From assembly GCF_019218285.1 (NCBI RefSeq), contig NZ_JAHUZG010000009.1:1-64000 (forward strand): a DNA stretch of 64,000 nucleotides, in the 5' to 3' direction. The stretch is from Antarctobacter sediminis (GTDB lineage Bacteria > Pseudomonadota > Alphaproteobacteria > Rhodobacterales > Rhodobacteraceae). Both the position numbers and the translations under genes were made by a program. Shown one piece after another: positions 1 to 64,000 of this stretch; the stretch's first letter is position 1; every line of letters starts with the position of its first letter. The notes below the pieces were generated by a model, which was given only the letters and a program-made list of their open reading frames with translations, made no database searches and was not told where the DNA came from.

Positions 1-754
1 ACGCGCGCATCAGGATGTCCCGGTGCAGCTCTGTCTTGCCGGGGCAATCGCCACCGATGGCATTCACGTGGACACCGGCCCCAACCATATTGTCGGTCAG
101 GATCGTCGCATATTGTTTGTCGGCGGTGCAGGTTGTGATGATCTGGGCCCCTTCAATCGCCTCTTGCCCCGAACGGCAGGGCACGACGGTCAACCCGCTG
201 TGTTTCAGGTTCGCCGCGCAGCGCGCGGTTGCGGCCGGGTCGATGTCATACAGCCGCACGGTGTCGATCCCGCAGATCGCCTTGAAGGCCAGACATTGAA
301 ATTCTGATTGCGCACCGTTGCCGATCATCGCCATGGTTCGCGCCTCCTTGGGCGCAAGATGCCGCGCGGCCATCGCGCTGGTTGCAGCGGTGCGCAGGGC
401 CGTCAGCAAGGTCATTTCGGACAACAGCTTGGGATACCCCGAGGCAACATCCGCCAAAAGGCCAAAGGCGGTCACCGTTTGCAGCCCCTCGGCCATGTTC
501 TTGGGATGACCGTTGACATATTTGAAGCCATAGGTCTCGCCGTCCGAAGTGGGCATCAACTCGATCACGCCGACATCGGAATGCGAAGCCATGCGCGGCG
601 TCTTGTCGAACAAGGGCCAGCGGCGAAAATCAGCCTCGATTTCCGAGGCGAGGTCGCTCAGCACCTTCTCGACGCCGATATGATGAACAAGCGCCATCAT
701 GTGTTCGACCGAGACGAAAGGAACATAGGCAAGTTTGGACGGGAGGGGGGACAT
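1..754 (-). CDS. ornithine cyclodeaminase (3' part beyond window)
   Basis: Reading the minus strand from the ATG at 754 gives about 251 uninterrupted residues that run off the window edge. The family is usually about 350 residues, so roughly 100 are missing. The protein opens MSPLPSKLAYVPFVSVEHMM and carries the ornithine cyclodeaminase / mu-crystallin core: TALRTAATSAMAARHLA, then the NAD-binding motif MIGNGAQSEFQ and NAIGGDCPGKTEL. The family converts ornithine to proline and ammonia, using NAD+ as catalytic cofactor. It begins 10 nt after the citrulline hydrolase-like gene, so the two form one transcript: citrulline to ornithine to proline. Identification is firm; substrate is inferred from the family and neighbour. 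Confidence 0.9.
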   Translation of the reverse strand, partial: MSPLPSKLAYVPFVSVEHMMALVHHIGVEKVLSDLASEIEADFRRWPLFDKTPRMASHSDVGVIELMPTSDGETYGFKYVNGHPKNMAEGLQTVTAFGLLADVASGYPKLLSEMTLLTALRTAATSAMAARHLAPKEARTMAMIGNGAQSEFQCLAFKAICGIDTVRLYDIDPAATARCAANLKHSGLTVVPCRSGQEAIEGAQIITTCTADKQYATILTDNMVGAGVHVNAIGGDCPGKTELHRDILMRA

Positions 755-764
755 GGGCACCTCT

Positions 765-1703
765 TCAGCAGGGTCGGGGCGTGCGGGCGCTGAGATGCAG
801 CCCGGCAAGCATGCAACGGACAGAGCCGCCCGCATGTTCGATGGTGGGAATTTCCAGTGGCAAAAGCCGCACATGGCGTTCCAGTGTCTTTCGTTGCTGC
901 GCATCCAATGAACGCAACGCGCGAGATGACAGGGCCAGAACAAAACCGTCGCGGCCCTGCAATTCGATCGCATTTCCGGCGAAATCGGAGATCTGTTCAT
1001 GGCTGAGCGCGATCATGTCGCGTTCGCCGCGGTACAGCCGTTCGGCCACCTCTTGGCGGCGGGCGGTGTCGGGGATGGACTCCAGCCCGACCATCGCGAA
1101 ATCGGTCCCGATGCACATCAGGACGTTGGTGTGATAGATCGGCTGCCCCCGCGCATCGACCGCGTCAAAGACCACCGGTTCATAGTTGAAATGGGTGCAA
1201 AAGCGTTCCAGCAGGATCTCGCTCGTCCGTTTCGACCGGGCGGCATAGGCGACGCGTTCAAGATGATCGATCACCATGGCCCCGGTGCCTTCGAGAAAAA
1301 GACCGTCCTGCTCCAGCCCCGAGTAATCGATGATGTCCTGCACGCGGTAGTCTTGTTTGAGCCTTTCCAGCACGTCCTGTCGGCGTTCCGCCCGGCGGTT
1401 GGGCGAATACATCGGATAGACGGCAACATGGCCGCCCGAATGCGTGGAAAACCAGTTGTTCGGAAATACCGAATCCGGGGTCTCGGTGCTTTCGTCCTCG
1501 AACAGGTGAACGCACACACCGGCGGCTCGCAGGGTCTCGGCCGCGCGCGTCACCTCGGCATGGGCGGTCCGCGCCACGAGCGACGCATCAGCCGCGGCCT
1601 CGGTCTGAAAATGGTTGTCGCGGGCGGTTTCCGCGTTCGGTGTGAAATGATGCGGGCGGATCATGACGACCGCGGCCGGAGCCTGAAGCGAGGATCGTGG
1701 CAT
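765..1703 (-). CDS. ctlX: citrulline hydrolase-like protein, amidinotransferase/arginine deiminase superfamily (CtlX type)
   Basis: About 312 residues. The N-terminus AAVVMIRPHHFTPNAETARDN, the block FPNNWFSTHSGGHVAVYPMY and the C-terminal SVRCMLAGLHL, with the likely nucleophilic Cys, match the CtlX branch of the guanidino-group-modifying superfamily, known as citrulline ureidases. The expected reaction is hydrolysis of citrulline to ornithine, CO2 and ammonia. The frame stays open upstream to a TTG at 1736, but the ATG at 1703 has an AGGAAA ribosome-binding site about ten bases ahead and begins at the conserved region, so I chose it. It is followed after 10 nt by ornithine cyclodeaminase and faces a divergent Lrp-type regulator, which fits regulation by an amino acid. 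Confidence 0.82.
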   Translation of the reverse strand: MPRSSLQAPAAVVMIRPHHFTPNAETARDNHFQTEAAADASLVARTAHAEVTRAAETLRAAGVCVHLFEDESTETPDSVFPNNWFSTHSGGHVAVYPMYSPNRRAERRQDVLERLKQDYRVQDIIDYSGLEQDGLFLEGTGAMVIDHLERVAYAARSKRTSEILLERFCTHFNYEPVVFDAVDARGQPIYHTNVLMCIGTDFAMVGLESIPDTARRQEVAERLYRGERDMIALSHEQISDFAGNAIELQGRDGFVLALSSRALRSLDAQQRKTLERHVRLLPLEIPTIEHAGGSVRCMLAGLHLSARTPRPC

Positions 1704-1780
1704 GGGCTGGGCTTTCCTGAACGAAACGACAGGCAAAACTTACCGGCCCGTGTTGACGGATTGCAGAGCCATGCTGAAAG

Positions 1781-1805
1781 ATATGCTCAGAAGTTTTGCG
1801 CATAT
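1781..1805. promoter_or_regulatory. inverted repeat in the ctlX/lrp divergent promoter region
   Basis: ATATGC at 1781-1786 and GCATAT at 1800-1805 are inverted repeats 13 bases apart, 26 bases before the Lrp-type gene and between two divergent starts. Lrp-family proteins often bind such sites and regulate their own gene and a neighbour. The binding role is an inference. Confidence 0.3.
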
Positions 1806-1830
1806 TGCTCAACCCCACTGTGAGATTTGC

Positions 1831-2256
1831 ATGCACATCTATGATGGCCTCGACCGCAAACTGATTGCCATCCTCCGCGAGGATGGGCGCGCCCCGGTGT
1901 CCAAATTGGCCAGTCTGTTGGGGGTGTCGCGGGGCACGGTCCAGACCCGGCTGGACCGGCTACTGGACAGCGGCGCGGTGCTGGGTTTCACCATTCGGGC
2001 GCGCGAAGACAGCGGGCCGCAAAGCGTGCGGGCCATCATGATGATCGAGGTTTCGGGCCAGTCGACGACTCAGGTGATCCGCAGCCTGCGCGGCATTCCG
2101 GCGCTGGTCCAACTGCATTCGACGAATGGCAATTGGGACCTTGTCGCGCAACTCAGCGCCGAAAGCCTCGCCGATTTCGACCGCGTTCTGCGCGAAGTGC
2201 GCGGAATTCCCGGCATCACCAACAGCGAAACCTCGATCCTGCTCAGCTCGGTCTGA
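1831..2256 (+). CDS. Lrp/AsnC family transcriptional regulator
   Basis: 141 residues from the ATG at 1831, the usual size for a compact Lrp/AsnC protein. The N-terminal winged helix-turn-helix reads DGLDRKLIAILREDGRAPVSKLASLLGVSRGTVQTRLDRLLDSGAV. The rest is a RAM (ligand-binding, oligomerising) domain with the typical VQLHSTNGNWDLVAQLSAESL. The frame stays open upstream to 1702, but that part is not Lrp-like and covers the divergent promoter, so the inner ATG is preferred. It probably senses an amino acid (citrulline, ornithine, arginine or proline) and controls the adjacent ctlX-ornithine cyclodeaminase operon and itself. The target is inferred from position only. Confidence 0.88.
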   Translation: MHIYDGLDRKLIAILREDGRAPVSKLASLLGVSRGTVQTRLDRLLDSGAVLGFTIRAREDSGPQSVRAIMMIEVSGQSTTQVIRSLRGIPALVQLHSTNGNWDLVAQLSAESLADFDRVLREVRGIPGITNSETSILLSSV

Positions 2257-2342
2257 CTGGGGCGCAGGACCTGGACGCCCGCATCGGCATGCGCACAACC
2301 TCCCCTATAAAGGAATCGTTGACAGTGGGCTGGAAGAGAATT

Positions 2343-2358
2343 AAACAAACGCTTGTTT
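2343..2358. promoter_or_regulatory. candidate TetR operator, imperfect palindrome
   Basis: AAACAAACGCTTGTTT matches its own reverse complement at 14 of 16 positions. It lies 15 bases before the TetR start codon, where an autorepressor would block transcription, and resembles the AT-flanked ACG/CGT palindromes bound by many TetR proteins. Confidence 0.6.
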
Positions 2359-2373
2359 GGCTAAGAGGCGATC

Positions 2374-2964
2374 ATGAAACCCGAAACGCGTTCGAACAAT
2401 CGGCTGGATATTCTTCTGGACAGCGCGGCCGAGCTATTTTCGACGCGCGGCTATCAGGCGACCACCATGCGCGACATCGCCAAGGCCTGCGGGATGCTGC
2501 CCGGGTCGATCTATTACCACTACGCCAACAAGGAGGCGCTTCTGGTCGCGGTCTACGATGAAGGCGTCAAACGTCTGACCGACCGCGTGACCGAAGCCCA
2601 GAACGCGACGGACGACCCCTGGACCCGTCTGGAAAAGACGTTGGCCACCCATATCGAGATGATCATCGAACCAACCGCCTATGCCAGCGTGATCATCCGC
2701 ATCCTGCCCGGCACCGTCCCCTCGGCCGAGCAGGACCTGATCGACCTGCGGAACCGCTACGAAACCGTTCTGCGCGACCTGGTAGAGGCTTTGCCGCTGC
2801 CTGTTGACGTCGATCGCCGCCTGTTGCGGCTGTTCCTGATCGGCGCGGTCAACCACGTGCCGCTTTGGCACAAGCCCGGCGGGTCCACCCCTGCGGACAT
2901 CGCCCGCGAGCTGGTGCGCTTTGCAAGATGCCCGGCTCTCATCCAGTCAAAAGGATCTGAATAA
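2374..2964 (+). CDS. TetR/AcrR family transcriptional regulator
   Basis: 196 residues. The N-terminal TetR helix-turn-helix is clear (LDSAAELFSTRGYQATTMRDIA, then GSIYYHYANKEALLVAVY), followed by a variable helical ligand-binding domain. The start has a GAGG-type ribosome-binding site and the palindrome at 2343-2358 just upstream. The stop TAA overlaps the ATG of the B12-binding subunit by one base (TAATG), so the regulator is the first gene of the catabolic operon and is translationally coupled to it. The most economical reading is an autorepressor released by an acyl-CoA or free acid of this pathway. The ligand cannot be read from the sequence. Confidence 0.9.
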   Translation: MKPETRSNNRLDILLDSAAELFSTRGYQATTMRDIAKACGMLPGSIYYHYANKEALLVAVYDEGVKRLTDRVTEAQNATDDPWTRLEKTLATHIEMIIEPTAYASVIIRILPGTVPSAEQDLIDLRNRYETVLRDLVEALPLPVDVDRRLLRLFLIGAVNHVPLWHKPGGSTPADIARELVRFARCPALIQSKGSE

Positions 2965-3389
2965 TGGGATACCCGGAACGAGTTCTGGTCACGAAGATCG
3001 GATTTGACGGTCATGACCGCGGCAGCCGTGTGGTTGCAGCCTATCTGCGCGATGCCGGGATGGAGGTGATCTATACCCCGCCATGGCAGGAAATCGCAGC
3101 CGTGGTGAAGCTGGCCATGCAAGAGGACGTGGATGTGGTGGGCGTCAGCTCTCTGGCGACCGATCACCTGATCCTGCCCGACCTGATGGAGGCGCTGCGA
3201 GCCTCCGGTCTGGGCCATGTGCGCGTCATCGTGGGTGGCATCATTCCGCAAAACGAACAACCCGACCTGATCGCGGCGGGCGTCAGCGCGATCTTCAACC
3301 CCGGCGCGACCAGTCAGGAAATCGTCGACACCGTGCGCGGACTGGCCGCCGAGGCCCGCACCGCCCGCGAAGAAGCGGAGATGGCATGA
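2964..3389 (+). CDS. B12-binding small subunit of an acyl-CoA mutase
   Basis: 141 residues forming a single cobalamin-binding Rossmann-like domain. The base-off/His-on signature is intact: K11, D15, H17 and G20 in [10 protein letters not shown], with H17 the lower axial cobalt ligand; then [10 protein letters not shown] and VIVGGIIPQ, which line the nucleotide tail in the family. As in isobutyryl-CoA and 2-hydroxyisobutyryl-CoA mutases, this domain is a separate protein rather than fused to the barrel subunit. Its stop overlaps the start of the large subunit (ATGATGA at 3386-3392), as expected for subunits made in equal amounts. Confidence 0.92.
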
Positions 3390-5047
3390 TGACCACCGAT
3401 CCCAAGCTGAAGACCGCGTTCGACAATTGGTCTGAACGGTATGACCGCGAGATCGGGCAGGACCGGACCGTGGTGAACCGGTCTGGCATCGAGGTTCAGC
3501 CGCTTTACACGCCGCTGGACTGGTCCGAAGACCGCTATCAGGCGGATTTGGGCATGCCCGGCGAGGCCCCCTATACGCGCGGCATCTACAACACGATGCA
3601 CCGGGGCCGGACATGGACCCAGCGCCAGCTGATCGGGCTGGGCACGCCGCAGGATTACAATGCGCGGGTACAGATGCTTCTTCAGCAGGGGGCTTCGGCC
3701 ATCAGCCTGCTGCCCTGCAACTCGGGGTTTCGCGGCATCGACTGCGATGAAAGCCCGGTGCCGCTGTTGGGCACCTGCGGCACGGTCATCAACACGGTCG
3801 ATCACATGGAAGCCGCGCTGGACGGCGTGCCGATTGACCGGATCTCGACCGCGATGAACGATCCCACACCCTTCACGCTGTTCGCCTTTCTCTTGGGCGT
3901 GGCACAGCGGCGCGGCATCCCCTTTGACAAGATCACCGGCACGGCGAACCAGTCCGACTATATCTCGCACTACGTTGCCAATCACATGTTCTATCGCCTC
4001 AGCCAGCCGGGCGCGCGGCGGATGTTCGTGGATCACGTCAAGTTCTGCCGCGAGAACGTGCCCAACTGGAACCCCGTATCGGTGGTGGGCCAGCATATGC
4101 AGCAGGCGGGCGCGACCCCGGCCGAAACCATGGGGCTGACCCTGTCGACGGCGATCCAATACGCCGAGGATTGCATCAACGCGGGCATGGACCCCGACAA
4201 TATCCTGCCCCGCTTTACCTATTTCTTCGACATCTCGATCAGCGTCTTTGAAGAGGTGGCCAAGTTCCGCGCCGGGCGGCGCATCTGGGCGCGGATCACA
4301 CGCGACCGTTTCGGAGCCAAGGATCCCCGGTCGTGGCGGTTCAAGTTCCACGGCCAGACCTCTGGCGTCGACCTGACCCAACAGCAACCGCTCAACAATA
4401 TTGCGCGGGTGACGGCTCAGGCCATCGCCGGGATCTTTGGCGGGTTGCAGTCGATGCACACCGACGGTTTCGACGAGGCGCTGGCCTGCCCGACCGAAGA
4501 CTCCGCCCGGATCGCCGTCGCCACGCAGAACATCCTGCGCGAAGAGGCACATCTGTGTGACGTCATCGACCCGCTGGGGGGTTCGTACTATGTCGAGGCG
4601 CTGACCAACCAGATGGAGGAAAAGATCCTCGAGGTCATGGACGTGATCGAACAGGCAGGCGGCATGTACAAGGCCGTCGATGCCGGCATCGTCCAGCGCA
4701 TGATCGGAAAATCCGCCTTTGAATATCAGAACCGCATCGAAACGGGGGGCGAAAAGGTCGTCGGCGTGAACTGCTATCAGGCCGACACGGAACAGCAAGA
4801 GGTCGACACCTACCGCCCAAACCGCGCCGCGATGGAGGCGCAGGTGGCCCAGTTCCGCGCCTTCAAGGCAGGTCGCGATCAGGACGTTGTGCGCAAGGCG
4901 CTGGAGGATCTGGCCCGCGCGGCAACCGGCACCGAAAATGCCTATCAAAAGGTGGTCGACGCGGCGCTGGTCGGTGTCACCCATGGCGAAATCATCGCCT
5001 GCCTGCGACGCGAGCTTGGCTTTGGCCATCCGCAGATGGTGGCCTGA
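3386..5047 (+). CDS. divergent coenzyme B12-dependent acyl-CoA mutase, large (barrel) subunit; substrate unknown
   Basis: 553 residues (the second ATG at 3389 is equally possible). The methylmalonyl-CoA mutase fold is recognisable: [19 protein letters not shown] at about 63-81, the histidine that matches catalytic His244 (H237 in GQHMQQAGA), [37 protein letters not shown] and [13 protein letters not shown]. Key specificity residues differ. Tyr89 of methylmalonyl-CoA mutase (RQYAG) is Leu82 here (RQLIG). The carboxylate-binding Arg207 falls on Ala198/Asn199. Tyr243 is Gln236. The FDL...GYDSD stretch is [16 protein letters not shown] therefore do not call it methylmalonyl-CoA mutase. It should rearrange the skeleton of some other branched or substituted acyl-CoA, in the style of isobutyryl-, 2-hydroxyisobutyryl- or pivalyl-CoA mutases. 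Confidence 0.85.
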
Positions 5048-5983
5048 ATGTCCATGGCAGAGACATCGCGCATCGAACGATTGGCGCAAAAGGTCCGGCA
5101 AGGTGACCCCATGGCGCTTGGCCGCGCGCTGACCATCGCCGAAAACGGCGGGGAAGAGGGCAAGGCGCTGTTGCGCCTGCTGGAGGCCGATACCGGCAAG
5201 GCCCGGATCATCGGCTTTACCGGCCCGCCGGGCGCGGGAAAGTCCACACTTGTCGACGCGCTGATCCGCGAATGGCGCAAGACAGGTCAGCCGGTGGCGG
5301 TGCTGGCCATCGACCCGGTCAGCCCGGTCTCGGGCGGGGCGGTTCTGGGCGACCGCACGCGCATGGGTGCGCACAGTCTGGATGACGGTGTTTTCATCCG
5401 CTCGGTTTCGGCGCGCGGGCATCTGGGCGGACTGTGCCTTGCGGCGCATGACATGGCCGACGTGATAGATGCCGCGGGCTGGCCCTTGATCCTGATCGAA
5501 ACCGTCGGCGCGGGCCAGTCGGAAACCGAAATCACGCAGGTCGCGGACCAGAGCGTTGTCATTTCGGCCCCGGGTCTGGGCGACGAATTGCAGGCCATCA
5601 AGGCCGGCATCCTCGAAATCGCCGACGTGCTGGTCGTCAACAAGGCCGACCGCCCGGAGGCCGAACAGACTGCCAAGCACCTCGAAGCGATGCTGGCGCT
5701 GCGGGCCAGCGACCGGCAGGACATTCCGGTGCTGCGCGTGGCGGCCTCGACCGGCGCAGGCGTGGATGACCTGCGGGCCGTTCTGGACAGCCGCGTAACC
5801 CAAGCCCGCGCCGACCGCCGGGCCAAGCGCAACTCGCGCAGGCTGGCGCTGGCCGCGCTGGAACTGGCCAGCCGTATTTCAGCCGGGATTCCCGAAGACG
5901 GGCTGGCCGAACTGGATCAAACCGATATCGAACGGGTGCTGCGGCAATCGCTGGCCACCCTGACGGCAGAAACGGAGACCTGA
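5048..5983 (+). CDS. meaB: MeaB/ArgK-type G-protein chaperone for the B12 mutase
   Basis: 311 residues. It begins directly after the mutase stop. The G3E-type GTPase features are present: P-loop GFTGPPGAGKST, AIDPVSPVSGGAVLGDR with the switch region, LILIETVGAGQSETE and the NKAD guanine-specificity motif. MeaB proteins gate loading of adenosylcobalamin into their partner mutase and help eject damaged cofactor. Placement next to the two mutase subunits makes it the dedicated partner of this divergent enzyme. No adenosyltransferase lies nearby, so the cofactor must come from the general cellular supply. Confidence 0.92.
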   Translation: MSMAETSRIERLAQKVRQGDPMALGRALTIAENGGEEGKALLRLLEADTGKARIIGFTGPPGAGKSTLVDALIREWRKTGQPVAVLAIDPVSPVSGGAVLGDRTRMGAHSLDDGVFIRSVSARGHLGGLCLAAHDMADVIDAAGWPLILIETVGAGQSETEITQVADQSVVISAPGLGDELQAIKAGILEIADVLVVNKADRPEAEQTAKHLEAMLALRASDRQDIPVLRVAASTGAGVDDLRAVLDSRVTQARADRRAKRNSRRLALAALELASRISAGIPEDGLAELDQTDIERVLRQSLATLTAETET

Positions 5984-5984
5984 C

Positions 5985-7145
5985 ATGCCTCTCGACACCT
6001 CTTGGATGACCGATGAGCACCTGATGTTCAGCGAGACCATCCGCCGTTTCTTTGCCGATGAGATCCTGCCCAACGAACCCCGCTGGGAACAGGCAGGACA
6101 AGTGGAACCGTCCCTGTGGACCCGCGCCGGCGCGATGGGCCTGCTGGGCGGCGGCATCCCCGCCGAATATGGCGGTCTGGACGCCGAAAGCGCCAACAGC
6201 AGCGGCATCGACGCGCTGATCTGCATGGAACAGGGCCGGGTGAACGCGCTTGGCTGGGGTTTTATCGTTCAGAGCATCGTCAAGAACTACGTGGTGATGC
6301 ACGGCACCCCCGAGCAAAAGGCCAAATGGTTGCCAATGCTGGCCACGGGCGAGGCGATCCCCTCGATCGTGATGAGCGAACCGGGCGCAGGGTCCGACCT
6401 GAAAGGCATTCGCACACGTGCGGTGCGGGACGGCAACGACCTTGTGCTGGACGGGTCCAAGATCTTTATCAGCAACGGGCAGACCTCGAATTTCATGCTG
6501 GTGGTGGCCCGGACCGGCGACACCGGCTCTGCCCGCGACATCTCGTTGGTGGCGGTCGAGCCGGAACAGATCGGCGCGGTGGTGCGCGGCGCGAACCTCG
6601 ACAAGATCGGGATGAAGGCGCAGGACACCTCGGAACTGCGATTTGACGCGGTGCGGGTGCCTGCGGCCAACATCCTTGGCGGGGTCGAAGGCCGGGGCTT
6701 TTCGCAGTTGATGCAGGAACTGCCCTGGGAACGTCTGTTGATTGCCTATTGGTCGCTGGGTGCCATCGAAGGCGCGCTGGACCTGACCCGAACCTATGTT
6801 GCCGAGCGTCAGGCCTTTGGCAAACGCATCATGGATTTCCAGAACACGCGCTTTGCCCTGGCCCGCTGCAAGGTCAAGCTGGAGGTCACCCGCGCCTTTG
6901 TCGACAAATGCATGGCCCAGTACCTCGCAGGCGACCTGGATGCCGCAACGGCCTCGATCGCCAAGCTATGGGCGACCGAGGCACAGGGAGAGGTCATCGA
7001 CACCTGCCTGCAACTGCATGGCGGATATGGCTATATGACCGAATATCCGATCAGCCAGTTCTACACCAACGCCCGGGTCCAGCGGATCTATGGCGGCACA
7101 TCCGAAATCATGCTGGAGCTGATTTCACGATCACTGGATCAGTGA
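5985..7145 (+). CDS. acyl-CoA dehydrogenase
   Basis: 386 residues, the standard flavoprotein length. The FAD/substrate motif SEPGAGSDLKGIRTRA and the C-terminal RIYGGTSEIMLELISRSL are clear. The usual base in the C-terminal YEGT motif is replaced (YGGT), while a Glu is present in ELPWERLLIAY (E249). That is the position used by isovaleryl-CoA and long-chain acyl-CoA dehydrogenases, so the enzyme should be active with the base on helix G and may prefer branched or bulky substrates. It probably oxidises the product of the B12 mutase (or its input) to the 2,3-enoyl-CoA. It starts 2 nt after meaB. Confidence 0.9.
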   Translation: MPLDTSWMTDEHLMFSETIRRFFADEILPNEPRWEQAGQVEPSLWTRAGAMGLLGGGIPAEYGGLDAESANSSGIDALICMEQGRVNALGWGFIVQSIVKNYVVMHGTPEQKAKWLPMLATGEAIPSIVMSEPGAGSDLKGIRTRAVRDGNDLVLDGSKIFISNGQTSNFMLVVARTGDTGSARDISLVAVEPEQIGAVVRGANLDKIGMKAQDTSELRFDAVRVPAANILGGVEGRGFSQLMQELPWERLLIAYWSLGAIEGALDLTRTYVAERQAFGKRIMDFQNTRFALARCKVKLEVTRAFVDKCMAQYLAGDLDAATASIAKLWATEAQGEVIDTCLQLHGGYGYMTEYPISQFYTNARVQRIYGGTSEIMLELISRSLDQ

Positions 7146-7261
7146 CAGGACACGCGCCGCCGGCATGGGAGGTGCCGGGCGGGGGGGTGTCCAAAAATTT
7201 TTGCCCACAGATTCCTTTATAATAGAGGCTTCTCAGGGATAAAGCAGAGAAGGGGAGGGGA
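7146..7261 (+). promoter_or_regulatory. gap before livH with a consensus -10 hexamer
   Basis: This 116-base gap is the largest inside the mutase island up to 12605. It holds a perfect TATAAT at 7218-7223, but no good -35 at 16-18 bases upstream (7195-7200 reads AAATTT), and a strong AGGGGAGGGG ribosome-binding site for livH. A second, internal promoter for the transporter genes is possible but not proven. Confidence 0.35.
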
Positions 7262-8131
7262 ATGCTTTCACTGCAGGACTACACGACCTTGTTCGTGACC
7301 GGCGCCAGCCAGGGCTGCGCCTATGGCCTGATCGCACTGGGTTTCGTGCTGATCTACAAGGCCACCGAGGTGGTCAACTTTGCACATGGCGAATTCATGA
7401 TGCTGGGCGCCTTTGCGGCCATCACCTTGACCAGCCTGTTCGGCTTCTGGCCCGGCTTGATCTGCGCGGTGCTTGCGGTGGGAACCGTGGGCTATCTGCT
7501 GGACGCGGTGGTCATGCGCCGGATCATCGGGCAAAGCCAGACCAGCGTCTTTATCCTGACGGTCGCCTTCGGCTTTATCTTTCGGTCCATCGCCGGGATG
7601 ATCTGGGGCTGGGACCTGCTGTCGCTGAGTACGCCCTTCTCGGGCAGCTTTGACATGGGATCAGTGTCAATCCGCAGCGACAGGATCGCGATCATCGTCC
7701 TGACCGTGGTCATGTGCGCCGGGCTGTTCTTTTTCTTTGCCCGCTCACGTCTGGGCGTTGCCATGCAGGCCGCCAGCCAGAACCAGTTGGCCGCCTACTA
7801 CATGGGCATCCCTGTCAAACGTCTGGTTTCGATCGTCTGGGCCATCGGCGCGATGATCGCGGCGCTGGCGGGCGTCTTCAATGCCCCGCTGACGCAGGTC
7901 GACACGCAGATCGGCGCGCTGGGGCTCAAGGCGCTGGCCGGGTCGGTGATCGGCGGTTTTGGGTCGATCCCCGGGGCCTTGCTGGGCTGCCTGCTGATCG
8001 GCGTGGCCGAACCCTTTGCCGACTACTTCCTGCCCGCGATCAAGGGCGTCTCTGCCTACATCCTGATGCTTGTGGTCCTCTTCATCAAACCCGAGGGCCT
8101 GATCGTCCAGACCTTCCAGAAAAAGGTGTGA
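7262..8131 (+). CDS. livH: branched-chain-type ABC transporter permease (LivH family)
   Basis: 289 residues, almost wholly hydrophobic, with the LivH hallmark YGLIALGFVLIYKATEVVNFAHGEFMMLGAF near the N-terminus and the conserved ALGLKALAGSVIGGFGSIPGALLGCL in the second half. It forms a channel with LivM in the inner membrane. In this operon it is enclosed by acyl-CoA enzymes, so the cargo is more probably the carboxylic acid degraded by the pathway than leucine or isoleucine. Liv-family systems are known to carry aromatic and aliphatic acids as well as amino acids. Confidence 0.92.
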   Translation: MLSLQDYTTLFVTGASQGCAYGLIALGFVLIYKATEVVNFAHGEFMMLGAFAAITLTSLFGFWPGLICAVLAVGTVGYLLDAVVMRRIIGQSQTSVFILTVAFGFIFRSIAGMIWGWDLLSLSTPFSGSFDMGSVSIRSDRIAIIVLTVVMCAGLFFFFARSRLGVAMQAASQNQLAAYYMGIPVKRLVSIVWAIGAMIAALAGVFNAPLTQVDTQIGALGLKALAGSVIGGFGSIPGALLGCLLIGVAEPFADYFLPAIKGVSAYILMLVVLFIKPEGLIVQTFQKKV

Positions 8132-8134
8132 GCC

Positions 8135-9211
8135 ATGCAGGTTTTGTTCAAAACCAGCTATGATCAGGACATCGACCACCTGCCCAAACGCGGAGAGAAG
8201 ATCCGCGTCGGGCTGGCCCTTCTGGCCGCTGCCCTCCTGCCCCTGCTGGTCGATCCCTATTACCTGACCGAAATCGGGATGCTGTTTGTCTACATCGTGG
8301 CCGGGGTCGGCCTGATGCTGCTGGTGGGGTTTACCGGGCAGGTCAGCTTTGGTCACTCGGCCTTTCTGGGCATCGGTGCCTATGGGCATGCCGTGTTCCT
8401 GACCATGGGGCTGCCCTTTCTTGTGTCGCTGGCGCTGTCGGTTGCACTGGCCGGGATTGCGGGCCTGATCCTTGGCCGGTCGGCGTCGCGAATGCACGGG
8501 TTCTACCTTGCCATTGCGACGCTGGTCTTCGCCGTGCTGGTCGAAACCATGATCGGCGAATGGGAACATGTGACCGGCGGCCATGCCGGGATCGCGGTGC
8601 CCGACATTCAGATCCTTGGCCTGTACCTGACCGACCCGGCGCAACAGTATTACCTTGACCTTGTCATCACCGTTTTCGTTCTGCTGGCTGTCGCGAACCT
8701 GATGCGCGGACCAACCGGGCGGGCCTTTCAGGCGATCCGCGACTCGGAACTTTCGGCGCGGTCGCTGGGGGTGAATGTCGCCTGGCACAAGATCAAGGCC
8801 TTTGGTCTGAGCGCGGCCATCACCGGGCTGGCCGGGGTGCTGATGGCGCATCACCTGTTTTACCTCTCGCCCGAAACCTTTGGCATCAATGAATCGCTGC
8901 GCCTGCTGTTGATGGTTGTGGTGGGCGGCATGGGTTCGTTGCTGGGGGCGGTTCTGGGGGCGATCTTTATCACCGCACTGCCCTTCGGAATCAGCCTGTT
9001 GCGCAGCGCGCTGCCCGACGGCATCGCCAATCAGGCCGGGCTGGAGCCGCTGCTGTTCGGCGTCGTGATCGTGCTGGTGCTGATCTATGCACCCGAAGGC
9101 ATGGCTGGCCGCTGGCACAAGTTCCGGCTCTTTCTTGAAACCTTCCCCTACTACAAGCGCGCGAGCTTCGTGCGGCAGAAAAGCTATCTCAAGACGGAGC
9201 GGATGCGATGA
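8135..9211 (+). CDS. livM: branched-chain-type ABC transporter permease (LivM family)
   Basis: 358 residues with the LivM signature GFTGQVSFGHSAFLGIGAYGHA, then FQAIRDSELSARSLGVNVAWHKIKAFGLSAAITGLAG and VVGGMGSLLGAVLGA. It is 3 nt downstream of livH, and its stop overlaps the livG start (ATGA). The N-terminal 25 residues or so are hydrophilic (DQDIDHLPKRGEKIR), as in several alphaproteobacterial LivM proteins. It pairs with LivH. Confidence 0.92.
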   Translation: MQVLFKTSYDQDIDHLPKRGEKIRVGLALLAAALLPLLVDPYYLTEIGMLFVYIVAGVGLMLLVGFTGQVSFGHSAFLGIGAYGHAVFLTMGLPFLVSLALSVALAGIAGLILGRSASRMHGFYLAIATLVFAVLVETMIGEWEHVTGGHAGIAVPDIQILGLYLTDPAQQYYLDLVITVFVLLAVANLMRGPTGRAFQAIRDSELSARSLGVNVAWHKIKAFGLSAAITGLAGVLMAHHLFYLSPETFGINESLRLLLMVVVGGMGSLLGAVLGAIFITALPFGISLLRSALPDGIANQAGLEPLLFGVVIVLVLIYAPEGMAGRWHKFRLFLETFPYYKRASFVRQKSYLKTERMR

Positions 9212-9975
9212 ACCGGCTTGAAGTTGAAAACCTGTCCGTCGAATTCGGTGGCGTGCGGGCCGTGGACGGCGTGTCCTTCATGGTCGAACCGGGCGAGATC
9301 TTTGCCATCATCGGCCCCAACGGCGCGGGCAAATCGACGATCTTCAACCTGCTCAGCCGGATCTACACCCCTTCCGGAGGCACGCTGCGCTATGGGGCGC
9401 ATGACCTGCTGGCCGCCGAACCGCACCGCGTGGTGGATTTCGGCATCGCACGGACCTTTCAGAACATCGAATTGTTCGAAAACGCGACCGTGCTGCAAAA
9501 CCTGCTGGTCGGGCGTCATCGCCACACCCGCCGCAACCTGCTGGCCGAGATGATCTTTCCCGGAAAGGTCCGCGCCGAGGAACGCGAACACCGCATGGCG
9601 GTCGAGGGCGTGATCGATCTGCTCGACATGTCCCATCTGCGCGATGAACGCATCCGCGACCTGCCCTATGGCGCGCGCAAGAACGTCGAGATCGCCCGCG
9701 CCCTGTGCTCCGAACCTTCGCTGTTGCTGCTGGATGAACCGGCCTCGGGTCTGAACAACGAGGAAACCGACGATCTGGCCTTTTGGCTGGAGGACATCCG
9801 CGACGATCTGGGCATCACCATGATGATGGTCGAACACGACATGTCGCTGGTCAACCGCATGGCCGACAGAGTGCTGGCGCTGAACAACGGCGCGCCTCTC
9901 GCGCTTGGCACGGCGGCCGAGGTGCAATCCGACCCCACGGTGCAGGCCGCCTACCTTGGAGGAGCCAATGCCTGA
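9208..9975 (+). CDS. livG: branched-chain-type ABC transporter ATP-binding protein (LivG family)
   Basis: 255 residues. Walker A GPNGAGKST, a signature region of the LivG type (DLPYGARKNVEIARAL, where LSGGQ is replaced as is normal in this subfamily), Walker B LLLLDEPASGLN and H-loop VEHDMSLV are all present. The start overlaps the livM stop by four bases. It energises uptake together with LivF. Confidence 0.93.
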   Translation: MNRLEVENLSVEFGGVRAVDGVSFMVEPGEIFAIIGPNGAGKSTIFNLLSRIYTPSGGTLRYGAHDLLAAEPHRVVDFGIARTFQNIELFENATVLQNLLVGRHRHTRRNLLAEMIFPGKVRAEEREHRMAVEGVIDLLDMSHLRDERIRDLPYGARKNVEIARALCSEPSLLLLDEPASGLNNEETDDLAFWLEDIRDDLGITMMMVEHDMSLVNRMADRVLALNNGAPLALGTAAEVQSDPTVQAAYLGGANA

Positions 9976-10741
9976 CCCTTTGCTGGAGGTGCGCAACCTC
10001 GAAACCTACTATGGCCCGATCATGGCGATCCGCGGTGTCAGCCTGTCGGTTGAACCGGGCGAGATGGTCGCCGTTCTGGGTGCCAATGGCGCGGGCAAGA
10101 CCACGCTGATGAAATCCATCTCGGGCGCGCTGGACACCCGCAAGGGGCGGGTCCTGCTGGAAGGGCAGGAAATTCAGGGACGCGATCCCGACTGGGTTGC
10201 CGCGCAGGGCGTGGCCCATGTGCCCGAGGGACGCGAGGTCTTTCCCTTTCTCAGCGTCCGCGAAAACCTTGCCATGGGGGCTTTCCGGCGTCGCGACCGC
10301 CGGGCCGTCGCCGAGGACCTTGAAAAGGTCTTTGAGTTCTTCCCGGTGCTGCGCACCTACGAGGCAAAGATGGCGGGATACCTGTCCGGCGGTCAGCAAC
10401 AGATGCTGGCGATCGGGCGCGGATACATGTCCCGCCCGCGCCTGATGATCCTCGACGAACCCAGCCTTGGGCTGTCACCCAAGCTGGTCGAAGAAATCTT
10501 TGGAATCGTCAAACGGCTGAACGACGAGGACGGCATGACCATCCTGCTGGTCGAGCAGAACGCCAACGTGGCGCTTCAGGTTTCGCGCCGCGCCTACGTG
10601 ATGGAGGTCGGCGGCGTGGTCATGGACGGCCGATCCCGGGACCTGCTGCAAAGTCAGGACATCAAGGAATTCTACCTCGGCCAAAAGGAACAGGGCGCGC
10701 GGGAAAACCGCCGCTGGAAAAAGCAGAAAACCTGGAGGTAG
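9968..10741 (+). CDS. livF: branched-chain-type ABC transporter ATP-binding protein (LivF family)
   Basis: 257 residues from the ATG at 9968, which overlaps the end of livG by eight bases and has GGAGG just upstream. The frame is open from 9905 but that part is unrelated. Motifs are complete: Walker A GANGAGKTT, signature YLSGGQQQMLAIGR, Walker B LMILDEPSLGLSP, H-loop VEQNANVAL. The C-terminus is slightly long and basic (RENRRWKKQKTWR). Confidence 0.93.
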   Translation: MPDPLLEVRNLETYYGPIMAIRGVSLSVEPGEMVAVLGANGAGKTTLMKSISGALDTRKGRVLLEGQEIQGRDPDWVAAQGVAHVPEGREVFPFLSVRENLAMGAFRRRDRRAVAEDLEKVFEFFPVLRTYEAKMAGYLSGGQQQMLAIGRGYMSRPRLMILDEPSLGLSPKLVEEIFGIVKRLNDEDGMTILLVEQNANVALQVSRRAYVMEVGGVVMDGRSRDLLQSQDIKEFYLGQKEQGARENRRWKKQKTWR

Positions 10742-10748
10742 GCGTGAG

Positions 10749-12605
10749 ATGAACCAGATATCCTCGATTGACGGCAGCGCGTTTGACCCCAAGGTTCACA
10801 GGATCGACGGCTGCGACACGGTGCCAAAGCTGTTCCTGAAAAAAGCGGCCGAGCGTGGCGACCGCATCGCCATGCGCGAAAAGGACTTTGGCCTCTGGCA
10901 GACCTATTCTTGGAAGGATTTTCACGACCGGGCCATGCGCATTGCCCATGGGCTGCGCAAACTGGGCCTGAACAAAGGCGATGTGGTTTCGATCCTGTCC
11001 GAGGACTGCAAGGAATGGGTCTGGGCCGATATGGGCGTGATGCTGGCTGGTGGCACCGTCAACGGCATCTATCCCACCTACCAGCCCGCGCAATTGTCTT
11101 ATGTCCTGTCCGACAGCGGCACCCGCGTGCTGTTCGTCGAGGGCGAGGAACAACTCGACAAATACATCGAGATCCGCGACGAGGTGCCCGGCGTCGAAGC
11201 CGTGTTCTTCTTCGATGACAAAGGCCTGCGTACCTTTCGGGACGACCGCATCCAGCCCATCGAACACCTGTATGAAACCGGCGGGCTGGCCTGGCGCGAA
11301 CATCCGGGCGAGATCGAAAAGATCGTTGCGGACACCTCGCCCGACGATCTTGGCATCCTTTGCTACACGTCCGGCACCACCGGGCGGCCCAAGGGGGCGA
11401 TGATCCCGCAGCGGGCGCTGGTCTTTCAGATGACGCTGGCCCCGGATCATTTCCGCATCGGGCCGGATGACGAACTGTTGACCTACCTGCCGCTGTGCCA
11501 TGTGGCGGAACGGCTGTTTTCGCTTTGCATGCCGCTGGCGACGGGGGCGACCATCAACTTTGCCGAATCCCCGGACTCGGTGCCTCAGAACCTCAAGGAA
11601 CTGTCGCCGACGGTGGTTTTCGGCGTGCCCCGCATCTGGGAGAAATCCTATTCCCGGATCAACACGCTGATGAGCGAGGCCACATGGATCGGCAAGACTG
11701 TCTATGGGCTGGCCCGCAAGCTGGGCGAACGGCGCGCGGACAAGCTGATCGCGGGTCAGCCGCTTTCACCGCTGGACAGGCTGGGGTTCGCGCTGGCCGA
11801 CCGGTTGGTGTTCCACAACATCAAGCAGTTGATCGGGCTGGACCGGGCACAGTTCCTTGCCTCGGGGGCGGCACCGATTTCGGAAAGCCTGCTGCGCTGG
11901 TATCTCAGCCTCGGCCTGCCCATCGTCGAGGTCTATGGCCAGACCGAGATGGGGATCGCCACGCTGACCCGCGCGGGCACGTTCAAACCGGGCACCGTCG
12001 GCCCCGCCGTGCCCGGTGTCAGCCTCAAGCTGGCCGAAAGCGGCGAAATCCTGATCCGCTCGGACGGCGGGTTCACCGGCTACCTGAACCTGCCCGAGAA
12101 AACCGCCGAAACGCTTGTGGACGGCTGGATTCACACCGGCGATGTGGGCCAGCTGGACGAGGATGGCAGCCTGCGGATCACCGACCGGATCAAGGACATC
12201 ATTATCACCGCGGGCGGCAAGAACATCACCCCCAGCCAGATCGAGAACGAGCTGAAATTCTCGCCCTACATTTCGGACAGCGTGGTGGTGGGCGACAAGC
12301 GCAAGTACCTGACGGTGCTCATCATGATCGACAAGGAAAACGTCGAACATTTCGCCCAGATGAACGCCATCCCCTTCACCGACTACCGTTCACTTTGTGC
12401 GCGGCCCGAGATCGTCGATCTGATCGACGGCGAGATCGCCAAGGTAAACACGCGGTTCTCGCCGGTGGAGCAGATCAAGAAGTTCCGCCTGATCGACGTG
12501 CTGCTGACCGCCGAGGATGAGGAACTGACGCCCACGATGAAGCTCAAGCGCAGCTTCGTCAGCGAGAAATACAGCGCGCTGATCGACCAGATGTACGGCG
12601 CGTAA
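10749..12605 (+). CDS. AMP-forming acyl-CoA ligase (long-chain/FadD15-like)
   Basis: 618 residues of the ANL superfamily. The ATP-binding motif CYTSGTTGRPKGA, the adenylation motif VYGQTEMG, the hinge WIHTGDVGQLDEDGSLRITDR followed by KDIIITAGGKNITPSQIE, and the C-terminal lysine region TPTMKLKRSFV are all intact, so it should make an acyl-adenylate and then the CoA thioester. It lies between the transporter ATPase and its binding protein, so it probably activates the imported acid before the B12 rearrangement. By length and order it resembles long-chain ligases, but those sequences do not predict chain length well. Confidence 0.9.
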   Translation: MNQISSIDGSAFDPKVHRIDGCDTVPKLFLKKAAERGDRIAMREKDFGLWQTYSWKDFHDRAMRIAHGLRKLGLNKGDVVSILSEDCKEWVWADMGVMLAGGTVNGIYPTYQPAQLSYVLSDSGTRVLFVEGEEQLDKYIEIRDEVPGVEAVFFFDDKGLRTFRDDRIQPIEHLYETGGLAWREHPGEIEKIVADTSPDDLGILCYTSGTTGRPKGAMIPQRALVFQMTLAPDHFRIGPDDELLTYLPLCHVAERLFSLCMPLATGATINFAESPDSVPQNLKELSPTVVFGVPRIWEKSYSRINTLMSEATWIGKTVYGLARKLGERRADKLIAGQPLSPLDRLGFALADRLVFHNIKQLIGLDRAQFLASGAAPISESLLRWYLSLGLPIVEVYGQTEMGIATLTRAGTFKPGTVGPAVPGVSLKLAESGEILIRSDGGFTGYLNLPEKTAETLVDGWIHTGDVGQLDEDGSLRITDRIKDIIITAGGKNITPSQIENELKFSPYISDSVVVGDKRKYLTVLIMIDKENVEHFAQMNAIPFTDYRSLCARPEIVDLIDGEIAKVNTRFSPVEQIKKFRLIDVLLTAEDEELTPTMKLKRSFVSEKYSALIDQMYGA

Positions 12606-12650
12606 ACCGACGGCCAGCCATGCCGACAGATATTCAGGGAGGAGACCAGA

Positions 12651-13817
12651 ATGACACGCAGAACACTTCAGGCCGCCGCGCTTGCGCTTTGCCTTGGCGG
12701 GGCCGCGCTGGCCGATACGCAGGGTGTGACCGATACGGAAATCCGTATAGGATCGTATTCGGACCTGTCCGGGCCGGTTGCAGTCTGGGGCGTCGCGGCC
12801 ACCAACGGCCAGCGCATGCGCTATGACGAGGTGAACGCCGAAGGCGGCATTCACGGCCGCAAGATCACCTTCCTTGTCGAGGACATGCAGTATCAGGTGC
12901 CGCTGGCCGTCCGTGCCGCCAACCGCCTTGTGAACCGAGACAAGGTTTTCGCCATGGTGGCCAATGTCGGCACGCCGCACAATAACGCCACCATGCCGAA
13001 ACAGCTTGCAGCGGGCGTTCCCAACGTCTTTCCGCTGACCGCGGCGCTGTCGATGTTCGAACCGGCCAACCCGCTGACCATCGGCTATCTGACCAGCTAC
13101 CGCGACCAGACCGTCGGCGGGATGAAATACCTCGTCGAAGCGACCGGCAAGAAAAAGGTCTGCCTGCAAACCCAGGCCACCGATTTCGGCGCCGAGGTCG
13201 AACTTGGCTTTGACGCGGCGGTCAGGGATCTGGGCCTTGAGGTCACCGCCGTCGGACGCCACCGCACCGCCGAAACCGAATTCACCGGTTCGGTGACCAG
13301 CCTCAAGAATTCGGGCTGTGAGATCCTTGTGCTGGGCACTTTCGTCCGGGACACGTTGCAAATGTACACCGCCGTGCGCGAGGCGGGCTGGGACGTGCCG
13401 GTGATCGGGAACATGGTGCCGCTGATCCCGCTGATCGCGGAAACGCCCGAGATGGACGGATTGTACGTGGCCGCGCCTTTTGCCCTGCCGGATTTCGAGG
13501 CCGCCCGGGAAACCGCCCCAGCCGTGCACGACTGGTACACCCGCTACGTCGCGGAATTCGGGCAGGAGCCGAACCCGCAGGCGCAGATCGGCTATGTCAT
13601 GGCCGACCTCGTGGTGACTGCGCTCAAGGCGGCGGGTCCGGATGTGACGGCGGAAAGCTTCATGCAGGCGTTCAACGGGATTTCCGACTATCGCGATATC
13701 TTTGACGGCCCCAATATCTCGTACAGCAAGACCAAGCGCAGCGGCATGGACAGCCTGATCCTGTCACAGGTGCAGAACGGCGAATGGGTCGTTATAAAGG
13801 AAGAACTTCCGTTTTGA
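12651..13817 (+). CDS. branched-chain-type ABC transporter substrate-binding protein (LivK family)
   Basis: 388 residues. A signal peptide (MTRRTLQAAALALCLGGAALA) is followed by the type I periplasmic-binding fold: GVTDTEIRIGSYSDLSGPVAVWGVAATNGQRMRYDEVNAEGGIHGRKI is characteristic. It has a strong GGGAGGAG ribosome-binding site. It completes the LivHMGF transporter upstream and sets which acid enters the pathway. Binding proteins of this subgroup often serve acids rather than amino acids. Confidence 0.9.
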   Translation: MTRRTLQAAALALCLGGAALADTQGVTDTEIRIGSYSDLSGPVAVWGVAATNGQRMRYDEVNAEGGIHGRKITFLVEDMQYQVPLAVRAANRLVNRDKVFAMVANVGTPHNNATMPKQLAAGVPNVFPLTAALSMFEPANPLTIGYLTSYRDQTVGGMKYLVEATGKKKVCLQTQATDFGAEVELGFDAAVRDLGLEVTAVGRHRTAETEFTGSVTSLKNSGCEILVLGTFVRDTLQMYTAVREAGWDVPVIGNMVPLIPLIAETPEMDGLYVAAPFALPDFEAARETAPAVHDWYTRYVAEFGQEPNPQAQIGYVMADLVVTALKAAGPDVTAESFMQAFNGISDYRDIFDGPNISYSKTKRSGMDSLILSQVQNGEWVVIKEELPF

Positions 13818-13824
13818 GTGACAG

Positions 13825-13846
13825 GCGCCCGGTCCCGGCCGGGCGC
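13825..13846 (+). other. stem-loop between the binding-protein and MerR genes
   Basis: GCGCCCGG at 13825-13832 pairs perfectly with CCGGGCGC at 13839-13846 around a six-base loop. No run of T follows, so it is not a classic terminator. It could protect the 3' end of the highly expressed binding-protein message or cause partial attenuation. Confidence 0.5.
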
Positions 13847-13866
13847 AACGATACATGGAGCCCGCA

Positions 13867-14418
13867 ATGACCGCACCCCGCGTCCGTACCATCGGTCAGG
13901 AATTCGAAGGCCAGACCGCTTCGGCGGAACCGGACCTGTTCACGATCTCGGAAATCGCCGAACAGGTCGGCGTCAGTGAAAAGACCATTCGGTTCTACGA
14001 AGAAAAAGGCCTGATCAAACCGGCGAGGCTGGGCGGGCAGCGGGTCTTTACCCGTGCCGATCGGGGGCGGATCCGGATCATCGTCCGGTCGAGCCAGCAG
14101 ATCGGCCTGTCCCTGCACCAGATCGGCAAATACCTCGAAGCCTATGACGCCAGCGCCGACGAACTGGACGCGATCAAGACCCTGTATCGCTACACCTACG
14201 GCTTTCTCGAAGATTTCCAGAAACGGCGCGCCGCGCTGGACGAAGGAATCCGCGGGCTGGACCAGATCCTGACATTCGCCGTCGAACGGTTGCAGGAAAA
14301 CGGCGTGACTCAGGAAGAATTCGAAGAGCTCGACCGCACGGCAGAGGCCCCGGCCCGCGCCCGCACCGGACGCAAGCCCAAAGACGCCAAGCCGGCCGGG
14401 ACCGAACCGGACGGTTGA
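13867..14418 (+). CDS. MerR family transcriptional regulator
   Basis: 183 residues from the ATG at 13867 (an in-frame ATG at 13855 adds four residues). The MerR DNA-binding domain FTISEIAEQVGVSEKTIRFYEEKGLIKPAR is followed by a long helix ending in the dimerising region, and then a Lys/Pro/Ala-rich tail. It lacks the cysteines of metal sensors, so a small organic ligand such as an acyl-CoA is likelier, as in the LiuR-type MerR regulators of branched-chain acid catabolism. It is the second regulator of this island and stands at the head of the thiolase-hydratase-SDR half. Confidence 0.87.
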   Translation: MTAPRVRTIGQEFEGQTASAEPDLFTISEIAEQVGVSEKTIRFYEEKGLIKPARLGGQRVFTRADRGRIRIIVRSSQQIGLSLHQIGKYLEAYDASADELDAIKTLYRYTYGFLEDFQKRRAALDEGIRGLDQILTFAVERLQENGVTQEEFEELDRTAEAPARARTGRKPKDAKPAGTEPDG

Positions 14419-14493
14419 TCCGCCCGGTCTGACAGACCCGGCCCGGACGGGCACAGCATCATCAGTTTCACAAGACCAGGAGTTGGGCATCCC

Positions 14494-15678
14494 ATGACCC
14501 AAGACATCTTTCTTTGTGCCGGAAAACGGACACCCTTCGGAGATTTTGGAAAATCTCTCAAGGACATAGAAGGCACGGATCTGGCAATTCATGCCGCCCG
14601 CGCGACGCTGGCCGCCAATGCCCTGGACGCTGAGAAGGTCGATCACCTCGTCTGCGGGAATGTCATTCCCGTGGGGCAGGGCGGGCTGTTTTCGTCGCGG
14701 GTGACGGCGCTGGGGGCCGGAATGCGCGAGGACAGTTGCGCGCTGAACGTGTCGCGCGCCTGCGGGTCGGGCACACAGGCCATTGTTTCTGCCGCCGAAC
14801 AGATCATCTCGGGGCACAGCCGCCTTGCGCTGGCGGGAGGCTATGAAAACGCCTCGCGCGTGCCCTACGTGCTGACCGGTGGCCGCTGGGGCATGAAGCG
14901 GGGTGCCGGAGAGGTGCTCGACATGATCGACTACGCCTACCGCGACCCGTTCGACCTGTCGCTGATGGGCGAAACCGCCGAAAACCTGACCGAGGATTAC
15001 GGCTATCTGCGCCAAGACATGGACGACTATGCGCTGACTTCGCAGCAGCGCGCCGGCGCCGCGATCAGCTCTGGTTTTCTGGCCCGCCAGATTGCGCCCA
15101 TCGACGTGCCCGAGAAAAAGGGCACGCGGCTGTTCGAAACGGACGAATTTCCCCGCCCCCAGATCACCCGCGACAAGCTGGCGACGCTGAAACCGGCGTT
15201 CCGCGCGGGCGGGCAGGTCACGGCTGGCAATTCCAGCGGTCTGACCGACGGCGCGGCCTTCCTTTTGGTCTGCAACAGCGATGCGGCCCGCGCCAACGGG
15301 CTCACCCCGCGCGCGCGGCTGGTAGACTGGGAAATCGTCGGTGTGCCGCCGCGCATCATGGGCTGTGGTCCGGTGCCCGCCATCGACCGGCTGCTGAAAC
15401 GGCGCGGTATGACCGTGGACGACATCGACTATTTCGAGATCAACGAAGCCTTTGCCGTCGTGAACCTGCACGCCGAACGGATGCTGAACATCCCGCGTGA
15501 CCGGACCAACCTTTACGGCGGCGGCATTTCCATCGGCCACCCGCCCGGCGCAACCGGCGTGCGCATGACGCTGACGGCTTTCGACCATCTTGATGACACC
15601 GGCGGGCGCTATGCGATCATCTCGATGTGTCTTGGCGCGGGGCAGGGCATGGCCGTGCTGATCGAACGTGCGGGCTGA
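14494..15678 (+). CDS. acetyl-CoA acetyltransferase / 3-ketoacyl-CoA thiolase
   Basis: 394 residues with the full thiolase triad: nucleophile C90 in SRACGSGTQAI, H349 in GGGISIGHPPGATG and C379 in CLGAGQG, plus the conserved FEINEAFAVVNLH. It should cleave the 3-ketoacyl-CoA made by the adjacent SDR, giving acetyl-CoA or propionyl-CoA plus a shorter acyl-CoA. It stands 75 nt after the MerR gene with its own ribosome-binding site, and its end is followed at once by the hydratase gene. Confidence 0.93.
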   Translation: MTQDIFLCAGKRTPFGDFGKSLKDIEGTDLAIHAARATLAANALDAEKVDHLVCGNVIPVGQGGLFSSRVTALGAGMREDSCALNVSRACGSGTQAIVSAAEQIISGHSRLALAGGYENASRVPYVLTGGRWGMKRGAGEVLDMIDYAYRDPFDLSLMGETAENLTEDYGYLRQDMDDYALTSQQRAGAAISSGFLARQIAPIDVPEKKGTRLFETDEFPRPQITRDKLATLKPAFRAGGQVTAGNSSGLTDGAAFLLVCNSDAARANGLTPRARLVDWEIVGVPPRIMGCGPVPAIDRLLKRRGMTVDDIDYFEINEAFAVVNLHAERMLNIPRDRTNLYGGGISIGHPPGATGVRMTLTAFDHLDDTGGRYAIISMCLGAGQGMAVLIERAG

Positions 15679-15685
15679 GACCGTC

Positions 15686-16186
15686 ATGGACGCCGCCGCG
15701 CACCCTGGCTTGTTCGACCGGCAGACGGTCGGCCAAGCCACCACGCCGCAAGAAATCCACGTCGACCGCGCCAGCCTGATCCGCTTTGCCGAGGTCATTG
15801 GCGAAACCGATCCGGTCTTTCTAAGCGTCAAGGCCGCGCGCGCGGCGGGGCACCCGGACATCGTGGCCCCGCCAACCTACGCGGCGGTCATCGACATGGC
15901 GGCGATGCAGGATGCGGCCCGTGCCGGGGTGCCGGATGTACACGCGCTGATCCGGGCCGATTTCCGCTATCTCCTGCATGGCGAGGAAACCTATCACTAT
16001 CACGGTCCGATCCACGCCGGGGACAGGCTGTACCATCAGACCACCGTTCTTGGCTTTTCGGACGCAGGCGGCGGACGGATGGAACTGGCCCGGCTGGAAA
16101 CCGTGATCCGCCATCCCGATCGCGGACCTTTGGTGACCTGCCAGCGGACGCTGGTGCATCGGCTGGACACAGGAGCAGAGCGATGA
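15686..16186 (+). CDS. MaoC-like hot-dog protein (FAS1-type dehydratase N-terminal family)
   Basis: 166 residues from the ATG at 15686; an in-frame GTG at 15668 overlapping the thiolase is the alternative. The protein resembles the non-catalytic half of double hot-dog (R)-hydratases: HVDRASLIRFAEVIGETDPVF, HPDIVAPPTYAAVIDM, then YHYHGPIHAGDRLYHQTTV. In related bacteria such halves are separate polypeptides that pair with a catalytic MaoC partner. The next gene, overlapping by four bases, is such a partner, so the two most probably form a heteromeric enoyl-CoA hydratase. Confidence 0.82.
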   Translation: MDAAAHPGLFDRQTVGQATTPQEIHVDRASLIRFAEVIGETDPVFLSVKAARAAGHPDIVAPPTYAAVIDMAAMQDAARAGVPDVHALIRADFRYLLHGEETYHYHGPIHAGDRLYHQTTVLGFSDAGGGRMELARLETVIRHPDRGPLVTCQRTLVHRLDTGAER

Positions 16187-16626
16187 CCGCCACGCAACCG
16201 CCCCCTGAGACCGCCCGGACAGGCGACAGCATCGGAAAGCTGACCTTCGGCCCCATCTCGCGCCGGACGCTGGCGCTTTATGCGGGGGTATCGCTGGATC
16301 ACAACCCGATCCACATCGACATCGACTTTGCCCGCAAGGCAGGTCAGCCGGATGTCTTTGCGCATGGCATGTTGGGCATGGCGCAATTCGGGCGGCTGGT
16401 GACGGGATGGGCCGGGGCCGCGCGGATCAGCGCCCTGTCCGCCCGCTTTGTCGCCATCGTTCCGGTCCACGCGGAACTGCACGTGACAGGCACGGTAACG
16501 GACCGCCGCGCCCAAGGTGACGAAACTGAACTGGAGCTCGCACTGCGGGCTGTTCTTCAGGATGGAACGCCGGTGCTGAAAGGCAGCGCCACGGTCCACC
16601 TTGCCGCCGCTTCACAGATTTCCTGA
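16183..16626 (+). CDS. MaoC-type (R)-specific enoyl-CoA hydratase subunit
   Basis: 147 residues. The hydratase-2 motif with catalytic Asp and His is clear in AGVSLDHNPIHIDIDFAR, followed by VFAHGMLGMAQFG. It should hydrate the 2-enoyl-CoA from the acyl-CoA dehydrogenase to the (R)-3-hydroxyacyl-CoA. Its start overlaps the previous hot-dog gene (ATGA), pointing to a two-subunit enzyme. Hydratase-2 gives the (R) product, so the following SDR must be (R)-specific, unlike the crotonase/FadB route. Confidence 0.88.
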   Translation: MTATQPPPETARTGDSIGKLTFGPISRRTLALYAGVSLDHNPIHIDIDFARKAGQPDVFAHGMLGMAQFGRLVTGWAGAARISALSARFVAIVPVHAELHVTGTVTDRRAQGDETELELALRAVLQDGTPVLKGSATVHLAAASQIS

Positions 16627-16641
16627 ACAGAAAGACGACAG

Positions 16642-17472
16642 ATGGACAACCAAAGACTCAAGGGCAAGACAGCCTATGTCACCGGTGCCGGACGCGGGAT
16701 CGGCCGTGCCGTGGCGCTGAAACTGGCGCGCGAAGGGGCGCATGTGGTCCTCAACGATCTGGACGCCGCCCCCGCCGCCGAGGTGGTCGAGGCGATCAAT
16801 GCGCTTGGCGGTCGGGCCCATGCGGTGGTCGGCAGCGTGACCGAGGCGGGCTTTGCCGAACGGTTCATCCAATCCGGAATGGAAAGTTTTGGCGGCGTCG
16901 ACATCATCGTGAACAACGCCGGGTACACTTGGGATTCCTTCGTCGGCAAAATGACGGACGCCCAGTTCGACGCCATGCTGAACGTCCACGTCAAAGCCCC
17001 CTTCCAGGTGCTGCGCGCCGCCGCCCCGCATATCCGCAACTTTGCCGAGACCGAGGCGACACAAGGGCAGGAAGTGTTCCGCAAGGTGGTGAATATCTCG
17101 TCCATCGCCGGGCTGGGCGGCAATGTGGGGCAGGCCAATTATGCCTCGGGCAAGGCCGCCGTCGTCGGGCTGACCAAGACGCTGGCCAAGGAATGGGGCC
17201 GCTACAAGGTCAATGTAAACTGCGCCGCTTTCGGCTTTATCGAAACCCGCCTGACCGAGGCCCGCGACACCAAGGCCAGCGTTGTCGTCGATGGAAATAC
17301 TGTCGGGGTCGGCATCCCCAAGGCCGCCGCCGACGCCTTTGGCGCGCAGGTTCCGCTGGGCCGTGGCGGCACCCCCGAAGAGGCGGCGGATGGCGTCTAC
17401 CTGCTCTGCGCTCCGGAATCGAATTACGTCTCGGGGCAGGTTCTGGTCATCGGCGGGGGGCTGACGATCTGA
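16642..17472 (+). CDS. short-chain dehydrogenase/reductase, probable (R)-3-hydroxyacyl-CoA dehydrogenase
   Basis: 276 residues of the classical SDR family: cofactor motif TGAGRGIG, NNAG, catalytic Ser in VVNISSIAG and YASGK. An acidic Asp after the second strand (LNDLDA) favours NAD over NADP. The insert HIRNFAETEATQGQEVFRKV resembles the D-3-hydroxyacyl-CoA dehydrogenase domain of peroxisomal multifunctional enzyme 2. Placed right after a MaoC hydratase pair, it most probably oxidises the (R)-3-hydroxyacyl-CoA to the ketoacyl-CoA for the thiolase. It is the last gene of the island. Confidence 0.87.
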   Translation: MDNQRLKGKTAYVTGAGRGIGRAVALKLAREGAHVVLNDLDAAPAAEVVEAINALGGRAHAVVGSVTEAGFAERFIQSGMESFGGVDIIVNNAGYTWDSFVGKMTDAQFDAMLNVHVKAPFQVLRAAAPHIRNFAETEATQGQEVFRKVVNISSIAGLGGNVGQANYASGKAAVVGLTKTLAKEWGRYKVNVNCAAFGFIETRLTEARDTKASVVVDGNTVGVGIPKAAADAFGAQVPLGRGGTPEEAADGVYLLCAPESNYVSGQVLVIGGGLTI

Positions 17473-17545
17473 CCGGCTGCCGCCGGACCCCGAAACCGGC
17501 CGGTCGGCAAGGTGCCTCCTCCGCAGCCTGACCCGGCCTGCCGCA

Positions 17546-17579
17546 CCCTGCCCGGTCACGCGACCGGGCAGGGTTTTTT
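17546..17579 (+). terminator. rho-independent terminator closing the B12-mutase island
   Basis: CCCTGCCCGGTC (17546-17557) pairs perfectly with GACCGGGCAGGG (17562-17573) around a four-base loop, followed by six T. This is a textbook terminator for the plus strand, 73 bases after the SDR stop and just before the convergent transporter gene. Confidence 0.95.
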
Positions 17580-17589
17580 CATTTGCCGG

Positions 17590-18897
17590 TCAAAGGAAGG
17601 TCAGACCAACCGCAATGATGATCCCCGACAGGATCAGATGCACCACGCAAAAGCCCATGATGTCCTTGGCCCGCAGCCCCGCGATCCCAAGGATCGGCAG
17701 CGCCCAGAAAGGTTGCACCATGTTGGTCCATGCATCCCCCCAGGCCACTGCCATCGAGGTCCGCGCAATATCCGCGCCAAGCGCCTCTGCCGCAGGAAGG
17801 ATCACCGGGGCCTGCACCGCCCATTGACCGCCGCCCGAAGGCACGAAAAAGTTCACGATCCCCGCCGAGATAAAGGACCAGAACGGCAGGGTCGCCGCCG
17901 AAGCCAGCCCGACCAGTTGTTCCGAGATGCTCGCCGCAAGACCGGATTTCACCATGATTGCCATGATCCCCGCGTAAAAGGGGAACTGGATCACGATGCC
18001 CGCGCCGCCTTTGACCGCGTCGGTCAGCGCGTTCAGCAGGTTCTTGGGCGTGCCATGCAACAGGATCGCCAGCGTCAGGAACAAGAAGTTGATGACGTTC
18101 AGCGACAGCCCGCCGCCCTGAGCGAAATACTGGATCAGCCATGCCGCGCCCGCGGCCCCCACCAGTACCGACAGCGCCATGCTGTTTTCCAGCCACTCTG
18201 CCGGGGTCGGGCTTTCGGGTTTCGGGCGGTCGTCTTCAGCCAGCAGGGCAGGATCGACGTAGACGGCTTCGTCCTCGCGCGGCATCATCGCACGGTTCAC
18301 CAGAGGAACCGCGATGAACAACGCGACCACGATGCTCAGGTTGAACACGGAAAAGATCGTCTCCGAGGTGGGCACAACCCCGGTGATATTGGCGAAGGGA
18401 TGGCCTTCGGTCGCGATGGACAAGGGCACCGATCCGGCCAGACCACCGTGCCAGACGATGAACCCGGAATAGGCCGAGGCCACCAGAAGGCGGTAGTCAA
18501 CCTTGATCGTCCGCGCCAGTTCGCGGGCGAACAGCGCCCCAACGACAAGGCCAAAGCCCCAGTTGATCCAAGACGCAGCCAGCGACACCACGCTGACCAG
18601 AAGGATCGCGCTGCCGGCGCTGCTGGCCATGCCCGCCAGCGCAGAAAGCCCGCGCCGCACCAGCGGCGTGGATGCCATCATGTAACCGGTGACAAGCACC
18701 AGAAGCATCTGCATCGAAAAAGTCAGAAGCGACCAGAAACCATCGCCCCAGAAGGTCACAACCTCCATCGGGCCGGTCCCTTGCGTCAACACGGCGGCCA
18801 ACCCGGCCACCAGTGTCAGCACAAGGACAAAGACAAAGGGATCCGGCAGGTAGCGGTCCACGATCCTGACCATGGGTCGTGAGATAAAACCGAGCAT
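17590..18897 (-). CDS. atoE: short-chain fatty acid transporter, AtoE family
   Basis: 435 residues from the ATG at 18897, which has AAGGAGAG upstream; the frame extends ten residues further to 18927 without support. The protein is highly hydrophobic with about ten or more membrane segments. It matches AtoE/TIGR00366 transporters: RPMVRIVDRYLPDPFVFVL at the N-terminus, ASWINWGFGLVVGALFARELA, FVPSGGGQWAVQAPV and WGDAWTNMVQPFWALPILGIAGL near the end. The family imports short-chain acids such as butyrate or acetoacetate. It converges on the mutase island, so a shared acid diet is plausible. Its own 219-base upstream region (18898-19116) holds an AT-rich inverted repeat, ATAATT/AATTAT at 19093-19106. 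Confidence 0.9.
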   Translation of the reverse strand: MLGFISRPMVRIVDRYLPDPFVFVLVLTLVAGLAAVLTQGTGPMEVVTFWGDGFWSLLTFSMQMLLVLVTGYMMASTPLVRRGLSALAGMASSAGSAILLVSVVSLAASWINWGFGLVVGALFARELARTIKVDYRLLVASAYSGFIVWHGGLAGSVPLSIATEGHPFANITGVVPTSETIFSVFNLSIVVALFIAVPLVNRAMMPREDEAVYVDPALLAEDDRPKPESPTPAEWLENSMALSVLVGAAGAAWLIQYFAQGGGLSLNVINFLFLTLAILLHGTPKNLLNALTDAVKGGAGIVIQFPFYAGIMAIMVKSGLAASISEQLVGLASAATLPFWSFISAGIVNFFVPSGGGQWAVQAPVILPAAEALGADIARTSMAVAWGDAWTNMVQPFWALPILGIAGLRAKDIMGFCVVHLILSGIIIAVGLTFL

Positions 18898-19116
18898 GAA
18901 GCTCTCCTTGCTTAGATAAAACAGCACCTTATTCGGCGACTATCAGTGCCGGGTTGCCGTTGAAAGGTCTTGCAGCCAAGGACAGGGGATTAATTTTTGG
19001 GCGCTTTGTGTACCGCTTTGACAAGGCACCGCGACGGGGAAACCGACCCGCACGAAAGATCGACGCCGCATCATTTCAGCGCCAAAATTAACATAATTCA
19101 AATTATCCGACTGCGC

Positions 19117-19884
19117 TCACGTGCCGTCCGACAACTGCACCCTGACGCCCCAGTCCTTGCAGCGGGCGGCAAGGTCTCCGGGCAATGGCTCGTCGGTATA
19201 AAAGGTGTCGATCCGCGCCAGCGATCCGATCCGCGCCGGGGCGTTGCGGCTGAACTTGGAATGATCCGCCACCAGAAAGACCTTGCGTGACTGGGCCATG
19301 ATCGTCTGGCTGACCGCCACTTCCTGAATATCATAGTCCAGCAGGTCGCCGTCCGCATCCAGCGCCGAGCAGCCGATCACGGCAAGGTCGAATTTGAACT
19401 GGCTGATGGTATCCGCCGCAAGGTTGCCGATCAGCCCTCCGTCCGAGCGCCGCAGATGCCCACCGGTCACGATGATCTCGCATTCCGAGTTGGCAACAAG
19501 GATATTGGCCACGTTCATATTGTTGGTCACCACCATCAGTTTGCGATGGTGCAACAGCTCGCGGGCGACGGCCTCGGTCGAGGTGCCGATGTTCAGGAAC
19601 AGCGAAATGTCGTTGGGGATATTGGCGGCACAAGCGCGCGCGATGGCCGTTTTCGCCTGCGGGTTCAGGGTACGCCGCTCTTCATAGCCGATATTTGTGA
19701 TGCTGGAAGGCAGCACCGCCCCGCCGTGTACCCGTTCCAGCCGCCCGGCCTGCGCAAGATCGGACAAGTCGCGCCGGATCGTTTGCAGGGTTACGCCGAA
19801 ATGATCGGCCAACCCTTCGACCGTCACCTTCCCTTCGCGCCGGGCAATGTCGAGGATTTCCGGGTGGCGGAAGGTTTGCGACAT
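19117..19884 (-). CDS. glpR: DeoR family regulator, probable glycerol-3-phosphate repressor
   Basis: 255 residues from the ATG at 19884, with GAAAGGAAA as ribosome-binding site; an open stretch up to 20034 is not part of the family. The DeoR helix-turn-helix is at the N-terminus (LDIARREGKVTVEGLADHFGVTLQTIRRDLSDLAQAGRLERVHGGAVLPS), followed by the phosphosugar-sensing domain (FLNIGTSTEAVA, VTNN, ADHSKF). It is divergent from glpD and the glycerol transporter, so it should be GlpR: it represses the operon and is released by glycerol-3-phosphate. Confidence 0.88.
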   Translation of the reverse strand: MSQTFRHPEILDIARREGKVTVEGLADHFGVTLQTIRRDLSDLAQAGRLERVHGGAVLPSSITNIGYEERRTLNPQAKTAIARACAANIPNDISLFLNIGTSTEAVARELLHHRKLMVVTNNMNVANILVANSECEIIVTGGHLRRSDGGLIGNLAADTISQFKFDLAVIGCSALDADGDLLDYDIQEVAVSQTIMAQSRKVFLVADHSKFSRNAPARIGSLARIDTFYTDEPLPGDLAARCKDWGVRVQLSDGT

Positions 19885-20006
19885 GTTCGTTTCCTTTCGG
19901 ATCTGCCCAGAACGGCCATCGGATCGAAGAATTGACCCAGCGTATCTGCTGACGCAAGCGTCAGGCAACAGATTTTCCGGTTCATTTCTTTCGCGACGCC
20001 CGGAGA

Positions 20007-20020
20007 TTTCGTTTGCGAAA
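20007..20020. promoter_or_regulatory. candidate GlpR operator
   Basis: TTTCG-TTTG-CGAAA is a 5-base inverted repeat with a 4-base spacer in the 261-base glpR-glpD divergent region. The TTTCG/CGAAA half-sites fit what I recall of alphaproteobacterial GlpR sites. Function is inferred. Confidence 0.5.
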
Positions 20021-20145
20021 ATTAAAATGACCATTTAGATCAGCAGCTTGCGCAAAAGCGAACAGAATCGAAAACAAATCTGTTGAAAGACGCGCGCGCT
20101 TTTGAGAGTGTTCGCCATGTTTCGCGTGCAGGAGGGGAGAATCGC

Positions 20146-21720
20146 GTGGCACGTCCTGTCGAGACCACGACAACCGACCTGTTCATCATCGGTGGCGGCA
20201 TCAATGGCTGCGGGATCGCGCGCGATGCGGCCGGCCGCGGGTTGACCGTTGCGCTGGCCGAAATGAACGACCTCGCCTCGGCGACCTCCTCTGCCTCGAC
20301 CAAGCTGTTTCACGGCGGATTGCGCTATCTGGAGTATTTCGAGTTTCGGCTGGTCCGCGAGGCGCTGATCGAACGCGAAACCCTGTTGCGTGCCATGCCG
20401 CACATCAGTTGGCCTATGCGCTTTGTCCTGCCCTACCACAAGGACATGCGGTTCGAATCCGAAACGCCGACGTCGAAGCTGCTCAGCTTTGTGATGCCAT
20501 GGATGAAGGGGCGCCGCCCGGCATGGCTGATCCGCCTCGGTCTTTGGCTGTATGACAATCTTGGCGGCCGCAAGATCCTGCCCGGCACCGAAACCCTGTC
20601 CTTGCAGGGCACCGCCGAAGGCGCGCCGCTTCAACCGCGCTTTGAAAAAGCCTATGAATACTCGGACTGCTGGATCGAGGACTCGCGCCTTGTGGTGCTG
20701 AATGCCCGCGACGCCGAAGCCCGTGGCGCGCGGATCATGACCCGGACCAAGGTGCTGTCCGCCAGCCGTGACGGCGATCTGTGGCGCATCGAAACCCGGA
20801 CCGAAGGCCGTGACGAGGTGCAGGTGCATCACGCCCGGATGCTGGTCAACGCGGGCGGGCCCTGGGTGGGCGACATCATTCACCAGAAGGTGCGCATCAA
20901 CTCGACCGAAGGCGTGCGGCTGGTGCGTGGCTCGCATATCGTGACCCGCAAGCTTTACGATCACGACAAATGCTATTTCTTTCAGGGCACCGACGGACGG
21001 ATCATCTTTTCGATCCCCTACGAGACAGATTTCACCCTGATCGGCACCACCGATGCGGAACATGCCGATCCGGCGCAGAAACCGGTCTGCACCCCGGAGG
21101 AACAGCGCTATCTGATTGAATTCGCGAACCAGTATTTCGCGCAGGATCTGTCGGACGACGACGTGATCTGGACCTATTCCGGCGTCCGGCCCCTCTATGA
21201 CGATGGCGCCTCCAGCGCGACGGCGGCAACACGGGACTACACGCTCAAGGTCGACACGCAGGGCGGTGCGCCGCTGCTGAACATCTTTGGCGGCAAGATC
21301 ACCACCTATCGCCGGCTCGCCGAAAGCGCGTTGGAAAAGATCGGCCAACACCTGCCTGTCGACAAGGGACCCTGGACCGCCGGTGTCCCCCTGCCGGGTG
21401 GCGATTTCCCGGTCGATGGCGTTCCGGCACTGGTCGCGGATCTGCGCGCGCGCTTTGACTTTCTGACCGAAGCCTGGGCCCGCCGCCTTGTGCGCGCCTA
21501 TGGTACAGAAGCCGCGTCGATCCTTGGCAACGCCAAGTCCGCCGCCGACCTTGGGCAGGACTTTGGCGCGACGCTGACCGCGGCCGAAGTCAGCTGGCTG
21601 ATGACCAACGAATACGCCGTGACCGCGCAGGACGTGATCTGGCGCCGCAACAAACTCGGTCTCAGAATGACCGGGCAACAAGAACAAGAACTGGACGCAT
21701 GGATGGCGCAACGCCGCTGA
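20146..21720 (+). CDS. glpD: glycerol-3-phosphate dehydrogenase (FAD)
   Basis: 524 residues. I place the start at the GTG at 20146 because a strong CAGGAGGGGA ribosome-binding site ends eight bases before it; the frame is open from 20083 but the extra 21 residues are not conserved. The FAD-binding motif DLFIIGGGINGCGIARDAAGRG, then TSSASTKLFHGGLRYLE and the C-terminal TNEYAVTAQDVIWRRNKLGLRM are diagnostic of GlpD. It oxidises glycerol-3-phosphate to dihydroxyacetone phosphate at the inner membrane and passes electrons to quinone. It is the first gene of the plus-strand glycerol operon. Confidence 0.95.
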   Translation: MARPVETTTTDLFIIGGGINGCGIARDAAGRGLTVALAEMNDLASATSSASTKLFHGGLRYLEYFEFRLVREALIERETLLRAMPHISWPMRFVLPYHKDMRFESETPTSKLLSFVMPWMKGRRPAWLIRLGLWLYDNLGGRKILPGTETLSLQGTAEGAPLQPRFEKAYEYSDCWIEDSRLVVLNARDAEARGARIMTRTKVLSASRDGDLWRIETRTEGRDEVQVHHARMLVNAGGPWVGDIIHQKVRINSTEGVRLVRGSHIVTRKLYDHDKCYFFQGTDGRIIFSIPYETDFTLIGTTDAEHADPAQKPVCTPEEQRYLIEFANQYFAQDLSDDDVIWTYSGVRPLYDDGASSATAATRDYTLKVDTQGGAPLLNIFGGKITTYRRLAESALEKIGQHLPVDKGPWTAGVPLPGGDFPVDGVPALVADLRARFDFLTEAWARRLVRAYGTEAASILGNAKSAADLGQDFGATLTAAEVSWLMTNEYAVTAQDVIWRRNKLGLRMTGQQEQELDAWMAQRR

Positions 21721-21757
21721 TCCATCACCGCTTCGGCGGAACCAAGGAGGAGACCCG

Positions 21758-22846
21758 ATGACGCTTGAACTCAAAGGCGTGTCGAAATCTGTGGATGGAC
21801 AAGTACACATCCATCCCACTGATCTGACCCTTCAGAACGGCACGATGAACGTGCTGCTTGGCCCGACCCTGTCGGGCAAGACCTCGCTGATGCGTCTGAT
21901 GGCCGGACTGGATGCGCCGAACACCGGGCAGATCTTCTGGGAAGGTCAGGATGTCACCGGGATGCGCGTGCAGGACCGCAAGGTCGCCATGGTCTATCAG
22001 CAGTTCATCAACTACCCGTCGATGAGCGTCTACGACAACATCGCTTCGCCGATGAAGCTGATGGGGGTCGACGCCAAGGAAATCGACCGCCGGGTTCGCG
22101 AAAGCGCCGAGTTGATGAAGCTGACGCCGATGCTGGACCGCAAGCCGCTGGAACTGTCCGGCGGGCAGCAACAGCGCTGTGCGCTGGCACGGGCGCTGGT
22201 GAAAAACGCGGGTCTGGTGCTGCTGGACGAACCGCTGGCCAACCTCGATTACAAACTGCGCGAAGAACTGCGCGTCGAGATCCCCAAGATCTTCGAAGCC
22301 TCGGGCAGCATCTTTGTCTATGCCACCACCGAACCCGAAGAGGCGCTGCTGCTGGGCGGCAATACCGCGACCCTCTGGGAAGGCCGCGTGACCCAGTTCG
22401 ACCTGACGCCCAAGGTCTATCGCCAGCCCGTCGATGCCACTACGGCGCGGGTGTTCAGCGATCCGCCGATGAACTTTCTCCAAATCTCCAAGACCGGCAA
22501 CCGCATCATGTTCGGCGACGGTCAAAGCGCCGAGGCCACGGGCAACCTCGCCCGGCTGGCCGATGGCCGCTATACCGCCGGGTTCCGCCCGAACCACCTC
22601 GAGATCCGCCAGCACGCGGCGGATGCGATGGAATTCAACGCCACGCTCAAGGTGACCGAGCTGACCGGTTCGGAAACCTTCGTGCACCTCGACCACCACG
22701 GCGAACGCTGGGTCGGGCTGATCCACGGCGTGCATGACCTGACGCTGGGCGCGGCGCTGTCGGTCTGGCTGGACCCGCGCCATGTCTACATTTTCGGCGA
22801 AGACGGCAAGCTGGTGGCCCCGGCGGCCTACGCGCTGGCCGCCTGA
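21758..22846 (+). CDS. glpS: glycerol ABC transporter ATP-binding protein GlpS (degenerate catalytic motifs)
   Basis: 362 residues, MalK-like with a C-terminal TOBE region. The signature LSGGQQQR (133-140) and Walker B LVLLDEP are intact. The Walker A is unusual, GPTLSGKT (35-42) instead of GxSGxGKST, and the switch histidine is replaced: VYATTEPEEA has Thr191 where VTHDQ has His. One of the two composite ATP sites in a GlpS-GlpT heterodimer should therefore be impaired. It follows glpD by 37 nt with a strong AAGGAGGAG site. Confidence 0.92.
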   Translation: MTLELKGVSKSVDGQVHIHPTDLTLQNGTMNVLLGPTLSGKTSLMRLMAGLDAPNTGQIFWEGQDVTGMRVQDRKVAMVYQQFINYPSMSVYDNIASPMKLMGVDAKEIDRRVRESAELMKLTPMLDRKPLELSGGQQQRCALARALVKNAGLVLLDEPLANLDYKLREELRVEIPKIFEASGSIFVYATTEPEEALLLGGNTATLWEGRVTQFDLTPKVYRQPVDATTARVFSDPPMNFLQISKTGNRIMFGDGQSAEATGNLARLADGRYTAGFRPNHLEIRQHAADAMEFNATLKVTELTGSETFVHLDHHGERWVGLIHGVHDLTLGAALSVWLDPRHVYIFGEDGKLVAPAAYALAA

Positions 22847-22857
22847 AGGAGGAACAG

Positions 22858-23940
22858 ATGGCCAAGATCACGCTCGACAACCTCGCGCATTCCTATCTGC
22901 CTTCACCGAAATCCGAAGATGATTTCGCGCTGAAAGAGCTGAACCACGATTGGGACGACGGCGCCGCCTACGCCCTTCTGGGGTCCTCCGGCTGCGGCAA
23001 GTCCACGTTGCTCAACATCATTTCCGGCCTGTTGCAACCCAGCCAGGGCCGCATCCTGTTCGATGGCAAGGACGTGACCCACGCGCCGACCGCCGAACGC
23101 AACATCGCGCAGGTCTTTCAGTTTCCGGTTGTCTACGACACCATGACCGTGCGCGACAATCTGGCGTTCCCGCTGCGCAACCGTGGCCGCGATGAAAGCT
23201 ATGTCGCCGAGCGCGTGCAGGAAATCGCCCGCATGATCGGCATGGAAGAGATGCTGAACCGCAAGGCGCGTGGCCTGACCGCCGACGCCAAGCAAAAGAT
23301 CAGCCTTGGCCGCGGCATGGTTCGCAAAGACGTCAACGCGCTTTTGTTCGACGAGCCGCTGACCGTGATCGACCCCCACATGAAATGGGAGCTGCGCACC
23401 CAGCTGAAACAGCTGCACCATGATTTCGGCCACACGATGATCTACGTCACCCACGACCAGACCGAGGCGCTGACCTTCGCCGACAAGGTCGTGGTGATGT
23501 ACGATGGCCGCGTTGTACAGATCGGCACGCCCGAAGAACTGTTCGAGCGGCCCGAACACACCTTTGTCGGGTATTTCATCGGTTCGCCCGGCATGAACGT
23601 CATCCCGGCGCGCATCGACGGCAACAAGGCCTATATCAACGGCTCGCACGTGGACCTGTCCAGCGGCTATGCGCCGCTCAATGGCAAGGTCGAAATCGGC
23701 GTCCGCCCGGAATTTGTCCACCTGTCCCAGACCGACGGCCTGCCGGTCAAGGTGCGCCGGGTCGAAGACGTGGGTCGGCACAAGATCATCCGCGCCGAAT
23801 TCTTCGGCCATGACATCAACATCATCGCCGGTGAGGACGACCAGGTGAGCGCGGACATGAACCGCGTCACCTTCGACACCGCGCATGTGAACGTCTACGC
23901 CAACGATTGGCGGGTCCGCGCTGAAGGGGAGGCCGCGTGA
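22858..23940 (+). CDS. glpT: glycerol ABC transporter ATP-binding protein GlpT (degenerate signature motif)
   Basis: 360 residues. Walker A GSSGCGKS (42-49), Walker B ALLFDEPLTVID and the switch histidine H199 (YVTHDQTEA) are intact. The ABC signature LSGGQQQR is replaced by LTADAKQK (140-147). This is the mirror image of GlpS, so the heterodimer has one normal site (GlpT Walker motifs with GlpS signature) and one degenerate site. The name refers to the ABC-system GlpT, not the E. coli antiporter of the same name. The stop overlaps the permease start. Confidence 0.92.
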   Translation: MAKITLDNLAHSYLPSPKSEDDFALKELNHDWDDGAAYALLGSSGCGKSTLLNIISGLLQPSQGRILFDGKDVTHAPTAERNIAQVFQFPVVYDTMTVRDNLAFPLRNRGRDESYVAERVQEIARMIGMEEMLNRKARGLTADAKQKISLGRGMVRKDVNALLFDEPLTVIDPHMKWELRTQLKQLHHDFGHTMIYVTHDQTEALTFADKVVVMYDGRVVQIGTPEELFERPEHTFVGYFIGSPGMNVIPARIDGNKAYINGSHVDLSSGYAPLNGKVEIGVRPEFVHLSQTDGLPVKVRRVEDVGRHKIIRAEFFGHDINIIAGEDDQVSADMNRVTFDTAHVNVYANDWRVRAEGEAA

Positions 23941-24809
23941 TGGAAAAGACAGTCAACCAAAAAGCATGGTTCCTTGTCCTGCCGGTTCTTCTGCTGGTGG
24001 CCTTCTCGGCGGTGATCCCGTTGATGACCGTGGTCAACTATTCCGTTCAGGACACTTTCGGCAACAACCAGTTCTTCTGGGCGGGGCTGGAATGGTTCAA
24101 GGACATGCTTGAATCCGAACGCATGTGGGACGCGCTGGGGCGACAGCTGATGTTCTCGCTCATCATCCTCGCGATCGAAATTCCGCTGGGCATTTTCGTC
24201 GCGCTGAACATGCCGAAGTCGGGCTTCTGGTCCTCGGTCTGCCTTGTGCTGATGTCGCTGCCGCTGCTGATTCCGTGGAACGTGGTCGGCACCATCTGGC
24301 AGATCTTTGGCCGGGTCGACATCGGCCTTCTGGGCTATACGCTGGACAAGCTAGGCATCAACTACAACTACACGCAGGACACGCTGGCCGCATGGATCAC
24401 CATCATCGTGATGGATGTCTGGCACTGGACCTCGCTTGTGGCGCTTCTGGCCTTTGCCGGGCTGAAATCCATCCCCGAGGCATATTATCAGGCCGCCAAG
24501 ATCGATCAGGCCAGCCGCTGGAAGGTGTTCCGCTACATCGAACTGCCCAAGATGATGGGCGTGCTGATGATCGCCATCCTGCTGCGTTTCATGGACAGCT
24601 TCATGATCTACACCGAACCGTTCGTCGTCACCGGCGGGGGGCCGGGCAACGCCACCACCCTGCTGTCGATCGACCTTGTGAAAATGGCGCTGGGGCAGTT
24701 CGACCTCGGTCCGGCGGCGGCTTTCTCGCTCATGTACTTTCTGGTGATCCTGCTGGTGAGCTGGGTGTTCTACACCGTCATGACCAACCTTGATAAGCGG
24801 GAGTCCTGA
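23940..24809 (+). CDS. glpP: glycerol ABC transporter permease GlpP
   Basis: 289 residues from the ATG at 23940 (TGATG overlap with glpT; a GTG one codon earlier is possible). About six membrane helices and the cytoplasmic EAA loop EAYYQAAKIDQASRWKVFRYIELP, which docks on the ATPases, are visible. With GlpQ it forms the membrane channel for glycerol. Confidence 0.9.
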   Translation: MEKTVNQKAWFLVLPVLLLVAFSAVIPLMTVVNYSVQDTFGNNQFFWAGLEWFKDMLESERMWDALGRQLMFSLIILAIEIPLGIFVALNMPKSGFWSSVCLVLMSLPLLIPWNVVGTIWQIFGRVDIGLLGYTLDKLGINYNYTQDTLAAWITIIVMDVWHWTSLVALLAFAGLKSIPEAYYQAAKIDQASRWKVFRYIELPKMMGVLMIAILLRFMDSFMIYTEPFVVTGGGPGNATTLLSIDLVKMALGQFDLGPAAAFSLMYFLVILLVSWVFYTVMTNLDKRES

Positions 24810-24812
24810 GCC

Positions 24813-25664
<852 letters not shown>

Positions 25665-25687
25665 ACCGGAAAAAGGGAGGAAATCCA

Positions 25688-25960
25688 ATGGACTGGATGG
25701 CATGGACATGGCCGACCGCGATCTTTTTCGGGGTCATCGCGACGCTGCTCATCATCTTTACGATCCTTGCGATCAAGTTCCCGGAAACGCCCCGCACGGG
25801 CATTCTGCGGATCGAAACCACACGCGGCGACCGGTTGTTCATCACCTTGCTCGGCTCGGCCTTCATCAACCTGGCCTGGCTGGGCCTTGTGGGCGTGCAA
25901 CAACCGCTCGCCCTTGTCGTTTGCCTGATCTACGCCGCCGCGGTTTTTCGCTGGGTGTAG
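25688..25960 (+). CDS. small membrane protein, DUF2160 family
   Basis: 90 residues, mostly hydrophobic, with helices around 10-28, 50-66 and 70-88 separated by KFPETPRTGILRIETTRGDRLF. This matches the DUF2160 family, which occurs almost only between glpQ and glpV in this type of glycerol operon. Its role is unknown. Position argues for an accessory membrane part of the transporter. It has a good AGGGAGGAAA site. Confidence 0.85.
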   Translation: MDWMAWTWPTAIFFGVIATLLIIFTILAIKFPETPRTGILRIETTRGDRLFITLLGSAFINLAWLGLVGVQQPLALVVCLIYAAAVFRWV

Positions 25961-26044
25961 GTCCGACATCGTGACCGGGAGTTCGAGGAGCCCGGCCCAC
26001 GCAAGAACCGTCCTCGACAAGAATGGTACCATGGGAGGATACCA

Positions 26045-27757
26045 ATGAATCACAAATTCAGATCCACAACGGCAGCGCTGCTGATCCTTGCGGGTCCGGC
26101 CTTTGCCGACATGGACGCGGCCCGCGCGTTCCTGGACGCAGAGATCGGCGACCTGTCCAGCCTGCCGCGCGCGGCGCAAGAGGCAGAGATGCAGTTCTTC
26201 GTCGACGCGGCCAAGCCGTTCGAAGGCATGGAAATCAAGGTCGTCTCGGAAACGATCACCACCCATGTCTATGAATCGCAGGTGCTGGCCCCGGCCTTTA
26301 CCGCGATCACCGGCATCAAGGTCACGCATGACCTGATTGGCGAAGGTGACGTGGTTGAAAAGCTGCAAACGCAGATGCAGTCCGGCCAGAACATCTATGA
26401 CGGCTACATCAACGACTCTGACCTGATCGGCACGCACTGGCGTTACCAGCAGGTGCGCAACCTGACCGACTGGATCGACGGAGAAGGCGCGGACGTGACC
26501 TCGCCCACGCTGGACCTTGAGGATTTCATCGGCCTCAGCTTTACCACCGGCCCGGACGGCAAGGTCTATCAGCTGCCGACACAGCAGTTCGCGAACCTCT
26601 ACTGGTTCCGCTACGACTGGTTCAACGACCCCAAGAACCAGGAAGACTTCAAGGCCGCCTACGGCTATGACCTTGGCGTTCCGGTCAACTGGTCGGCCTA
26701 CGAGGACATCGCTGAATTCTTCACCGGTCGCGACCTGTCGCACATGGGTGTCGAAGGCGAAGTCTTTGGCAACATGGACTACGGCAAGAAAGATCCCAGC
26801 CTTGGCTGGCGTTACACCGATGCGTGGATGTCCATGGCTGGCATGGGAGACATCGGCGAACCGAACGGCCTGCCCGTCGACGAATGGGGCATTCGCGTCA
26901 ACGACCAGAGCCAGCCCGTCGGCTCCTGCGTTGCACGTGGCGGCGCCACCAACTCGCCCGCAGCCGTCTATGCCGTGACCAAGGCCATCGAATGGCTGGA
27001 GAAATACACGCCCCCGGCCGCCGCGGGCATGACCTTCTCCGAAGCAGGTCCGATCCCGGCGCAGGGCAACATCGCCCAGCAGATGTTCTGGTACACCGCC
27101 TTTACCGCCGACACGGTCAAGCCGGGCTTGCCGGTCATGAACGAGGACGGCACGCCCAAGTGGCGCATGGCCCCCTCGCCGCATGGTGTCTACTGGAAAG
27201 AAGGCCAGAAGGTCGGCTATCAGGACGCGGGTTCCTGGACGCTGATGAAATCGACCCCGGTCGACCGCGCCAAGGCGGCCTGGCTCTATGCCCAGTTCGT
27301 CACCTCGAAAACCGTGGACGTCAAGAAATCCCACGTGGGCCTGACCTTCATCCGCGAATCCACCGTGCAGCATGACAGCTTCACCGATCGCGCGGACAAG
27401 CTGGGCGGCCTGGTCGAGTTCTACCGCTCGCCCGCACGTGTGGCGTGGTCGCCGACCGGCACCAACGTCCCGGACTACCCCAAGCTGGCACAGCTGTGGT
27501 GGCAGAACATCGGTGATGCCATGTCCGGCGCCAAGACCCCGCAAGAGGCGCTGGACGCGCTTTGCGCGGATCAGGAACGCGTGCTCGAGCGTCTGGAACG
27601 CGCAGGCATTCAGGGTGACATCGGTCCCAAGCTGAACGATGAAAGCGACGCCGACTACTGGTTCTCGCAGCCCGGCGCGCCCTACGCCAAGCTGGACGAC
27701 GAAGACGAAGAGCCCAAGACCGTCAGCTATGACGAGCTGATCAAGTCCTGGGAATAA
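26045..27757 (+). CDS. glpV: glycerol ABC transporter substrate-binding protein GlpV
   Basis: 570 residues, long for a binding protein but usual for GlpV. A signal peptide (MNHKFRSTTAALLILAGPAFA) precedes a family 1 solute-binding fold (ITTHVYESQVLAPAFTAITGIKVTHDLIGEGDVVEKLQTQMQSGQNIYDGYINDSDLIG). It should capture glycerol in the periplasm and deliver it to GlpPQ. It is followed by a stable stem-loop and then glpK. Confidence 0.92.
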   Translation: MNHKFRSTTAALLILAGPAFADMDAARAFLDAEIGDLSSLPRAAQEAEMQFFVDAAKPFEGMEIKVVSETITTHVYESQVLAPAFTAITGIKVTHDLIGEGDVVEKLQTQMQSGQNIYDGYINDSDLIGTHWRYQQVRNLTDWIDGEGADVTSPTLDLEDFIGLSFTTGPDGKVYQLPTQQFANLYWFRYDWFNDPKNQEDFKAAYGYDLGVPVNWSAYEDIAEFFTGRDLSHMGVEGEVFGNMDYGKKDPSLGWRYTDAWMSMAGMGDIGEPNGLPVDEWGIRVNDQSQPVGSCVARGGATNSPAAVYAVTKAIEWLEKYTPPAAAGMTFSEAGPIPAQGNIAQQMFWYTAFTADTVKPGLPVMNEDGTPKWRMAPSPHGVYWKEGQKVGYQDAGSWTLMKSTPVDRAKAAWLYAQFVTSKTVDVKKSHVGLTFIRESTVQHDSFTDRADKLGGLVEFYRSPARVAWSPTGTNVPDYPKLAQLWWQNIGDAMSGAKTPQEALDALCADQERVLERLERAGIQGDIGPKLNDESDADYWFSQPGAPYAKLDDEDEEPKTVSYDELIKSWE

Positions 27758-27770
27758 GACTTCCTCCCTT

Positions 27771-27794
27771 GCCGGGGCCCTTCGGGGCCTCGGC
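27771..27794 (+). other. TTCG-capped stem-loop between glpV and glpK
   Basis: GCCGGGGCCC (27771-27780) pairs with GGGCCTCGGC (27785-27794) with one G-T wobble, capped by TTCG. No T-run follows, so it is more likely a 3'-protecting or attenuating element that lets the binding protein be made in excess over glycerol kinase. Confidence 0.6.
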
Positions 27795-27865
27795 ACCTCC
27801 ATTTGTTCCGAACAGTTCAGATACCGGGTGGCGCACCCGACGCTTGCTCCAAGGAGACGTGGACC

Positions 27866-29353
27866 ATGACTCATGTTCTTGCCATCGATCAGGGAACGAC
27901 ATCGACACGGGCCATCCTGTTCGACGGCGCCCTGTCGGTCGTCAGCCGCGCCCAAGAAGAATTCGAACAGCACTTCCCCGCCAGCGGCTGGGTCGAACAT
28001 GACCCGCTCGACCTTTGGTCGACAACCGCCGCCACCTGCCGTGCCGCCATCGAAAAGGCCGGCGTCCGGGTCGAGGACATTGCCGCCATCGGCATCACCA
28101 ACCAGCGCGAAACCACGCTGGTCTGGGACCGCAAGACCGGCAAGCCTATTCACAATGCCATTGTGTGGCAGGACCGCCGCACCTCGGATCTGTGCCGCAC
28201 GCTCAAGGACGACGGTTTCGAAGAGGTCGTGACCGACCGCACCGGCCTGTTGCTGGACCCCTATTTCAGCGGCACGAAACTGGCGTGGCTGCTGGATAAT
28301 GTCGACGGCGCACGCGCCCGCGCCGAGGCTGGAGACCTGGTGTTTGGCACCGTGGACAGCTGGCTGGTCTGGAACCTGACCGGCGGCGCGCTGCACGTGA
28401 CCGACGCCACCAATGCCGCGCGCACCATGCTGTACGACATCCGCAAGGGGCGCTGGTCACAAACCATCTGCGACCGGCTGGGCATCCCCATGTCGATGCT
28501 GCCCGAAGTGCGCGACAGCGCCGCCGAATTTGGCGAAACACGCCCCGATCTGTTTGGTCGCCCGATCCCGATCATGGGCATAGCCGGCGATCAGCAGGCC
28601 GCCACCGTGGGGCAGGCCTGTTTCCAGCCCGGCATGTTGAAATCCACCTATGGCACCGGCTGCTTTGCCCTGCTGAACACTGGCGAAACGCCGGTCCGGT
28701 CACAAAACCGCCTGCTGACCACCATCGCCTACCAGCTTGACGGCAAGCCGACCTACGCGCTCGAAGGGTCGATTTTCATCGCCGGGGCCGTGGTGCAATG
28801 GCTCCGCGACGGGTTGAAGATCATCCGCGACGCCAAGGAAACCCACCCGCTGGCCGAACGCGCCGACCCGGCACAGCAAGTGATGCTGGTGCCCGCCTTC
28901 ACCGGGCTGGGCGCGCCCTATTGGAACGCCGACTGCCGCGGCGCGGTCTTTGGCCTGACCCGCAATTCCGGCCCCGAAGAATTCGCCAAGGCCGCGCTGG
29001 AAAGCGTCGGCTTTCAGACCCGCGACCTGCTGGAGGCGATGAAATCCGACTGGAACGCCGAGGCCGAGGCCGCCACCCTGCGCGTTGACGGCGGGATGAG
29101 CGCCTCTGACTATGCGATGCAATTCCTCTCCGACATCATCGGCGCGCGGGTCGACCGCCCCAAGGTGTTGGAAACCACCGCCATGGGCGCGGCCTGGCTG
29201 GCAGGGCAACGCGCCGGGATCTACCCCGCGCAGGCTGAATTTGCCGCAAGCTGGGCGCTGGAACGCAGTTTCGAACCAGCCATGCAGGACGAAACCCGCA
29301 GCGCGAAATACGCCGCGTGGCAACGCGCCGTCGACGCGACAATGCGGTTCTGA
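27866..29353 (+). CDS. glpK: glycerol kinase
   Basis: 495 residues from the ATG at 27866, with AAGGAG at 27851-27856; the frame is open from 27803 but family homology starts at [21 protein letters not shown]. The FGGY-kinase motifs are clear: [60 protein letters not shown] and [11 protein letters not shown]. It phosphorylates imported glycerol to glycerol-3-phosphate, the GlpD substrate and likely GlpR inducer. Confidence 0.96.
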
Positions 29354-29370
29354 TCCGCGGGACAAACACG

Positions 29371-30525
29371 ATGTCGATTTTCGGTCTGACCACCCCGCGC
29401 CAGATGCTCTTTGGCCGTGACTGCCGGCAACAGGCCGCGCAGCACGTCGCGGCGCTGGGGCGGCGGGTGCTTTTGGTGCGCGGACGTTCGGTGGCATGGG
29501 TCGATACCTTCGCCGCCGATCTGCGCGACAGAGAGGGCGTCGCGGTGACCGAGGTATTCTCGGCCGGGGAACCGACGCTGGACTTCCTGCGCGAAGGTCT
29601 GATCCATGCCCGCCAGTCCGCGCCGGACTGCGTGGTCGCCATCGGCGGCGGCGCGACGCTGGATTACGGCAAGGCGCTTGCCGCGCTCATCCGGTCCCAA
29701 GACGATCCCGTCGTCCATCTAGAAGTGGTCGGAGAGGGCAGGCCCATCGGGCCGGACCCCCTGCCCTTTGTCGCCCTGCCCACCACCTCCGGCACCGGGG
29801 CCGAGGCCACGCGCAACGCCGTCATCACCGTGCCCGAGGCCGCGATCAAGGTCAGCCTGCGCGACGCCCGCATGGTGCCGCAGCTTGCCATCGTCGATCC
29901 GGCGCTGACCGATGGCGCGCCAAGGGGACTGACGCTGGCGACGGGGCTGGATGCCATCACCCAGTTGATCGAAAGCTATCTCAGCAATCGCGCCAACCCC
30001 GTCACGGACGCCCTGTGCCAAGGCGCGATCCCGCCTGCCATCGCCGCCCTTGCGCGGCTGATGCAGGGCGAAGATCCGGCGGCGCGGGATGCGCTGGCCC
30101 GTGGCAGTTTCCTCAGCGGCATCGCGCTGGCCAATGTCGGGCTGGGCATCGTGCATGGGCTGGCTGCGGTCATCGGCGGCCATGGCGGTGCCCACGGCGC
30201 GATCTGCGGCCGCTTGCTGCCCGCCGCGCTCGAAATCAATCGGCAGGCCGCCCGTGACATCGGGATGGACACGGCGCGCTTTGATCAGGTGGACAACTGG
30301 CTGAAGGCGGCGCTTGACCCGCAGGCCACATCGGGCACCCGCGCGCTGCGCCGTTTCATCGATGACATGGGGCTGGAGGATCTGGCCGCGCTTGGCTGCC
30401 CGGCAGATCGGTTTGCCGAAACGGCCGAGGGCGCGCTGCGCGCCTCTTCGACCAAGGCCAATCCCGTGACGCTGAGCGCCGCGCAGGTCATCGACCTGCT
30501 GGACCGCACCGCGGCCCCGGCCTGA
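29371..30525 (+). CDS. iron-containing alcohol dehydrogenase family protein
   Basis: 384 residues from the ATG at 29371, 17 nt after glpK. Group III alcohol dehydrogenase features: GGGATLDYGKALA for NAD, LPTTSGTGAEATRNAV, and metal-site segments ATGLDAITQLIE, GLGIVHGLAAVIGGHGGAHGAICG. In most members the first segment is GxDAxxHxxE; here the His ligand is Gln (DAITQ), a variant I recall in one subfamily. Substrate is unknown. Its place at the end of the glycerol operon suggests a glycerol-, propanediol- or aldehyde-related reaction. Confidence 0.85.
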   Translation: MSIFGLTTPRQMLFGRDCRQQAAQHVAALGRRVLLVRGRSVAWVDTFAADLRDREGVAVTEVFSAGEPTLDFLREGLIHARQSAPDCVVAIGGGATLDYGKALAALIRSQDDPVVHLEVVGEGRPIGPDPLPFVALPTTSGTGAEATRNAVITVPEAAIKVSLRDARMVPQLAIVDPALTDGAPRGLTLATGLDAITQLIESYLSNRANPVTDALCQGAIPPAIAALARLMQGEDPAARDALARGSFLSGIALANVGLGIVHGLAAVIGGHGGAHGAICGRLLPAALEINRQAARDIGMDTARFDQVDNWLKAALDPQATSGTRALRRFIDDMGLEDLAALGCPADRFAETAEGALRASSTKANPVTLSAAQVIDLLDRTAAPA

Positions 30526-30526
30526 C

Positions 30527-30557
30527 GCGCGCCCCGCGGGCGCGCGCCAAGGTTTTT
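30527..30557 (+). terminator. terminator-like hairpin after the glycerol operon
   Basis: GCGCGCCC (30527-30534) pairs with GGGCGCGC (30538-30545), then GCCAAGG and five T at 30553-30557. The T-run is seven bases from the stem, so it is not ideal, but it lies exactly between two convergent genes. Confidence 0.6.
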
Positions 30558-30567
30558 CTGAACCGGA

Positions 30568-32142
30568 TCAATCCGCGGTGAAATACTTGACCTTGACCTG
30601 ATCGTCCGCGTCCACCGCCGCGCCGACGCTGGTCTTCATCGCCCAGTTCAGCATCTGGTGGTGGATCGGCAGATAAACCGCGTCCGCCTTGGCCATATCC
30701 CACATCTCGGCAATCATGGCGTCACGCTTGTCCAGATCGACCTCGGCCGCAATCGCCTTGGTCATCTCGTCCAGCTTGGGATTGGAATAGCGGGTGCCGT
30801 TCCACGTGCCGTAAAGGTCCTCTTTCGAATGGTAGAGGAAGTTGAAGATATACTCCGAATCATAGCTCGGCACCCCCCACCCCAGCATGTAGAAATCCGA
30901 CGCCAGCCCGTTCACCAGCGGGAAATGCTGCGCCTTGGGTTGGGCGTTCAGGTTCACCTTGACCCCGATCTGCGCCAGCATTCCGACCGCCGCCTGACAG
31001 ATCGCCTCATCGTTGATGTAGCGGTCGTTCGGGCAATCCAGCTGCACCGAGAAACCGTCTTCCCACCCGGCCTCGGCCAGTTTTGCCCTGGCCGCCGCGA
31101 TGTCATGCGCGGGAACGCTGTTCAGCGCCTCGTTCCAGCCGTTCACGAAGGGCGGCATGATGACCCCCGCCGGGATCGACTGACCGCGCATCACCACCTT
31201 CTGGATGGCCTCGCGGTTGATCGCCATGTTCATCGCCTCGCGGACCCGCACATCCGCCATCGGATTGGCTCCGTCCGTGGTCGCATTGACCAGCGCGTCG
31301 CCGGTGTTCAGCCCGAAAAAGATCACCCGGTTCTGCGGCGAGGACATGATCTTGAGATCCGGATCCTGTTCAACCCGCTGAAGGTCCTGCACCGGAACGT
31401 CCTGAATGAAATCCACCTCGCCCGACAACAGCGCCGCCATGCGGGTCGAGGGGTTCTGGATCGGCGTATAGATGATGTCACTGTATCCCAGCGCGAAATC
31501 GTCCTTGCCCCAATAGCCGTCAAAAACCGTCATGACCGTTTTTGCATCGGCTTCGCGGCTCACCAGCCTGTACGGCCCGGTGCCGTTCACATTCTGCGAG
31601 GCAAAGGTCTCTTCCCCGCCTTCCACGTCCTGAACGCGCACCGCGTTGTTCGCCTCGGCCCAGTCCTTGTCGATCATCAGGATATTCGGCATCGCCGCCG
31701 GCAACAGCGGGTTCGGGCCTTTGGTGGTGATTGCCACCGTGTAGTCATCCAGCGCCTCGACCTTGTCGATGGACGAGATCAGCCCCTTCACATCGCTGTT
31801 TTCGCTTAGCGCCCGCTCCATCGAAAACACCACGTCTTCGGCGGTGAAATCGGCACCGTCATGAAACTTGACGCCCTGCCGCAGGTCAAAGGTCCAGACC
31901 TCGGGCTGATCCGGGCTGACGGTCCAGCTGGTGGCCAGCGCGCCTTCCAGCTCTCCGGCCGGATTGCGCAGGACCAGCGGCTCCATCATCTGATGCATCA
32001 GCGCCAGCGTCGGCCCTTCGTTCTGGGCGTGGGGATCCAGCGTCAGCGCATCCCCGGCCCGCGCCCACCGCAGGGTTTCCGCCTGCGCGGCCCCCAGCGT
32101 CAAGGACAAGGCCGTAGCGGCCAGCAGCATGTGTTTGGTCAT
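30568..32142 (-). CDS. peptide ABC transporter substrate-binding protein (DppA/OppA family), orphan
   Basis: 524 residues from the ATG at 32142 (AGGGAG upstream); the open frame to 32298 is unrelated. Signal peptide MTKHMLLAATALSLTLGAAQA, then the family 5 signature: LALMHQMMEPLVLRNPAGELEGALATSW, and VWTFDLRQGVKFHDGADFTAEDVVFSMER. No permease or ATPase genes lie next to it; the nearest are dppBCDF at 41583-45131, which have their own binding protein. It is the last gene after two peptidases, so it may feed dipeptides or N-acyl amino acids into a shared transporter. Confidence 0.9.
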   Translation of the reverse strand: MTKHMLLAATALSLTLGAAQAETLRWARAGDALTLDPHAQNEGPTLALMHQMMEPLVLRNPAGELEGALATSWTVSPDQPEVWTFDLRQGVKFHDGADFTAEDVVFSMERALSENSDVKGLISSIDKVEALDDYTVAITTKGPNPLLPAAMPNILMIDKDWAEANNAVRVQDVEGGEETFASQNVNGTGPYRLVSREADAKTVMTVFDGYWGKDDFALGYSDIIYTPIQNPSTRMAALLSGEVDFIQDVPVQDLQRVEQDPDLKIMSSPQNRVIFFGLNTGDALVNATTDGANPMADVRVREAMNMAINREAIQKVVMRGQSIPAGVIMPPFVNGWNEALNSVPAHDIAAARAKLAEAGWEDGFSVQLDCPNDRYINDEAICQAAVGMLAQIGVKVNLNAQPKAQHFPLVNGLASDFYMLGWGVPSYDSEYIFNFLYHSKEDLYGTWNGTRYSNPKLDEMTKAIAAEVDLDKRDAMIAEMWDMAKADAVYLPIHHQMLNWAMKTSVGAAVDADDQVKVKYFTAD

Positions 32143-32197
32143 GTTCGACTCCCTGTTTTTTGTGTTTTTGATGGCCCGCTCTGCGGGCTTTGCGGTC

Positions 32198-33295
32198 TTA
32201 GCCCTCAGAGGCGGAAACCTGCACGTCACGCGGCAGCGTCGACAGGATCTCGACCCCGTCGGCACGCAGGATGACGATATCCTCCAGCCGGATGCCAAAC
32301 CGGCCCGGGATGTAGATCCCCGGCTCGATGGAAAAGACCATGCCCTCTTGCAGCACCGTCTGGGACGAAGAGGTCAGGTAGGGCGGTTCGTGGATCTCAA
32401 GCCCCAGCCCATGCCCGGTGCGATGCACGAAATATTCGCCATAGCCCGCGTCGGTGATCACCTTGCGCGCGGCATCGTCGACCACATGCGCCTTGACGCC
32501 CGGACGCGCGGCCTCTGCCGCCGCCTGCCACGCGCGTTCGACAACCTGATGCACCTCGTCATAGCCCGCAGGCAAACTGCCCACCGCCGCCATGCGGGTG
32601 ATGTCGCTGGGATAGCCGCCATAGCCCGCGCCGATGTCAAAGACGATGGCATCGCCCTCTTGCAGCACCCGATCCCCCGTCGAATGGTGCGGAAAAGCGC
32701 CGTTCGGACCGCTGGCACACAGGGTAAAGGCCACCGCCGCGCCCTCGGCGGCAAAGCTGTCACGCATCGCCTGCGCCACCTGCGTTTCGGTCAGACCGGG
32801 GCGAATCGCGGCGAAACCCGCCTGCATGGCGCGGTCGGCCACCCCTGCGCTGGCCTTCAGCGCCGCCAGTTCCCCGGCGTCCTTGACCATGCGCAACGCA
32901 CCGACCAACCGATCCGCAAAAACCGGCGTCGCGCCCTGAAATGCATCCATCAGCGGCAGCGAGAAATCGGTCCGCATGGTTTCATCCAGCACCAGCCGGG
33001 TCACGCCGCCGATCTTTTGGGCAAGGCTGCGCAGCGCGCCTTCGGGGCCGTCTTCGTCCCGCCACGTGATCAGCGGCAGCCCGGCATTTGCGCCCGCCTG
33101 CTCGGCGTTGACCGAAGGCACCACGAAATAGGCGCTGTCCCGCCCGATCGCCAGCAGGGTCAGCCGCTCGTCCGGATGCGGGTGCCAGTCCAGCACCCAT
33201 TGCATATGCGCACCCGGCCCAAGGGCGCAAAGTTCCACGCCCTGTTCAGCCATAGCGGCGCGGATGGCGGATAGCTTGTCGTCAGTACGGCTCAT
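32198..33295 (-). CDS. M24 family metallopeptidase (Xaa-Pro aminopeptidase type)
   Basis: 365 residues with a creatinase-like N-domain and the pita-bread C-domain. The five metal ligands are visible: Asp in VFDIGAGYGG, Asp in SDITRM, His in HRTGHGLGLEIHEPP, Glu in SIEPGIYIPG and Glu in IRLEDIV. No signal peptide is seen, so it should act in the cytoplasm on imported peptides with proline in second position or related amides. It is 11 nt downstream of the M20 gene and 55 nt before the binding-protein gene. Confidence 0.9.
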   Translation of the reverse strand: MSRTDDKLSAIRAAMAEQGVELCALGPGAHMQWVLDWHPHPDERLTLLAIGRDSAYFVVPSVNAEQAGANAGLPLITWRDEDGPEGALRSLAQKIGGVTRLVLDETMRTDFSLPLMDAFQGATPVFADRLVGALRMVKDAGELAALKASAGVADRAMQAGFAAIRPGLTETQVAQAMRDSFAAEGAAVAFTLCASGPNGAFPHHSTGDRVLQEGDAIVFDIGAGYGGYPSDITRMAAVGSLPAGYDEVHQVVERAWQAAAEAARPGVKAHVVDDAARKVITDAGYGEYFVHRTGHGLGLEIHEPPYLTSSSQTVLQEGMVFSIEPGIYIPGRFGIRLEDIVILRADGVEILSTLPRDVQVSASEG

Positions 33296-33306
33296 GTCGT
33301 TTCCTC

Positions 33307-34713
33307 TCAGGCCGCGCGCGGACGGGCGTCCGGCGTCAGCGGGCTTTCATAGGGGGTCTTGCCGGTGCGCGCCTCGAAATCGGCCCGCGCCGCCTCCAGC
33401 ACCGCCGGGGTGGTCAGCAGTTCCGCCGCCGCGCCCGCCAGCGCCTTGCTGATCTGCACCATGGCCTTGTGCGCCGCTGGCGTCTTGCCCTGCGCCGTGG
33501 TCTGCCACGTGTGCAGCGGCGTGCCGATGGCCATGGTTCCGCCGCCCAGTTGCGCAAAGGGCACCGCCCAGCTGACATCGCCCAGATCGGTCGACCCCAG
33601 CATCGGCACCCCGCGGGTTTCATAGGGCACCACGAAATCGCAAATCGGCGTGTCCTGCGGTTCGACCCCGGAGGCCTGATAGACGGCTTCGATATCGGCC
33701 TCGGTCAGCGTCGCCTGAATCCGGCGGGCATAGTCGCGATCCGCGGCGTCGAACCGGGCCGCGCCCGCGGCCTCCATATGGCGCTGCAACAGCTTGTACA
33801 GCGGCGGGTTGTCCAGCATCTCGGACATGGCCGAGATGAAATCCACCTCCACCTGTGTGTCGGTCATCATCGCCGCGCCCTTGGCCACATTTGTCACCCG
33901 GTCGACCAGCGCCTGCATATCCTTGCGTTTCAGCGACCGGACCGAATAGCGCACCGTCGCGCGTTCCTGCACCACGTTGGGGGCGATGCCGCCGGAATCG
34001 GTCACCGCATAGTGGATGCGGCTGTCCTGGGGCACGTGTTCACGCAGATAGTTCACGCCCACGCTCATCAGTTCCACCGCGTCCAGCGCGCTGCGGCCCA
34101 GATGCGGCGAAACCGCGGCATGGGACGTCCGCCCCTTGAAATGGAAATCCACCATCGCCACGGCCAGCGTCAGCGGCGGGATGATGCCGTTAAAGCTCAT
34201 CGGATGCCATGACAGCGCCGCGTCCACATCCTTGAACAGGCCGTCGCGCACCATGAATGTCTTGGCCGCGCCGCCCTCTTCTGCCGGGCAGCCATAATAG
34301 CGCACGCGGCCCGGCAGGTTGTTGGCCGCCAGCCAGTCCTTGACCGCCGTCGCCGCCAACAGAGCCCCCGCGCCCAACAGGTTATGCCCGCAGCCGTGGC
34401 CGCTGCCGCCTTTTTCCAGCGGCGCGGGGTAATCCACGCCCGCCTCTTGGCTCAACCCCGGCAACGCGTCGTATTCGCCAAGGATGGCGATCACCGGGCC
34501 GCCCTCGCCCGCCTCGCCCATCACGGCTGTTTCGATCCCCGCCAGACCATCGGTCACGCGAAAGCCCTCGGCCTCCAGCATCTCACGATGAGCCGCGGCA
34601 GAACGGTGTTCCTCGTACAACAGTTCCGGTGTTTCCCAGACGCTGTCCGCCAACCGGCAATAGCCGTCGCGCTTTGCCTCGACAAAGGACCAGAGCGTGT
34701 TTTCGTTGCTCAT
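33307..34713 (-). CDS. M20 family amidohydrolase, AbgB-like (aminobenzoyl-glutamate hydrolase subunit B family)
   Basis: 468 residues. M20D features: AILGEYDALPGLSQEAG, GHGCGHNLLGAGALLAA with metal-binding His/Cys, PAEEGGAAK, SWHPMSFN, SHAAVSPHLGRSALDAVELMSVGVN and GSTDLGDVSW. This is the AbgB type, known to hydrolyse p-aminobenzoyl-glutamate and other N-acyl amino acids. No AbgA or AbgT partner is nearby. With the peptidase and binding protein downstream, it points to use of dipeptides or N-acyl amino acids. The palindrome at 34749-34762 is upstream. Confidence 0.88.
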   Translation of the reverse strand: MSNENTLWSFVEAKRDGYCRLADSVWETPELLYEEHRSAAAHREMLEAEGFRVTDGLAGIETAVMGEAGEGGPVIAILGEYDALPGLSQEAGVDYPAPLEKGGSGHGCGHNLLGAGALLAATAVKDWLAANNLPGRVRYYGCPAEEGGAAKTFMVRDGLFKDVDAALSWHPMSFNGIIPPLTLAVAMVDFHFKGRTSHAAVSPHLGRSALDAVELMSVGVNYLREHVPQDSRIHYAVTDSGGIAPNVVQERATVRYSVRSLKRKDMQALVDRVTNVAKGAAMMTDTQVEVDFISAMSEMLDNPPLYKLLQRHMEAAGAARFDAADRDYARRIQATLTEADIEAVYQASGVEPQDTPICDFVVPYETRGVPMLGSTDLGDVSWAVPFAQLGGGTMAIGTPLHTWQTTAQGKTPAAHKAMVQISKALAGAAAELLTTPAVLEAARADFEARTGKTPYESPLTPDARPRAA

Positions 34714-34748
34714 GAAGAGTTTTCCCCGCCGTTAAAACTTTTTTACTT

Positions 34749-34762
34749 CGAACATCTGTTCG
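34749..34762. promoter_or_regulatory. operator-like palindrome CGAAC-N4-GTTCG
   Basis: CGAACATCTGTTCG lies 36 bases upstream of the M20 start, in the 175-base gap to the AKR-RidA gene. It is close to CGAACATATGTTCG at 63784-63797, upstream of the sugar ABC operon, and to related sites at 36577 and 45165. Confidence 0.55.
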
Positions 34763-34888
34763 GGATTGCATGCGCCTGTCAAGCATTCTCCGCCCCGACA
34801 CGCCCGCGATGAACGACAGGCCGTGGGACCGGGCGCAGCAGATCGCAAACGGCCCGCGGTTCCGGCGCGGGCCGCGGGACCACGCGGG

Positions 34889-36343
34889 TCAGTCCAGTTC
34901 GGCCTCTGCCTCGATTTCGACCGCGTAGCCGCCGATCAAAGCCTTGACCACGACCATCGTATTGGCCGGGCGAATGTCTCCGAAATAGCGCGCATGCACT
35001 TCGGACACAGCCTGCCAGTCGGCCTCGTTGGTGACAAAGATCCGGGTCCGCAGCACATCCTCCAGCGATCCGCCCAGCGACGACACCGCGCCGGCGATCT
35101 TGTCGAGGATATAGACCGCCTGCCCCGCCGCGTCGCCGTCACAAATCGCATTGCCATGCGGATCGGTCGCCGTGGTGCCGCTGACAAGGATGCGTTTGCC
35201 CTTGCGCACGGCACGGGCGAACCCGGCCTTTTCCTCCCAGATCGACCCGCTTTCGGCGCGCTGCCGCCCCGGGCGCGGCTCGGACACCGCCATGACCGGC
35301 GGCAACGCGTCCAGATGGTGCGACAGGTCGCCAGAGGCGGTCAGGAACGGCGGCTTGCGGTATTCATCGCCGCAATCCCCGGGAATCGGAGCCATCGCCG
35401 CCGCGTCGATCGCCGCGTGGTCCTCGGCATCCAGTGCAAAGCCCTGCATCCGTCGATTGTCCGCGCGGTGAGCGTTTTCCCCCAACCGCACACCGACGAT
35501 GACACCGGCTGTCGCGCCCTGTTCCAGAACCCAGCGGCTGGCCACGTTGGACAGCGACACGCCGTGCCGTTCGCCCACCTGCGCCAGCGCCGCCAGCAGC
35601 CTCTGGAACCGCTCCCAACCGCCCGCCGTTTCAATGAAGCGCATGTATTTCATGCGGCTCCAGTCCTCGATCTGCGCCGGTTTCTCCACACCCAGCCATT
35701 TCTGCGACAGGAACCCGCCGCAAAGCGTGCCGAACCCAAGGATGCCCACGCCGTTTTCTGCCGCGACGCGGGTCAGCTCTCCGGCTGCACGCCGGTCCAC
35801 GACCGAGAAACAGACCTGATTGGTGGCGATCTCGATCCCCTGTTTCAGCACCATGCGCAGATGCGCCGCGTCGAAATTGGTCAGGCCGATATGCCCCACC
35901 AGCCCCTCTTCGCGCAGCTTCATCAGCTCGGTCAGCGCGTCGAGGTATTCCGGCGACTGGTACTGCCACCAGTGGAACTGCATCACGTCCACGCGGTCCA
36001 TGGCCAGCCGCTCCAGCGCGGTTTCGACCCCGCGCCGCACCGTGCCCGCATCCATTTCCCCCGGTTCGGGGCACCATTTGGTCAGGATCGTCGGGCGCGG
36101 CCCACCCTCGGCCGCAAGAATCCGCGCGGCCTTGCCAGCGACGATCTCGGCGCTGCCGTAATGGTCGGCCATGTCGAAGGTGGTAAAGCCGTCGCGCGCG
36201 TAATCCGCCAGCGCCTCGGCCGCCGCCTCCAGATCAAAGGCCTTACCGTCCCGTTCCTGATCGGCCATCTGCCACAGCCCGGTGACAACCCGTGAAAGCG
36301 ACAGGCCCGAAGGCAGGGTGATCTGGTCAAGAGTGTCTTTCAT
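34889..36343 (-). CDS. aldo/keto reductase - RidA (YjgF) fusion protein
   Basis: 484 residues in two domains. Residues 1-320 are an aldo/keto reductase with the tetrad D57, Y62 (FDMADHYG), K89 (LTKW) and H124 (MQFHWW). Residues about 365-484 are a YjgF/RidA domain (ARAVRKGKRILVSGTTATDPHGN, SLEDVLRTRIFVTNEADW). The RidA arginine that binds the substrate carboxylate (Arg105, PAR...) is Asn461 here (RPANTM), so this half is unlikely to be a classical imine deaminase. A reductase joined to an imine/enamine-type domain suggests channelling of a reactive carbonyl or imine. It is divergent from the amino acid ABC operon. Function not known. Confidence 0.88.
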   Translation of the reverse strand: MKDTLDQITLPSGLSLSRVVTGLWQMADQERDGKAFDLEAAAEALADYARDGFTTFDMADHYGSAEIVAGKAARILAAEGGPRPTILTKWCPEPGEMDAGTVRRGVETALERLAMDRVDVMQFHWWQYQSPEYLDALTELMKLREEGLVGHIGLTNFDAAHLRMVLKQGIEIATNQVCFSVVDRRAAGELTRVAAENGVGILGFGTLCGGFLSQKWLGVEKPAQIEDWSRMKYMRFIETAGGWERFQRLLAALAQVGERHGVSLSNVASRWVLEQGATAGVIVGVRLGENAHRADNRRMQGFALDAEDHAAIDAAAMAPIPGDCGDEYRKPPFLTASGDLSHHLDALPPVMAVSEPRPGRQRAESGSIWEEKAGFARAVRKGKRILVSGTTATDPHGNAICDGDAAGQAVYILDKIAGAVSSLGGSLEDVLRTRIFVTNEADWQAVSEVHARYFGDIRPANTMVVVKALIGGYAVEIEAEAELD

Positions 36344-36636
36344 TTCGTCACTTTCCGTACAGGTGTTCGATTTACTTGCGGCGCACCATCCCGCGCCGCC
36401 GCCAAAGTTTCAAGCCCGTTCCGCCACCGGTCCGGCTCCGCAAATCCCTGTCAAAACAGGAAATTCACGCGGCGGAAGGAACAGGCAAAACCTGGCATTC
36501 AACGCCCCGGCAAGGCGTGTCCCGAAAAAATCATTGACCGAGCGAAAACCGTTCGTCAAACTATTTTCGGACATTTGTGCGCATAACGAACACACCAACC
36601 AAAGAATCCAAAACCCACCAACAGGAGAACCGAACC
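36344..36636. promoter_or_regulatory. divergent promoter region with GTGCG-N5-CGAAC motif
   Basis: This 293-base gap separates the AKR-RidA gene and the amino acid ABC operon. It contains GTGCGCATAACGAAC at 36577-36591, 46 bases before the binding-protein start, matching sites near 45165 and 63888 at 13 of 15 positions in reverse complement or direct form. An ACAGGAGAA ribosome-binding site is at 36621. I see no other gene here. Confidence 0.5.
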
Positions 36637-37443
36637 ATGAAAAACTGGATCATCGCAGGGGTTACCGCCCTTGGGCTGGCGCTGACCGCCGCCCCCGAGG
36701 CACAGGCCAAATCGCTTGAGGACATCCTCTCTGACGGCACCATCCGCATCGGGATCAACCCCAACTTCCCGAACATGAGCACCCGGGACGAAAACGGCGA
36801 CTGGCAGGGCTTCGACATCGAAATCGGCCAGATGATCGCCGACAAACTGGGCGTCGAGGTCGAATGGGTGCCCACCGAAACCGCGCAGCGCGTGCCTTTC
36901 CTTGTCTCTGACCGCATCGACATTTCCATGGGCGCGCTGACCCGCAATTCCGAACGCGCCAAGCTGATCGACTACACGGCCCCCCTGCACACCGAAGTGC
37001 TGGCCGTGCTGGCCACCGACAAGATCGAAGGCGACAGCTGGCAGGACTTCAACAAGGACGGCGTCGTTCTGGCCAACATGCGCGGCAACTGGACCGTCGG
37101 CTGGATCGAGGAAAACATGCCCGAGGTCGAACTGGAACTGGTCGACAGCATCGCTGACACCGTGCGCCTTGTGGCCCAGGGCCGGGCCGACGCCATTGTC
37201 GAGAATATCGACTTTTTCATGGGCTTCACCGAAAACCACGAAGGCACCAACTGGCGCGTCGTGTCAGAGCCGATCTTCGTGGCCTACTGCGCGCTTGGCG
37301 TCAGCCAGGGCAACGACAACCTGACCGAAGTGCTGAACATCATCCTCTATGACCTGCACTCCTCCGGCACCGTCAAAGAGGTCTGGGAAGCGAACTATGG
37401 CGCGCCGATGCTGCGCGAAGTGCCCGTCACCCCCTGGTTTTGA
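36637..37443 (+). CDS. amino acid ABC transporter substrate-binding protein (family 3)
   Basis: 268 residues from the ATG at 36637; the frame is open from 36577 but the signal peptide (MKNWIIAGVTALGLALTAAPEAQA) starts here. Family 3 motifs: LEDILSDGTIRIGINPNFPNMSTRDENGDWQGFDIEIGQMIADKLGVEVEWVPT and RIDISMGALTRNSERAKLIDYTAP. Binds a polar amino acid or close derivative; which one is not readable. First gene of a six-gene plus-strand operon. Confidence 0.92.
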   Translation: MKNWIIAGVTALGLALTAAPEAQAKSLEDILSDGTIRIGINPNFPNMSTRDENGDWQGFDIEIGQMIADKLGVEVEWVPTETAQRVPFLVSDRIDISMGALTRNSERAKLIDYTAPLHTEVLAVLATDKIEGDSWQDFNKDGVVLANMRGNWTVGWIEENMPEVELELVDSIADTVRLVAQGRADAIVENIDFFMGFTENHEGTNWRVVSEPIFVAYCALGVSQGNDNLTEVLNIILYDLHSSGTVKEVWEANYGAPMLREVPVTPWF

Positions 37444-37510
37444 TCCCTGAACGGGGCGCGGCCCGCCCGCGCCCCCTGCCCTCCCGACGAAAGCCCGGCT
37501 GATCCCCCGC

Positions 37511-38188
37511 ATGGACTATAATTTTCAATTCAACGTCGTCTGGCGCAACTTCGACGCCCTGCTCGAAGGGGCTTGGCTGACGCTGCAACTGGGCGTCTTC
37601 GCCTTCACCTGCGGCTGTCTCATCGGCCTTGTCGGTGCCGCCTGCCTGTCCTTCGCGCCGCGCCCGATCCGCTGGCTGGTCATGGGGTTCGTGATTTTCA
37701 TCACCAACACGCCCGCCCTGATCCAGATTTATTTCCTGTATTTCGGCCTGCCCGAATTCGGCATTCGCTGGTCCAATGAGGCCTGCGTGCTGATCGGCCT
37801 GACGCTGAACGCCGGGGCCTATCTGACGATGATCCTGCGCGCCGGCTTCCTCTCCGTCCGCGCCACGGAAATGGAGGCGGGCGAAACCATGGGCATGTCC
37901 CTGCCCCAGCGCATCCGCTACATCGTCGTGCCGCATATCGCCAAGTCGATCTATCCGGCGCTGGCCAATTTCTTCATCGTGATCCTTGTCATGGGCACAT
38001 CCGTCGGGGCCGTCATTGGCGTGGATGAACTGACCGGACAGGCGATCAACCTGTCGACCGTGAATTACCGCTGGCTGGAATATTTCACCGTGGTCGCGCT
38101 GATCTATGTCGTCCTGACCTTCATCGCCTCCATCGGGCTGGCGCTGCTGGGCCGCTGGGCCTTCCGCGTCAAGGCGAGGATCTTCTGA
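37511..38188 (+). CDS. amino acid ABC transporter permease (HisM/GlnP family)
   Basis: 225 residues with about five membrane helices and the family EAA loop (VRATEMEAGETMGMSLPQRIRYIVVPHIAKSIYPALANFFIVI). Its stop overlaps the next permease ATG by one base (TGATG at 38186-38190). With the next gene it forms the heterodimeric channel. Confidence 0.9.
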   Translation: MDYNFQFNVVWRNFDALLEGAWLTLQLGVFAFTCGCLIGLVGAACLSFAPRPIRWLVMGFVIFITNTPALIQIYFLYFGLPEFGIRWSNEACVLIGLTLNAGAYLTMILRAGFLSVRATEMEAGETMGMSLPQRIRYIVVPHIAKSIYPALANFFIVILVMGTSVGAVIGVDELTGQAINLSTVNYRWLEYFTVVALIYVVLTFIASIGLALLGRWAFRVKARIF

Positions 38189-38886
38189 TGGACCGTATCC
38201 TTGCCCAACTGCCCGATTTCTTCACATGGAAAAACATTGCCCTGCTGGGCGAAAGCGCGGGCCTGACCCTTGCCATGACCTTGCTGGGCTGCCTGATCGG
38301 CTTTGGCCTTGCGCTGATGCTGGTCTACCTGCGCACCACGCCCGGCCTTTGGGCGCTGCCCTTGCGGGTGGCCTGCATTGCCTATGTCGAGGTGTTCCGC
38401 CGCATTCCCTTTCTGGTGGTCATCTACCTCGTGCTGTTCTTCATCCAGACGGTCGCCTCGGATGTGTCGCTGTTTTCCATCGCGGTGATCTCGATCTGTA
38501 TCTACGCCGTGGCCTATACCGCCGACATCATTCGCGGCGGTATCGAAAGCGTCCCGAAAACCCAGATCGAGGCCGCACAGGCCATGAACCTGTCGCGGTT
38601 TCAGACCATGCGCCTGTGTGTCCTGCCGCAGGCGCTGCCGGTCATCATCCCGCCCGCCATCGCCTTTGCCGTCAGCTTTATCAAGGATACCGCGCTGGTC
38701 AGCCAGATCGGTGTCTTTGAACTGACATTTCGCGGCAAGGAACTGAACAACCAAGGATATTCCGGGGTTCTGGTCTTTGGCACCATCGCCTTTTGCTACT
38801 TCCTGATGTCCTTCCCGCTGAGCCTCCTCGGCCAATACCTGGAGAAACGACTTGCCACACCTCGCGGTCAACGACATTCACGCTAA
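38188..38886 (+). CDS. amino acid ABC transporter permease (HisQ/GlnP family)
   Basis: 232 residues. Helices, VFRRIPFLVVIYLVLFF and the EAA loop PKTQIEAAQAMNLSRFQTMRLCVLPQALPVIIPP identify it. Its last 35 bases overlap the following ATPase gene. Confidence 0.9.
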   Translation: MDRILAQLPDFFTWKNIALLGESAGLTLAMTLLGCLIGFGLALMLVYLRTTPGLWALPLRVACIAYVEVFRRIPFLVVIYLVLFFIQTVASDVSLFSIAVISICIYAVAYTADIIRGGIESVPKTQIEAAQAMNLSRFQTMRLCVLPQALPVIIPPAIAFAVSFIKDTALVSQIGVFELTFRGKELNNQGYSGVLVFGTIAFCYFLMSFPLSLLGQYLEKRLATPRGQRHSR

Positions 38887-39586
38887 CTACGGCAAGATGG
38901 CCGTCCTGCACGGGATCGATTTCAAGGTCGACCGGGGCGAGGTGGTTTCACTTGTCGGCCCCTCCGGCTCGGGCAAATCCACTGTCCTGCGGGCGCTGGT
39001 CGGGCTGACGCCGGTCACCTCCGGCAGCGTCGAGGTCGATGGCACCAGCATCGACTATTCCGCCCCCCGCGCGGTCAAGGCGGCGCGCGACCGTATGGCC
39101 ATCGTGTTCCAGCAGTACAACCTGTTCCAGAACATGACCGTGCTGCGCAACGTCACGCTCGCCCCGACGCGGGTCAAGGGCCGCAAGCGCGCCGAGGTCG
39201 AGGCCGAGGCGATGGACCTGCTCAAACTCGTCGGCATGGATCACAAGGCAAACGCCTACCCCGACGAATTGTCCGGCGGCCAGCAACAGCGCGTCGCCAT
39301 CGCCCGCGCGCTGGCGCTGAAACCGGAAATCCTGCTGCTGGACGAAGTCACATCGGCGCTGGACCCCGAACTGGTGAACGAGGTTCTGGACGCCATCCGC
39401 CGCCTTGCCGCCGAAGGGATGACCATGCTGCTGGTCAGCCACGAAATGGCTTTCGTGCGCGAGGTTTCGTCCAAGGTCGTCTTCATGGATGCCGGAAAGG
39501 TGGTCGAGGCAGGCGCACCCGCCGCCATTTTCGACACCCCCAAAAGCGACCGCGCCCGCGACTTTTTCGGCAAGGTCCTGCGATGA
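38852..39586 (+). CDS. amino acid ABC transporter ATP-binding protein
   Basis: 244 residues. The start is a TTG at 38852, supported by GGAG at 38841-38844 seven bases upstream; it overlaps the permease gene by 35 bases. Walker A GPSGSGKST, signature LSGGQQQRVAIARAL, Walker B ILLLDEVTSALDPE and H-loop VSHEMAF are complete. GlnQ/HisP type. Confidence 0.93.
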   Translation: MPHLAVNDIHANYGKMAVLHGIDFKVDRGEVVSLVGPSGSGKSTVLRALVGLTPVTSGSVEVDGTSIDYSAPRAVKAARDRMAIVFQQYNLFQNMTVLRNVTLAPTRVKGRKRAEVEAEAMDLLKLVGMDHKANAYPDELSGGQQQRVAIARALALKPEILLLDEVTSALDPELVNEVLDAIRRLAAEGMTMLLVSHEMAFVREVSSKVVFMDAGKVVEAGAPAAIFDTPKSDRARDFFGKVLR

Positions 39587-40467
39587 CCGAAAACCCCTAC
39601 CACTGGCCCGAAAGCCGCTGGCGCGAACGTGTGAACACCGTCCGCGCCGGGCGGCGGTTGTGTCCGCCATGGCCGAACGGGGCCAAGGCGGCGCTGGCGC
39701 TCTCCTTCGACTGCGACCACGAGACATTCGAACTGGGCGGCGGACGCAGCGCCGTGGGCCGCCTCGCCTGGGGCGAATACGGCCGTCGCAAGGGCGTGCC
39801 ACGCATCCTGAAAACGCTTGCGAAACACGACGCACGGGCCACCTTTTTCACCCCCGCCGTCTCTGCCCTGATCGACCCCGAAGAACCCCGCCGCATCGTG
39901 GCGGAGGGCCACGAGATCGGCGTGCATGGCTGGATACACGAGGTCAACGGCACGCTGACCCCGGAGGAAGAGGCCGAGTCCCTCGCCCGCTCCCGCGACA
40001 CGCTGGAACAGATCACCGGTCAGCGCCCGGTCGGCCACCGCGCCGCCCATTGGGATCTGTCGAACAATACTATCCGCCTCGTGGCAGAGGCCGGTTTCCT
40101 CTACGATTCCAGCATGATGGCCGACGATGACCCCTATGAGTTGGTCACGGCAGGCACCTCCACCGGCCTGATCGAACTGCCCGTCGACTGGAACCGCGAT
40201 GACGCGGTCTATCTGCTGTACAACCGCACCCCGCCGACGCGCCCCACCCTGACGCCGGACCAGGTGGCCGACATCTTTCTGGCCGAACTCGACGGCGCCC
40301 GCGCCGAGGGCGGTTTGTGCCAGTTGGTCATGCACCCTTTTGTGATCGGCTATCGGTCGCGCATCGCCATCCTCGACCGGCTGCTGGCCCACGCCCGCGA
40401 CCAAGGCGACGTCTGGATCGCCACCCACGCCGATATTGCCCGCCACTGTGCCCAAGGACTGACATGA
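39583..40467 (+). CDS. polysaccharide deacetylase (NodB-fold) family hydrolase
   Basis: 294 residues, no signal peptide, so cytoplasmic. The NodB motif 1 reads ALSFDCDHETFE and motif 2 HEIGVHGWIHE, giving Asp, Asp, His, His for catalysis and metal. The start overlaps the ABC ATPase stop (ATGA). In this cytoplasmic setting it is more likely a C-N hydrolase for a small imported compound (as in PuuE-type allantoinases) than a cell-wall enzyme. The substrate is presumably what the transporter imports. Confidence 0.87.
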   Translation: MTENPYHWPESRWRERVNTVRAGRRLCPPWPNGAKAALALSFDCDHETFELGGGRSAVGRLAWGEYGRRKGVPRILKTLAKHDARATFFTPAVSALIDPEEPRRIVAEGHEIGVHGWIHEVNGTLTPEEEAESLARSRDTLEQITGQRPVGHRAAHWDLSNNTIRLVAEAGFLYDSSMMADDDPYELVTAGTSTGLIELPVDWNRDDAVYLLYNRTPPTRPTLTPDQVADIFLAELDGARAEGGLCQLVMHPFVIGYRSRIAILDRLLAHARDQGDVWIATHADIARHCAQGLT

Positions 40468-40946
40468 CGTTCGAAACCGACCTCGCCGCCGCCCAAACGC
40501 CCGATGCCGCATGGCTGGCGCTGCAACAGCTTGTGCAATCCACCGTCGGCGCGAAACTCTTTACCATCATGACCATCGACATGCAGGCGATGCTGGCCCG
40601 GCGCGCCTATAGCAGCGATCCGGTCAACTATCCCGCCGCCGGGACCAAACCGATCACCCCCAACCGCTGGCTGGATCATGTCCACGGGCAGGGCCAGACC
40701 TTTGTCGCCAACACGCTGGCCGAAATCGATACCGTCTTTCCCGATGCCGAACTGATCGGCAAACTGGGCTGCGGTTCGGTCATCAACCTGCCGATCCGGG
40801 ACGAGGGCAAGCTGGTGGCCACCATGAACATCCTGCATGAGGAACAGCACTACACGCCCGACCGCGTGACCGTCACCGAGGAAACGCTGGCCGGCCCGGC
40901 ACAGGCCGCCTACGTCAAGGCGCGCTCACTCGGCCGGCTGCTCTGA
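40464..40946 (+). CDS. GAF domain protein
   Basis: 160 residues from the ATG at 40464, overlapping the deacetylase stop by four bases. It is a lone GAF domain: VGAKLFTIMTIDMQAMLARRAYSSDP, then GQTFVANTLAEIDTVFPDAELIGKLGCGSVINLPIRDEGKLVATMNILHE. No output domain is attached. Such stand-alone GAF proteins sit in several small-molecule operons with unknown function, perhaps as sensors or as enzymes of the free methionine sulfoxide reductase type. I do not see the Cys set of that reductase. Its 3' end overlaps the convergent regulator by 21 bases. Confidence 0.8.
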   Translation: MTFETDLAAAQTPDAAWLALQQLVQSTVGAKLFTIMTIDMQAMLARRAYSSDPVNYPAAGTKPITPNRWLDHVHGQGQTFVANTLAEIDTVFPDAELIGKLGCGSVINLPIRDEGKLVATMNILHEEQHYTPDRVTVTEETLAGPAQAAYVKARSLGRLL

Positions 40947-41522
40947 TACCCCCCGGTCCCCGAACAGGTCGATCGTGCCGGTCCACAGCACCTGCGCGGT
41001 CTCTTCGTAGGGGTTGGCCCATGCGTGATCGCGGGTGGAATCGTAATGCGCGCTGTCTCCGGCGGCCAGTTCCATCCGCTGACCGTCCAGCGTGAACTCC
41101 AGCCGCCCGGACAAGACGTAAAAGGTTTCCTCGCCGCCATGTCCCGTCGATTCAGACCGGTAACCGGGGTCGATGGTCATGACGAAACAGGACAGCTCCG
41201 ATCCCGGGAACACCGCACCCAGCCGTTCATAGCGCACCAGCGTCGACCCCAGCAGGAACTGCGGCCTCTCGCCCGCCCGGGTGATACAATCGGCGGGCTG
41301 CGGCTTGCCGACAAAGGCGTCGATCCCCACCCCCAGCGCCGCCGCGATCCGCGACAGCGTGGTCAGCGTGGGCGTCGCCTTGTCCCGCTCGATCAGGCTC
41401 AGATAGCCGGTGGAAATCCCCGCCGCCTCCGACACTTCCTGCAAGGTCAGGTCCAGCTTTTGCCGCCGCGCCCGGATCATGTTGCCGATCCACATCTCGG
41501 TGCTTTCGGTTCCCGCGTCCAA
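40926..41522 (-). CDS. XRE family regulator with C-terminal cupin sensor
   Basis: 198 residues. A TTG start at 41522 is supported by AGGAGG at 41530-41535. Residues about 10-70 are an XRE helix-turn-helix (IRARRQKLDLTLQEVSEAAGISTGYLSLIERDKATPTLTTLSRIAAALG); the rest is a cupin (HGGEETFYVLSGRLEFTLDGQRMELAAGDSAHYDSTRDHAWAN). The PuuR-like architecture is typical of regulators of amine or amino acid operons. It is 60 nt downstream of dppF on the same strand and may control the dpp genes or the amino acid ABC operon. Confidence 0.9.
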   Translation of the reverse strand: MDAGTESTEMWIGNMIRARRQKLDLTLQEVSEAAGISTGYLSLIERDKATPTLTTLSRIAAALGVGIDAFVGKPQPADCITRAGERPQFLLGSTLVRYERLGAVFPGSELSCFVMTIDPGYRSESTGHGGEETFYVLSGRLEFTLDGQRMELAAGDSAHYDSTRDHAWANPYEETAQVLWTGTIDLFGDRGVSEQPAE

Positions 41523-41582
41523 CCTCTGTCCTCCTGACCTGCTGTCACCATGGCACGACAGGGCAGCCGCCGAAAGATCGCG

Positions 41583-42341
41583 TTACCCCGCACGGCGTGT
41601 CCTGTCCCCTGCCCCAAGGCTGGCCGCGTACAAATCGCGCGCATAAGCCTGCCGGAACCCGCCGCTGCGCAGCACCGAAACATCCGCCTCTTCGACCAAC
41701 CCGCCCTTGTGCAGCACGCCCAGCCGGTCACAAAGGAAACTGACCACCGGCAAGGCGTGGGTCACAAGGACATAAGTCAGCCCGCGCTCTTCGCGCAGCC
41801 GCACCAGCAGGTTCAGGATCTCGGCCTGTACGCTGACGTCCAGCGCGCTGGTCGGTTCGTCCAGCAACAACAGCTTGGGGTCCAGCATCAGCGCCCGCGC
41901 AATCGCCACCCGCTGCCGCTGGCCACCGGACAACTGGTGCGGAAAGCGGAAGCGGTATCGCGGGTCCAGCCCCACGTCGCGCATCATCCCCACCACACGG
42001 TCGGCATGGTCGCCAATACCGTGAATGCGCAGCGGCTCGGACAGGGTGGCATCCACCGTCCGGCGCGGATGCAGAGAGGCGAAAGGATCCTGAAACACCA
42101 TCTGGCAATGACGGGCAAAAGCCCCCTGCCCCATCGCGGCGCGTGGCGCGCCATCAACCTCGATTGTCCCGCGCCAGTCGCTGGCCATGCCCACGACCGC
42201 ACGCAGGATCGTCGATTTCCCCGAACCGCTTTCCCCGACCAGGGCATAGCTTTCGCCCTGCCCCACCCGGATCGACACGTCCCTAACCACGTCCTTGGTG
42301 CCATAGCGGACAAAGAGGTTCTCGATGTTCAGCGCGTTCAT
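41583..42341 (-). CDS. dppF: dipeptide/oligopeptide ABC transporter ATP-binding protein (DppF-like)
   Basis: 252 residues from the ATG at 42341, which overlaps the dppD stop (ATGA); the frame is open further upstream without homology. Walker A GESGSGKST, signature QLSGGQRQRVAIARAL, Walker B LLLLDEPTSALDVSVQ. Shorter than the usual 320 residues because the C-terminal oligopeptide-type extension is nearly absent. Confidence 0.9.
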   Translation of the reverse strand: MNALNIENLFVRYGTKDVVRDVSIRVGQGESYALVGESGSGKSTILRAVVGMASDWRGTIEVDGAPRAAMGQGAFARHCQMVFQDPFASLHPRRTVDATLSEPLRIHGIGDHADRVVGMMRDVGLDPRYRFRFPHQLSGGQRQRVAIARALMLDPKLLLLDEPTSALDVSVQAEILNLLVRLREERGLTYVLVTHALPVVSFLCDRLGVLHKGGLVEEADVSVLRSGGFRQAYARDLYAASLGAGDRTRRAG

Positions 42342-43171
42342 GTACCCATCCCCGCCGCCCGGTCCATGACCGGCAGAAAGCGCCGCGTCTCGTTCATGCG
42401 CGGCACCGAGTCCAACAGCCCGCGCGTATAGGGATGCTGCGCCGATTGCAGCGCCCCGGCCTGCAACTCCTCGACCACCTTGCCCCGGTTCATCACCAGA
42501 ACCCGGTCGCAATAGCGCGCCACAAGGTCCAGATCATGACTGATCAGGATCAGCCCCATGCCGTTCTCGGCGATCATTTCCTCGATCAAGTCCAGAACCT
42601 GCGCCTGCACGCTGACGTCCAGCGCGCTGGTCGGCTCATCCGCGATCAGGATGTCCGGTTTCGGGATCAGCATCATTGCGATCATGACCCGCTGGCCCAT
42701 CCCGCCCGACACTTCGTGCGGATACAGGCGCATGACATGTTCGGGATCGTGGATGCGCACCTTTTCCAGCATGTCCAGCACCCGCGCCCGCACCGCGCGG
42801 CGCGGGATGCGTTCATGCACCCGCAGCGCCTCGGCGATCTGGTCGCCCACGGTCATCACCGGGTTCAGCGAATAGCGCGGGTCCTGCATCACCATGCTGA
42901 TCCGCGCGCCCCGAACCGCCCGCATCTGCCGGTCGCTCATCGCCATCATGTCCTGCCCGTCGAACCGCAGGTGATCCACGCTGACCTTGGCCGGCGGGCG
43001 CAACAGCCGCAGGATCGACCGCCCCGTCAGCGACTTGCCCGACCCGCTTTCGCCCACGATGCCCAGCCGTTCACGCCCAAGGTCAAAGGACACGCCCCGC
43101 ACCACATCGACCGGGCCGCGCGGGCCGGGAAAGCTCACCCGAAGGTTCTTCAACTCCAACAGCGGCGGCAT
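42338..43171 (-). CDS. dppD: dipeptide/oligopeptide ABC transporter ATP-binding protein (DppD-like)
   Basis: 277 residues from the ATG at 43171 (TGATG overlap with dppC). Walker A GESGSGKSL, signature EVSGGMGQRVMIAMML, Walker B ILIADEPTSALDVSVQ, H-loop ISHDLDLV, and the family C-terminal region QHPYTRGLLDSVPRM are all present. Confidence 0.92.
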   Translation of the reverse strand: MPPLLELKNLRVSFPGPRGPVDVVRGVSFDLGRERLGIVGESGSGKSLTGRSILRLLRPPAKVSVDHLRFDGQDMMAMSDRQMRAVRGARISMVMQDPRYSLNPVMTVGDQIAEALRVHERIPRRAVRARVLDMLEKVRIHDPEHVMRLYPHEVSGGMGQRVMIAMMLIPKPDILIADEPTSALDVSVQAQVLDLIEEMIAENGMGLILISHDLDLVARYCDRVLVMNRGKVVEELQAGALQSAQHPYTRGLLDSVPRMNETRRFLPVMDRAAGMGT

Positions 43172-44073
43172 CAGCGGCCCTCCCTCTGCTTTGGGTCCAG
43201 CACGTCGCGCAGCCCATCGCCCAGGAAGCAAAAGCCCAGCGACACGATGATGATGGCAAAGCCCGGCATCGTCGCCACCCACCACTGATCCAGGATGAAC
43301 GACCGCCCGCGCGAGATCATCGCCCCCCACTCCGGCAAGGGCGGCTGCGCACCAAGGCCCAGAAAGCCCAATCCGGCGGCGGTCAGGATGATCCCCGCCA
43401 TGTCCAGCGTCACCCGGATGATCGTCGACGACAGGCACAGGGGCACCACGTGCAGCCCGATCACCCGCAGATGTGACGCCCCTTGCAGGCGCACGGCGGC
43501 GATGAACTCGGCATTCCTGAAGGTCAGCGTCTCGGCCCGGGCGATCCGCGCATAGGCGGGCCATGCCGTCACCGCGATGGCGATGATCGCATTCTGCAAC
43601 CCCGCCCCCAAGGCCGCGACAAAGGCCAGCGCCATGATCAGTTTCGGCAAGGACAGAAAGACATCCGTCAGCGCCATCAGCACCCGGTCCACCCAGCCGC
43701 CGAAATAGCCCGCCACCGCCCCGATCAACAGCCCCAGCGGGGCCGAGATCAGCGCCACCATGACCACGATCACCAGAGTGATCCGCGCACCGTACAGGAT
43801 GCGGCTGTAAATATCCCGGCCCAGCTCATCCGTGCCCAGCCAGTGCTCGGCCGAGGGCGGCAACAGTCGCGACCCAAGGTCCTGCCCCACCGGCGAATAA
43901 GGCGCCAGCCAAGGCGCGAACACCGCGACAAAGACCAGGGCCCCGATGATCACCGCCCCCAGCATCGCCAGGGGGTTCCTCGCAAAGGCCCGCGCGATGG
44001 ACCACAGCTGCCCCGCCTGCGCCTGAAGCCGCGACGCAGGCGCATCATCCGTCAACCAATCCAGCACAGACAT
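43171..44073 (-). CDS. dppC: dipeptide ABC transporter permease (DppC-like)
   Basis: 300 residues. N-terminal FARNPLAMLGAVIIGALVFVAVFAPWLAPYSP, HWLGTDELGRDIYSRILYGARITL and the EAA-type loop RAETLTFRNAEFIAAVRLQGASHLRVIGLHVVP are characteristic. Its stop and start overlap both neighbours by one base. Confidence 0.92.
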   Translation of the reverse strand: MSVLDWLTDDAPASRLQAQAGQLWSIARAFARNPLAMLGAVIIGALVFVAVFAPWLAPYSPVGQDLGSRLLPPSAEHWLGTDELGRDIYSRILYGARITLVIVVMVALISAPLGLLIGAVAGYFGGWVDRVLMALTDVFLSLPKLIMALAFVAALGAGLQNAIIAIAVTAWPAYARIARAETLTFRNAEFIAAVRLQGASHLRVIGLHVVPLCLSSTIIRVTLDMAGIILTAAGLGFLGLGAQPPLPEWGAMISRGRSFILDQWWVATMPGFAIIIVSLGFCFLGDGLRDVLDPKQREGR

Positions 44074-45131
44074 CAGCGGCTCCTCGGGTCAAAGACGCGG
44101 TACAACAGGTCCGACAGCCGGTTGATCACGATGAACACCGTCCCGATCAGGATCGTCGCGCCCAGAACCGCCGCCATATCCGCGCGCAACAGCGCCGTGG
44201 TCAGGTAGTTGCCGATCCCGGGCCAGCTGAACACGATCTCGACCATGACCGACCCTTCCAGCAGCACCGCATAGCTGAGGCCGATCACCGTCACCAATTG
44301 CACCCGGATCGGGTAAAACGCGTGTTTCCAGATCACCGCCCGCTCGCTCACGCCTTTGACGCGCGCCGTGGTCACGAACTCCTGCGCCAGTTGATCCAGC
44401 ATGAAACTGCGCGTCATCCGCGCGATATAGGCAAGGCTGAAGAACCCAAGGATCGCGGCGGGCAGGATCAGATGCGACACCGCGTTGGCAAAGATCGTCC
44501 AATCCCCGGCCAATAGCGCATCCACTGTCAACAGCCCCGTCACCGTGGGCACCATGCCGTCATAGAAAATGTCGATCCGTCCCGGCCCCGCGACCCAGCC
44601 GAGGCCCGCATAGAACACCGCCAGCCCCACAAGCCCCATCCAGAAGGCAGGCACCGAATAGCCCAGCAGCCCCAGCACCCGGATCACCTGATCCAGCCAG
44701 CTGCCAGCCCGCGCCGCGGCGATCACGCCCATCGGCACGCCCAGCAGGACGCCGATCAGGATGCCCGCCGTCGCCATTTCCACCGTCGCCGGAAAGAACC
44801 GCGCCAGATCCTCGACCACCGGCCGCCCGGTAGTCAGCGACACGCCCAGATCGCCGGTCAGAACGTCCCGCACATAAATGCCGAATTGCACCAGCAAAGG
44901 GCGGTCCAGACCCAGCGCCAGCCGCGTCGCCTCATATACCTCTTGCGTGGCCCGGTCGCCCACCACGGCCACGACCGGATCAATCGGAACGACCCGTCCG
45001 ATGAAAAACGTGATCGCCAGAAGCCCAAGAAAGGTCAGCCCGGTGACCAGAAGGAATCGCGCAAGTCCCGCGGCCAGAATTCCGGCGCGGGTGGTCACGG
45101 AATGGGCAGGTTCGGACAAATGCCCCGACAA
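44073..45131 (-). CDS. dppB: dipeptide ABC transporter permease (DppB-like)
   Basis: 352 residues, DppB type: GLDRPLLVQFGIYVRDVLTGDLGVSLTTGRPVVEDLARFFPATVEMA, and the loop AQEFVTTARVKGVSERAVIWKHAFYPIRVQLVTV. First gene of the minus-strand dppBCDF operon, divergent from the binding protein, so a single regulated region (45132-45314) serves both. Confidence 0.92.
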   Translation of the reverse strand: MSGHLSEPAHSVTTRAGILAAGLARFLLVTGLTFLGLLAITFFIGRVVPIDPVVAVVGDRATQEVYEATRLALGLDRPLLVQFGIYVRDVLTGDLGVSLTTGRPVVEDLARFFPATVEMATAGILIGVLLGVPMGVIAAARAGSWLDQVIRVLGLLGYSVPAFWMGLVGLAVFYAGLGWVAGPGRIDIFYDGMVPTVTGLLTVDALLAGDWTIFANAVSHLILPAAILGFFSLAYIARMTRSFMLDQLAQEFVTTARVKGVSERAVIWKHAFYPIRVQLVTVIGLSYAVLLEGSVMVEIVFSWPGIGNYLTTALLRADMAAVLGATILIGTVFIVINRLSDLLYRVFDPRSR

Positions 45132-45164
45132 AACGGCAATCTCCCTTGGTTAGCTCCGCAGAAT

Positions 45165-45188
45165 GTACGCATTACGAACAAAAGTTCT
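45165..45188. promoter_or_regulatory. operator-like array GTACG-N5-CGAAC-N4-GTTCT
   Basis: Three consecutive half-sites at 45165-45169, 45175-45179 and 45184-45188 lie 34 bases before the dppB start, between dppB and dppA. The spacing pattern N5 then N4 is the same as at 63774-63797. Confidence 0.55.
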
Positions 45189-45215
45189 TCCCATGTAAAG
45201 ATCAATCTGCTTACA

Positions 45216-45230
45216 GTAAAAATATTTTAC
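45216..45230. promoter_or_regulatory. AT-rich inverted repeat in the dppB-dppA divergent region
   Basis: GTAAAA-ATA-TTTTAC is a perfect 6-base inverted repeat, 85 bases before dppA. It stands out in GC-rich surroundings and could be a second operator, for instance for the XRE-cupin regulator, or a promoter element. Confidence 0.4.
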
Positions 45231-45314
45231 GACACCCGGCACAGGCCGGTCACGTGAAACCGTAAAAACCGCGCGCCAATGCGCGGCACATAACGTTCAA
45301 CAGGAGGTCATCCC

Positions 45315-46904
45315 ATGAAGACACCCCTCAGACTCGTCGCGGCAGCCCTGACCGGCTTTGCCCTGATGGGCGCCCCCGCCCAGGCGGACACGCCGCCCAA
45401 TGTGCTTGTCGTGGCACAAAACATCGACGACATCGTCGCGCTGGACCCGGCGCAAGCCTATGAATTCACCTCGTCGGAATACATGGCCAATGTCTATGAC
45501 CGGCTTGTGCAATACGATGCCGAGGATACGACCAAGCTGGTCGGCGGTCTTGCCGAGTCGTGGGAGATCGACGCGGAAAACCGCACCATCACCTTTACCC
45601 TGCGCGATGGTGTCAGCTTTCATTCCGGCAATGCGCTCAGCGCCGCCGATGTGATCTACAGCTTCAAGCGCGTCGTCGCGCTGAACAAGAACCCGGCCTT
45701 TATCCTGACGCAGCTGGGCTGGACCGCCGAAAACATCCAAGACATGGTGTCCGGCGACGGCAAGACCGTCACGCTGAAATACGCGGGTGATTTTTCTCCG
45801 GCTTTCGTGATGAACGTGCTGGCGGCCCGCCCTGCCTCGATTGTCGATAGTCAACTTGTCATGGCCAATGAGGTCGACGGCGACATGGGCAACGCCTGGC
45901 TGAACACGAATTCGGCGGGCTCCGGTGCCTTCTCGATGCAGATGTACCGCCCGGCCGAAATGCTGCGGCTGGTGGCGAACCCCGATTACTACAAGGGCGC
46001 GCCGAAGATGCAGCAGATCATCATCCGCCACGTGGCCGAGGCCGCGACCCAGCAGCTTTTGCTGGAACAGGGCGATGTGGACATCGCGCGCAACATGACG
46101 CCGGAACAGATCGCCGCCCTGCCCGAGGACGGGTTCAAGGTTGGCGTTTATCCGCAGGCGGCGATCCACTTTATCTCGTTCAACCAAAAAGTCCCTGCCC
46201 TTCAGCATGAGGCCCTCTGGGAAGCATCGCGTTACCTGATCGACTACAAGGGTCTGACCGACACGCTGCTGAAAGGTCAGATGGACGTGCATCAGGCATT
46301 CTGGCCCAAGGGCTTCCCCGGCGCGTTGGAGGATACGCCGTTCTCCTATGACCCGGAAAAGGCCAAGCAGATCCTCGCGGATGCCGGTGTCGAGTTGCCG
46401 ATCAACGTGGAAATGGACGTGTTCAACTTTGCGCCCTTCACCGATGTAGCGCAGTCGATCCAGGCCAGCTTTGCCGAGGCAGACATCAATTTCGATATCG
46501 TTCCCGGAACGACCGCTGCGATCATCACCAAGTACCGCGCCCGCGAACATGAGGCGATCATGTTGTACTGGGGTCCGGACTTCAACGATCCGCATTCGAA
46601 CGCCAAGGCCTTTGCCTACAACAAGGACAATTCGGACGACGGTTATGCCTCGACGACCACATGGCGCAACGCCTGGGCGGTCAGCAAGGAAATGAACGAA
46701 CGCACGATGGCGGCCCTGACCGAAAGCGATCCTGCCAAGCGTGAAGAGATGTACCTGAGCCTGCAAAAAGACGTTCAGGCCAAGGCACCGTTCGTCATCA
46801 TGTTCCAGGCAACGCTTCAGGTTGGCATGGATGCTGATGTCGACGGCTACGTCCACGGCGCAAGTTCGGATCTGGTGTTCTATCGGCTCGTCGAAAAGAA
46901 CTGA
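45315..46904 (+). CDS. dppA: dipeptide ABC transporter substrate-binding protein (DppA-like)
   Basis: 529 residues with signal peptide MKTPLRLVAAALTGFALMGAPAQA and the family 5 fold (LVGGLAESWEIDAENRTITFTLRDGVSFHSGNALSAADVIYSFKRVV). A CAGGAGG ribosome-binding site precedes it. It is divergent from dppBCDF and supplies their cargo, dipeptides or a peptide-like compound. It ends 26 bases before a strong terminator. Confidence 0.92.
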   Translation: MKTPLRLVAAALTGFALMGAPAQADTPPNVLVVAQNIDDIVALDPAQAYEFTSSEYMANVYDRLVQYDAEDTTKLVGGLAESWEIDAENRTITFTLRDGVSFHSGNALSAADVIYSFKRVVALNKNPAFILTQLGWTAENIQDMVSGDGKTVTLKYAGDFSPAFVMNVLAARPASIVDSQLVMANEVDGDMGNAWLNTNSAGSGAFSMQMYRPAEMLRLVANPDYYKGAPKMQQIIIRHVAEAATQQLLLEQGDVDIARNMTPEQIAALPEDGFKVGVYPQAAIHFISFNQKVPALQHEALWEASRYLIDYKGLTDTLLKGQMDVHQAFWPKGFPGALEDTPFSYDPEKAKQILADAGVELPINVEMDVFNFAPFTDVAQSIQASFAEADINFDIVPGTTAAIITKYRAREHEAIMLYWGPDFNDPHSNAKAFAYNKDNSDDGYASTTTWRNAWAVSKEMNERTMAALTESDPAKREEMYLSLQKDVQAKAPFVIMFQATLQVGMDADVDGYVHGASSDLVFYRLVEKN

Positions 46905-46929
46905 GCTTTAACATAGCGAACGCCCTGTT

Positions 46930-46957
46930 AACCGCGGTCTTCGGGCCGCGGTTTTTT
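46930..46957 (+). terminator. rho-independent terminator with TTCG tetraloop after dppA
   Basis: AACCGCGGTC (46930-46939) pairs with GGCCGCGGTT (46944-46953) through a TTCG loop with one G-T wobble; T continues to 46957. It separates dppA from the convergent repC, whose stop codon begins at the same base. Confidence 0.93.
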
Positions 46958-48132
46958 CATGCGGGTCTGGCATCGGGTCGGTTGACAGCTGTCAACAGGG
47001 CCAGAACCATCGGCAATGGTGTGAACAGATGCGCGCGTGCCTTCATCGACAAATGCCGCAGATAGGCACCGGGCGACCGGATCCTGTCAAAGCGTTGCAG
47101 GATACAGGCCACCGTGGTCGCCGCCTGTTCCGGCCCCATGGCCTCACAGGCATCGGCCCAGGTTTCGGTCTTTATCCCCATCATCGCAGCCGCCATCTGT
47201 GCCGCCCGGGTAAACCGGTTCCAATCGCGTAATCCCTCGGGATCATAGCTCTGCACTTCTGGGCAAGCCTCCCCGATCAGGCCAAGCGTCAACGCAGGCG
47301 GTTTCACCTTCTCGCGGGTCTTGGGTTCAGAAGTATCGGTATCTTTATTTGAATTATTATGGTGCCGCTCATTTTCGCGGGCACTGGCGCTCAGATCTTC
47401 TGTTGGCCTCGGCAAAAGCGGCTGTTCCTCGGGCTCCGGGCGCGGCAGCCGTGTGTGCAGGTCATCCCGCAGACAGGTCAATTCGGCATACAATTCGCCA
47501 AGCACGTCCGTCCGGGGTTTGCGCCGCAGGACGCGCTGAGCAAGGATCAGCCGGTCGGCGATTTCGTCGCCGTCCATCTTCACAAGCGTGGCCAGTCCGG
47601 TCACGTCGCGCAGCAACAGAACACAGGACTCGCGCAGCAGTTTCAGGTGCTCGGCGGCATCCTCCGCCGCGCGGGCGGCCTGGGCGATCTCCTCGGCCTT
47701 GTGCAGCAGCGGCGTCAGGTCAAAGCCAAAGGCCCGCCGGATGGCACCGCTACGGTCGCGGCGCGCATAGCGTTTTCCGTTCGGGCTGTCGTGACGGGCG
47801 ATCACACCGGATTGGACCAGCTTGGCGATATGCCGGCGCAGCGTGCTTTCGGGCATGCCGTGGGCGCGTGCAGAAAGCGTGGCGTTCGAGGGAAAGACGA
47901 TCAACCCGCCGTCGGGGTCAAGCGCGTCCTCGGGTAGGAAGGTCAGCAGGGCGTTCAGCACCACCAGATCCCGGTCGCCCAGACCATAGGCCTGCCGTGC
48001 GGTGGTGAGATCGCGAAAAACCTGCCATTTGGGCACAGCCGTCCGGTCCGTGGCGGCGCGATCAAGCGCCTCCAACAGTTGGCCAGCCGTGACCGGCCCA
48101 CGCCCGAAGGGCGTCAGTGTCACTTGTTCCAT
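46957..48132 (-). CDS. repC: plasmid replication initiator RepC
   Basis: 391 residues from the ATG at 48132 (MEQVTLTPFGRGPVTAGQL, the usual RepC opening); a TTG at 48195 in the parS palindrome keeps the frame open but is not needed. The winged-helix initiator domain is visible (KWQVFRDLTTARQAYGLGDRDLVVLNALLTFLP, then FPSNATLSARAHGMPESTLRRHIAKLVQSGVIARHDSPNGKRYARRD), followed by a linker HHNNSNKDTDTSE and a C-terminal domain. RepC is the initiator of repABC replicons and usually acts at an origin inside its own gene. It is the third gene of repABC and is under antisense RNA control. Confidence 0.93.
   Translation of the reverse strand: MEQVTLTPFGRGPVTAGQLLEALDRAATDRTAVPKWQVFRDLTTARQAYGLGDRDLVVLNALLTFLPEDALDPDGGLIVFPSNATLSARAHGMPESTLRRHIAKLVQSGVIARHDSPNGKRYARRDRSGAIRRAFGFDLTPLLHKAEEIAQAARAAEDAAEHLKLLRESCVLLLRDVTGLATLVKMDGDEIADRLILAQRVLRRKPRTDVLGELYAELTCLRDDLHTRLPRPEPEEQPLLPRPTEDLSASARENERHHNNSNKDTDTSEPKTREKVKPPALTLGLIGEACPEVQSYDPEGLRDWNRFTRAAQMAAAMMGIKTETWADACEAMGPEQAATTVACILQRFDRIRSPGAYLRHLSMKARAHLFTPLPMVLALLTAVNRPDARPA
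46981..46996. other. parS-like centromere palindrome, copy 1 (inside the repC 3' end)
   Basis: GTTGACAGCTGTCAAC is a perfect 16-base palindrome and fits the repABC parS pattern GTTNNNNGCNNNNAAC. It encodes L-T-A-V-N near the RepC C-terminus. The identical sequence occurs at 48181-48196. Confidence 0.85.
47331..47362. other. candidate origin of replication (AT-rich segment within repC)
   Basis: In GC-rich surroundings this stretch is strikingly AT-rich (AAGTATCGGTATCTTTATTT and on to GAATTATTAT). It encodes the HNNSNKDTD linker of RepC. In studied repABC plasmids oriV lies in such a segment of repC. Assignment is by analogy. Confidence 0.5.
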
Positions 48133-48162
48133 TAAATTTTCACGGGGCAAAGATTTCCCGCC

Positions 48163-48178
48163 CGGTTTCACGAAACCG
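48163..48178. repeat. inverted repeat in the repC leader
   Basis: CGGTTTC-AC-GAAACCG is a 7-base inverted repeat 30 bases upstream of the repC start. In the repC mRNA it could form the stem that opens or closes the ribosome-binding site depending on antisense RNA pairing. Confidence 0.5.
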
Positions 48179-48180
48179 CC

Positions 48181-48196
48181 GTTGACAGCTGTCAAC
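48181..48196. other. parS-like centromere palindrome, copy 2 (repB-repC intergenic)
   Basis: Second exact copy of GTTGACAGCTGTCAAC, 49 bases upstream of repC. It is expected to be the RepB binding site for partitioning. It also contains TTGACA (48182-48187), a perfect -35 hexamer for the plus-strand RNA described next. Confidence 0.88.
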
Positions 48197-48211
48197 TATA
48201 GGGGCTACCTT
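48182..48211 (+). promoter_or_regulatory. candidate promoter of the counter-transcribed RNA
   Basis: TTGACA at 48182-48187 inside the parS palindrome is followed, 18 bases later, by TACCTT (48206-48211). The -35 is perfect, the -10 weak. Overlap with parS would let RepB binding affect the RNA. Confidence 0.45.
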
Positions 48212-48217
48212 GAGATT

Positions 48218-48268
48218 GCTACATAACAGGGAAGCCTTCCGGAATGCGTTCTGGGGGGCTTTTCTTTT
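48218..48268 (+). ncRNA. candidate counter-transcribed antisense RNA (incA-type) of repABC
   Basis: The repB-repC gap of repABC plasmids encodes a small RNA opposite to repC that limits RepC synthesis and sets incompatibility. Here the plus strand has a 13-bp stem (48232-48244 with 49-61, three G-T wobbles, loop TGCG) directly followed by TTCTTTT: an intrinsic terminator. With the promoter above, the RNA would be about 50 nt, the usual size. Exact ends are estimated. Confidence 0.6.
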
Positions 48269-48324
48269 GTCTCCTTGCCGGGTCGTGCCTCCTGTATCCT
48301 TGTTGTTTTCTGCTCGCCGGTCGC

Positions 48325-49317
48325 TTAGCCGCGGCCGTCTTCTTCGTCGCGCGTGGCTAGCCAGTCGCGGTGAAGTCTTTCGATGTTATCCTCCAGCCAG
48401 GTGTCGAACCCTTCGGCGCTTTTGCCGGCCAGTTCGATCCTCAGCTTGTCGCCTTTGCGGGTGATCTGACCCAGACGTTTGCCATCGGGCCGGGTCAGCG
48501 CGCGTTTCTGCGCTGCCGGGGCAGGGGGGCTATCCGGGGCGGGCGCGGAACTGGGCACACGCTTTTCCAGCCAGCTGAACAGCGCGTCGAACCGATCGTC
48601 GGATTTGCCAAGCGCGTGGGCGCTCAGCATGTCCAGACCCAGATCGGTTTCGATGCCCTGATCGGTCCAGCGCGTGGCAAAGGCCAGCCATCGGTCCCGC
48701 CCGACAGAGGGGGCGGCACCGATGTGTTCGATGATCTCGACGGGGATCGCCTCGGCCACCTGCAAAAGGCGCGAAATCAGCGTTTTGTCCGTGGTCAGCG
48801 CGTCGGCGATGATCTTGCGATCATAACCGGCCTCGACCATCTGCCGGGCAAAGTTTGCCTTTTCGATAAAGGAGAGATCGCGCCGGGCCGAGTTTTCCTG
48901 ACCCTGCGCAAGAATCGCCTCGCGGTCGTCCAGATCGCGGATCATCGCCTTGACCGGCAGGCCAAGGTCGCGCAGCGCCAGCACCCGGCGCCGACCGTAA
49001 ACGATGCGGTAGCGTTCGGAATCCTGCGGATCGGGGCGGACCAGCACCGGGACCTGCTGGCCATAGGTGCGGATGGACTCCATCAGCGTGGCGTGTTCGG
49101 CCTCGTCATGTTCGACGCGATCGCGCAACCCGCCTTCGATGATGGTGTTAGGATCCAGTTCCACCACCGAACGGCTTTTCAGGTCCGCGATGGATTGCGA
49201 CACGGCCCCGATGGCACCCTTGGCATAGCGGGGCGCGCGGGTCTGCGGATCGTCAGGGGCAGGGGGCTGGGATTTTGCCTGATCCATCAGGCCCTGCAAA
49301 AGATTCTTGCGTGCCAT
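48325..49317 (-). CDS. repB: plasmid partitioning protein RepB (ParB family)
   Basis: 330 residues from the ATG at 49317, overlapping the repA stop by one base (TGATG). ParB motifs: VPVLVRPDPQDSERYRIVYGRRRVLALRDLG, then ILAQGQENSARRDLSFIEKANFARQM and a helix-turn-helix in DRKIIADALTTDKTLISRLLQVAEAIP. It binds parS (46981, 48181) and works with RepA to segregate the replicon. Confidence 0.94.
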   Translation of the reverse strand: MARKNLLQGLMDQAKSQPPAPDDPQTRAPRYAKGAIGAVSQSIADLKSRSVVELDPNTIIEGGLRDRVEHDEAEHATLMESIRTYGQQVPVLVRPDPQDSERYRIVYGRRRVLALRDLGLPVKAMIRDLDDREAILAQGQENSARRDLSFIEKANFARQMVEAGYDRKIIADALTTDKTLISRLLQVAEAIPVEIIEHIGAAPSVGRDRWLAFATRWTDQGIETDLGLDMLSAHALGKSDDRFDALFSWLEKRVPSSAPAPDSPPAPAAQKRALTRPDGKRLGQITRKGDKLRIELAGKSAEGFDTWLEDNIERLHRDWLATRDEEDGRG

Positions 49318-50492
49318 CAGCGCCCCCATGCTTTCTGGATCAGATCCTGAATTTCGCCGTTCACCGCATCAAGGCTTTCGCGGGCGCGGTCATAGGTCGA
49401 GCGGGTGAACTGGCTGCGTTCGACCTCGTAGAGGGTTTGTTTGGTGATGCCCGCATCGGAAATGGCGGTGGATTTCAAAACCGTGTGATTCAGCACATGT
49501 TCCCCGAACATCGAGCGCATGAAGCTGACCATCTGGTTCTGTGGCCCGTCGCCCGGTTCATACCTTGTTATAACATAACGCAGCCAGTCATAAGACATGT
49601 CGCCGCCCGCCTCGGCCACAACGGACAAGAGGTTCGACGTCATCAGCAGGAACTGACACATGGACATCACGTCGAGCATCTGCGGATGCACGGTGACAAG
49701 CACCGCCGTGGCCGCCGACAGGGCCGACATGGTCAGAAAGCCCAGCTGTGGCGGGCAATCCATGACCACGATGTCATAATCGTCGGCCACCTGCGCCAGC
49801 GCCGAACCGATGCGGGTAAAGAAGGTGTCGCCGTCCCGGTTCAGGATCGCGCGGGGGGTGTCGTGCTCGAACTCCATCAGGTCGAGGTTGCCGGGCACGA
49901 TGTCGAGCGAGGGGTAATAGCTGCGCTGGATCACATCGCGCAGCGGCACCGGATCGTCATAGCGGATCGCATCGTACAGCGTGCCGCCATCCATCAGGTC
50001 AAATTCCGGCTGATAGCCATGCAGGGCCGAGAGCGAGGCCTGCGGGTCAAGGTCCACCGCCAGAACGCGATAGCCGTCCAGCGCGCATTTCTGCGCAAGA
50101 TGGGCCGAGGTGGTCGTCTTGCCCGACCCGCCCTTGAAGTTGATCACGGTGATGACCTGAAGGTGATCGCCCTCACGCCGCCCGGGCAGATAGGTGCCCG
50201 GCACCTTGGCGCCCTGTTCCAGATACTGGCGCAGGCCGACGATGTCTTCGGCGGAATAGAGCCGGCGACCGCCGGGGCCGGTTTCGGGCTGCGGTCCCTT
50301 GTCGTCGAGGCTGAGCTTGCGCAGGTAGGCGTCTTTGACCCCCAAAAGCGCCGCGACCTCGCCGCTGGTGAATTTGCGCAGTTGCTTGCGCGCATGCGGG
50401 GGGAACAGCTGGGCGCGATGCGCCTGCAACCGTTCGGAAAGTTTCTCGGCATGGATGCCGACAAGCGTATCGATTCTGTCCTGACTGCCCAT
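49317..50492 (-). CDS. repA: plasmid partitioning protein RepA (ParA family ATPase)
   Basis: 391 residues. An N-terminal DNA-binding part (RKFTSGEVAALLGVKDAYLRKLSLDD) precedes the deviant Walker A KGGSGKTT (120-127), then DLDPQASLSALHGY and VVMDCPPQLGFLTMSAL. It drives partitioning and, in this plasmid class, represses the repABC promoter. First gene of the operon. Confidence 0.95.
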   Translation of the reverse strand: MGSQDRIDTLVGIHAEKLSERLQAHRAQLFPPHARKQLRKFTSGEVAALLGVKDAYLRKLSLDDKGPQPETGPGGRRLYSAEDIVGLRQYLEQGAKVPGTYLPGRREGDHLQVITVINFKGGSGKTTTSAHLAQKCALDGYRVLAVDLDPQASLSALHGYQPEFDLMDGGTLYDAIRYDDPVPLRDVIQRSYYPSLDIVPGNLDLMEFEHDTPRAILNRDGDTFFTRIGSALAQVADDYDIVVMDCPPQLGFLTMSALSAATAVLVTVHPQMLDVMSMCQFLLMTSNLLSVVAEAGGDMSYDWLRYVITRYEPGDGPQNQMVSFMRSMFGEHVLNHTVLKSTAISDAGITKQTLYEVERSQFTRSTYDRARESLDAVNGEIQDLIQKAWGR

Positions 50493-50798
50493 AACCGCCG
50501 TTAACCTTGTTATTCGCCGCTTGTTGTTACGCTTCGCGGCGTGTTTTTCGGTTTATGGCGTAATTAGATGCCGCCATTCGGGGATTCGAGCAAGCCTTTT
50601 TATCCCCATCTTGTGGATAACTCGGGACTTTCCACAAGAAACACGGCCCTGAGACAGGATCGTGGGGCGGATTCCCGGTCGAGTCCAGAGCGCGGGGGCC
50701 TTGCTACGGGTCGGGGGGATTTTTCCGCTTGCGCGAGTCGGAGGGATTCGGCAGTGTTTCATTATGCGAACAAAAGTGCGTAAAATGATCGGATCGGC
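50493..50798. promoter_or_regulatory. repA upstream region with DnaA-box-like sites
   Basis: This 306-base gap between repA and the divergent kinase-like gene has no gene I can support. It contains a perfect DnaA box on the minus strand, TTATCCACA (50612-50620), a one-mismatch box TTATCCCCA on the plus strand (50600-50608), and a looser match near 50626-50634 (CTTTCCACA). Nearer repA there are CGCCGC/GCGGCG repeats, possibly the RepA-bound operator. The last 40 bases carry the motif at 50767. Confidence 0.55.
50767..50780. promoter_or_regulatory. CGAAC-N4-GTGCG half-site pair
   Basis: CGAACAAAAGTGCG lies 18 bases before the kinase-like gene. It is a weaker version of the half-site pairs seen at 34749, 45175 and 63784. 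Confidence 0.35.
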
Positions 50799-51875
50799 AT
50801 GGCGCGACTGGGATTGGTGATCAACCCGGTGGCGGGATTGGGCGGTGCCATGGCGCGCAAGGGCAGCGATGAGCCCGATATTGCCGCCCGTGCCCTTGCC
50901 GAAGGACGGATGCCGCTGGCCCCGATCCGGGCCGCGCGCGCCTTGGACGCATTTTGGCAGACCAGTGGCGCCGAAGTCCTGGCCGGCCCCTTGGCGCCGA
51001 GCCGAACCCGTCTTGTTGGCCCAGGGGCCCAAAGCCACAGCGCCGAGGATACCCGCGCGGCGGTGGCGGCAATGCAGGGCGAGGTGGACCTGATCCTGTT
51101 CGCCGGGGGCGACGGCACGGCGCGCGATATTTGCGCGGCAAATGAGAGCGGCGTGCCGATCCTTGGCATTCCCAGCGGGGTCAAGATGCACTCTGGCGTC
51201 TTTGCCCGCTCACCGGAACGGGCGGGCCGTTTGGCGGCGGCTTTCCTGAGTGACGCGCGGCGGCGCACCGAACTGGTCGAGATCCTTGATCTGGACGAGG
51301 CGGCGCGGCGCGCGGGGCGGCTGACCGCGCGGCTGTTCACCGTGGCGCGCACGCCGCTGGACGGGCAGGGCGCCCGGCAGAACCCCAAGGCCGGCAATAC
51401 CGACACGGTGGGCGAACTGGATGCCGCGCTGGCCGCCTATGTCGCCGGAATGCGCGACGACTGGCTGTATGTTCTGGGGCCGGGGGCGACGATGATGGCG
51501 CTGAAGGACCGGCTGGGCGGTGGCAGCCTGCTGGGCGTGGACCTTGCGCGGGGCGGGCGGATCGTGGCCCGCGATCTGGACGAAACCGCGCTACTGACAT
51601 GGGCCGAGGGGCACCGCCTGCGGATCGCGCTGACGGTGGTTGGCGGGCAGGGTTTTGTCCTTGGTCGCGGCAATCAGCAGATCTCGGCCCGGGTGCTGCG
51701 GGCGGCGGGGCTGCCGCCCATCGATGTGATCTGCGGGCCGGACAAGCTGGCCGCGCTGAACCCGAGTGAACTGACCATCGACACCGGCGATCCCGGTCTG
51801 GACGCGGAACTGGCCGGATATTGGCCGGTGATGACCGGGCCGGGACGCAAACAGGTGATGCGCGTGGTCGCATAG
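50799..51875 (+). CDS. ATP-NAD kinase / AcoX-like protein (COG3199 type)
   Basis: 358 residues. It begins LGLVINPVAGLGGAMA and carries the NAD-kinase/diacylglycerol-kinase fold signature GGDGTARDI (103-111), followed by GIPSGVKMHSGVFA. This belongs to the predicted polyphosphate/ATP-dependent NAD kinase group that includes AcoX of acetoin operons, whose activity is poorly known. The ribosome-binding site is weak. It is 21 bases ahead of the two P-protein-like genes, so it probably serves that enzyme rather than general NADP supply. Confidence 0.82.
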   Translation: MARLGLVINPVAGLGGAMARKGSDEPDIAARALAEGRMPLAPIRAARALDAFWQTSGAEVLAGPLAPSRTRLVGPGAQSHSAEDTRAAVAAMQGEVDLILFAGGDGTARDICAANESGVPILGIPSGVKMHSGVFARSPERAGRLAAAFLSDARRRTELVEILDLDEAARRAGRLTARLFTVARTPLDGQGARQNPKAGNTDTVGELDAALAAYVAGMRDDWLYVLGPGATMMALKDRLGGGSLLGVDLARGGRIVARDLDETALLTWAEGHRLRIALTVVGGQGFVLGRGNQQISARVLRAAGLPPIDVICGPDKLAALNPSELTIDTGDPGLDAELAGYWPVMTGPGRKQVMRVVA

Positions 51876-51896
51876 CAACAAGAACAGGAGAGGACG

Positions 51897-53276
51897 ATGA
51901 AAGCGCATCCATGGATGGCGAATTCCGGCGGATCGGCCAAGCAGGAGATGCTGGCCGCGCTGGGGGTGAATGATGTCGAGGCGCTGTTTGCGCAGATCCC
52001 CGAGGATCACCGCATGACGCGGCCCTTGGACCTGCCGCCGCAACTGTCATCGGAGGTGGCGCTGTCGCGGCATCTGGACGACCTGATGGCCAAGAACACG
52101 GTTTTCCCGGTCGGGTCCTGTTTCCGCGGCGCGGGGGCATGGCCGCATTACGTGCCCGCGATCTGCGACGAGGTGGTGGGGCGCTATGAATGGCAGACCT
52201 CGGTCTTTGGCTCGCCCACCTCGGACCACGGGCGCAATCAGGCCTGGTTCGAATTCACCAGCCAGATCGGCGCGCTGGTGGAAATGGATTTCGTCGGCCT
52301 GCCGGTCTATTCGTGGGGCTGTGCGGTGGGCCATGCGGTGCGCATGGCCAGCCGGATGACCGGGCGGCGCAAGGTCGTTGTTCCTGCGGTCATGGACCCC
52401 GAGCGCCGGATGGTGCTGGAGACCTATTGCGAACCCACGGAAATGGCGCGGCATATCGAGATCGTGACCGTGGCCATGGGCGCGGATGGCACGATTGACC
52501 GCGCGGAGCTGAAGGCCAAGCTGGAGGGCGCGGCGGCGCTGTATTTCGAGACGCCCGGCTATCTGGGTGTGATCGACGCCGATCCCGGCGAGTTGTGCGC
52601 TTTGGCACGTGAGGCGGGGGCCGAGGCAATCGTGGGTGTCGATCCGCTGTCGCTGGGCCTGCTGGAGGCGCCGGGCGCCTATGGCGCGACGATTGCCGTG
52701 GGGCCGACGCAGCCTTTGGGCGTGCATATGTACGCCGGCGGCGGGGTAGGGGGCTTTATCGCCTCGCCCGACGAGGAACGCTATGCGCGCGAATACAACA
52801 CGCTGAACATCTCGATTTCCGAAACGCGCGAGCCGGGGGAGTTTGGTTTTGGCCTGACGCTGTTCCACCAGTCGTCCTATGGGATGCGGGACGAGGGCAA
52901 GGACTGGACCGGCAATTCCACCTATCTTTGGTCGCTGGCCAATGCCGCCTATATGGCCGCGATGGGGCCGGAAGGCTTTGCCGAGGTGGGCCGGTTGATC
53001 ATGGCGCGGGCCAAGGCTGCGGCGGAGGCGCTGAATGCGCTGGAGGGTGTGGCGGTCGACCTGTCGCGCCCGGTGTTCAAGGAATTCGTCGCCCGTTTCG
53101 ACAAGCCGGTGGCAGAGGTCAACGCGGCGCTGCGCGCGGCGGGCATCCTTGGTGGCAAGGACCTGACCGGAGAGCCGGGGATCAGCGGTAACGCGATGCT
53201 GGTTTGCGTGACCGAAGTACATACCGAAGACGACATCGACCGACTGGTCGCAGCAGTGAAGGAGGCCGTGGCATGA
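51897..53276 (+). CDS. divergent glycine dehydrogenase (P-protein) subunit 1-like, GcvPA family
   Basis: 459 residues, near the GcvPA size. The opening AKQEMLAALGVNDVEALFAQIPEDHRMTRPLDLPPQLSSEVALSRHLDDLMAKN is GcvPA-like. However, the conserved core has changed: the usual LGAGAYDHYIPAVV is RGAGAWPHYVPAIC (in SCFRGAGAW), TAYTPYQPEISQGTLQ is TSVFGSPTSDHGRNQ, and ANASMYDGATA is VYSWGCAVGHA. I therefore do not call it glycine dehydrogenase outright. It should pair with the next gene as a PLP-dependent decarboxylase or lyase. The substrate may be another amino acid. Confidence 0.8.
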   Translation: MKAHPWMANSGGSAKQEMLAALGVNDVEALFAQIPEDHRMTRPLDLPPQLSSEVALSRHLDDLMAKNTVFPVGSCFRGAGAWPHYVPAICDEVVGRYEWQTSVFGSPTSDHGRNQAWFEFTSQIGALVEMDFVGLPVYSWGCAVGHAVRMASRMTGRRKVVVPAVMDPERRMVLETYCEPTEMARHIEIVTVAMGADGTIDRAELKAKLEGAAALYFETPGYLGVIDADPGELCALAREAGAEAIVGVDPLSLGLLEAPGAYGATIAVGPTQPLGVHMYAGGGVGGFIASPDEERYAREYNTLNISISETREPGEFGFGLTLFHQSSYGMRDEGKDWTGNSTYLWSLANAAYMAAMGPEGFAEVGRLIMARAKAAAEALNALEGVAVDLSRPVFKEFVARFDKPVAEVNAALRAAGILGGKDLTGEPGISGNAMLVCVTEVHTEDDIDRLVAAVKEAVA

Positions 53277-54817
53277 CCGCCCCCGTCAAGGAGTATCTCA
53301 AGCAGTCCAAGGGCTTTCATTCGGCCAAATGGTCCGAGCCGGTGGTCATGGAAATGACCGGCACGGGCCGCCGCGGCGTGGTCTTTGACGATGCGCCCGC
53401 GCCCGTGCTGCCGGGCAAGGCCGCCCGCAAGACGGCGCCGGCGCTGCCCGAGGTGACAGAGCATGACGCGCTGCGCCATTATCTGCACCTGTCCCAGATG
53501 TGCCTTGGCATGATGGGCGTGTCGCTGTTTGGCACCTGCACGATGAAATACAACCCGCGCATCGGTGAGCGTGCGACGCTGGAACATCTGCGCGGCCTGC
53601 ATCCGTTGCAAGAGGCAGAGACCCTGCAAGGGGTGCTGGAGCTATACGATAATTTCAGCGATTTCCTGTGCGAAGTCAGCGGCATGGACCAGTTCGTCTT
53701 TCAGGCGGGGGGCGGCGCGGACGCGGCCTATACCCATGCCTGCGTAACGCGGGCCTATCACGCCAGCCGGGGCGAATTGCAGCAACGTGACCAGATCATC
53801 ACCACGATCCAGACGCACCCCTGTTCGCCCGCGACCGCCAATACGGCGGGGTTCGAGGTCATCACGCTGTCGTTGGAGGAAAACGGCTATCCCTCGATCG
53901 AGCAGCTGAAATCGGTGGTCGGACCGCGCACCGCGGCGCTGATGGTGAACAACCCCGACGACATGGGGATCTACAACCCGGACATAAAGGAATGGGTGCG
54001 GATCGTGCATGAGGCCGGAGGCCTGTGTTTCTACGATCATGCCAATTTCAACGGGGTGATGAGCCGCTTGCGTGCGCGGGAACTGGGCTTTGATGCCTGC
54101 ATGTACATGCTGCACAAGACATTCGGCGCGCCCAAAGGTGGCGGCGGGCCTGCCGTGGGGGCCTATGGCTGTGCCGAACATCTGGTGCCTTTCCTGCCTG
54201 CGCCCGTGGTGGTCAAGGAGGGCGACGGCTATAAGCTGGACGAGGATCGCCCGCAGAGCATCGGCCGGGTGCGCGAGTTCTGGGGCAATGCCCCGCAGGT
54301 GATGAAGGCCTATGCCTGGGCCCGTGCGATGGGCGCCGAGGGGCTGCGCGAGGCGGCGGATATTTCGGTGCTGTCGAACAACTACATGGATTGGCGTCTG
54401 GGTCAGGCCAAGGGCGTGAGCCGGTCGAACCCCGGCATCGACGCGCCGCGCATGGAGATGACGCGCCATTCCGTGGAACAGGTGACGGCGGACACAGGCT
54501 GTACCGTCTTTGAGATCTCGAACCGGATGACGGATTTCGGCATCGACGCGCTGTGGTTGAGCCATGAGCCTTGGCTGGTGGCGGAACCGTTCACACCGGA
54601 GGCGGGCGAGCTGTGGTCGAAGGAGGACATCGACTATTGGATCGACGTGCTGGAACATGTGATCGGCGAGGCCTACGCCGATGCCGAGATCGTCAAGACC
54701 GCGCCGCATAACGGGCCGATCAAGGCGCTGACCTCGGCGCTGGACGATCCGGCGGTCTGGGCGACCACGTGGCGCGCCTATGAACGCAAACATCTGAAGC
54801 GGATGGCGGCGGAGTAG
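53273..54817 (+). CDS. divergent glycine dehydrogenase (P-protein) subunit 2-like, GcvPB family (PLP-binding)
   Basis: 514 residues from the ATG at 53273 (ATGA overlap); the frame is open from 53204 but without homology. GcvPB landmarks: FGTCTMKYNPRIGE, LHPLQEAETLQGVLELYDNFSDFLCEVSGMD, YDHANFNG and the PLP lysine K282 in LHKTFGAPKGGGGP. The usual DSAHGTNPASAAMAGY is QTHPCSPATANTAGF. No gcvT or gcvH lies nearby, so unless chromosomal H-protein is shared, the pair may not work in the classic glycine cleavage complex. Confidence 0.83.
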   Translation: MTAPVKEYLKQSKGFHSAKWSEPVVMEMTGTGRRGVVFDDAPAPVLPGKAARKTAPALPEVTEHDALRHYLHLSQMCLGMMGVSLFGTCTMKYNPRIGERATLEHLRGLHPLQEAETLQGVLELYDNFSDFLCEVSGMDQFVFQAGGGADAAYTHACVTRAYHASRGELQQRDQIITTIQTHPCSPATANTAGFEVITLSLEENGYPSIEQLKSVVGPRTAALMVNNPDDMGIYNPDIKEWVRIVHEAGGLCFYDHANFNGVMSRLRARELGFDACMYMLHKTFGAPKGGGGPAVGAYGCAEHLVPFLPAPVVVKEGDGYKLDEDRPQSIGRVREFWGNAPQVMKAYAWARAMGAEGLREAADISVLSNNYMDWRLGQAKGVSRSNPGIDAPRMEMTRHSVEQVTADTGCTVFEISNRMTDFGIDALWLSHEPWLVAEPFTPEAGELWSKEDIDYWIDVLEHVIGEAYADAEIVKTAPHNGPIKALTSALDDPAVWATTWRAYERKHLKRMAAE

Positions 54818-54828
54818 CGGATCGGGTG

Positions 54829-54911
54829 CGCCCCGCCGGGGCGGCCGCGCCTGCGGCGCGGTTGTTGGGGGCGCTGCCCCCGTCCCCTGCGGGGCCTCCC
54901 CCGGGATATTT
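54829..54911. repeat. GC-rich multi-hairpin intergenic element
   Basis: Back-to-back inverted repeats: CCCCGCC/GGGGCGG, GCCGCGCC/GGCGCGG, GGGGGCGCTGCCCCC (54867-54881) and CCCCTGCGGGG, ending in CCCCCGGGATATTT. It follows the GcvPB stop and probably ends transcription. The layout resembles an intergenic repeat I recall from Rhodobacteraceae genomes; that family membership needs a genome search. Confidence 0.5.
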
Positions 54912-54931
54912 CACGACAGAAGAAGCCCGGA

Positions 54932-55243
54932 TCAGCGTGTGCCGATGCGGGCCTGCCAGTTGGCGCCGCCCCAGGCGATCAGGTGGATGAGGACGGTCTG
55001 TGTTTCGTCATCCACGGAGAAGCAGATCACGCCGCGTCGTCCCGAGGGGATCGCGCGGAGGCCCGGCAGGATGTCATCGCGGGTGGTGCCGCGATGCGGC
55101 GTTTCCGCGAGGCTGCGGGCACTGTCGCGCAACTGGTTCAGGATGGCGTTGGTGGTCTTTGGTCCGGCATGGGGCAGCATGGCGCGGGCGATGCCGCGCA
55201 GGTCCTGTGCCACCTTTGGGTGGAAACGGATTTGGTAGTTCAC
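54932..55243 (-). CDS. parE: ParE/RelE superfamily toxin
   Basis: 103 residues from a GTG at 55243 that overlaps the antitoxin stop (GTGA). The open frame upstream is the antitoxin gene in another frame. ParE-like features: YQIRFHPKVAQDLRGIARAML, then PGLRAIPSGRRGVICFSVDDETQTVLIHLI. ParE proteins poison DNA gyrase, while RelE relatives cleave mRNA; the sequence alone does not settle which. With parD it should stabilise the replicon. Confidence 0.88.
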   Translation of the reverse strand: MNYQIRFHPKVAQDLRGIARAMLPHAGPKTTNAILNQLRDSARSLAETPHRGTTRDDILPGLRAIPSGRRGVICFSVDDETQTVLIHLIAWGGANWQARIGTR

Positions 55244-55500
55244 GCTTGTTTCAGATCGTCGAAAGCGGCGGCGAAGGTTGTTTCCTCGTCGAGGTAGTCT
55301 TTGGCCGGGGTTTCTGCGCGGTTGCGGAGCTCTTCGGCCACGGCGTCGAGCATCGTGGCGCGCAGTTCCTCGTCCTGCATCAAGCGTTCGAGGGCGGCGG
55401 CGACGCCTGCGCTGGCGGTGGCATAGACGCCCTTGTCCACCTGTTCCCTGAGAAAGCGGTGGTGGCGGTCGGTGAAGCTGAGCGTGGTCTTGACGGTCAT
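55240..55500 (-). CDS. parD: ParD-like antitoxin (ribbon-helix-helix)
   Basis: 86 residues. N-terminal ribbon-helix-helix (VKTTLSFTDRHHRFLREQVDKGVYATASAGVAAALERLMQ) and an acidic C-terminus (YLDEETTFAAAFDDLKQA) that would wrap the toxin. It precedes the toxin, the usual order, and its promoter overlaps the large palindrome at 55508-55536. Confidence 0.88.
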   Translation of the reverse strand: MTVKTTLSFTDRHHRFLREQVDKGVYATASAGVAAALERLMQDEELRATMLDAVAEELRNRAETPAKDYLDEETTFAAAFDDLKQA

Positions 55501-55507
55501 GGTGCGG

Positions 55508-55536
55508 CCTCCGGTATGACAATATCATACCGGAGG
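55508..55536. promoter_or_regulatory. parDE operator palindrome overlapping promoter and ribosome-binding site
   Basis: CCTCCGGTATGA (55508-55519) and TCATACCGGAGG (55525-55536) are perfect 12-base inverted repeats with a 5-base spacer. On the minus strand the palindrome includes a TATGAT -10-like hexamer, and its proximal arm contains the GGAGG ribosome-binding site of parD. Autorepression by ParD-ParE is the obvious role. Confidence 0.85.
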
Positions 55537-55553
55537 GGCGGTTTGGCAAGGGC

Positions 55554-56264
55554 TCAGATGAAAGGTTCGAGCCGGGTGTTGACGACGATTTCCGGCAGGC
55601 TGGCCTGATTGGGCAGGGAGAGGACCAGTGAGACGATTTCGGCCACGTCGTCCGGTTGCAGGCGCTTGTCCTTGGGGGTGACGCCGGGGATGTCGGCGAT
55701 CATTTCGGTGTCGATGGCGCCGGGGCAGATGGCGGTGCCGCGCAGGCCCTCGTCCCAGCCCTGAAAGCGGACCGCCTGTGTCATCGACAAAAGCGCGCCC
55801 TTGGTCATGACGTAGCCCAGCGAGGCGGAGGGGTCGCGGTAGCGTTTGGCGTCGGTCGAGGCGATGGACACGACGCGGCCCCTGCCTGACGCCTTGAGAT
55901 GGGGCAGGGCGGCGCGGATCAGGCGGAAGGGGGCCTTGACGTTGACCGTCCAGAGGTCATCGAGGTCGGCCTCTGTGCCGCGGGTGAAATCGACCATCTT
56001 GAGGATGCCGGCGTTGTTGATCAGCGCGTCGGGCGCGCCCATCTGCGCCACGGTCGCATCGACCCAGGCCTGGGCGGTTTCGGGCGCGTCGGCATCGAAG
56101 CGGTGGGCCTGAAGCTGGTCCGGGTCGGCATCCGGGAAGGCCTGTGCCAGCTTTTCGGGCTGACGCAGGCCGACCGAGACGCGGTGCCCGTCCGCAAGGC
56201 AGCGGGCGGTGATGGCGGCGCCGAGGCCCCGCGCACCGCCCGAGATCATGACGATCCGGCCCAT
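55554..56264 (-). CDS. SDR family oxidoreductase
   Basis: 236 residues from the ATG at 56264 (TGATG overlap with the upstream SDR gene); the frame stays open far upstream in a shadow of other genes. SDR motifs: MISGGARGLGAAIT, NNAG, VVSIASTDAKRYRDPSASLGYVMTKGAL with Ser, Tyr and Lys, and PGAIDTEM. Last gene of the aminotransferase-DapA operon. Substrate unknown. Confidence 0.87.
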   Translation of the reverse strand: MGRIVMISGGARGLGAAITARCLADGHRVSVGLRQPEKLAQAFPDADPDQLQAHRFDADAPETAQAWVDATVAQMGAPDALINNAGILKMVDFTRGTEADLDDLWTVNVKAPFRLIRAALPHLKASGRGRVVSIASTDAKRYRDPSASLGYVMTKGALLSMTQAVRFQGWDEGLRGTAICPGAIDTEMIADIPGVTPKDKRLQPDDVAEIVSLVLSLPNQASLPEIVVNTRLEPFI

Positions 56265-57046
56265 CAGAACAGGCCCTGATAGACGCCGCCGTCGTTGATG
56301 ATGTTCTGACCGACGATGAAGCCCGCCTGTGCCGAGCAGAGGAAGGCCACGAGGTCGCCGCATTCGCTGGGATCGGCAAAGCGGCCCGCGGGGACGCTTT
56401 GGATGCGGTTTTCCACGATGGCCTCGTAGGTGGTGTTGCCGCGTCGGGCGTGGTTGTGGAGATTGGTGTGCAGCGCGTCCGTGTCGAAGAAGCCGGGGCA
56501 GACGGTGTTGATCGTCACGTTGTCGCGCACGGTTTCCTTGACCAGCGAGGCGATGGCCCCGGACAGCGCGAGGCGGGCGCTGTGGCTGTGGGCGAAATGC
56601 GGTTGCGGGAACTTGATGAAGCTGACCGAGATATTGACGATGCGGCCGAACTTGCGTTCGCGCATGCCGGGCAGGACGCCGGTGATCATTTCCAGCGAGG
56701 AAAAGAAATGCGCGTTGAACCATTCGTCCCAGTCGGCGCGGGTCCAGTCCTGATATTCGCCGGGGATCTGGCGAATGCCGGGATTGGTCACCAGAATATC
56801 GGCGCCTTCCCCTTTGGCCAGCAGTTCGGCCCGGCCTTCGGCAGAGTTGAAATCCGCCGCTACGGTGGTGACATTCACGCCATGCGCGGCGCGGATTTCC
56901 TCGGCGGTGGCGTCCAGCGCATCGGCGCTGCGGGCGTTCAGCACGAGATCCACACCTTCGGCGGCCAGCGAAAAGGCGCAGGCGCGGCCCAGCCCCTTGC
57001 TGGCGGCGGAAACGATGGCGCGGCGGCCGTTCAAACCCAGGTCCAT
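56264..57046 (-). CDS. SDR family protein with atypical active site
   Basis: 260 residues from the ATG at 57046 (AAGGAA upstream). The fold is SDR (VSAASKGLGRACAFSLAAEG, GGVYQGLF end), but the catalytic YxxxK is replaced: the segment FAHSHSARLAL puts Ser154 and Arg158 there. NNAG is TNPG and the Ser loop reads NISVSF. Such SDRs form a recognised atypical group, and their chemistry is uncertain. It may be a non-redox or altered-mechanism enzyme in the pathway. Confidence 0.83.
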   Translation of the reverse strand: MDLGLNGRRAIVSAASKGLGRACAFSLAAEGVDLVLNARSADALDATAEEIRAAHGVNVTTVAADFNSAEGRAELLAKGEGADILVTNPGIRQIPGEYQDWTRADWDEWFNAHFFSSLEMITGVLPGMRERKFGRIVNISVSFIKFPQPHFAHSHSARLALSGAIASLVKETVRDNVTINTVCPGFFDTDALHTNLHNHARRGNTTYEAIVENRIQSVPAGRFADPSECGDLVAFLCSAQAGFIVGQNIINDGGVYQGLF

Positions 57047-57109
57047 GGGTATTCCTTCCTTGGTCTTTTCCGTCAGTTGGCGCGAATTCCGCGCCGTGTT
57101 CAACCGGGT

Positions 57110-58027
57110 TCAGGCCGCGTCGTCGGCGCGTTCCAGAATCCGGTCCAGCCCGCGATGCAGCCCGGCCAGCGCCTCGCCGCCCAGCGGTTGCAGGGGCGCG
57201 CGGGGGGCGCCGCCTCCGGGCAGGCCGAGGTAATCCATCGCCGCCTTGGTGGCGGGATAGAGTGTGCGGCCCTCGGTGATGAAGAGATTTGTCAATTCCT
57301 GCGCGCGGGTCTGCAGGGCCCAGGCCTGTTCGAATTCGCCGCGCTGGATCATCGGCCAGACATCCAGCAAGGCCGTCCAGACGTTGGGGAAACAATCCAC
57401 CAGCCCGTCGCATTTGGCCAGCATGGCCGGCACGCCGATGGTGGAGGACGGCCCGCAGAACACGCGGATCCGGTCGCTGGCGCAGGCCAGTGTGCGGTGG
57501 AAATTCAGCCAGTCGCCCGAGCTTTCCTTGATGGCGACGACGTTTTCAAGATCGGCCAGTTCGTCGACGATGTCGGGTGTCAGGGCGTTCCCGGCATTTC
57601 CGGGGATGTTGTACAGCATCACCGGCAGCGGGGCCGCCGCGTCGATGGCACGGAAATGGGCGATGATTTCGTCCCGGCTGAGGTGGGCGAAGAACGGCGG
57701 CATGACCAGCGCGGCATCCGCCCCTTCGGCGGCGGCGTCCTGCATGGCGGCGATCACATCGCGGGGCGTGATGCCCGCCGCGCCAACGATGGCGGTGCCG
57801 TCCTTGCCGACGGCCTTGCGCGCGGTGGCGTAGATGGCGCGCCGTTCCTCGGGGCGGAGTGCCCAGAATTCACCGGTACAGCCGGCAGCGACGACGCCGG
57901 TGGCTCCCTGTTGCATGAGGCGGCGGATGTTGGCGGCCATGGCGTCGTGATCGACTTCGTCCCGCTTGGTGAAGGGGGTGGTGATCGCGGGCATGGCGCC
58001 CGACCAGGAAATGGAATGTCTGTCCAC
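57110..58027 (-). CDS. dihydrodipicolinate synthase (DapA) family lyase/aldolase
   Basis: 305 residues from a GTG at 58027 with AAGGAC upstream. The TIM-barrel family residues are present: Schiff-base K167 (VVAIKESSGD), Y139 (LPVMLYNIPGNAG) and the GCTGE turn (49-53, where GTTGE is usual). Such enzymes cleave or make 2-keto acids via pyruvate. Outside lysine synthesis, they often act in sugar-acid, sialic acid or hydroxyproline breakdown. In an uptake operon a catabolic role is likely. Confidence 0.87.
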   Translation of the reverse strand: MDRHSISWSGAMPAITTPFTKRDEVDHDAMAANIRRLMQQGATGVVAAGCTGEFWALRPEERRAIYATARKAVGKDGTAIVGAAGITPRDVIAAMQDAAAEGADAALVMPPFFAHLSRDEIIAHFRAIDAAAPLPVMLYNIPGNAGNALTPDIVDELADLENVVAIKESSGDWLNFHRTLACASDRIRVFCGPSSTIGVPAMLAKCDGLVDCFPNVWTALLDVWPMIQRGEFEQAWALQTRAQELTNLFITEGRTLYPATKAAMDYLGLPGGGAPRAPLQPLGGEALAGLHRGLDRILERADDAA

Positions 58028-58047
58028 GGGGATAGTCCTTGAAAGAA

Positions 58048-59445
58048 TTACAGGGGCGCCAGCGCGTCTTCGGCGCGCAGCGCATCGCAGACCGATTGCG
58101 CGGCCTTGCGGACGGTCGAGACGGCGAGGTCGATCTCTTCCGGGGTGACGGTGAAAGGCGGCGAAAAGCTGATCGCGTCGCCATTGGGCAGGGCACGGCT
58201 GATGACCCCGTCTTGCAGGGCGGCGCGGATGATGCGCGGCCCGACCTGAAGCGCCGGATCGAATTTCTGCCAGCCCTCACGCGAGGGACGGGCAAATTCG
58301 ACGGCGGCCATCAGCCCCTTGCCGCGCACCTCGGCGACGATGGGCAGATCGTCGAAGGCCTTGGCCAGTGCCTGGTTCAGGTAGTCGCCCATGCGGCCCG
58401 CGCGGTCGACCAGGTTGTCTTCTTCGACGATGTCGAGGTTCGCCAGCGCGGCGGCGGCCATGACGGGATGGGCCGTGTAGGTATAGCCGTGGCCAAAGGC
58501 GCCGTATTTGGCGGCGGCCTCACCGGCGATCACCTGCCAGACCTTGTCGCCCACAAGCACGCCGGACAGCGGGGCATAGCCCGAGGTGATGCCCTTGGCG
58601 ATCGACATCATGTCGGGCGTCATGTCCAGCGCCTGCGCGCCGAACCATGTGCCGAGGCGGCCAAAGCCACAGATGACCTCATCCGCGATCAGCAGCACGT
58701 CGTGACGGTCCAGCACCTCGCGGATGGCGGGGAAATAGCCCTGCGGTGGCACGATCACGCCGCCCGCGCCCATGACCGGTTCCGCGATGAAGGCGGCGAC
58801 GGTGTCGGGGCCTTCGGCGACGATCATGTCGTCCAGTTCCTTGGCCAGCCGGGCCGAAAAGGCGGCGTCGTCCTCGTCGGGCAGGCGGGTCCAGAGGTTA
58901 TGCGGCGCCGAGACGTGGCGGATCATCGGCAGCGGCAGGTCAAAACCCGCGTGCAGGCCCGGCAGGCCGGTCAGGCCGCCGGACAGGACGGTGACGCCGT
59001 GATAGCCGCGGTCACGGGCGATGATCTTTTTCTTTTGCGGCAGGCCGCGGGCGTTGTTGTAGTACCAGACCAGCTTGGCCTGCGTGTCGTTGGCGTCCGA
59101 GCCGGAAGCGCCGAAGAAGACCTTGGAAAAGCCCTTGGGCGCCTTTTCGATCACCCGTTCGGCAAGGATCGCGGCGGGTTCGGTCGCCATCGAGCTGAAG
59201 CCGTGGAAGTAGGACAGCTTGCGCGCCTGATCGGCCATGGCATCGGCGATGCGGTCGCGGCCATAGCCGACGTTGACGCACCACAGGCCCGCCATCGCAT
59301 CCAGATAGCGCTTGCCACTGTCATCGGTGATCCAGCAGCCCTCGGCGCTTTGCGCCATCATCAGCGCGCCGCTTTGCTCGTGGGTCTGCGCCATGCTGAA
59401 GGGGTGAAAGACATAACGCCTGTCCTGATCGCGGGTCTCGGTCAT
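58048..59445 (-). CDS. class III (omega-type) aminotransferase
   Basis: 465 residues with AAAGGAGG upstream. Motifs: MAGLWCVNVGYGRDRIADAM, FFGASGSDANDTQAKL, RGYHGVT, FIAEPVMGAGGVIVPPQGYF, LIADEVICGFGRLG and the PLP lysine in IAKGITSGYAPLSG. This family transaminates terminal amines such as beta-alanine, taurine, putrescine or 4-aminobutyrate to pyruvate. Here the amine donor is presumably the imported compound. Confidence 0.9.
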   Translation of the reverse strand: MTETRDQDRRYVFHPFSMAQTHEQSGALMMAQSAEGCWITDDSGKRYLDAMAGLWCVNVGYGRDRIADAMADQARKLSYFHGFSSMATEPAAILAERVIEKAPKGFSKVFFGASGSDANDTQAKLVWYYNNARGLPQKKKIIARDRGYHGVTVLSGGLTGLPGLHAGFDLPLPMIRHVSAPHNLWTRLPDEDDAAFSARLAKELDDMIVAEGPDTVAAFIAEPVMGAGGVIVPPQGYFPAIREVLDRHDVLLIADEVICGFGRLGTWFGAQALDMTPDMMSIAKGITSGYAPLSGVLVGDKVWQVIAGEAAAKYGAFGHGYTYTAHPVMAAAALANLDIVEEDNLVDRAGRMGDYLNQALAKAFDDLPIVAEVRGKGLMAAVEFARPSREGWQKFDPALQVGPRIIRAALQDGVISRALPNGDAISFSPPFTVTPEEIDLAVSTVRKAAQSVCDALRAEDALAPL

Positions 59446-59470
59446 GTCCGGCCTCCTTTTCTGTCGTGGT

Positions 59471-60580
59471 TCATTTGGACCGCATCGGGATCACCGAGGC
59501 AGGGGGTTCGTCGCGATTGAGGCGGGCGCCGTTTTCGGTTGCCTCGAAGAGATGCATGGCCGCCGGGTCAAAGCTCAGCGCCACGGACTGGCCAACATCC
59601 ATCCGGCGGGTCGCTTCGACCCGCGCGGCGATGCGGCTGTGATCGGGCAGTTCCAACGTGACGATGGTTTCATGGCCGGTGTTTTCGGCCAGCCGCACGG
59701 TGGCGGGCAGGCCTTCGCCGGTGGCGATGGTGATGGCCTCGGGGCGGACGCCCAGAACGGCGGGACCGTCGCGCAGGCTGTCGACAAAAGCGGTGCGGTC
59801 AAAGGGCACGCGGTGCCCGGCGACAAGGAAATCGCCGCCATCGACCGCGCCTTCGATCTGGTTCATCGGCGGGGTGCCGATAAAACCGGCCACAAAGCGA
59901 TTTGCGGGGCGGTTGTAGATCGCGTCGGGTGTGTCGAACTGCTGGACGCGGCCCGCGTGCATCACGGCGATGCGGCTGGCCATGGTCATGGCTTCCAGCT
60001 GGTCGTGGGTGACATAGACCATGGTCTTGCCCAGCCTGCGGTGCAGCTCGATCAGTTCGGCGCGCATGTAGCTGCGCAGCTTGGCGTCGAGGTTGGACAA
60101 GGGTTCGTCCAGCAGGAAGACCTGCGGTTCACGTACCAGCGCCCGGCCAAGGGCGACGCGCTGTTGCTGACCCCCGGAAAGCTGTTTCGGCTTGCGGTCC
60201 AGCAGCGGTTCCAGTTGCAGCAGCGCGGCGGCCTTTTGCACCGCCTCTTCGCGGGCGCGGCCCTTGATGCCGCGCTTTTTCAGCGGATAGCCGATGTTTT
60301 CGCCCACGGTCATATGCGGGTAAAGCGCGTAGCTTTGGAACACCATGGCGATGTCACGCTTGCCCGGGGCAAGATCATTGACCACCCGGTCCCCGATCAG
60401 GATGTCGCCGCGGGTCGGAAAATCCAGCCCCGCCAGCATCCGCAGAGTGGTGGATTTGCCACAGCCCGAAGGCCCCAGCAGGGCGACGAATTCGCCGTCA
60501 TGGATTTCAAGGTCCAGCTTTTCCAGCGCGACATAGGTGCCAAAGGCTTTGTGGACGTTTCGGAAGGTTACGTTGGCCAA
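59471..60580 (-). CDS. sugar-type ABC transporter ATP-binding protein (UgpC/MalK family)
   Basis: 369 residues. The start is a TTG at 60580 after AAAAAGGAG; the reading frame extends upstream only as a shadow of the permease gene. Walker A GPSGCGKST, signature LSGGQQQRVALGRAL, Walker B VFLLDEPLSNLD, H-loop YVTHDQLEAMT, and a TOBE-type C-terminus (GVRPEAITI). Serves the two permeases directly upstream in the operon. Confidence 0.92.
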   Translation of the reverse strand: MANVTFRNVHKAFGTYVALEKLDLEIHDGEFVALLGPSGCGKSTTLRMLAGLDFPTRGDILIGDRVVNDLAPGKRDIAMVFQSYALYPHMTVGENIGYPLKKRGIKGRAREEAVQKAAALLQLEPLLDRKPKQLSGGQQQRVALGRALVREPQVFLLDEPLSNLDAKLRSYMRAELIELHRRLGKTMVYVTHDQLEAMTMASRIAVMHAGRVQQFDTPDAIYNRPANRFVAGFIGTPPMNQIEGAVDGGDFLVAGHRVPFDRTAFVDSLRDGPAVLGVRPEAITIATGEGLPATVRLAENTGHETIVTLELPDHSRIAARVEATRRMDVGQSVALSFDPAAMHLFEATENGARLNRDEPPASVIPMRSK

Positions 60581-60597
60581 TTCAGGCTCCTTTTTCT

Positions 60598-61425
60598 TCA
60601 GCCCTTGACGCCGCCGGCACCGAAGCCGCTGGTCAGGTAACTTTGCAGGAAGGCGAAGACGACGATCAGCGGCAGGCTCATCATCACCGAGGCCGCCATG
60701 AGCAGGGACCATTCGATGTTGAACGCCGAGATCAGCATGGACATCACGCCGGTTGTCAGGGGGGCGACCGCCTCGGAGTTCACCAGCACCAGCGCGTAGA
60801 GATATTCGTTCCACGACAGGATGAAGGTAAACAGCGCGGTCGAGATGATGCCCGGCAGAAGCTGGGGAAAAATCACGTCGCGGAAGGCGCCAAGACGGGA
60901 TGCGCCATCCACAAGCGCCGCGTTTTCCAGATCTTCGGGGATGCCCTCCATGAAGCTGCGCAGAAGCCACAGCGCGTAGGGCAGGGCAAAGGTGGTGTGC
61001 GCGAGGATCAGGCTGAACAGCGTGTTCGACAGGCCCAGCGAGACCATCATCAGGTAGAGCGGGATGATCAGCACCACCGAGGGCAGCAGGTAGGTGAACA
61101 GCACCAGCATCGCCAGCGTTTCGCGCCCGCGATAGGTAAAGCGCACGAGGCTGTAGGCCCCCAGCGTCCCCAGCGCGACGACAAAGATCGTGGTCGTCGT
61201 GGCCAGCACCACCGAGTTGCGGAAGTAGCGCAGGAAGGGCGTTTCGCTCAGCAGGCGCCAGTAATGTTCAAAGGTGACGGTTTCGGGAATCCATGTGGGC
61301 GGGATGCGAAAGAGTTCCGTCTGTGGCTTGACCGAGGTGACGATCATCCAGATCAGCGGAAAGGAGATCAGCAGGACCAGCGCCCATGTGATGACGTTCA
61401 GAAGGACGGGGCGGAGCAGTTTCAT
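60598..61425 (-). CDS. sugar-type ABC transporter permease (MalG family)
   Basis: 275 residues, about six helices, EAA loop PEDLENAALVDGASRLGAFRDVIFPQLLPG. Start overlaps the MalF-type permease stop (ATGA). Confidence 0.9.
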   Translation of the reverse strand: MKLLRPVLLNVITWALVLLISFPLIWMIVTSVKPQTELFRIPPTWIPETVTFEHYWRLLSETPFLRYFRNSVVLATTTTIFVVALGTLGAYSLVRFTYRGRETLAMLVLFTYLLPSVVLIIPLYLMMVSLGLSNTLFSLILAHTTFALPYALWLLRSFMEGIPEDLENAALVDGASRLGAFRDVIFPQLLPGIISTALFTFILSWNEYLYALVLVNSEAVAPLTTGVMSMLISAFNIEWSLLMAASVMMSLPLIVVFAFLQSYLTSGFGAGGVKG

Positions 61426-62339
61426 GCCTTCTTCTCCTTGGTCTGGCGGATGTAGAGCACCATGAAGACCAGCATCACCAGCATCATGCCCACGGAATAG
61501 GCCGCCGCCTGGCCCATCTGGTTCAGGCCAAAGGCCTCTTGGTAGACCAGCAGCGACAGGGTCTGGGTCGAGGTCACGGGACCGCCGCCCGTCAGCAGGT
61601 ACAGCAGGTCGAATTCCTTGAAGTCCCAGATGGCTCGCAAGAGGATGATGACCGTCAGGACCGAGCGCAGTTGCGGCAGGGTCACGTCAAAGAAGCGAGC
61701 GATCGGGCCGGCGCCGTCGATGCGGGCGGCCTCGTAGAGGTTTTCGGGGATCGTTTGCAGCCGGGCCAGCACGGCGATCACGACGAAGGGAAAGTACTTC
61801 CAGGCCCCCACAAGGATCACGCCGATCATGGCGTTGGGCATGGAGCCAAGCCAATCCAGCGGCATGTCGATGATGCCCAGTTGCATCAGGCCCTGATTCA
61901 GCGCGCCGTAAAGATCGTTGAACAGCCATTTCCAGACCAGAACCGCCACGACGGTGGACAGGAAATAGGGAAACAGCACAAGGCTGCGCGCCAGCGACCG
62001 GAACCAGATGTTCTGGTGCAGCAGCAGCGCAAGGCCGACACCGGCCACGATTTGCAGTGTCAGCGTGCCGACCGTCCAGATCAGCGTGACGCCCAGCGAA
62101 TTCCAGAAGGCCTTGCCGGTCAGCAGTTCGATGTAGTTGTCCGCGCCGACAAAACCGCCCTGAAGCGTGGGCGTGTAGATCGAAAAGACGGAAAGGTAGA
62201 TCGCCGCCAAAAGCGGGTAGACGATCACGAGGCTGAACACGAGGATGGTCGGTGCGATCAGCAGCACGCCAAGCCGCGCGTAGGCCCGTTCGAGGGGCGG
62301 CGCCGCGGCCTGCGGCAGGTTGGTTGCGATTGCGGTCAT
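61422..62339 (-). CDS. sugar-type ABC transporter permease (MalF family)
   Basis: 305 residues with EAA loop PENLYEAARIDGAGPIARFFDVTLPQLRSV and FKEFDLLYLLTGGGPVTSTQTL. It is 74 bases downstream of the binding-protein gene. Confidence 0.9.
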   Translation of the reverse strand: MTAIATNLPQAAAPPLERAYARLGVLLIAPTILVFSLVIVYPLLAAIYLSVFSIYTPTLQGGFVGADNYIELLTGKAFWNSLGVTLIWTVGTLTLQIVAGVGLALLLHQNIWFRSLARSLVLFPYFLSTVVAVLVWKWLFNDLYGALNQGLMQLGIIDMPLDWLGSMPNAMIGVILVGAWKYFPFVVIAVLARLQTIPENLYEAARIDGAGPIARFFDVTLPQLRSVLTVIILLRAIWDFKEFDLLYLLTGGGPVTSTQTLSLLVYQEAFGLNQMGQAAAYSVGMMLVMLVFMVLYIRQTKEKKA

Positions 62340-62413
62340 GTAACGTCCTGGGAAAAAGCGCCCGGCGGCACAGGGAGAAGCCGCCGGGCCGGAGTATGAC
62401 GGGCCGGGGAGGG

Positions 62414-63751
62414 TCAGCCTGCCATGATCTCTTCGATGCGCTTGGCCGTGTCGCCAAGAACCGCATCGACGTTTTCGTCGTTCAGGACGACGCGCTGCAC
62501 CATCTCGGCGATGACGCCCGAGTTGACGATCTCACCGGCCTTGACGTTGGGTTTATGCGCGGTGCTTTCCCAGCCAAGGTTGAACCCGTTGGCGGCCGCC
62601 GCGGCCATCTTGTCGACCTCTGCCGAGTATTTCTCGATGATCGGGTTTTTCTGGTATTCCGGCATCTCGGCGATGGTCGAGAGCACCGGCAGAACGTGGC
62701 CCGGCGCCGCGTGCAACTGCTGGATGTAGCCTTCGGGATCATAGAGGAAGGCGGCGAACTGCTTGGTTGCTTCCATGTCCGACGCCGCCTTGGGAATAAA
62801 GACCGAGGGGAAGTCGTTGAAGGTCCAGGGCGCGATGTCCTCGGATTTCGTCGGGTAGAGATCGCAGGTGACGTGATCCGCGATGCCCGGGTTCTGGTTG
62901 TTGACGTTGATCAACACGCGCCCGGTGTAGATGCCGGTGGCGCAGGCGCCCGAAACAAAGGCCGTCAGGCTGTCGCCCCAGCTGTAGTTGGTGGCGCCCG
63001 GCGGGCAGTACTGGCGCATCGCCTTGTAAAATTCCAGCGCGTCGCGGGTTTCGGGGCTGTCGATGGCCACGTCCAGATCGGGGCTGAACACCATTCCGCC
63101 GGCCTGATGGATCACGCCGATGAAGATCAGCGTCGTCATCGAGTTGCGGCCATAGGGCAGGGGCGCGCCGTAGATGCCGCCGCCCTGCATTTTGCCGCAA
63201 GCGGACAGAAGTTCGTCCCACGTACGCGGGTTCTTGTCGATGCCGGCCTTTTCCATCAGATCCTTGCGCAGCCAGATCACGTTGGCGGCCGAGTTGCCGA
63301 TCGAGGTGCCCGCGTATTGGCCCTTGTCGATCTCATAGATGCGGTTCACCCCGTCGTAGAATTTCTCGGGGCCGATCATCTCGATCACGTCGTTGAAGGG
63401 CTCCAGGAGGCCGTTGCGCCAGTAGTTGGACACCGCGAAGCTGGGCAGGTGCGTGACGATGTTCGGGACGTCGCCGCTTGCAAAAGCGGCAGCAAGTTGA
63501 GGGGCATAGCCCTCGTCCGAGGTTTTCTCGAACACCACTTTGACGTTCTGGTGCAGCGCCTCGAAGTTGGCGATCTGGGTTTTGTAGGCGGCCAGCTGCT
63601 CTGGCGAGGACTGGGGCGACCACCAGCGCAGGGTGATCTGCTCTTGCGCCTGGATGCGGCGCGGCATGAGGGCCGCAGCGCCAGCCGCGGCCATTCCGGT
63701 CAGAACTGTGCGACGCGGCAGTCCCGCGTTCATCCGTTTGTTGGTGGTCAT
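62414..63751 (-). CDS. extracellular solute-binding protein (family 1), probable Tat substrate
   Basis: 445 residues from the ATG at 63751 (GGGGAG upstream); the open frame to 63907 lies in the promoter. The N-terminus has a twin-arginine signal, R13-R14 in LPRRTVLTGMAAAGAAAL, so it is probably exported folded. The mature part is a family 1 binding protein (ITLRWWSPQSSPEQLAAYKTQIANFEALHQNVKVVFEKTSDEGY). It is the first gene of the operon, so it sets transporter specificity; ligand unknown. Confidence 0.9.
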   Translation of the reverse strand: MTTNKRMNAGLPRRTVLTGMAAAGAAALMPRRIQAQEQITLRWWSPQSSPEQLAAYKTQIANFEALHQNVKVVFEKTSDEGYAPQLAAAFASGDVPNIVTHLPSFAVSNYWRNGLLEPFNDVIEMIGPEKFYDGVNRIYEIDKGQYAGTSIGNSAANVIWLRKDLMEKAGIDKNPRTWDELLSACGKMQGGGIYGAPLPYGRNSMTTLIFIGVIHQAGGMVFSPDLDVAIDSPETRDALEFYKAMRQYCPPGATNYSWGDSLTAFVSGACATGIYTGRVLINVNNQNPGIADHVTCDLYPTKSEDIAPWTFNDFPSVFIPKAASDMEATKQFAAFLYDPEGYIQQLHAAPGHVLPVLSTIAEMPEYQKNPIIEKYSAEVDKMAAAAANGFNLGWESTAHKPNVKAGEIVNSGVIAEMVQRVVLNDENVDAVLGDTAKRIEEIMAG

Positions 63752-63767
63752 GTGACACTCCCCTGTT

Positions 63768-63807
63768 GGCAATGTTCGCATATCGAACATATGTTCGTAA
63801 CATTGCC
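63768..63807. promoter_or_regulatory. nested operator palindromes upstream of the sugar-type ABC operon
   Basis: Outer arms GGCAATGTT (63768-63776) and AACATTGCC (63799-63807) enclose GTTCG-CATAT-CGAAC (63774-63788) and the perfect CGAACATATGTTCG (63784-63797). The block sits 17 bases before the binding-protein start, where a repressor would block transcription. The GTTCG-N5-CGAAC arrangement resembles IclR-type sites. Confidence 0.7.
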
Positions 63808-63887
63808 GATGCGAGACTCGAATCGCAAGTGTTTTTTGACGCGGCCCGCAGTTCAAACTGGGTTCCGCTTCGAGTTTTGCGGTGATA

Positions 63888-63902
63888 GTTCGTATTGCGC
63901 AC
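63888..63902. promoter_or_regulatory. GTTCG-N5-CGCAC motif before the terminal gene
   Basis: GTTCGTATTGCGCAC lies 18 bases upstream of the ATG at 63920. It is nearly identical to the reverse complement of the site at 36577-36591 and fits the GTTCG-N5-CGCAC pattern I recall for PcaR-type IclR regulators. Confidence 0.5.
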
Positions 63903-63919
63903 AACAAGTGAGACGTCAG

Positions 63920-64000
63920 ATGGCGAAACCCGTTAAGACCAAGCCCGTTCAGGCCAAGAGTGAAACCCGCCTTGGAACCGTGACACCCGACGCGGGGGAA
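63920..64000 (+). CDS. start of an unidentified gene, divergent from the ABC operon (cut by window end)
   Basis: An ATG at 63920 opens 27 codons (MAKPVKTKPVQAKSETRLGT...) to the window edge. The Lys/Pro-rich N-terminus is not diagnostic. Position, divergent from a transport operon across a shared operator region, suggests a transcriptional regulator, possibly IclR-type, but nothing conserved is yet visible. Confidence 0.45.
   Translation, partial: MAKPVKTKPVQAKSETRLGTVTPDAGE

Follow-up and report, generated by a model that had tools for sequence, protein, structure and literature searches.

An island of 16 plus-strand genes (2374–17472) in a 64,000-nucleotide stretch of Antarctobacter sediminis DNA, hereafter the window, may best be read as a pivalyl-CoA-mutase-type cassette joined to an acid-uptake and β-oxidation module, with chain shortening preceding the mutase, an interpretation to which we give about even credence. 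Most of the genes overlap or stand close together, and Pfam and NCBIfam back all 16 gene assignments (Table 1). Family searches and a hairpin scan agree with the original prediction of a one-direction B12 mutase block closed by a strong terminator, and also support its view that the block, with import and activation genes, serves an acid resisting ordinary β-oxidation.

Intergenic gaps range from −11 to +75 bp, the one exception being the 116 bp that separate LivH from the dehydrogenase. Because this gap holds a weak terminator-like hairpin (7177–7192), the island may comprise two transcription units. The closing terminator, which the hairpin scan placed at 17545–17574, sits between convergent genes and ranks first of 21 terminator-like sites on both strands of positions 1–20000, where shuffled sequences gave a mean of 15.5 (sd 3.7). 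The replicon is a repABC plasmid or chromid, with RepC at 47590–48075. Elsewhere in the window, 7 of 10 scanned ORFs belong to families, including transport and sugar genes, and none of the 10 has a visible link to the island. For the mutase large subunit, the ORF caller placed the start at 3083; we take a start near 3386, giving a 4 bp overlap with the small subunit. The closest solved relative of the acyl-CoA dehydrogenase is human long-chain acyl-CoA dehydrogenase. The LivF gene matches both NF008626 (LivF) and TIGR03410 (UrtE), each under cut-off, and the ligase scores 374 bits against NF038343, under its cut-off of 950.

Table 1. Predicted features of the island and its borders (window positions)
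Feature	Position	Strand	Evidence
Putative TetR operator, near-palindrome	2342–2363		18/22 consensus letters
TetR regulator of cassette	2374–2964	+	PF00440, PF17932
B12-binding small subunit of mutase	2964–3389	+	PF02310; TIGR00640 126 bits, cut-off 57.45
Mutase large subunit, pivalyl-CoA-mutase-type clade	3386–5047	+	PF01642, tree
MeaB GTPase chaperone	5048–5983	+	TIGR00750 274.7 bits, cut-off 240.75
Acyl-CoA dehydrogenase	5985–7145	+	Starts 1 bp after MeaB
LivH permease	7262–8131	+	PF02653
LivM permease	8135–9211	+	PF02653
LivG ATPase	9208–9975	+	PF00005, PF12399
LivF ATPase	9968–10741	+	PF00005
AMP-forming acyl-CoA ligase, FadD11-like	10749–12605	+	PF00501, PF23562
LivK-like periplasmic binding protein	12651–13817	+	PF13458
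MerR regulator	13855–14418	+	PF13411
Thiolase, clade recurrently linked to mutase	14494–15678	+	PF00108, PF02803
FAS1-type dehydratase half of R-hydratase pair	15668–16186	+	PF13452
MaoC hydratase half	16183–16626	+	PF01575
SDR, putative 3-hydroxyacyl-CoA dehydrogenase	16642–17472	+	PF00106, PF13561
Intrinsic terminator	17545–17579	+	13-pair stem (10 G-C) and T run

The island encodes separate large and small subunits of an AdoCbl acyl-CoA mutase. In a quick tree with SH-aLRT support and without bootstrap, the large subunit falls in a 100-row clade with Xaut_5043 of Xanthobacter autotrophicus Py2 (SH-aLRT 100) and shares with it a 43-row subclade (SH-aLRT 97); the two proteins are 68% identical. 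Xaut_5043/5044 is reportedly the authentic pivalyl-CoA/isovaleryl-CoA mutase that Kitanishi, Cracan and Banerjee characterised in 2015. The pocket pair Leu81/Asn198, aligned with residues that we take to set mutase substrate specificity, is common to the window protein and Xaut_5043 and occurs in 97 and 96 of the 100 clade rows, respectively. Ten outsider mutases carry Tyr/Arg (seven), Ile/Gln (one) or Phe/Gln (two, Icm-like by these residues alone). The island enzyme is probably of the pivalyl-CoA-mutase type, a kind seemingly already known, and the earlier statement that it fits no known class is not supported. A close characterised homologue with a known substrate, which the original prediction regarded as fatal to itself, appears to exist in Xaut_5043.

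Other identities were rejected. Methylmalonyl-CoA mutase, presumably marked by Tyr89/Arg207, does not fit the Leu/Asn pair, and the large subunit alone scores 423.7 bits against NF006944 (cut-off 876). For 2-hydroxyisobutyryl-CoA mutase (Hcm), Ile/Gln is missing and Leu replaces the substrate Asp, presumably Asp117 of Hcm, at aligned column 108. The protein is also without the Phe/Gln pair that we associate with isobutyryl-CoA mutase, and the ethylmalonyl-CoA mutase-like protein of the host is 28% identical and lies on a separate branch.

Around what can be read directly in the sequence (genes, clade, pocket, conservation, linkages and host leucine genes), we infer substrates, step order, flux and regulation. 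The LIV importer would take up a tert-butyl-ended acid, such as 4,4-dimethylpentanoate or a pinacolone-derived pivaloylacetate, and the ligase would activate it as the CoA ester. Through the dehydrogenase, the hydratase pair and the SDR this ester would become 4,4-dimethyl-3-oxopentanoyl-CoA, from which the thiolase would release acetyl-CoA and pivalyl-CoA. With MeaB keeping it active, the AdoCbl mutase would then shift the CoA-carbonyl to a neighbouring methyl group, and the resulting isovaleryl-CoA could be finished by the host leucine pathway. TetR would repress from a single operator, with relief by an intermediate. This reverses the order first proposed, mutase and then β-oxidation, which is awkward because a β-branched product cannot be thiolysed directly.

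The TetR–small subunit–large subunit–MeaB cassette recurs in several phyla, and in 57 of 71 loci TetR precedes the mutase in the same orientation. The predicted operator is present at 15 or more of 22 letters in 55 of 64 related loci, against 0.23% of shuffles. No second operator was found in the window, including before LivH or the thiolase, and none with up to two mismatches was found in the rest of the host genome, where a reversed control matched once per strand. Within a 295-genome family sample, four other genomes have the mutase, and the synteny with LIV and ligase genes that the original prediction suggested checking, considered here together with the thiolase, is absent beside it in all four stretches examined, one of them on a contig of only 5.2 kb. 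The closest mutase relatives (L025, 90% identity; L028, 85–87%) lack a nearby island-type thiolase, ligase or hydratase pair, and these nearest cassettes have neighbours different from those of the window. LIV importers lie near many mutase cassettes, and window-type LIV–ligase orthologues adjoin the mutase in L060 and L088.

A leucine-type carboxylase–crotonase–carboxylase–dehydrogenase operon follows the cassette in L118, L154 and L074 (two loci on Roseobacter plasmids, one in a betaproteobacterial MAG), as would suit a β-methyl mutase product. The L118 dehydrogenase showed no clear isovaleryl-CoA dehydrogenase identity. The window genome has its leucine-pathway genes on another contig; with the genes consuming a β-methyl product located there, calling the island complete was an overstatement. 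The same operons could serve larger substrates, with longer 2,2-dimethyl or α-quaternary acyl-CoAs rearranged to β-methyl acyl-CoAs for leucine- or citronellol-type carboxylases. The crotonase beside the cassette also matches γ-carboxygeranoyl-CoA hydratase, under cut-off, and the FadD11-like ligase and long-chain-type dehydrogenase of the island point the same way. This alternative leaves the thiolase linkage unexplained, however, and the characterised clade member presumably acts on C5 substrates; we consider it unlikely.

In 9 of 99 loci, a thiolase relative with 59–76% identity lies no more than 10 kb from the mutase; in a tree, the mutase-linked thiolases, that of the window included, form one clade, with linkage in several groups. 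Across the class sample, the thiolase is present in 2 of 7 other mutase genomes versus 8 of 377 without the mutase (Fisher p 0.012), a suggestive co-occurrence; 8 of the 10 other genomes with the thiolase have no mutase. One genome has both genes apart, with the thiolase beside an MCM-like mutase. In loci L024–L118, searches for the FAS1 dehydratase and MaoC gave no match at E 1e-5. The remainder of the island is a module separable from the cassette; a relative (L158) carries the LIV–ligase–hydratase module without the mutase.

That locus, the differing neighbours of the nearest cassettes, the 116 bp gap and the frequency of the island-type ligase (37 of 384 other class genomes) would suit a mobile mutase cassette that landed by chance beside a common acid-degradation operon. 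The 1 bp between MeaB and the dehydrogenase, the LIV–ligase orthologues beside the mutase in L060 and L088, and the recurrent thiolase linkage speak against such chance, which we consider distinctly unlikely. Counting against the joined cassette and module that we prefer are the thiolase genomes lacking the mutase, the thiolase beside an MCM-like mutase, the module alone in L158, the neighbours of the closest mutase relatives, the 116 bp gap, the single operator and the L118 dehydrogenase.

A mutase acting first, on a 2-hydroxy- or 2-methylacyl-CoA as for 2-hydroxyisobutyrate, is improbable: a 3-hydroxyacyl-CoA product would match the presence of an SDR and a thiolase, and Hcm is the nearest solved mutase relative, but the pocket letters differ, identity to the presumed Hcm is low and relatives have adjoining carboxylase operons. 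The pivalyl-CoA/isovaleryl-CoA rearrangement is reversible, yet use in reverse to supply pivalyl-CoA as starter for tert-butyl fatty acids is highly improbable, since the importer, ligase, dehydrogenase and thiolase that accompany the mutase belong to catabolism and our analysis found no biosynthetic gene linked to the mutase.

Fuels, plastic additives and drugs contain quaternary carbons, for instance in tert-butyl groups, that withstand biodegradation, and pivalyl-CoA mutase is known in vitro. Among the matches listed in open-licence literature, we found no account of its natural pathway, and those on pivalate or tert-butyl degradation and mutase subfamilies did not include the pathway proposed here. 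It is possible, though we hold this tentatively, that an undescribed aerobic tert-butyl route runs from this thiolase clade through pivalyl-CoA and the B12 mutase to leucine catabolism, with a multi-phylum cassette that has repeatedly recruited thiolases. Pivaloylacetyl-CoA would then arise by pinacolone carboxylation or from tert-butyl-ended fatty acids, and one conserved TetR operator would govern the cassette across phyla. While the kind of mutase seems known, the genes beside it suggest a more complete route for tert-butyl-ended acids, and the conserved cassette, operator and linked thiolase point to testable enzymes and substrates.

Among known systems, the Py2 Xaut_5043/5044 locus shares with the window the cassette gene order and a LIV importer and ligase downstream, but differs in its PaaI thioesterase, PaaK and another LIV–ligase set; a thiolase of the window clade was not matched within 10 kb of its mutase. 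Hcm (PDB 4r3u) is likewise a two-subunit AdoCbl acyl-CoA mutase and the best solved match, but the window mutase is only 34% identical to Xaut_5021, which we take to be Hcm, and lacks the Ile/Gln pair and the Asp at column 108. IcmF can also rearrange pivalyl-CoA/isovaleryl-CoA (PMC10481361), but is fused, whereas the window mutase is unfused and far under the NF045497 cut-off. The leucine (liu) pathway, with genes in the host outside the island, would accept the proposed mutase product.

The island mutase falls in a single clade, and its cassette (TetR, B12-binding small subunit, mutase large subunit and MeaB) is probably of the pivalyl type. Scanning named genomes gave 268 relatives, and the best 80 of these were read; the scan used two peptide patterns taken from the clade itself and is biased towards its own kind. 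Together with other fetched loci and the window, they gave an alignment of 110 large subunits (105 distinct, some organisms present twice). In a tree built by a quick method, with SH-aLRT support only and long outer branches flagged, 100 of the 110 rows, including the window and Xaut_5043 of Xanthobacter autotrophicus Py2, form one clade on a long stem (support 100), and ten other mutases lie outside. Cys110, Ser112, Ser189, His194, His199, Gln235 and Asp281, and likewise an inserted Asn187, are invariant in 100/100 clade rows and differ in all ten outsiders, although constancy in alignment columns 76–83 and 185–191, which overlap the search patterns, is partly due to selection. At the residue pair that we take to set specificity (Tyr89/Arg207 of methylmalonyl-CoA mutase, MCM), the clade has Leu81 (97/100) and Asn198 (96/100), and the outsiders have Tyr/Arg (seven), Phe/Gln (two) or Ile/Gln (one). 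The smaller Leu81 would be consistent with a roomier substrate pocket. The closest solved structure is 2-hydroxyisobutyryl-CoA mutase (Hcm; 369 bits), with human MCM at 328 bits. The genome has three mutase genes: the island gene, one grouping with MCM-type rows and one resembling ethylmalonyl-CoA mutase (Ecm), the latter two being presumed MCM-type and Ecm from likeness. The mutase block of the original prediction is real, but given the clade shared with Xaut_5043 its mutase is less of a mystery than was claimed.

Cassette counts refer to the 71 of 99 clade large-subunit loci with at least 2 kb on either side: the small subunit is found in 69, MeaB in 60 and a same-strand upstream TetR in 57, by tblastn thresholds under which some misses may be weak matches. 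Phyla per record titles, mostly of MAGs, include Pseudomonadota, Actinomycetota, Myxococcota and Thermodesulfobacteriota. Of the 64 loci whose upstream region could be used, 55 have a near-palindrome 5′ of TetR that agrees with the consensus in 15 or more of its 22 letters (shuffle control, 0.23%; 20 letter shuffles per locus); the consensus was set after inspecting 15 loci, and about 49 of the 64 are fresh, some near-identical. No further operator copies with two or fewer mismatches were found in the window genome. A conserved protein of ~390 residues adjoins the cassette in the Roseobacter-group relatives L024, L025 and L026; locus L115 has an annotated peptidase in a comparable place. On the plasmid of Sphingobium sp. 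YC-XJ3 (L114), ligase–thiolase and TetR–mutase–MeaB occur twice with IS6100 and ISSp1 between them, which is a recent duplication.

The island thiolase is 44% identical to its closest paralogue in the genome. Thiolases 59–76% identical to it lie within 10 kb of the mutase in nine of 99 loci (L029, L035, L040, L041, L063, L090, L102, L106 and L114, of which L090 and L106 are one organism), assigned by title to Myxococcota, Acidimicrobiales and several proteobacterial groups. In the thiolase tree the window groups with L029, L035, L040 and L041 (support 94/99, a node drawn open, just under a star). The only close cassette partners that could be named, not every neighbour being annotated, are ligase and thiolase in L114 and also in L106, where the ligase lies between MeaB and thiolase; dehydrogenases or SDRs are also present in other thiolase loci. 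Two findings count against linkage: in the class sample eight of ten other thiolase-bearing genomes are without the mutase, and genome G295 carries a thiolase of the linked clade beside an MCM-like mutase with MeaB. Because a pivalyl-type mutase yields a beta-branched product, which a thiolase cannot cleave, we place the thiolase before the mutase, where it would convert 4,4-dimethyl-3-oxopentanoyl-CoA to pivalyl-CoA and acetyl-CoA.

Downstream of the cassette in L118 and L154 (Roseobacter plasmids with near-identical mutases) and L074 (a betaproteobacterial MAG) lie a carboxyltransferase, crotonase, biotin carboxylase and acyl-CoA dehydrogenase; in L060, dehydrogenases and carboxylase subunits are encoded on the other strand in a different order. 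This context is a minority among the 99 loci surveyed, to which L154 was added later. For the L118 carboxyltransferase there are matches to AccD1, to methylcrotonyl-CoA carboxylase chains and to one chain named propionyl-CoA carboxylase beta; the acyl-CoA dehydrogenase of L118 is not clearly an isovaleryl-CoA dehydrogenase. The leucine operon of the window genome, on contig C1, encodes isovaleryl-CoA dehydrogenase (608 bits), methylcrotonyl-CoA carboxylase beta (797 bits), a biotin carboxylase subunit, HMG-CoA lyase and a crotonase that, like that of L118, passes NCBIfam NF005675. Carboxylase operons beside the cassette agree with a mutase converting alpha-dimethyl to beta-methyl acyl-CoA.

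Genome G234 (L158) has FAS1 dehydratase, MaoC, dehydrogenase, SDR, LivHMGF, ligase and LivK in a single run at 50–69% identity, preceded at the hydratase pair by an SCPx-like thiolase (Thiolase_C_1); the stretch itself lacks a mutase. Parts of this module recur in L155–L157, and the mutase search of the family sample gave no match in the four genomes behind L155–L158. The island-type ligase is common, being found at E 1e-140 in 37 of the 384 other genomes of the class sample. The island is therefore composite. At least three Liv-type matches lie within 10 kb of the mutase in 17 of 42 loci having at least 9 kb on either side, by a loose criterion (L027, with ATPase matches only at 26–28%, looks false); 12 of the 17 have a ligase of at least 30% identity. 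A small, uneven control of other loci (seven thiolase, MCM, Ecm, leucine) gave 0/10. Because the importer sets near the mutase include both Py2-type and window-type (L060, L088) examples, at least two kinds in all, repeated recruitment is suggested.

The domains originally listed for the block were all found on its plus-strand genes. Intergenic spacing is −11 to +75 bp except for one 116-bp gap, which also holds a TATAAT-like stretch; a second promoter ahead of LivH is possible there. Judging by the RepC match, the 95,684-base contig is all or part of a repABC plasmid or chromid. The gene for the AtoE-type transporter converges on the island from the far side of the terminator; the transporter might be an additional carrier of a short acid.

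Features of the window and of related loci
Feature	Location	Remarks
Putative TetR operator	2342-2363	18/22 consensus letters; single copy in window
Island	2374-17472	16 genes, all + strand
Mutase large-subunit start	near 3386	ORF caller gave 3083
Acyl-CoA dehydrogenase/LivH gap	7146-7261	116 bp
Weak hairpin in gap	7177-7192	
Terminator	17545-17574	end of block; 13-pair hairpin and T run
AtoE-type short-chain fatty acid transporter	17590-18927	PF02667
M24 peptidase	32198-33292	
RepC match	47590-48075	minus strand
Doubled unit, YC-XJ3 plasmid	L114 12420-27962	
Xaa-Pro peptidase family protein	L115 15451-16653	
Second mutase unit, Diaphorobacter plasmid	L117 26856-31623	adjoins cassette
Thiolase beside MCM-like mutase, G295	L147 3255-10500	

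We read the island as a cassette, probably of the pivalyl type, combined with a module for acid uptake and chain shortening; for the full route as proposed we put the chances at about even. New here are the linkage of thiolase to mutase, the conservation of the operator and a specific pathway open to testing.

Among known systems, pivalyl-CoA and isovaleryl-CoA are also interconverted by IcmF (PMC10481361). A plasmid search found the Py2 large subunit (Xaut_5043; small subunit Xaut_5044) 68% identical to the window mutase, in the order TetR–small–large–MeaB–thioesterase–PaaK–ligase–LIV. We take Xaut_5043/Xaut_5044 to be an authentic pivalyl-CoA/isovaleryl-CoA mutase, as Kitanishi, Cracan and Banerjee reportedly established in 2015. 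The second unit on the Diaphorobacter plasmid differs from the cassette and comprises a crotonase, a mutase with the Tyr/Arg pair, a B12-binding protein, a CoA transferase and a GTP-binding protein. Plasmid pXAUT01 of Py2 (L113, L116) has two mutase sets, Xaut_5018-5021 and Xaut_5042-5044, separated by ~20 kb that include an ATP–cobalamin adenosyltransferase gene. Xaut_5021, presumably the Hcm of Py2, lies on the same plasmid as Xaut_5043 and is 34% identical to the window mutase.
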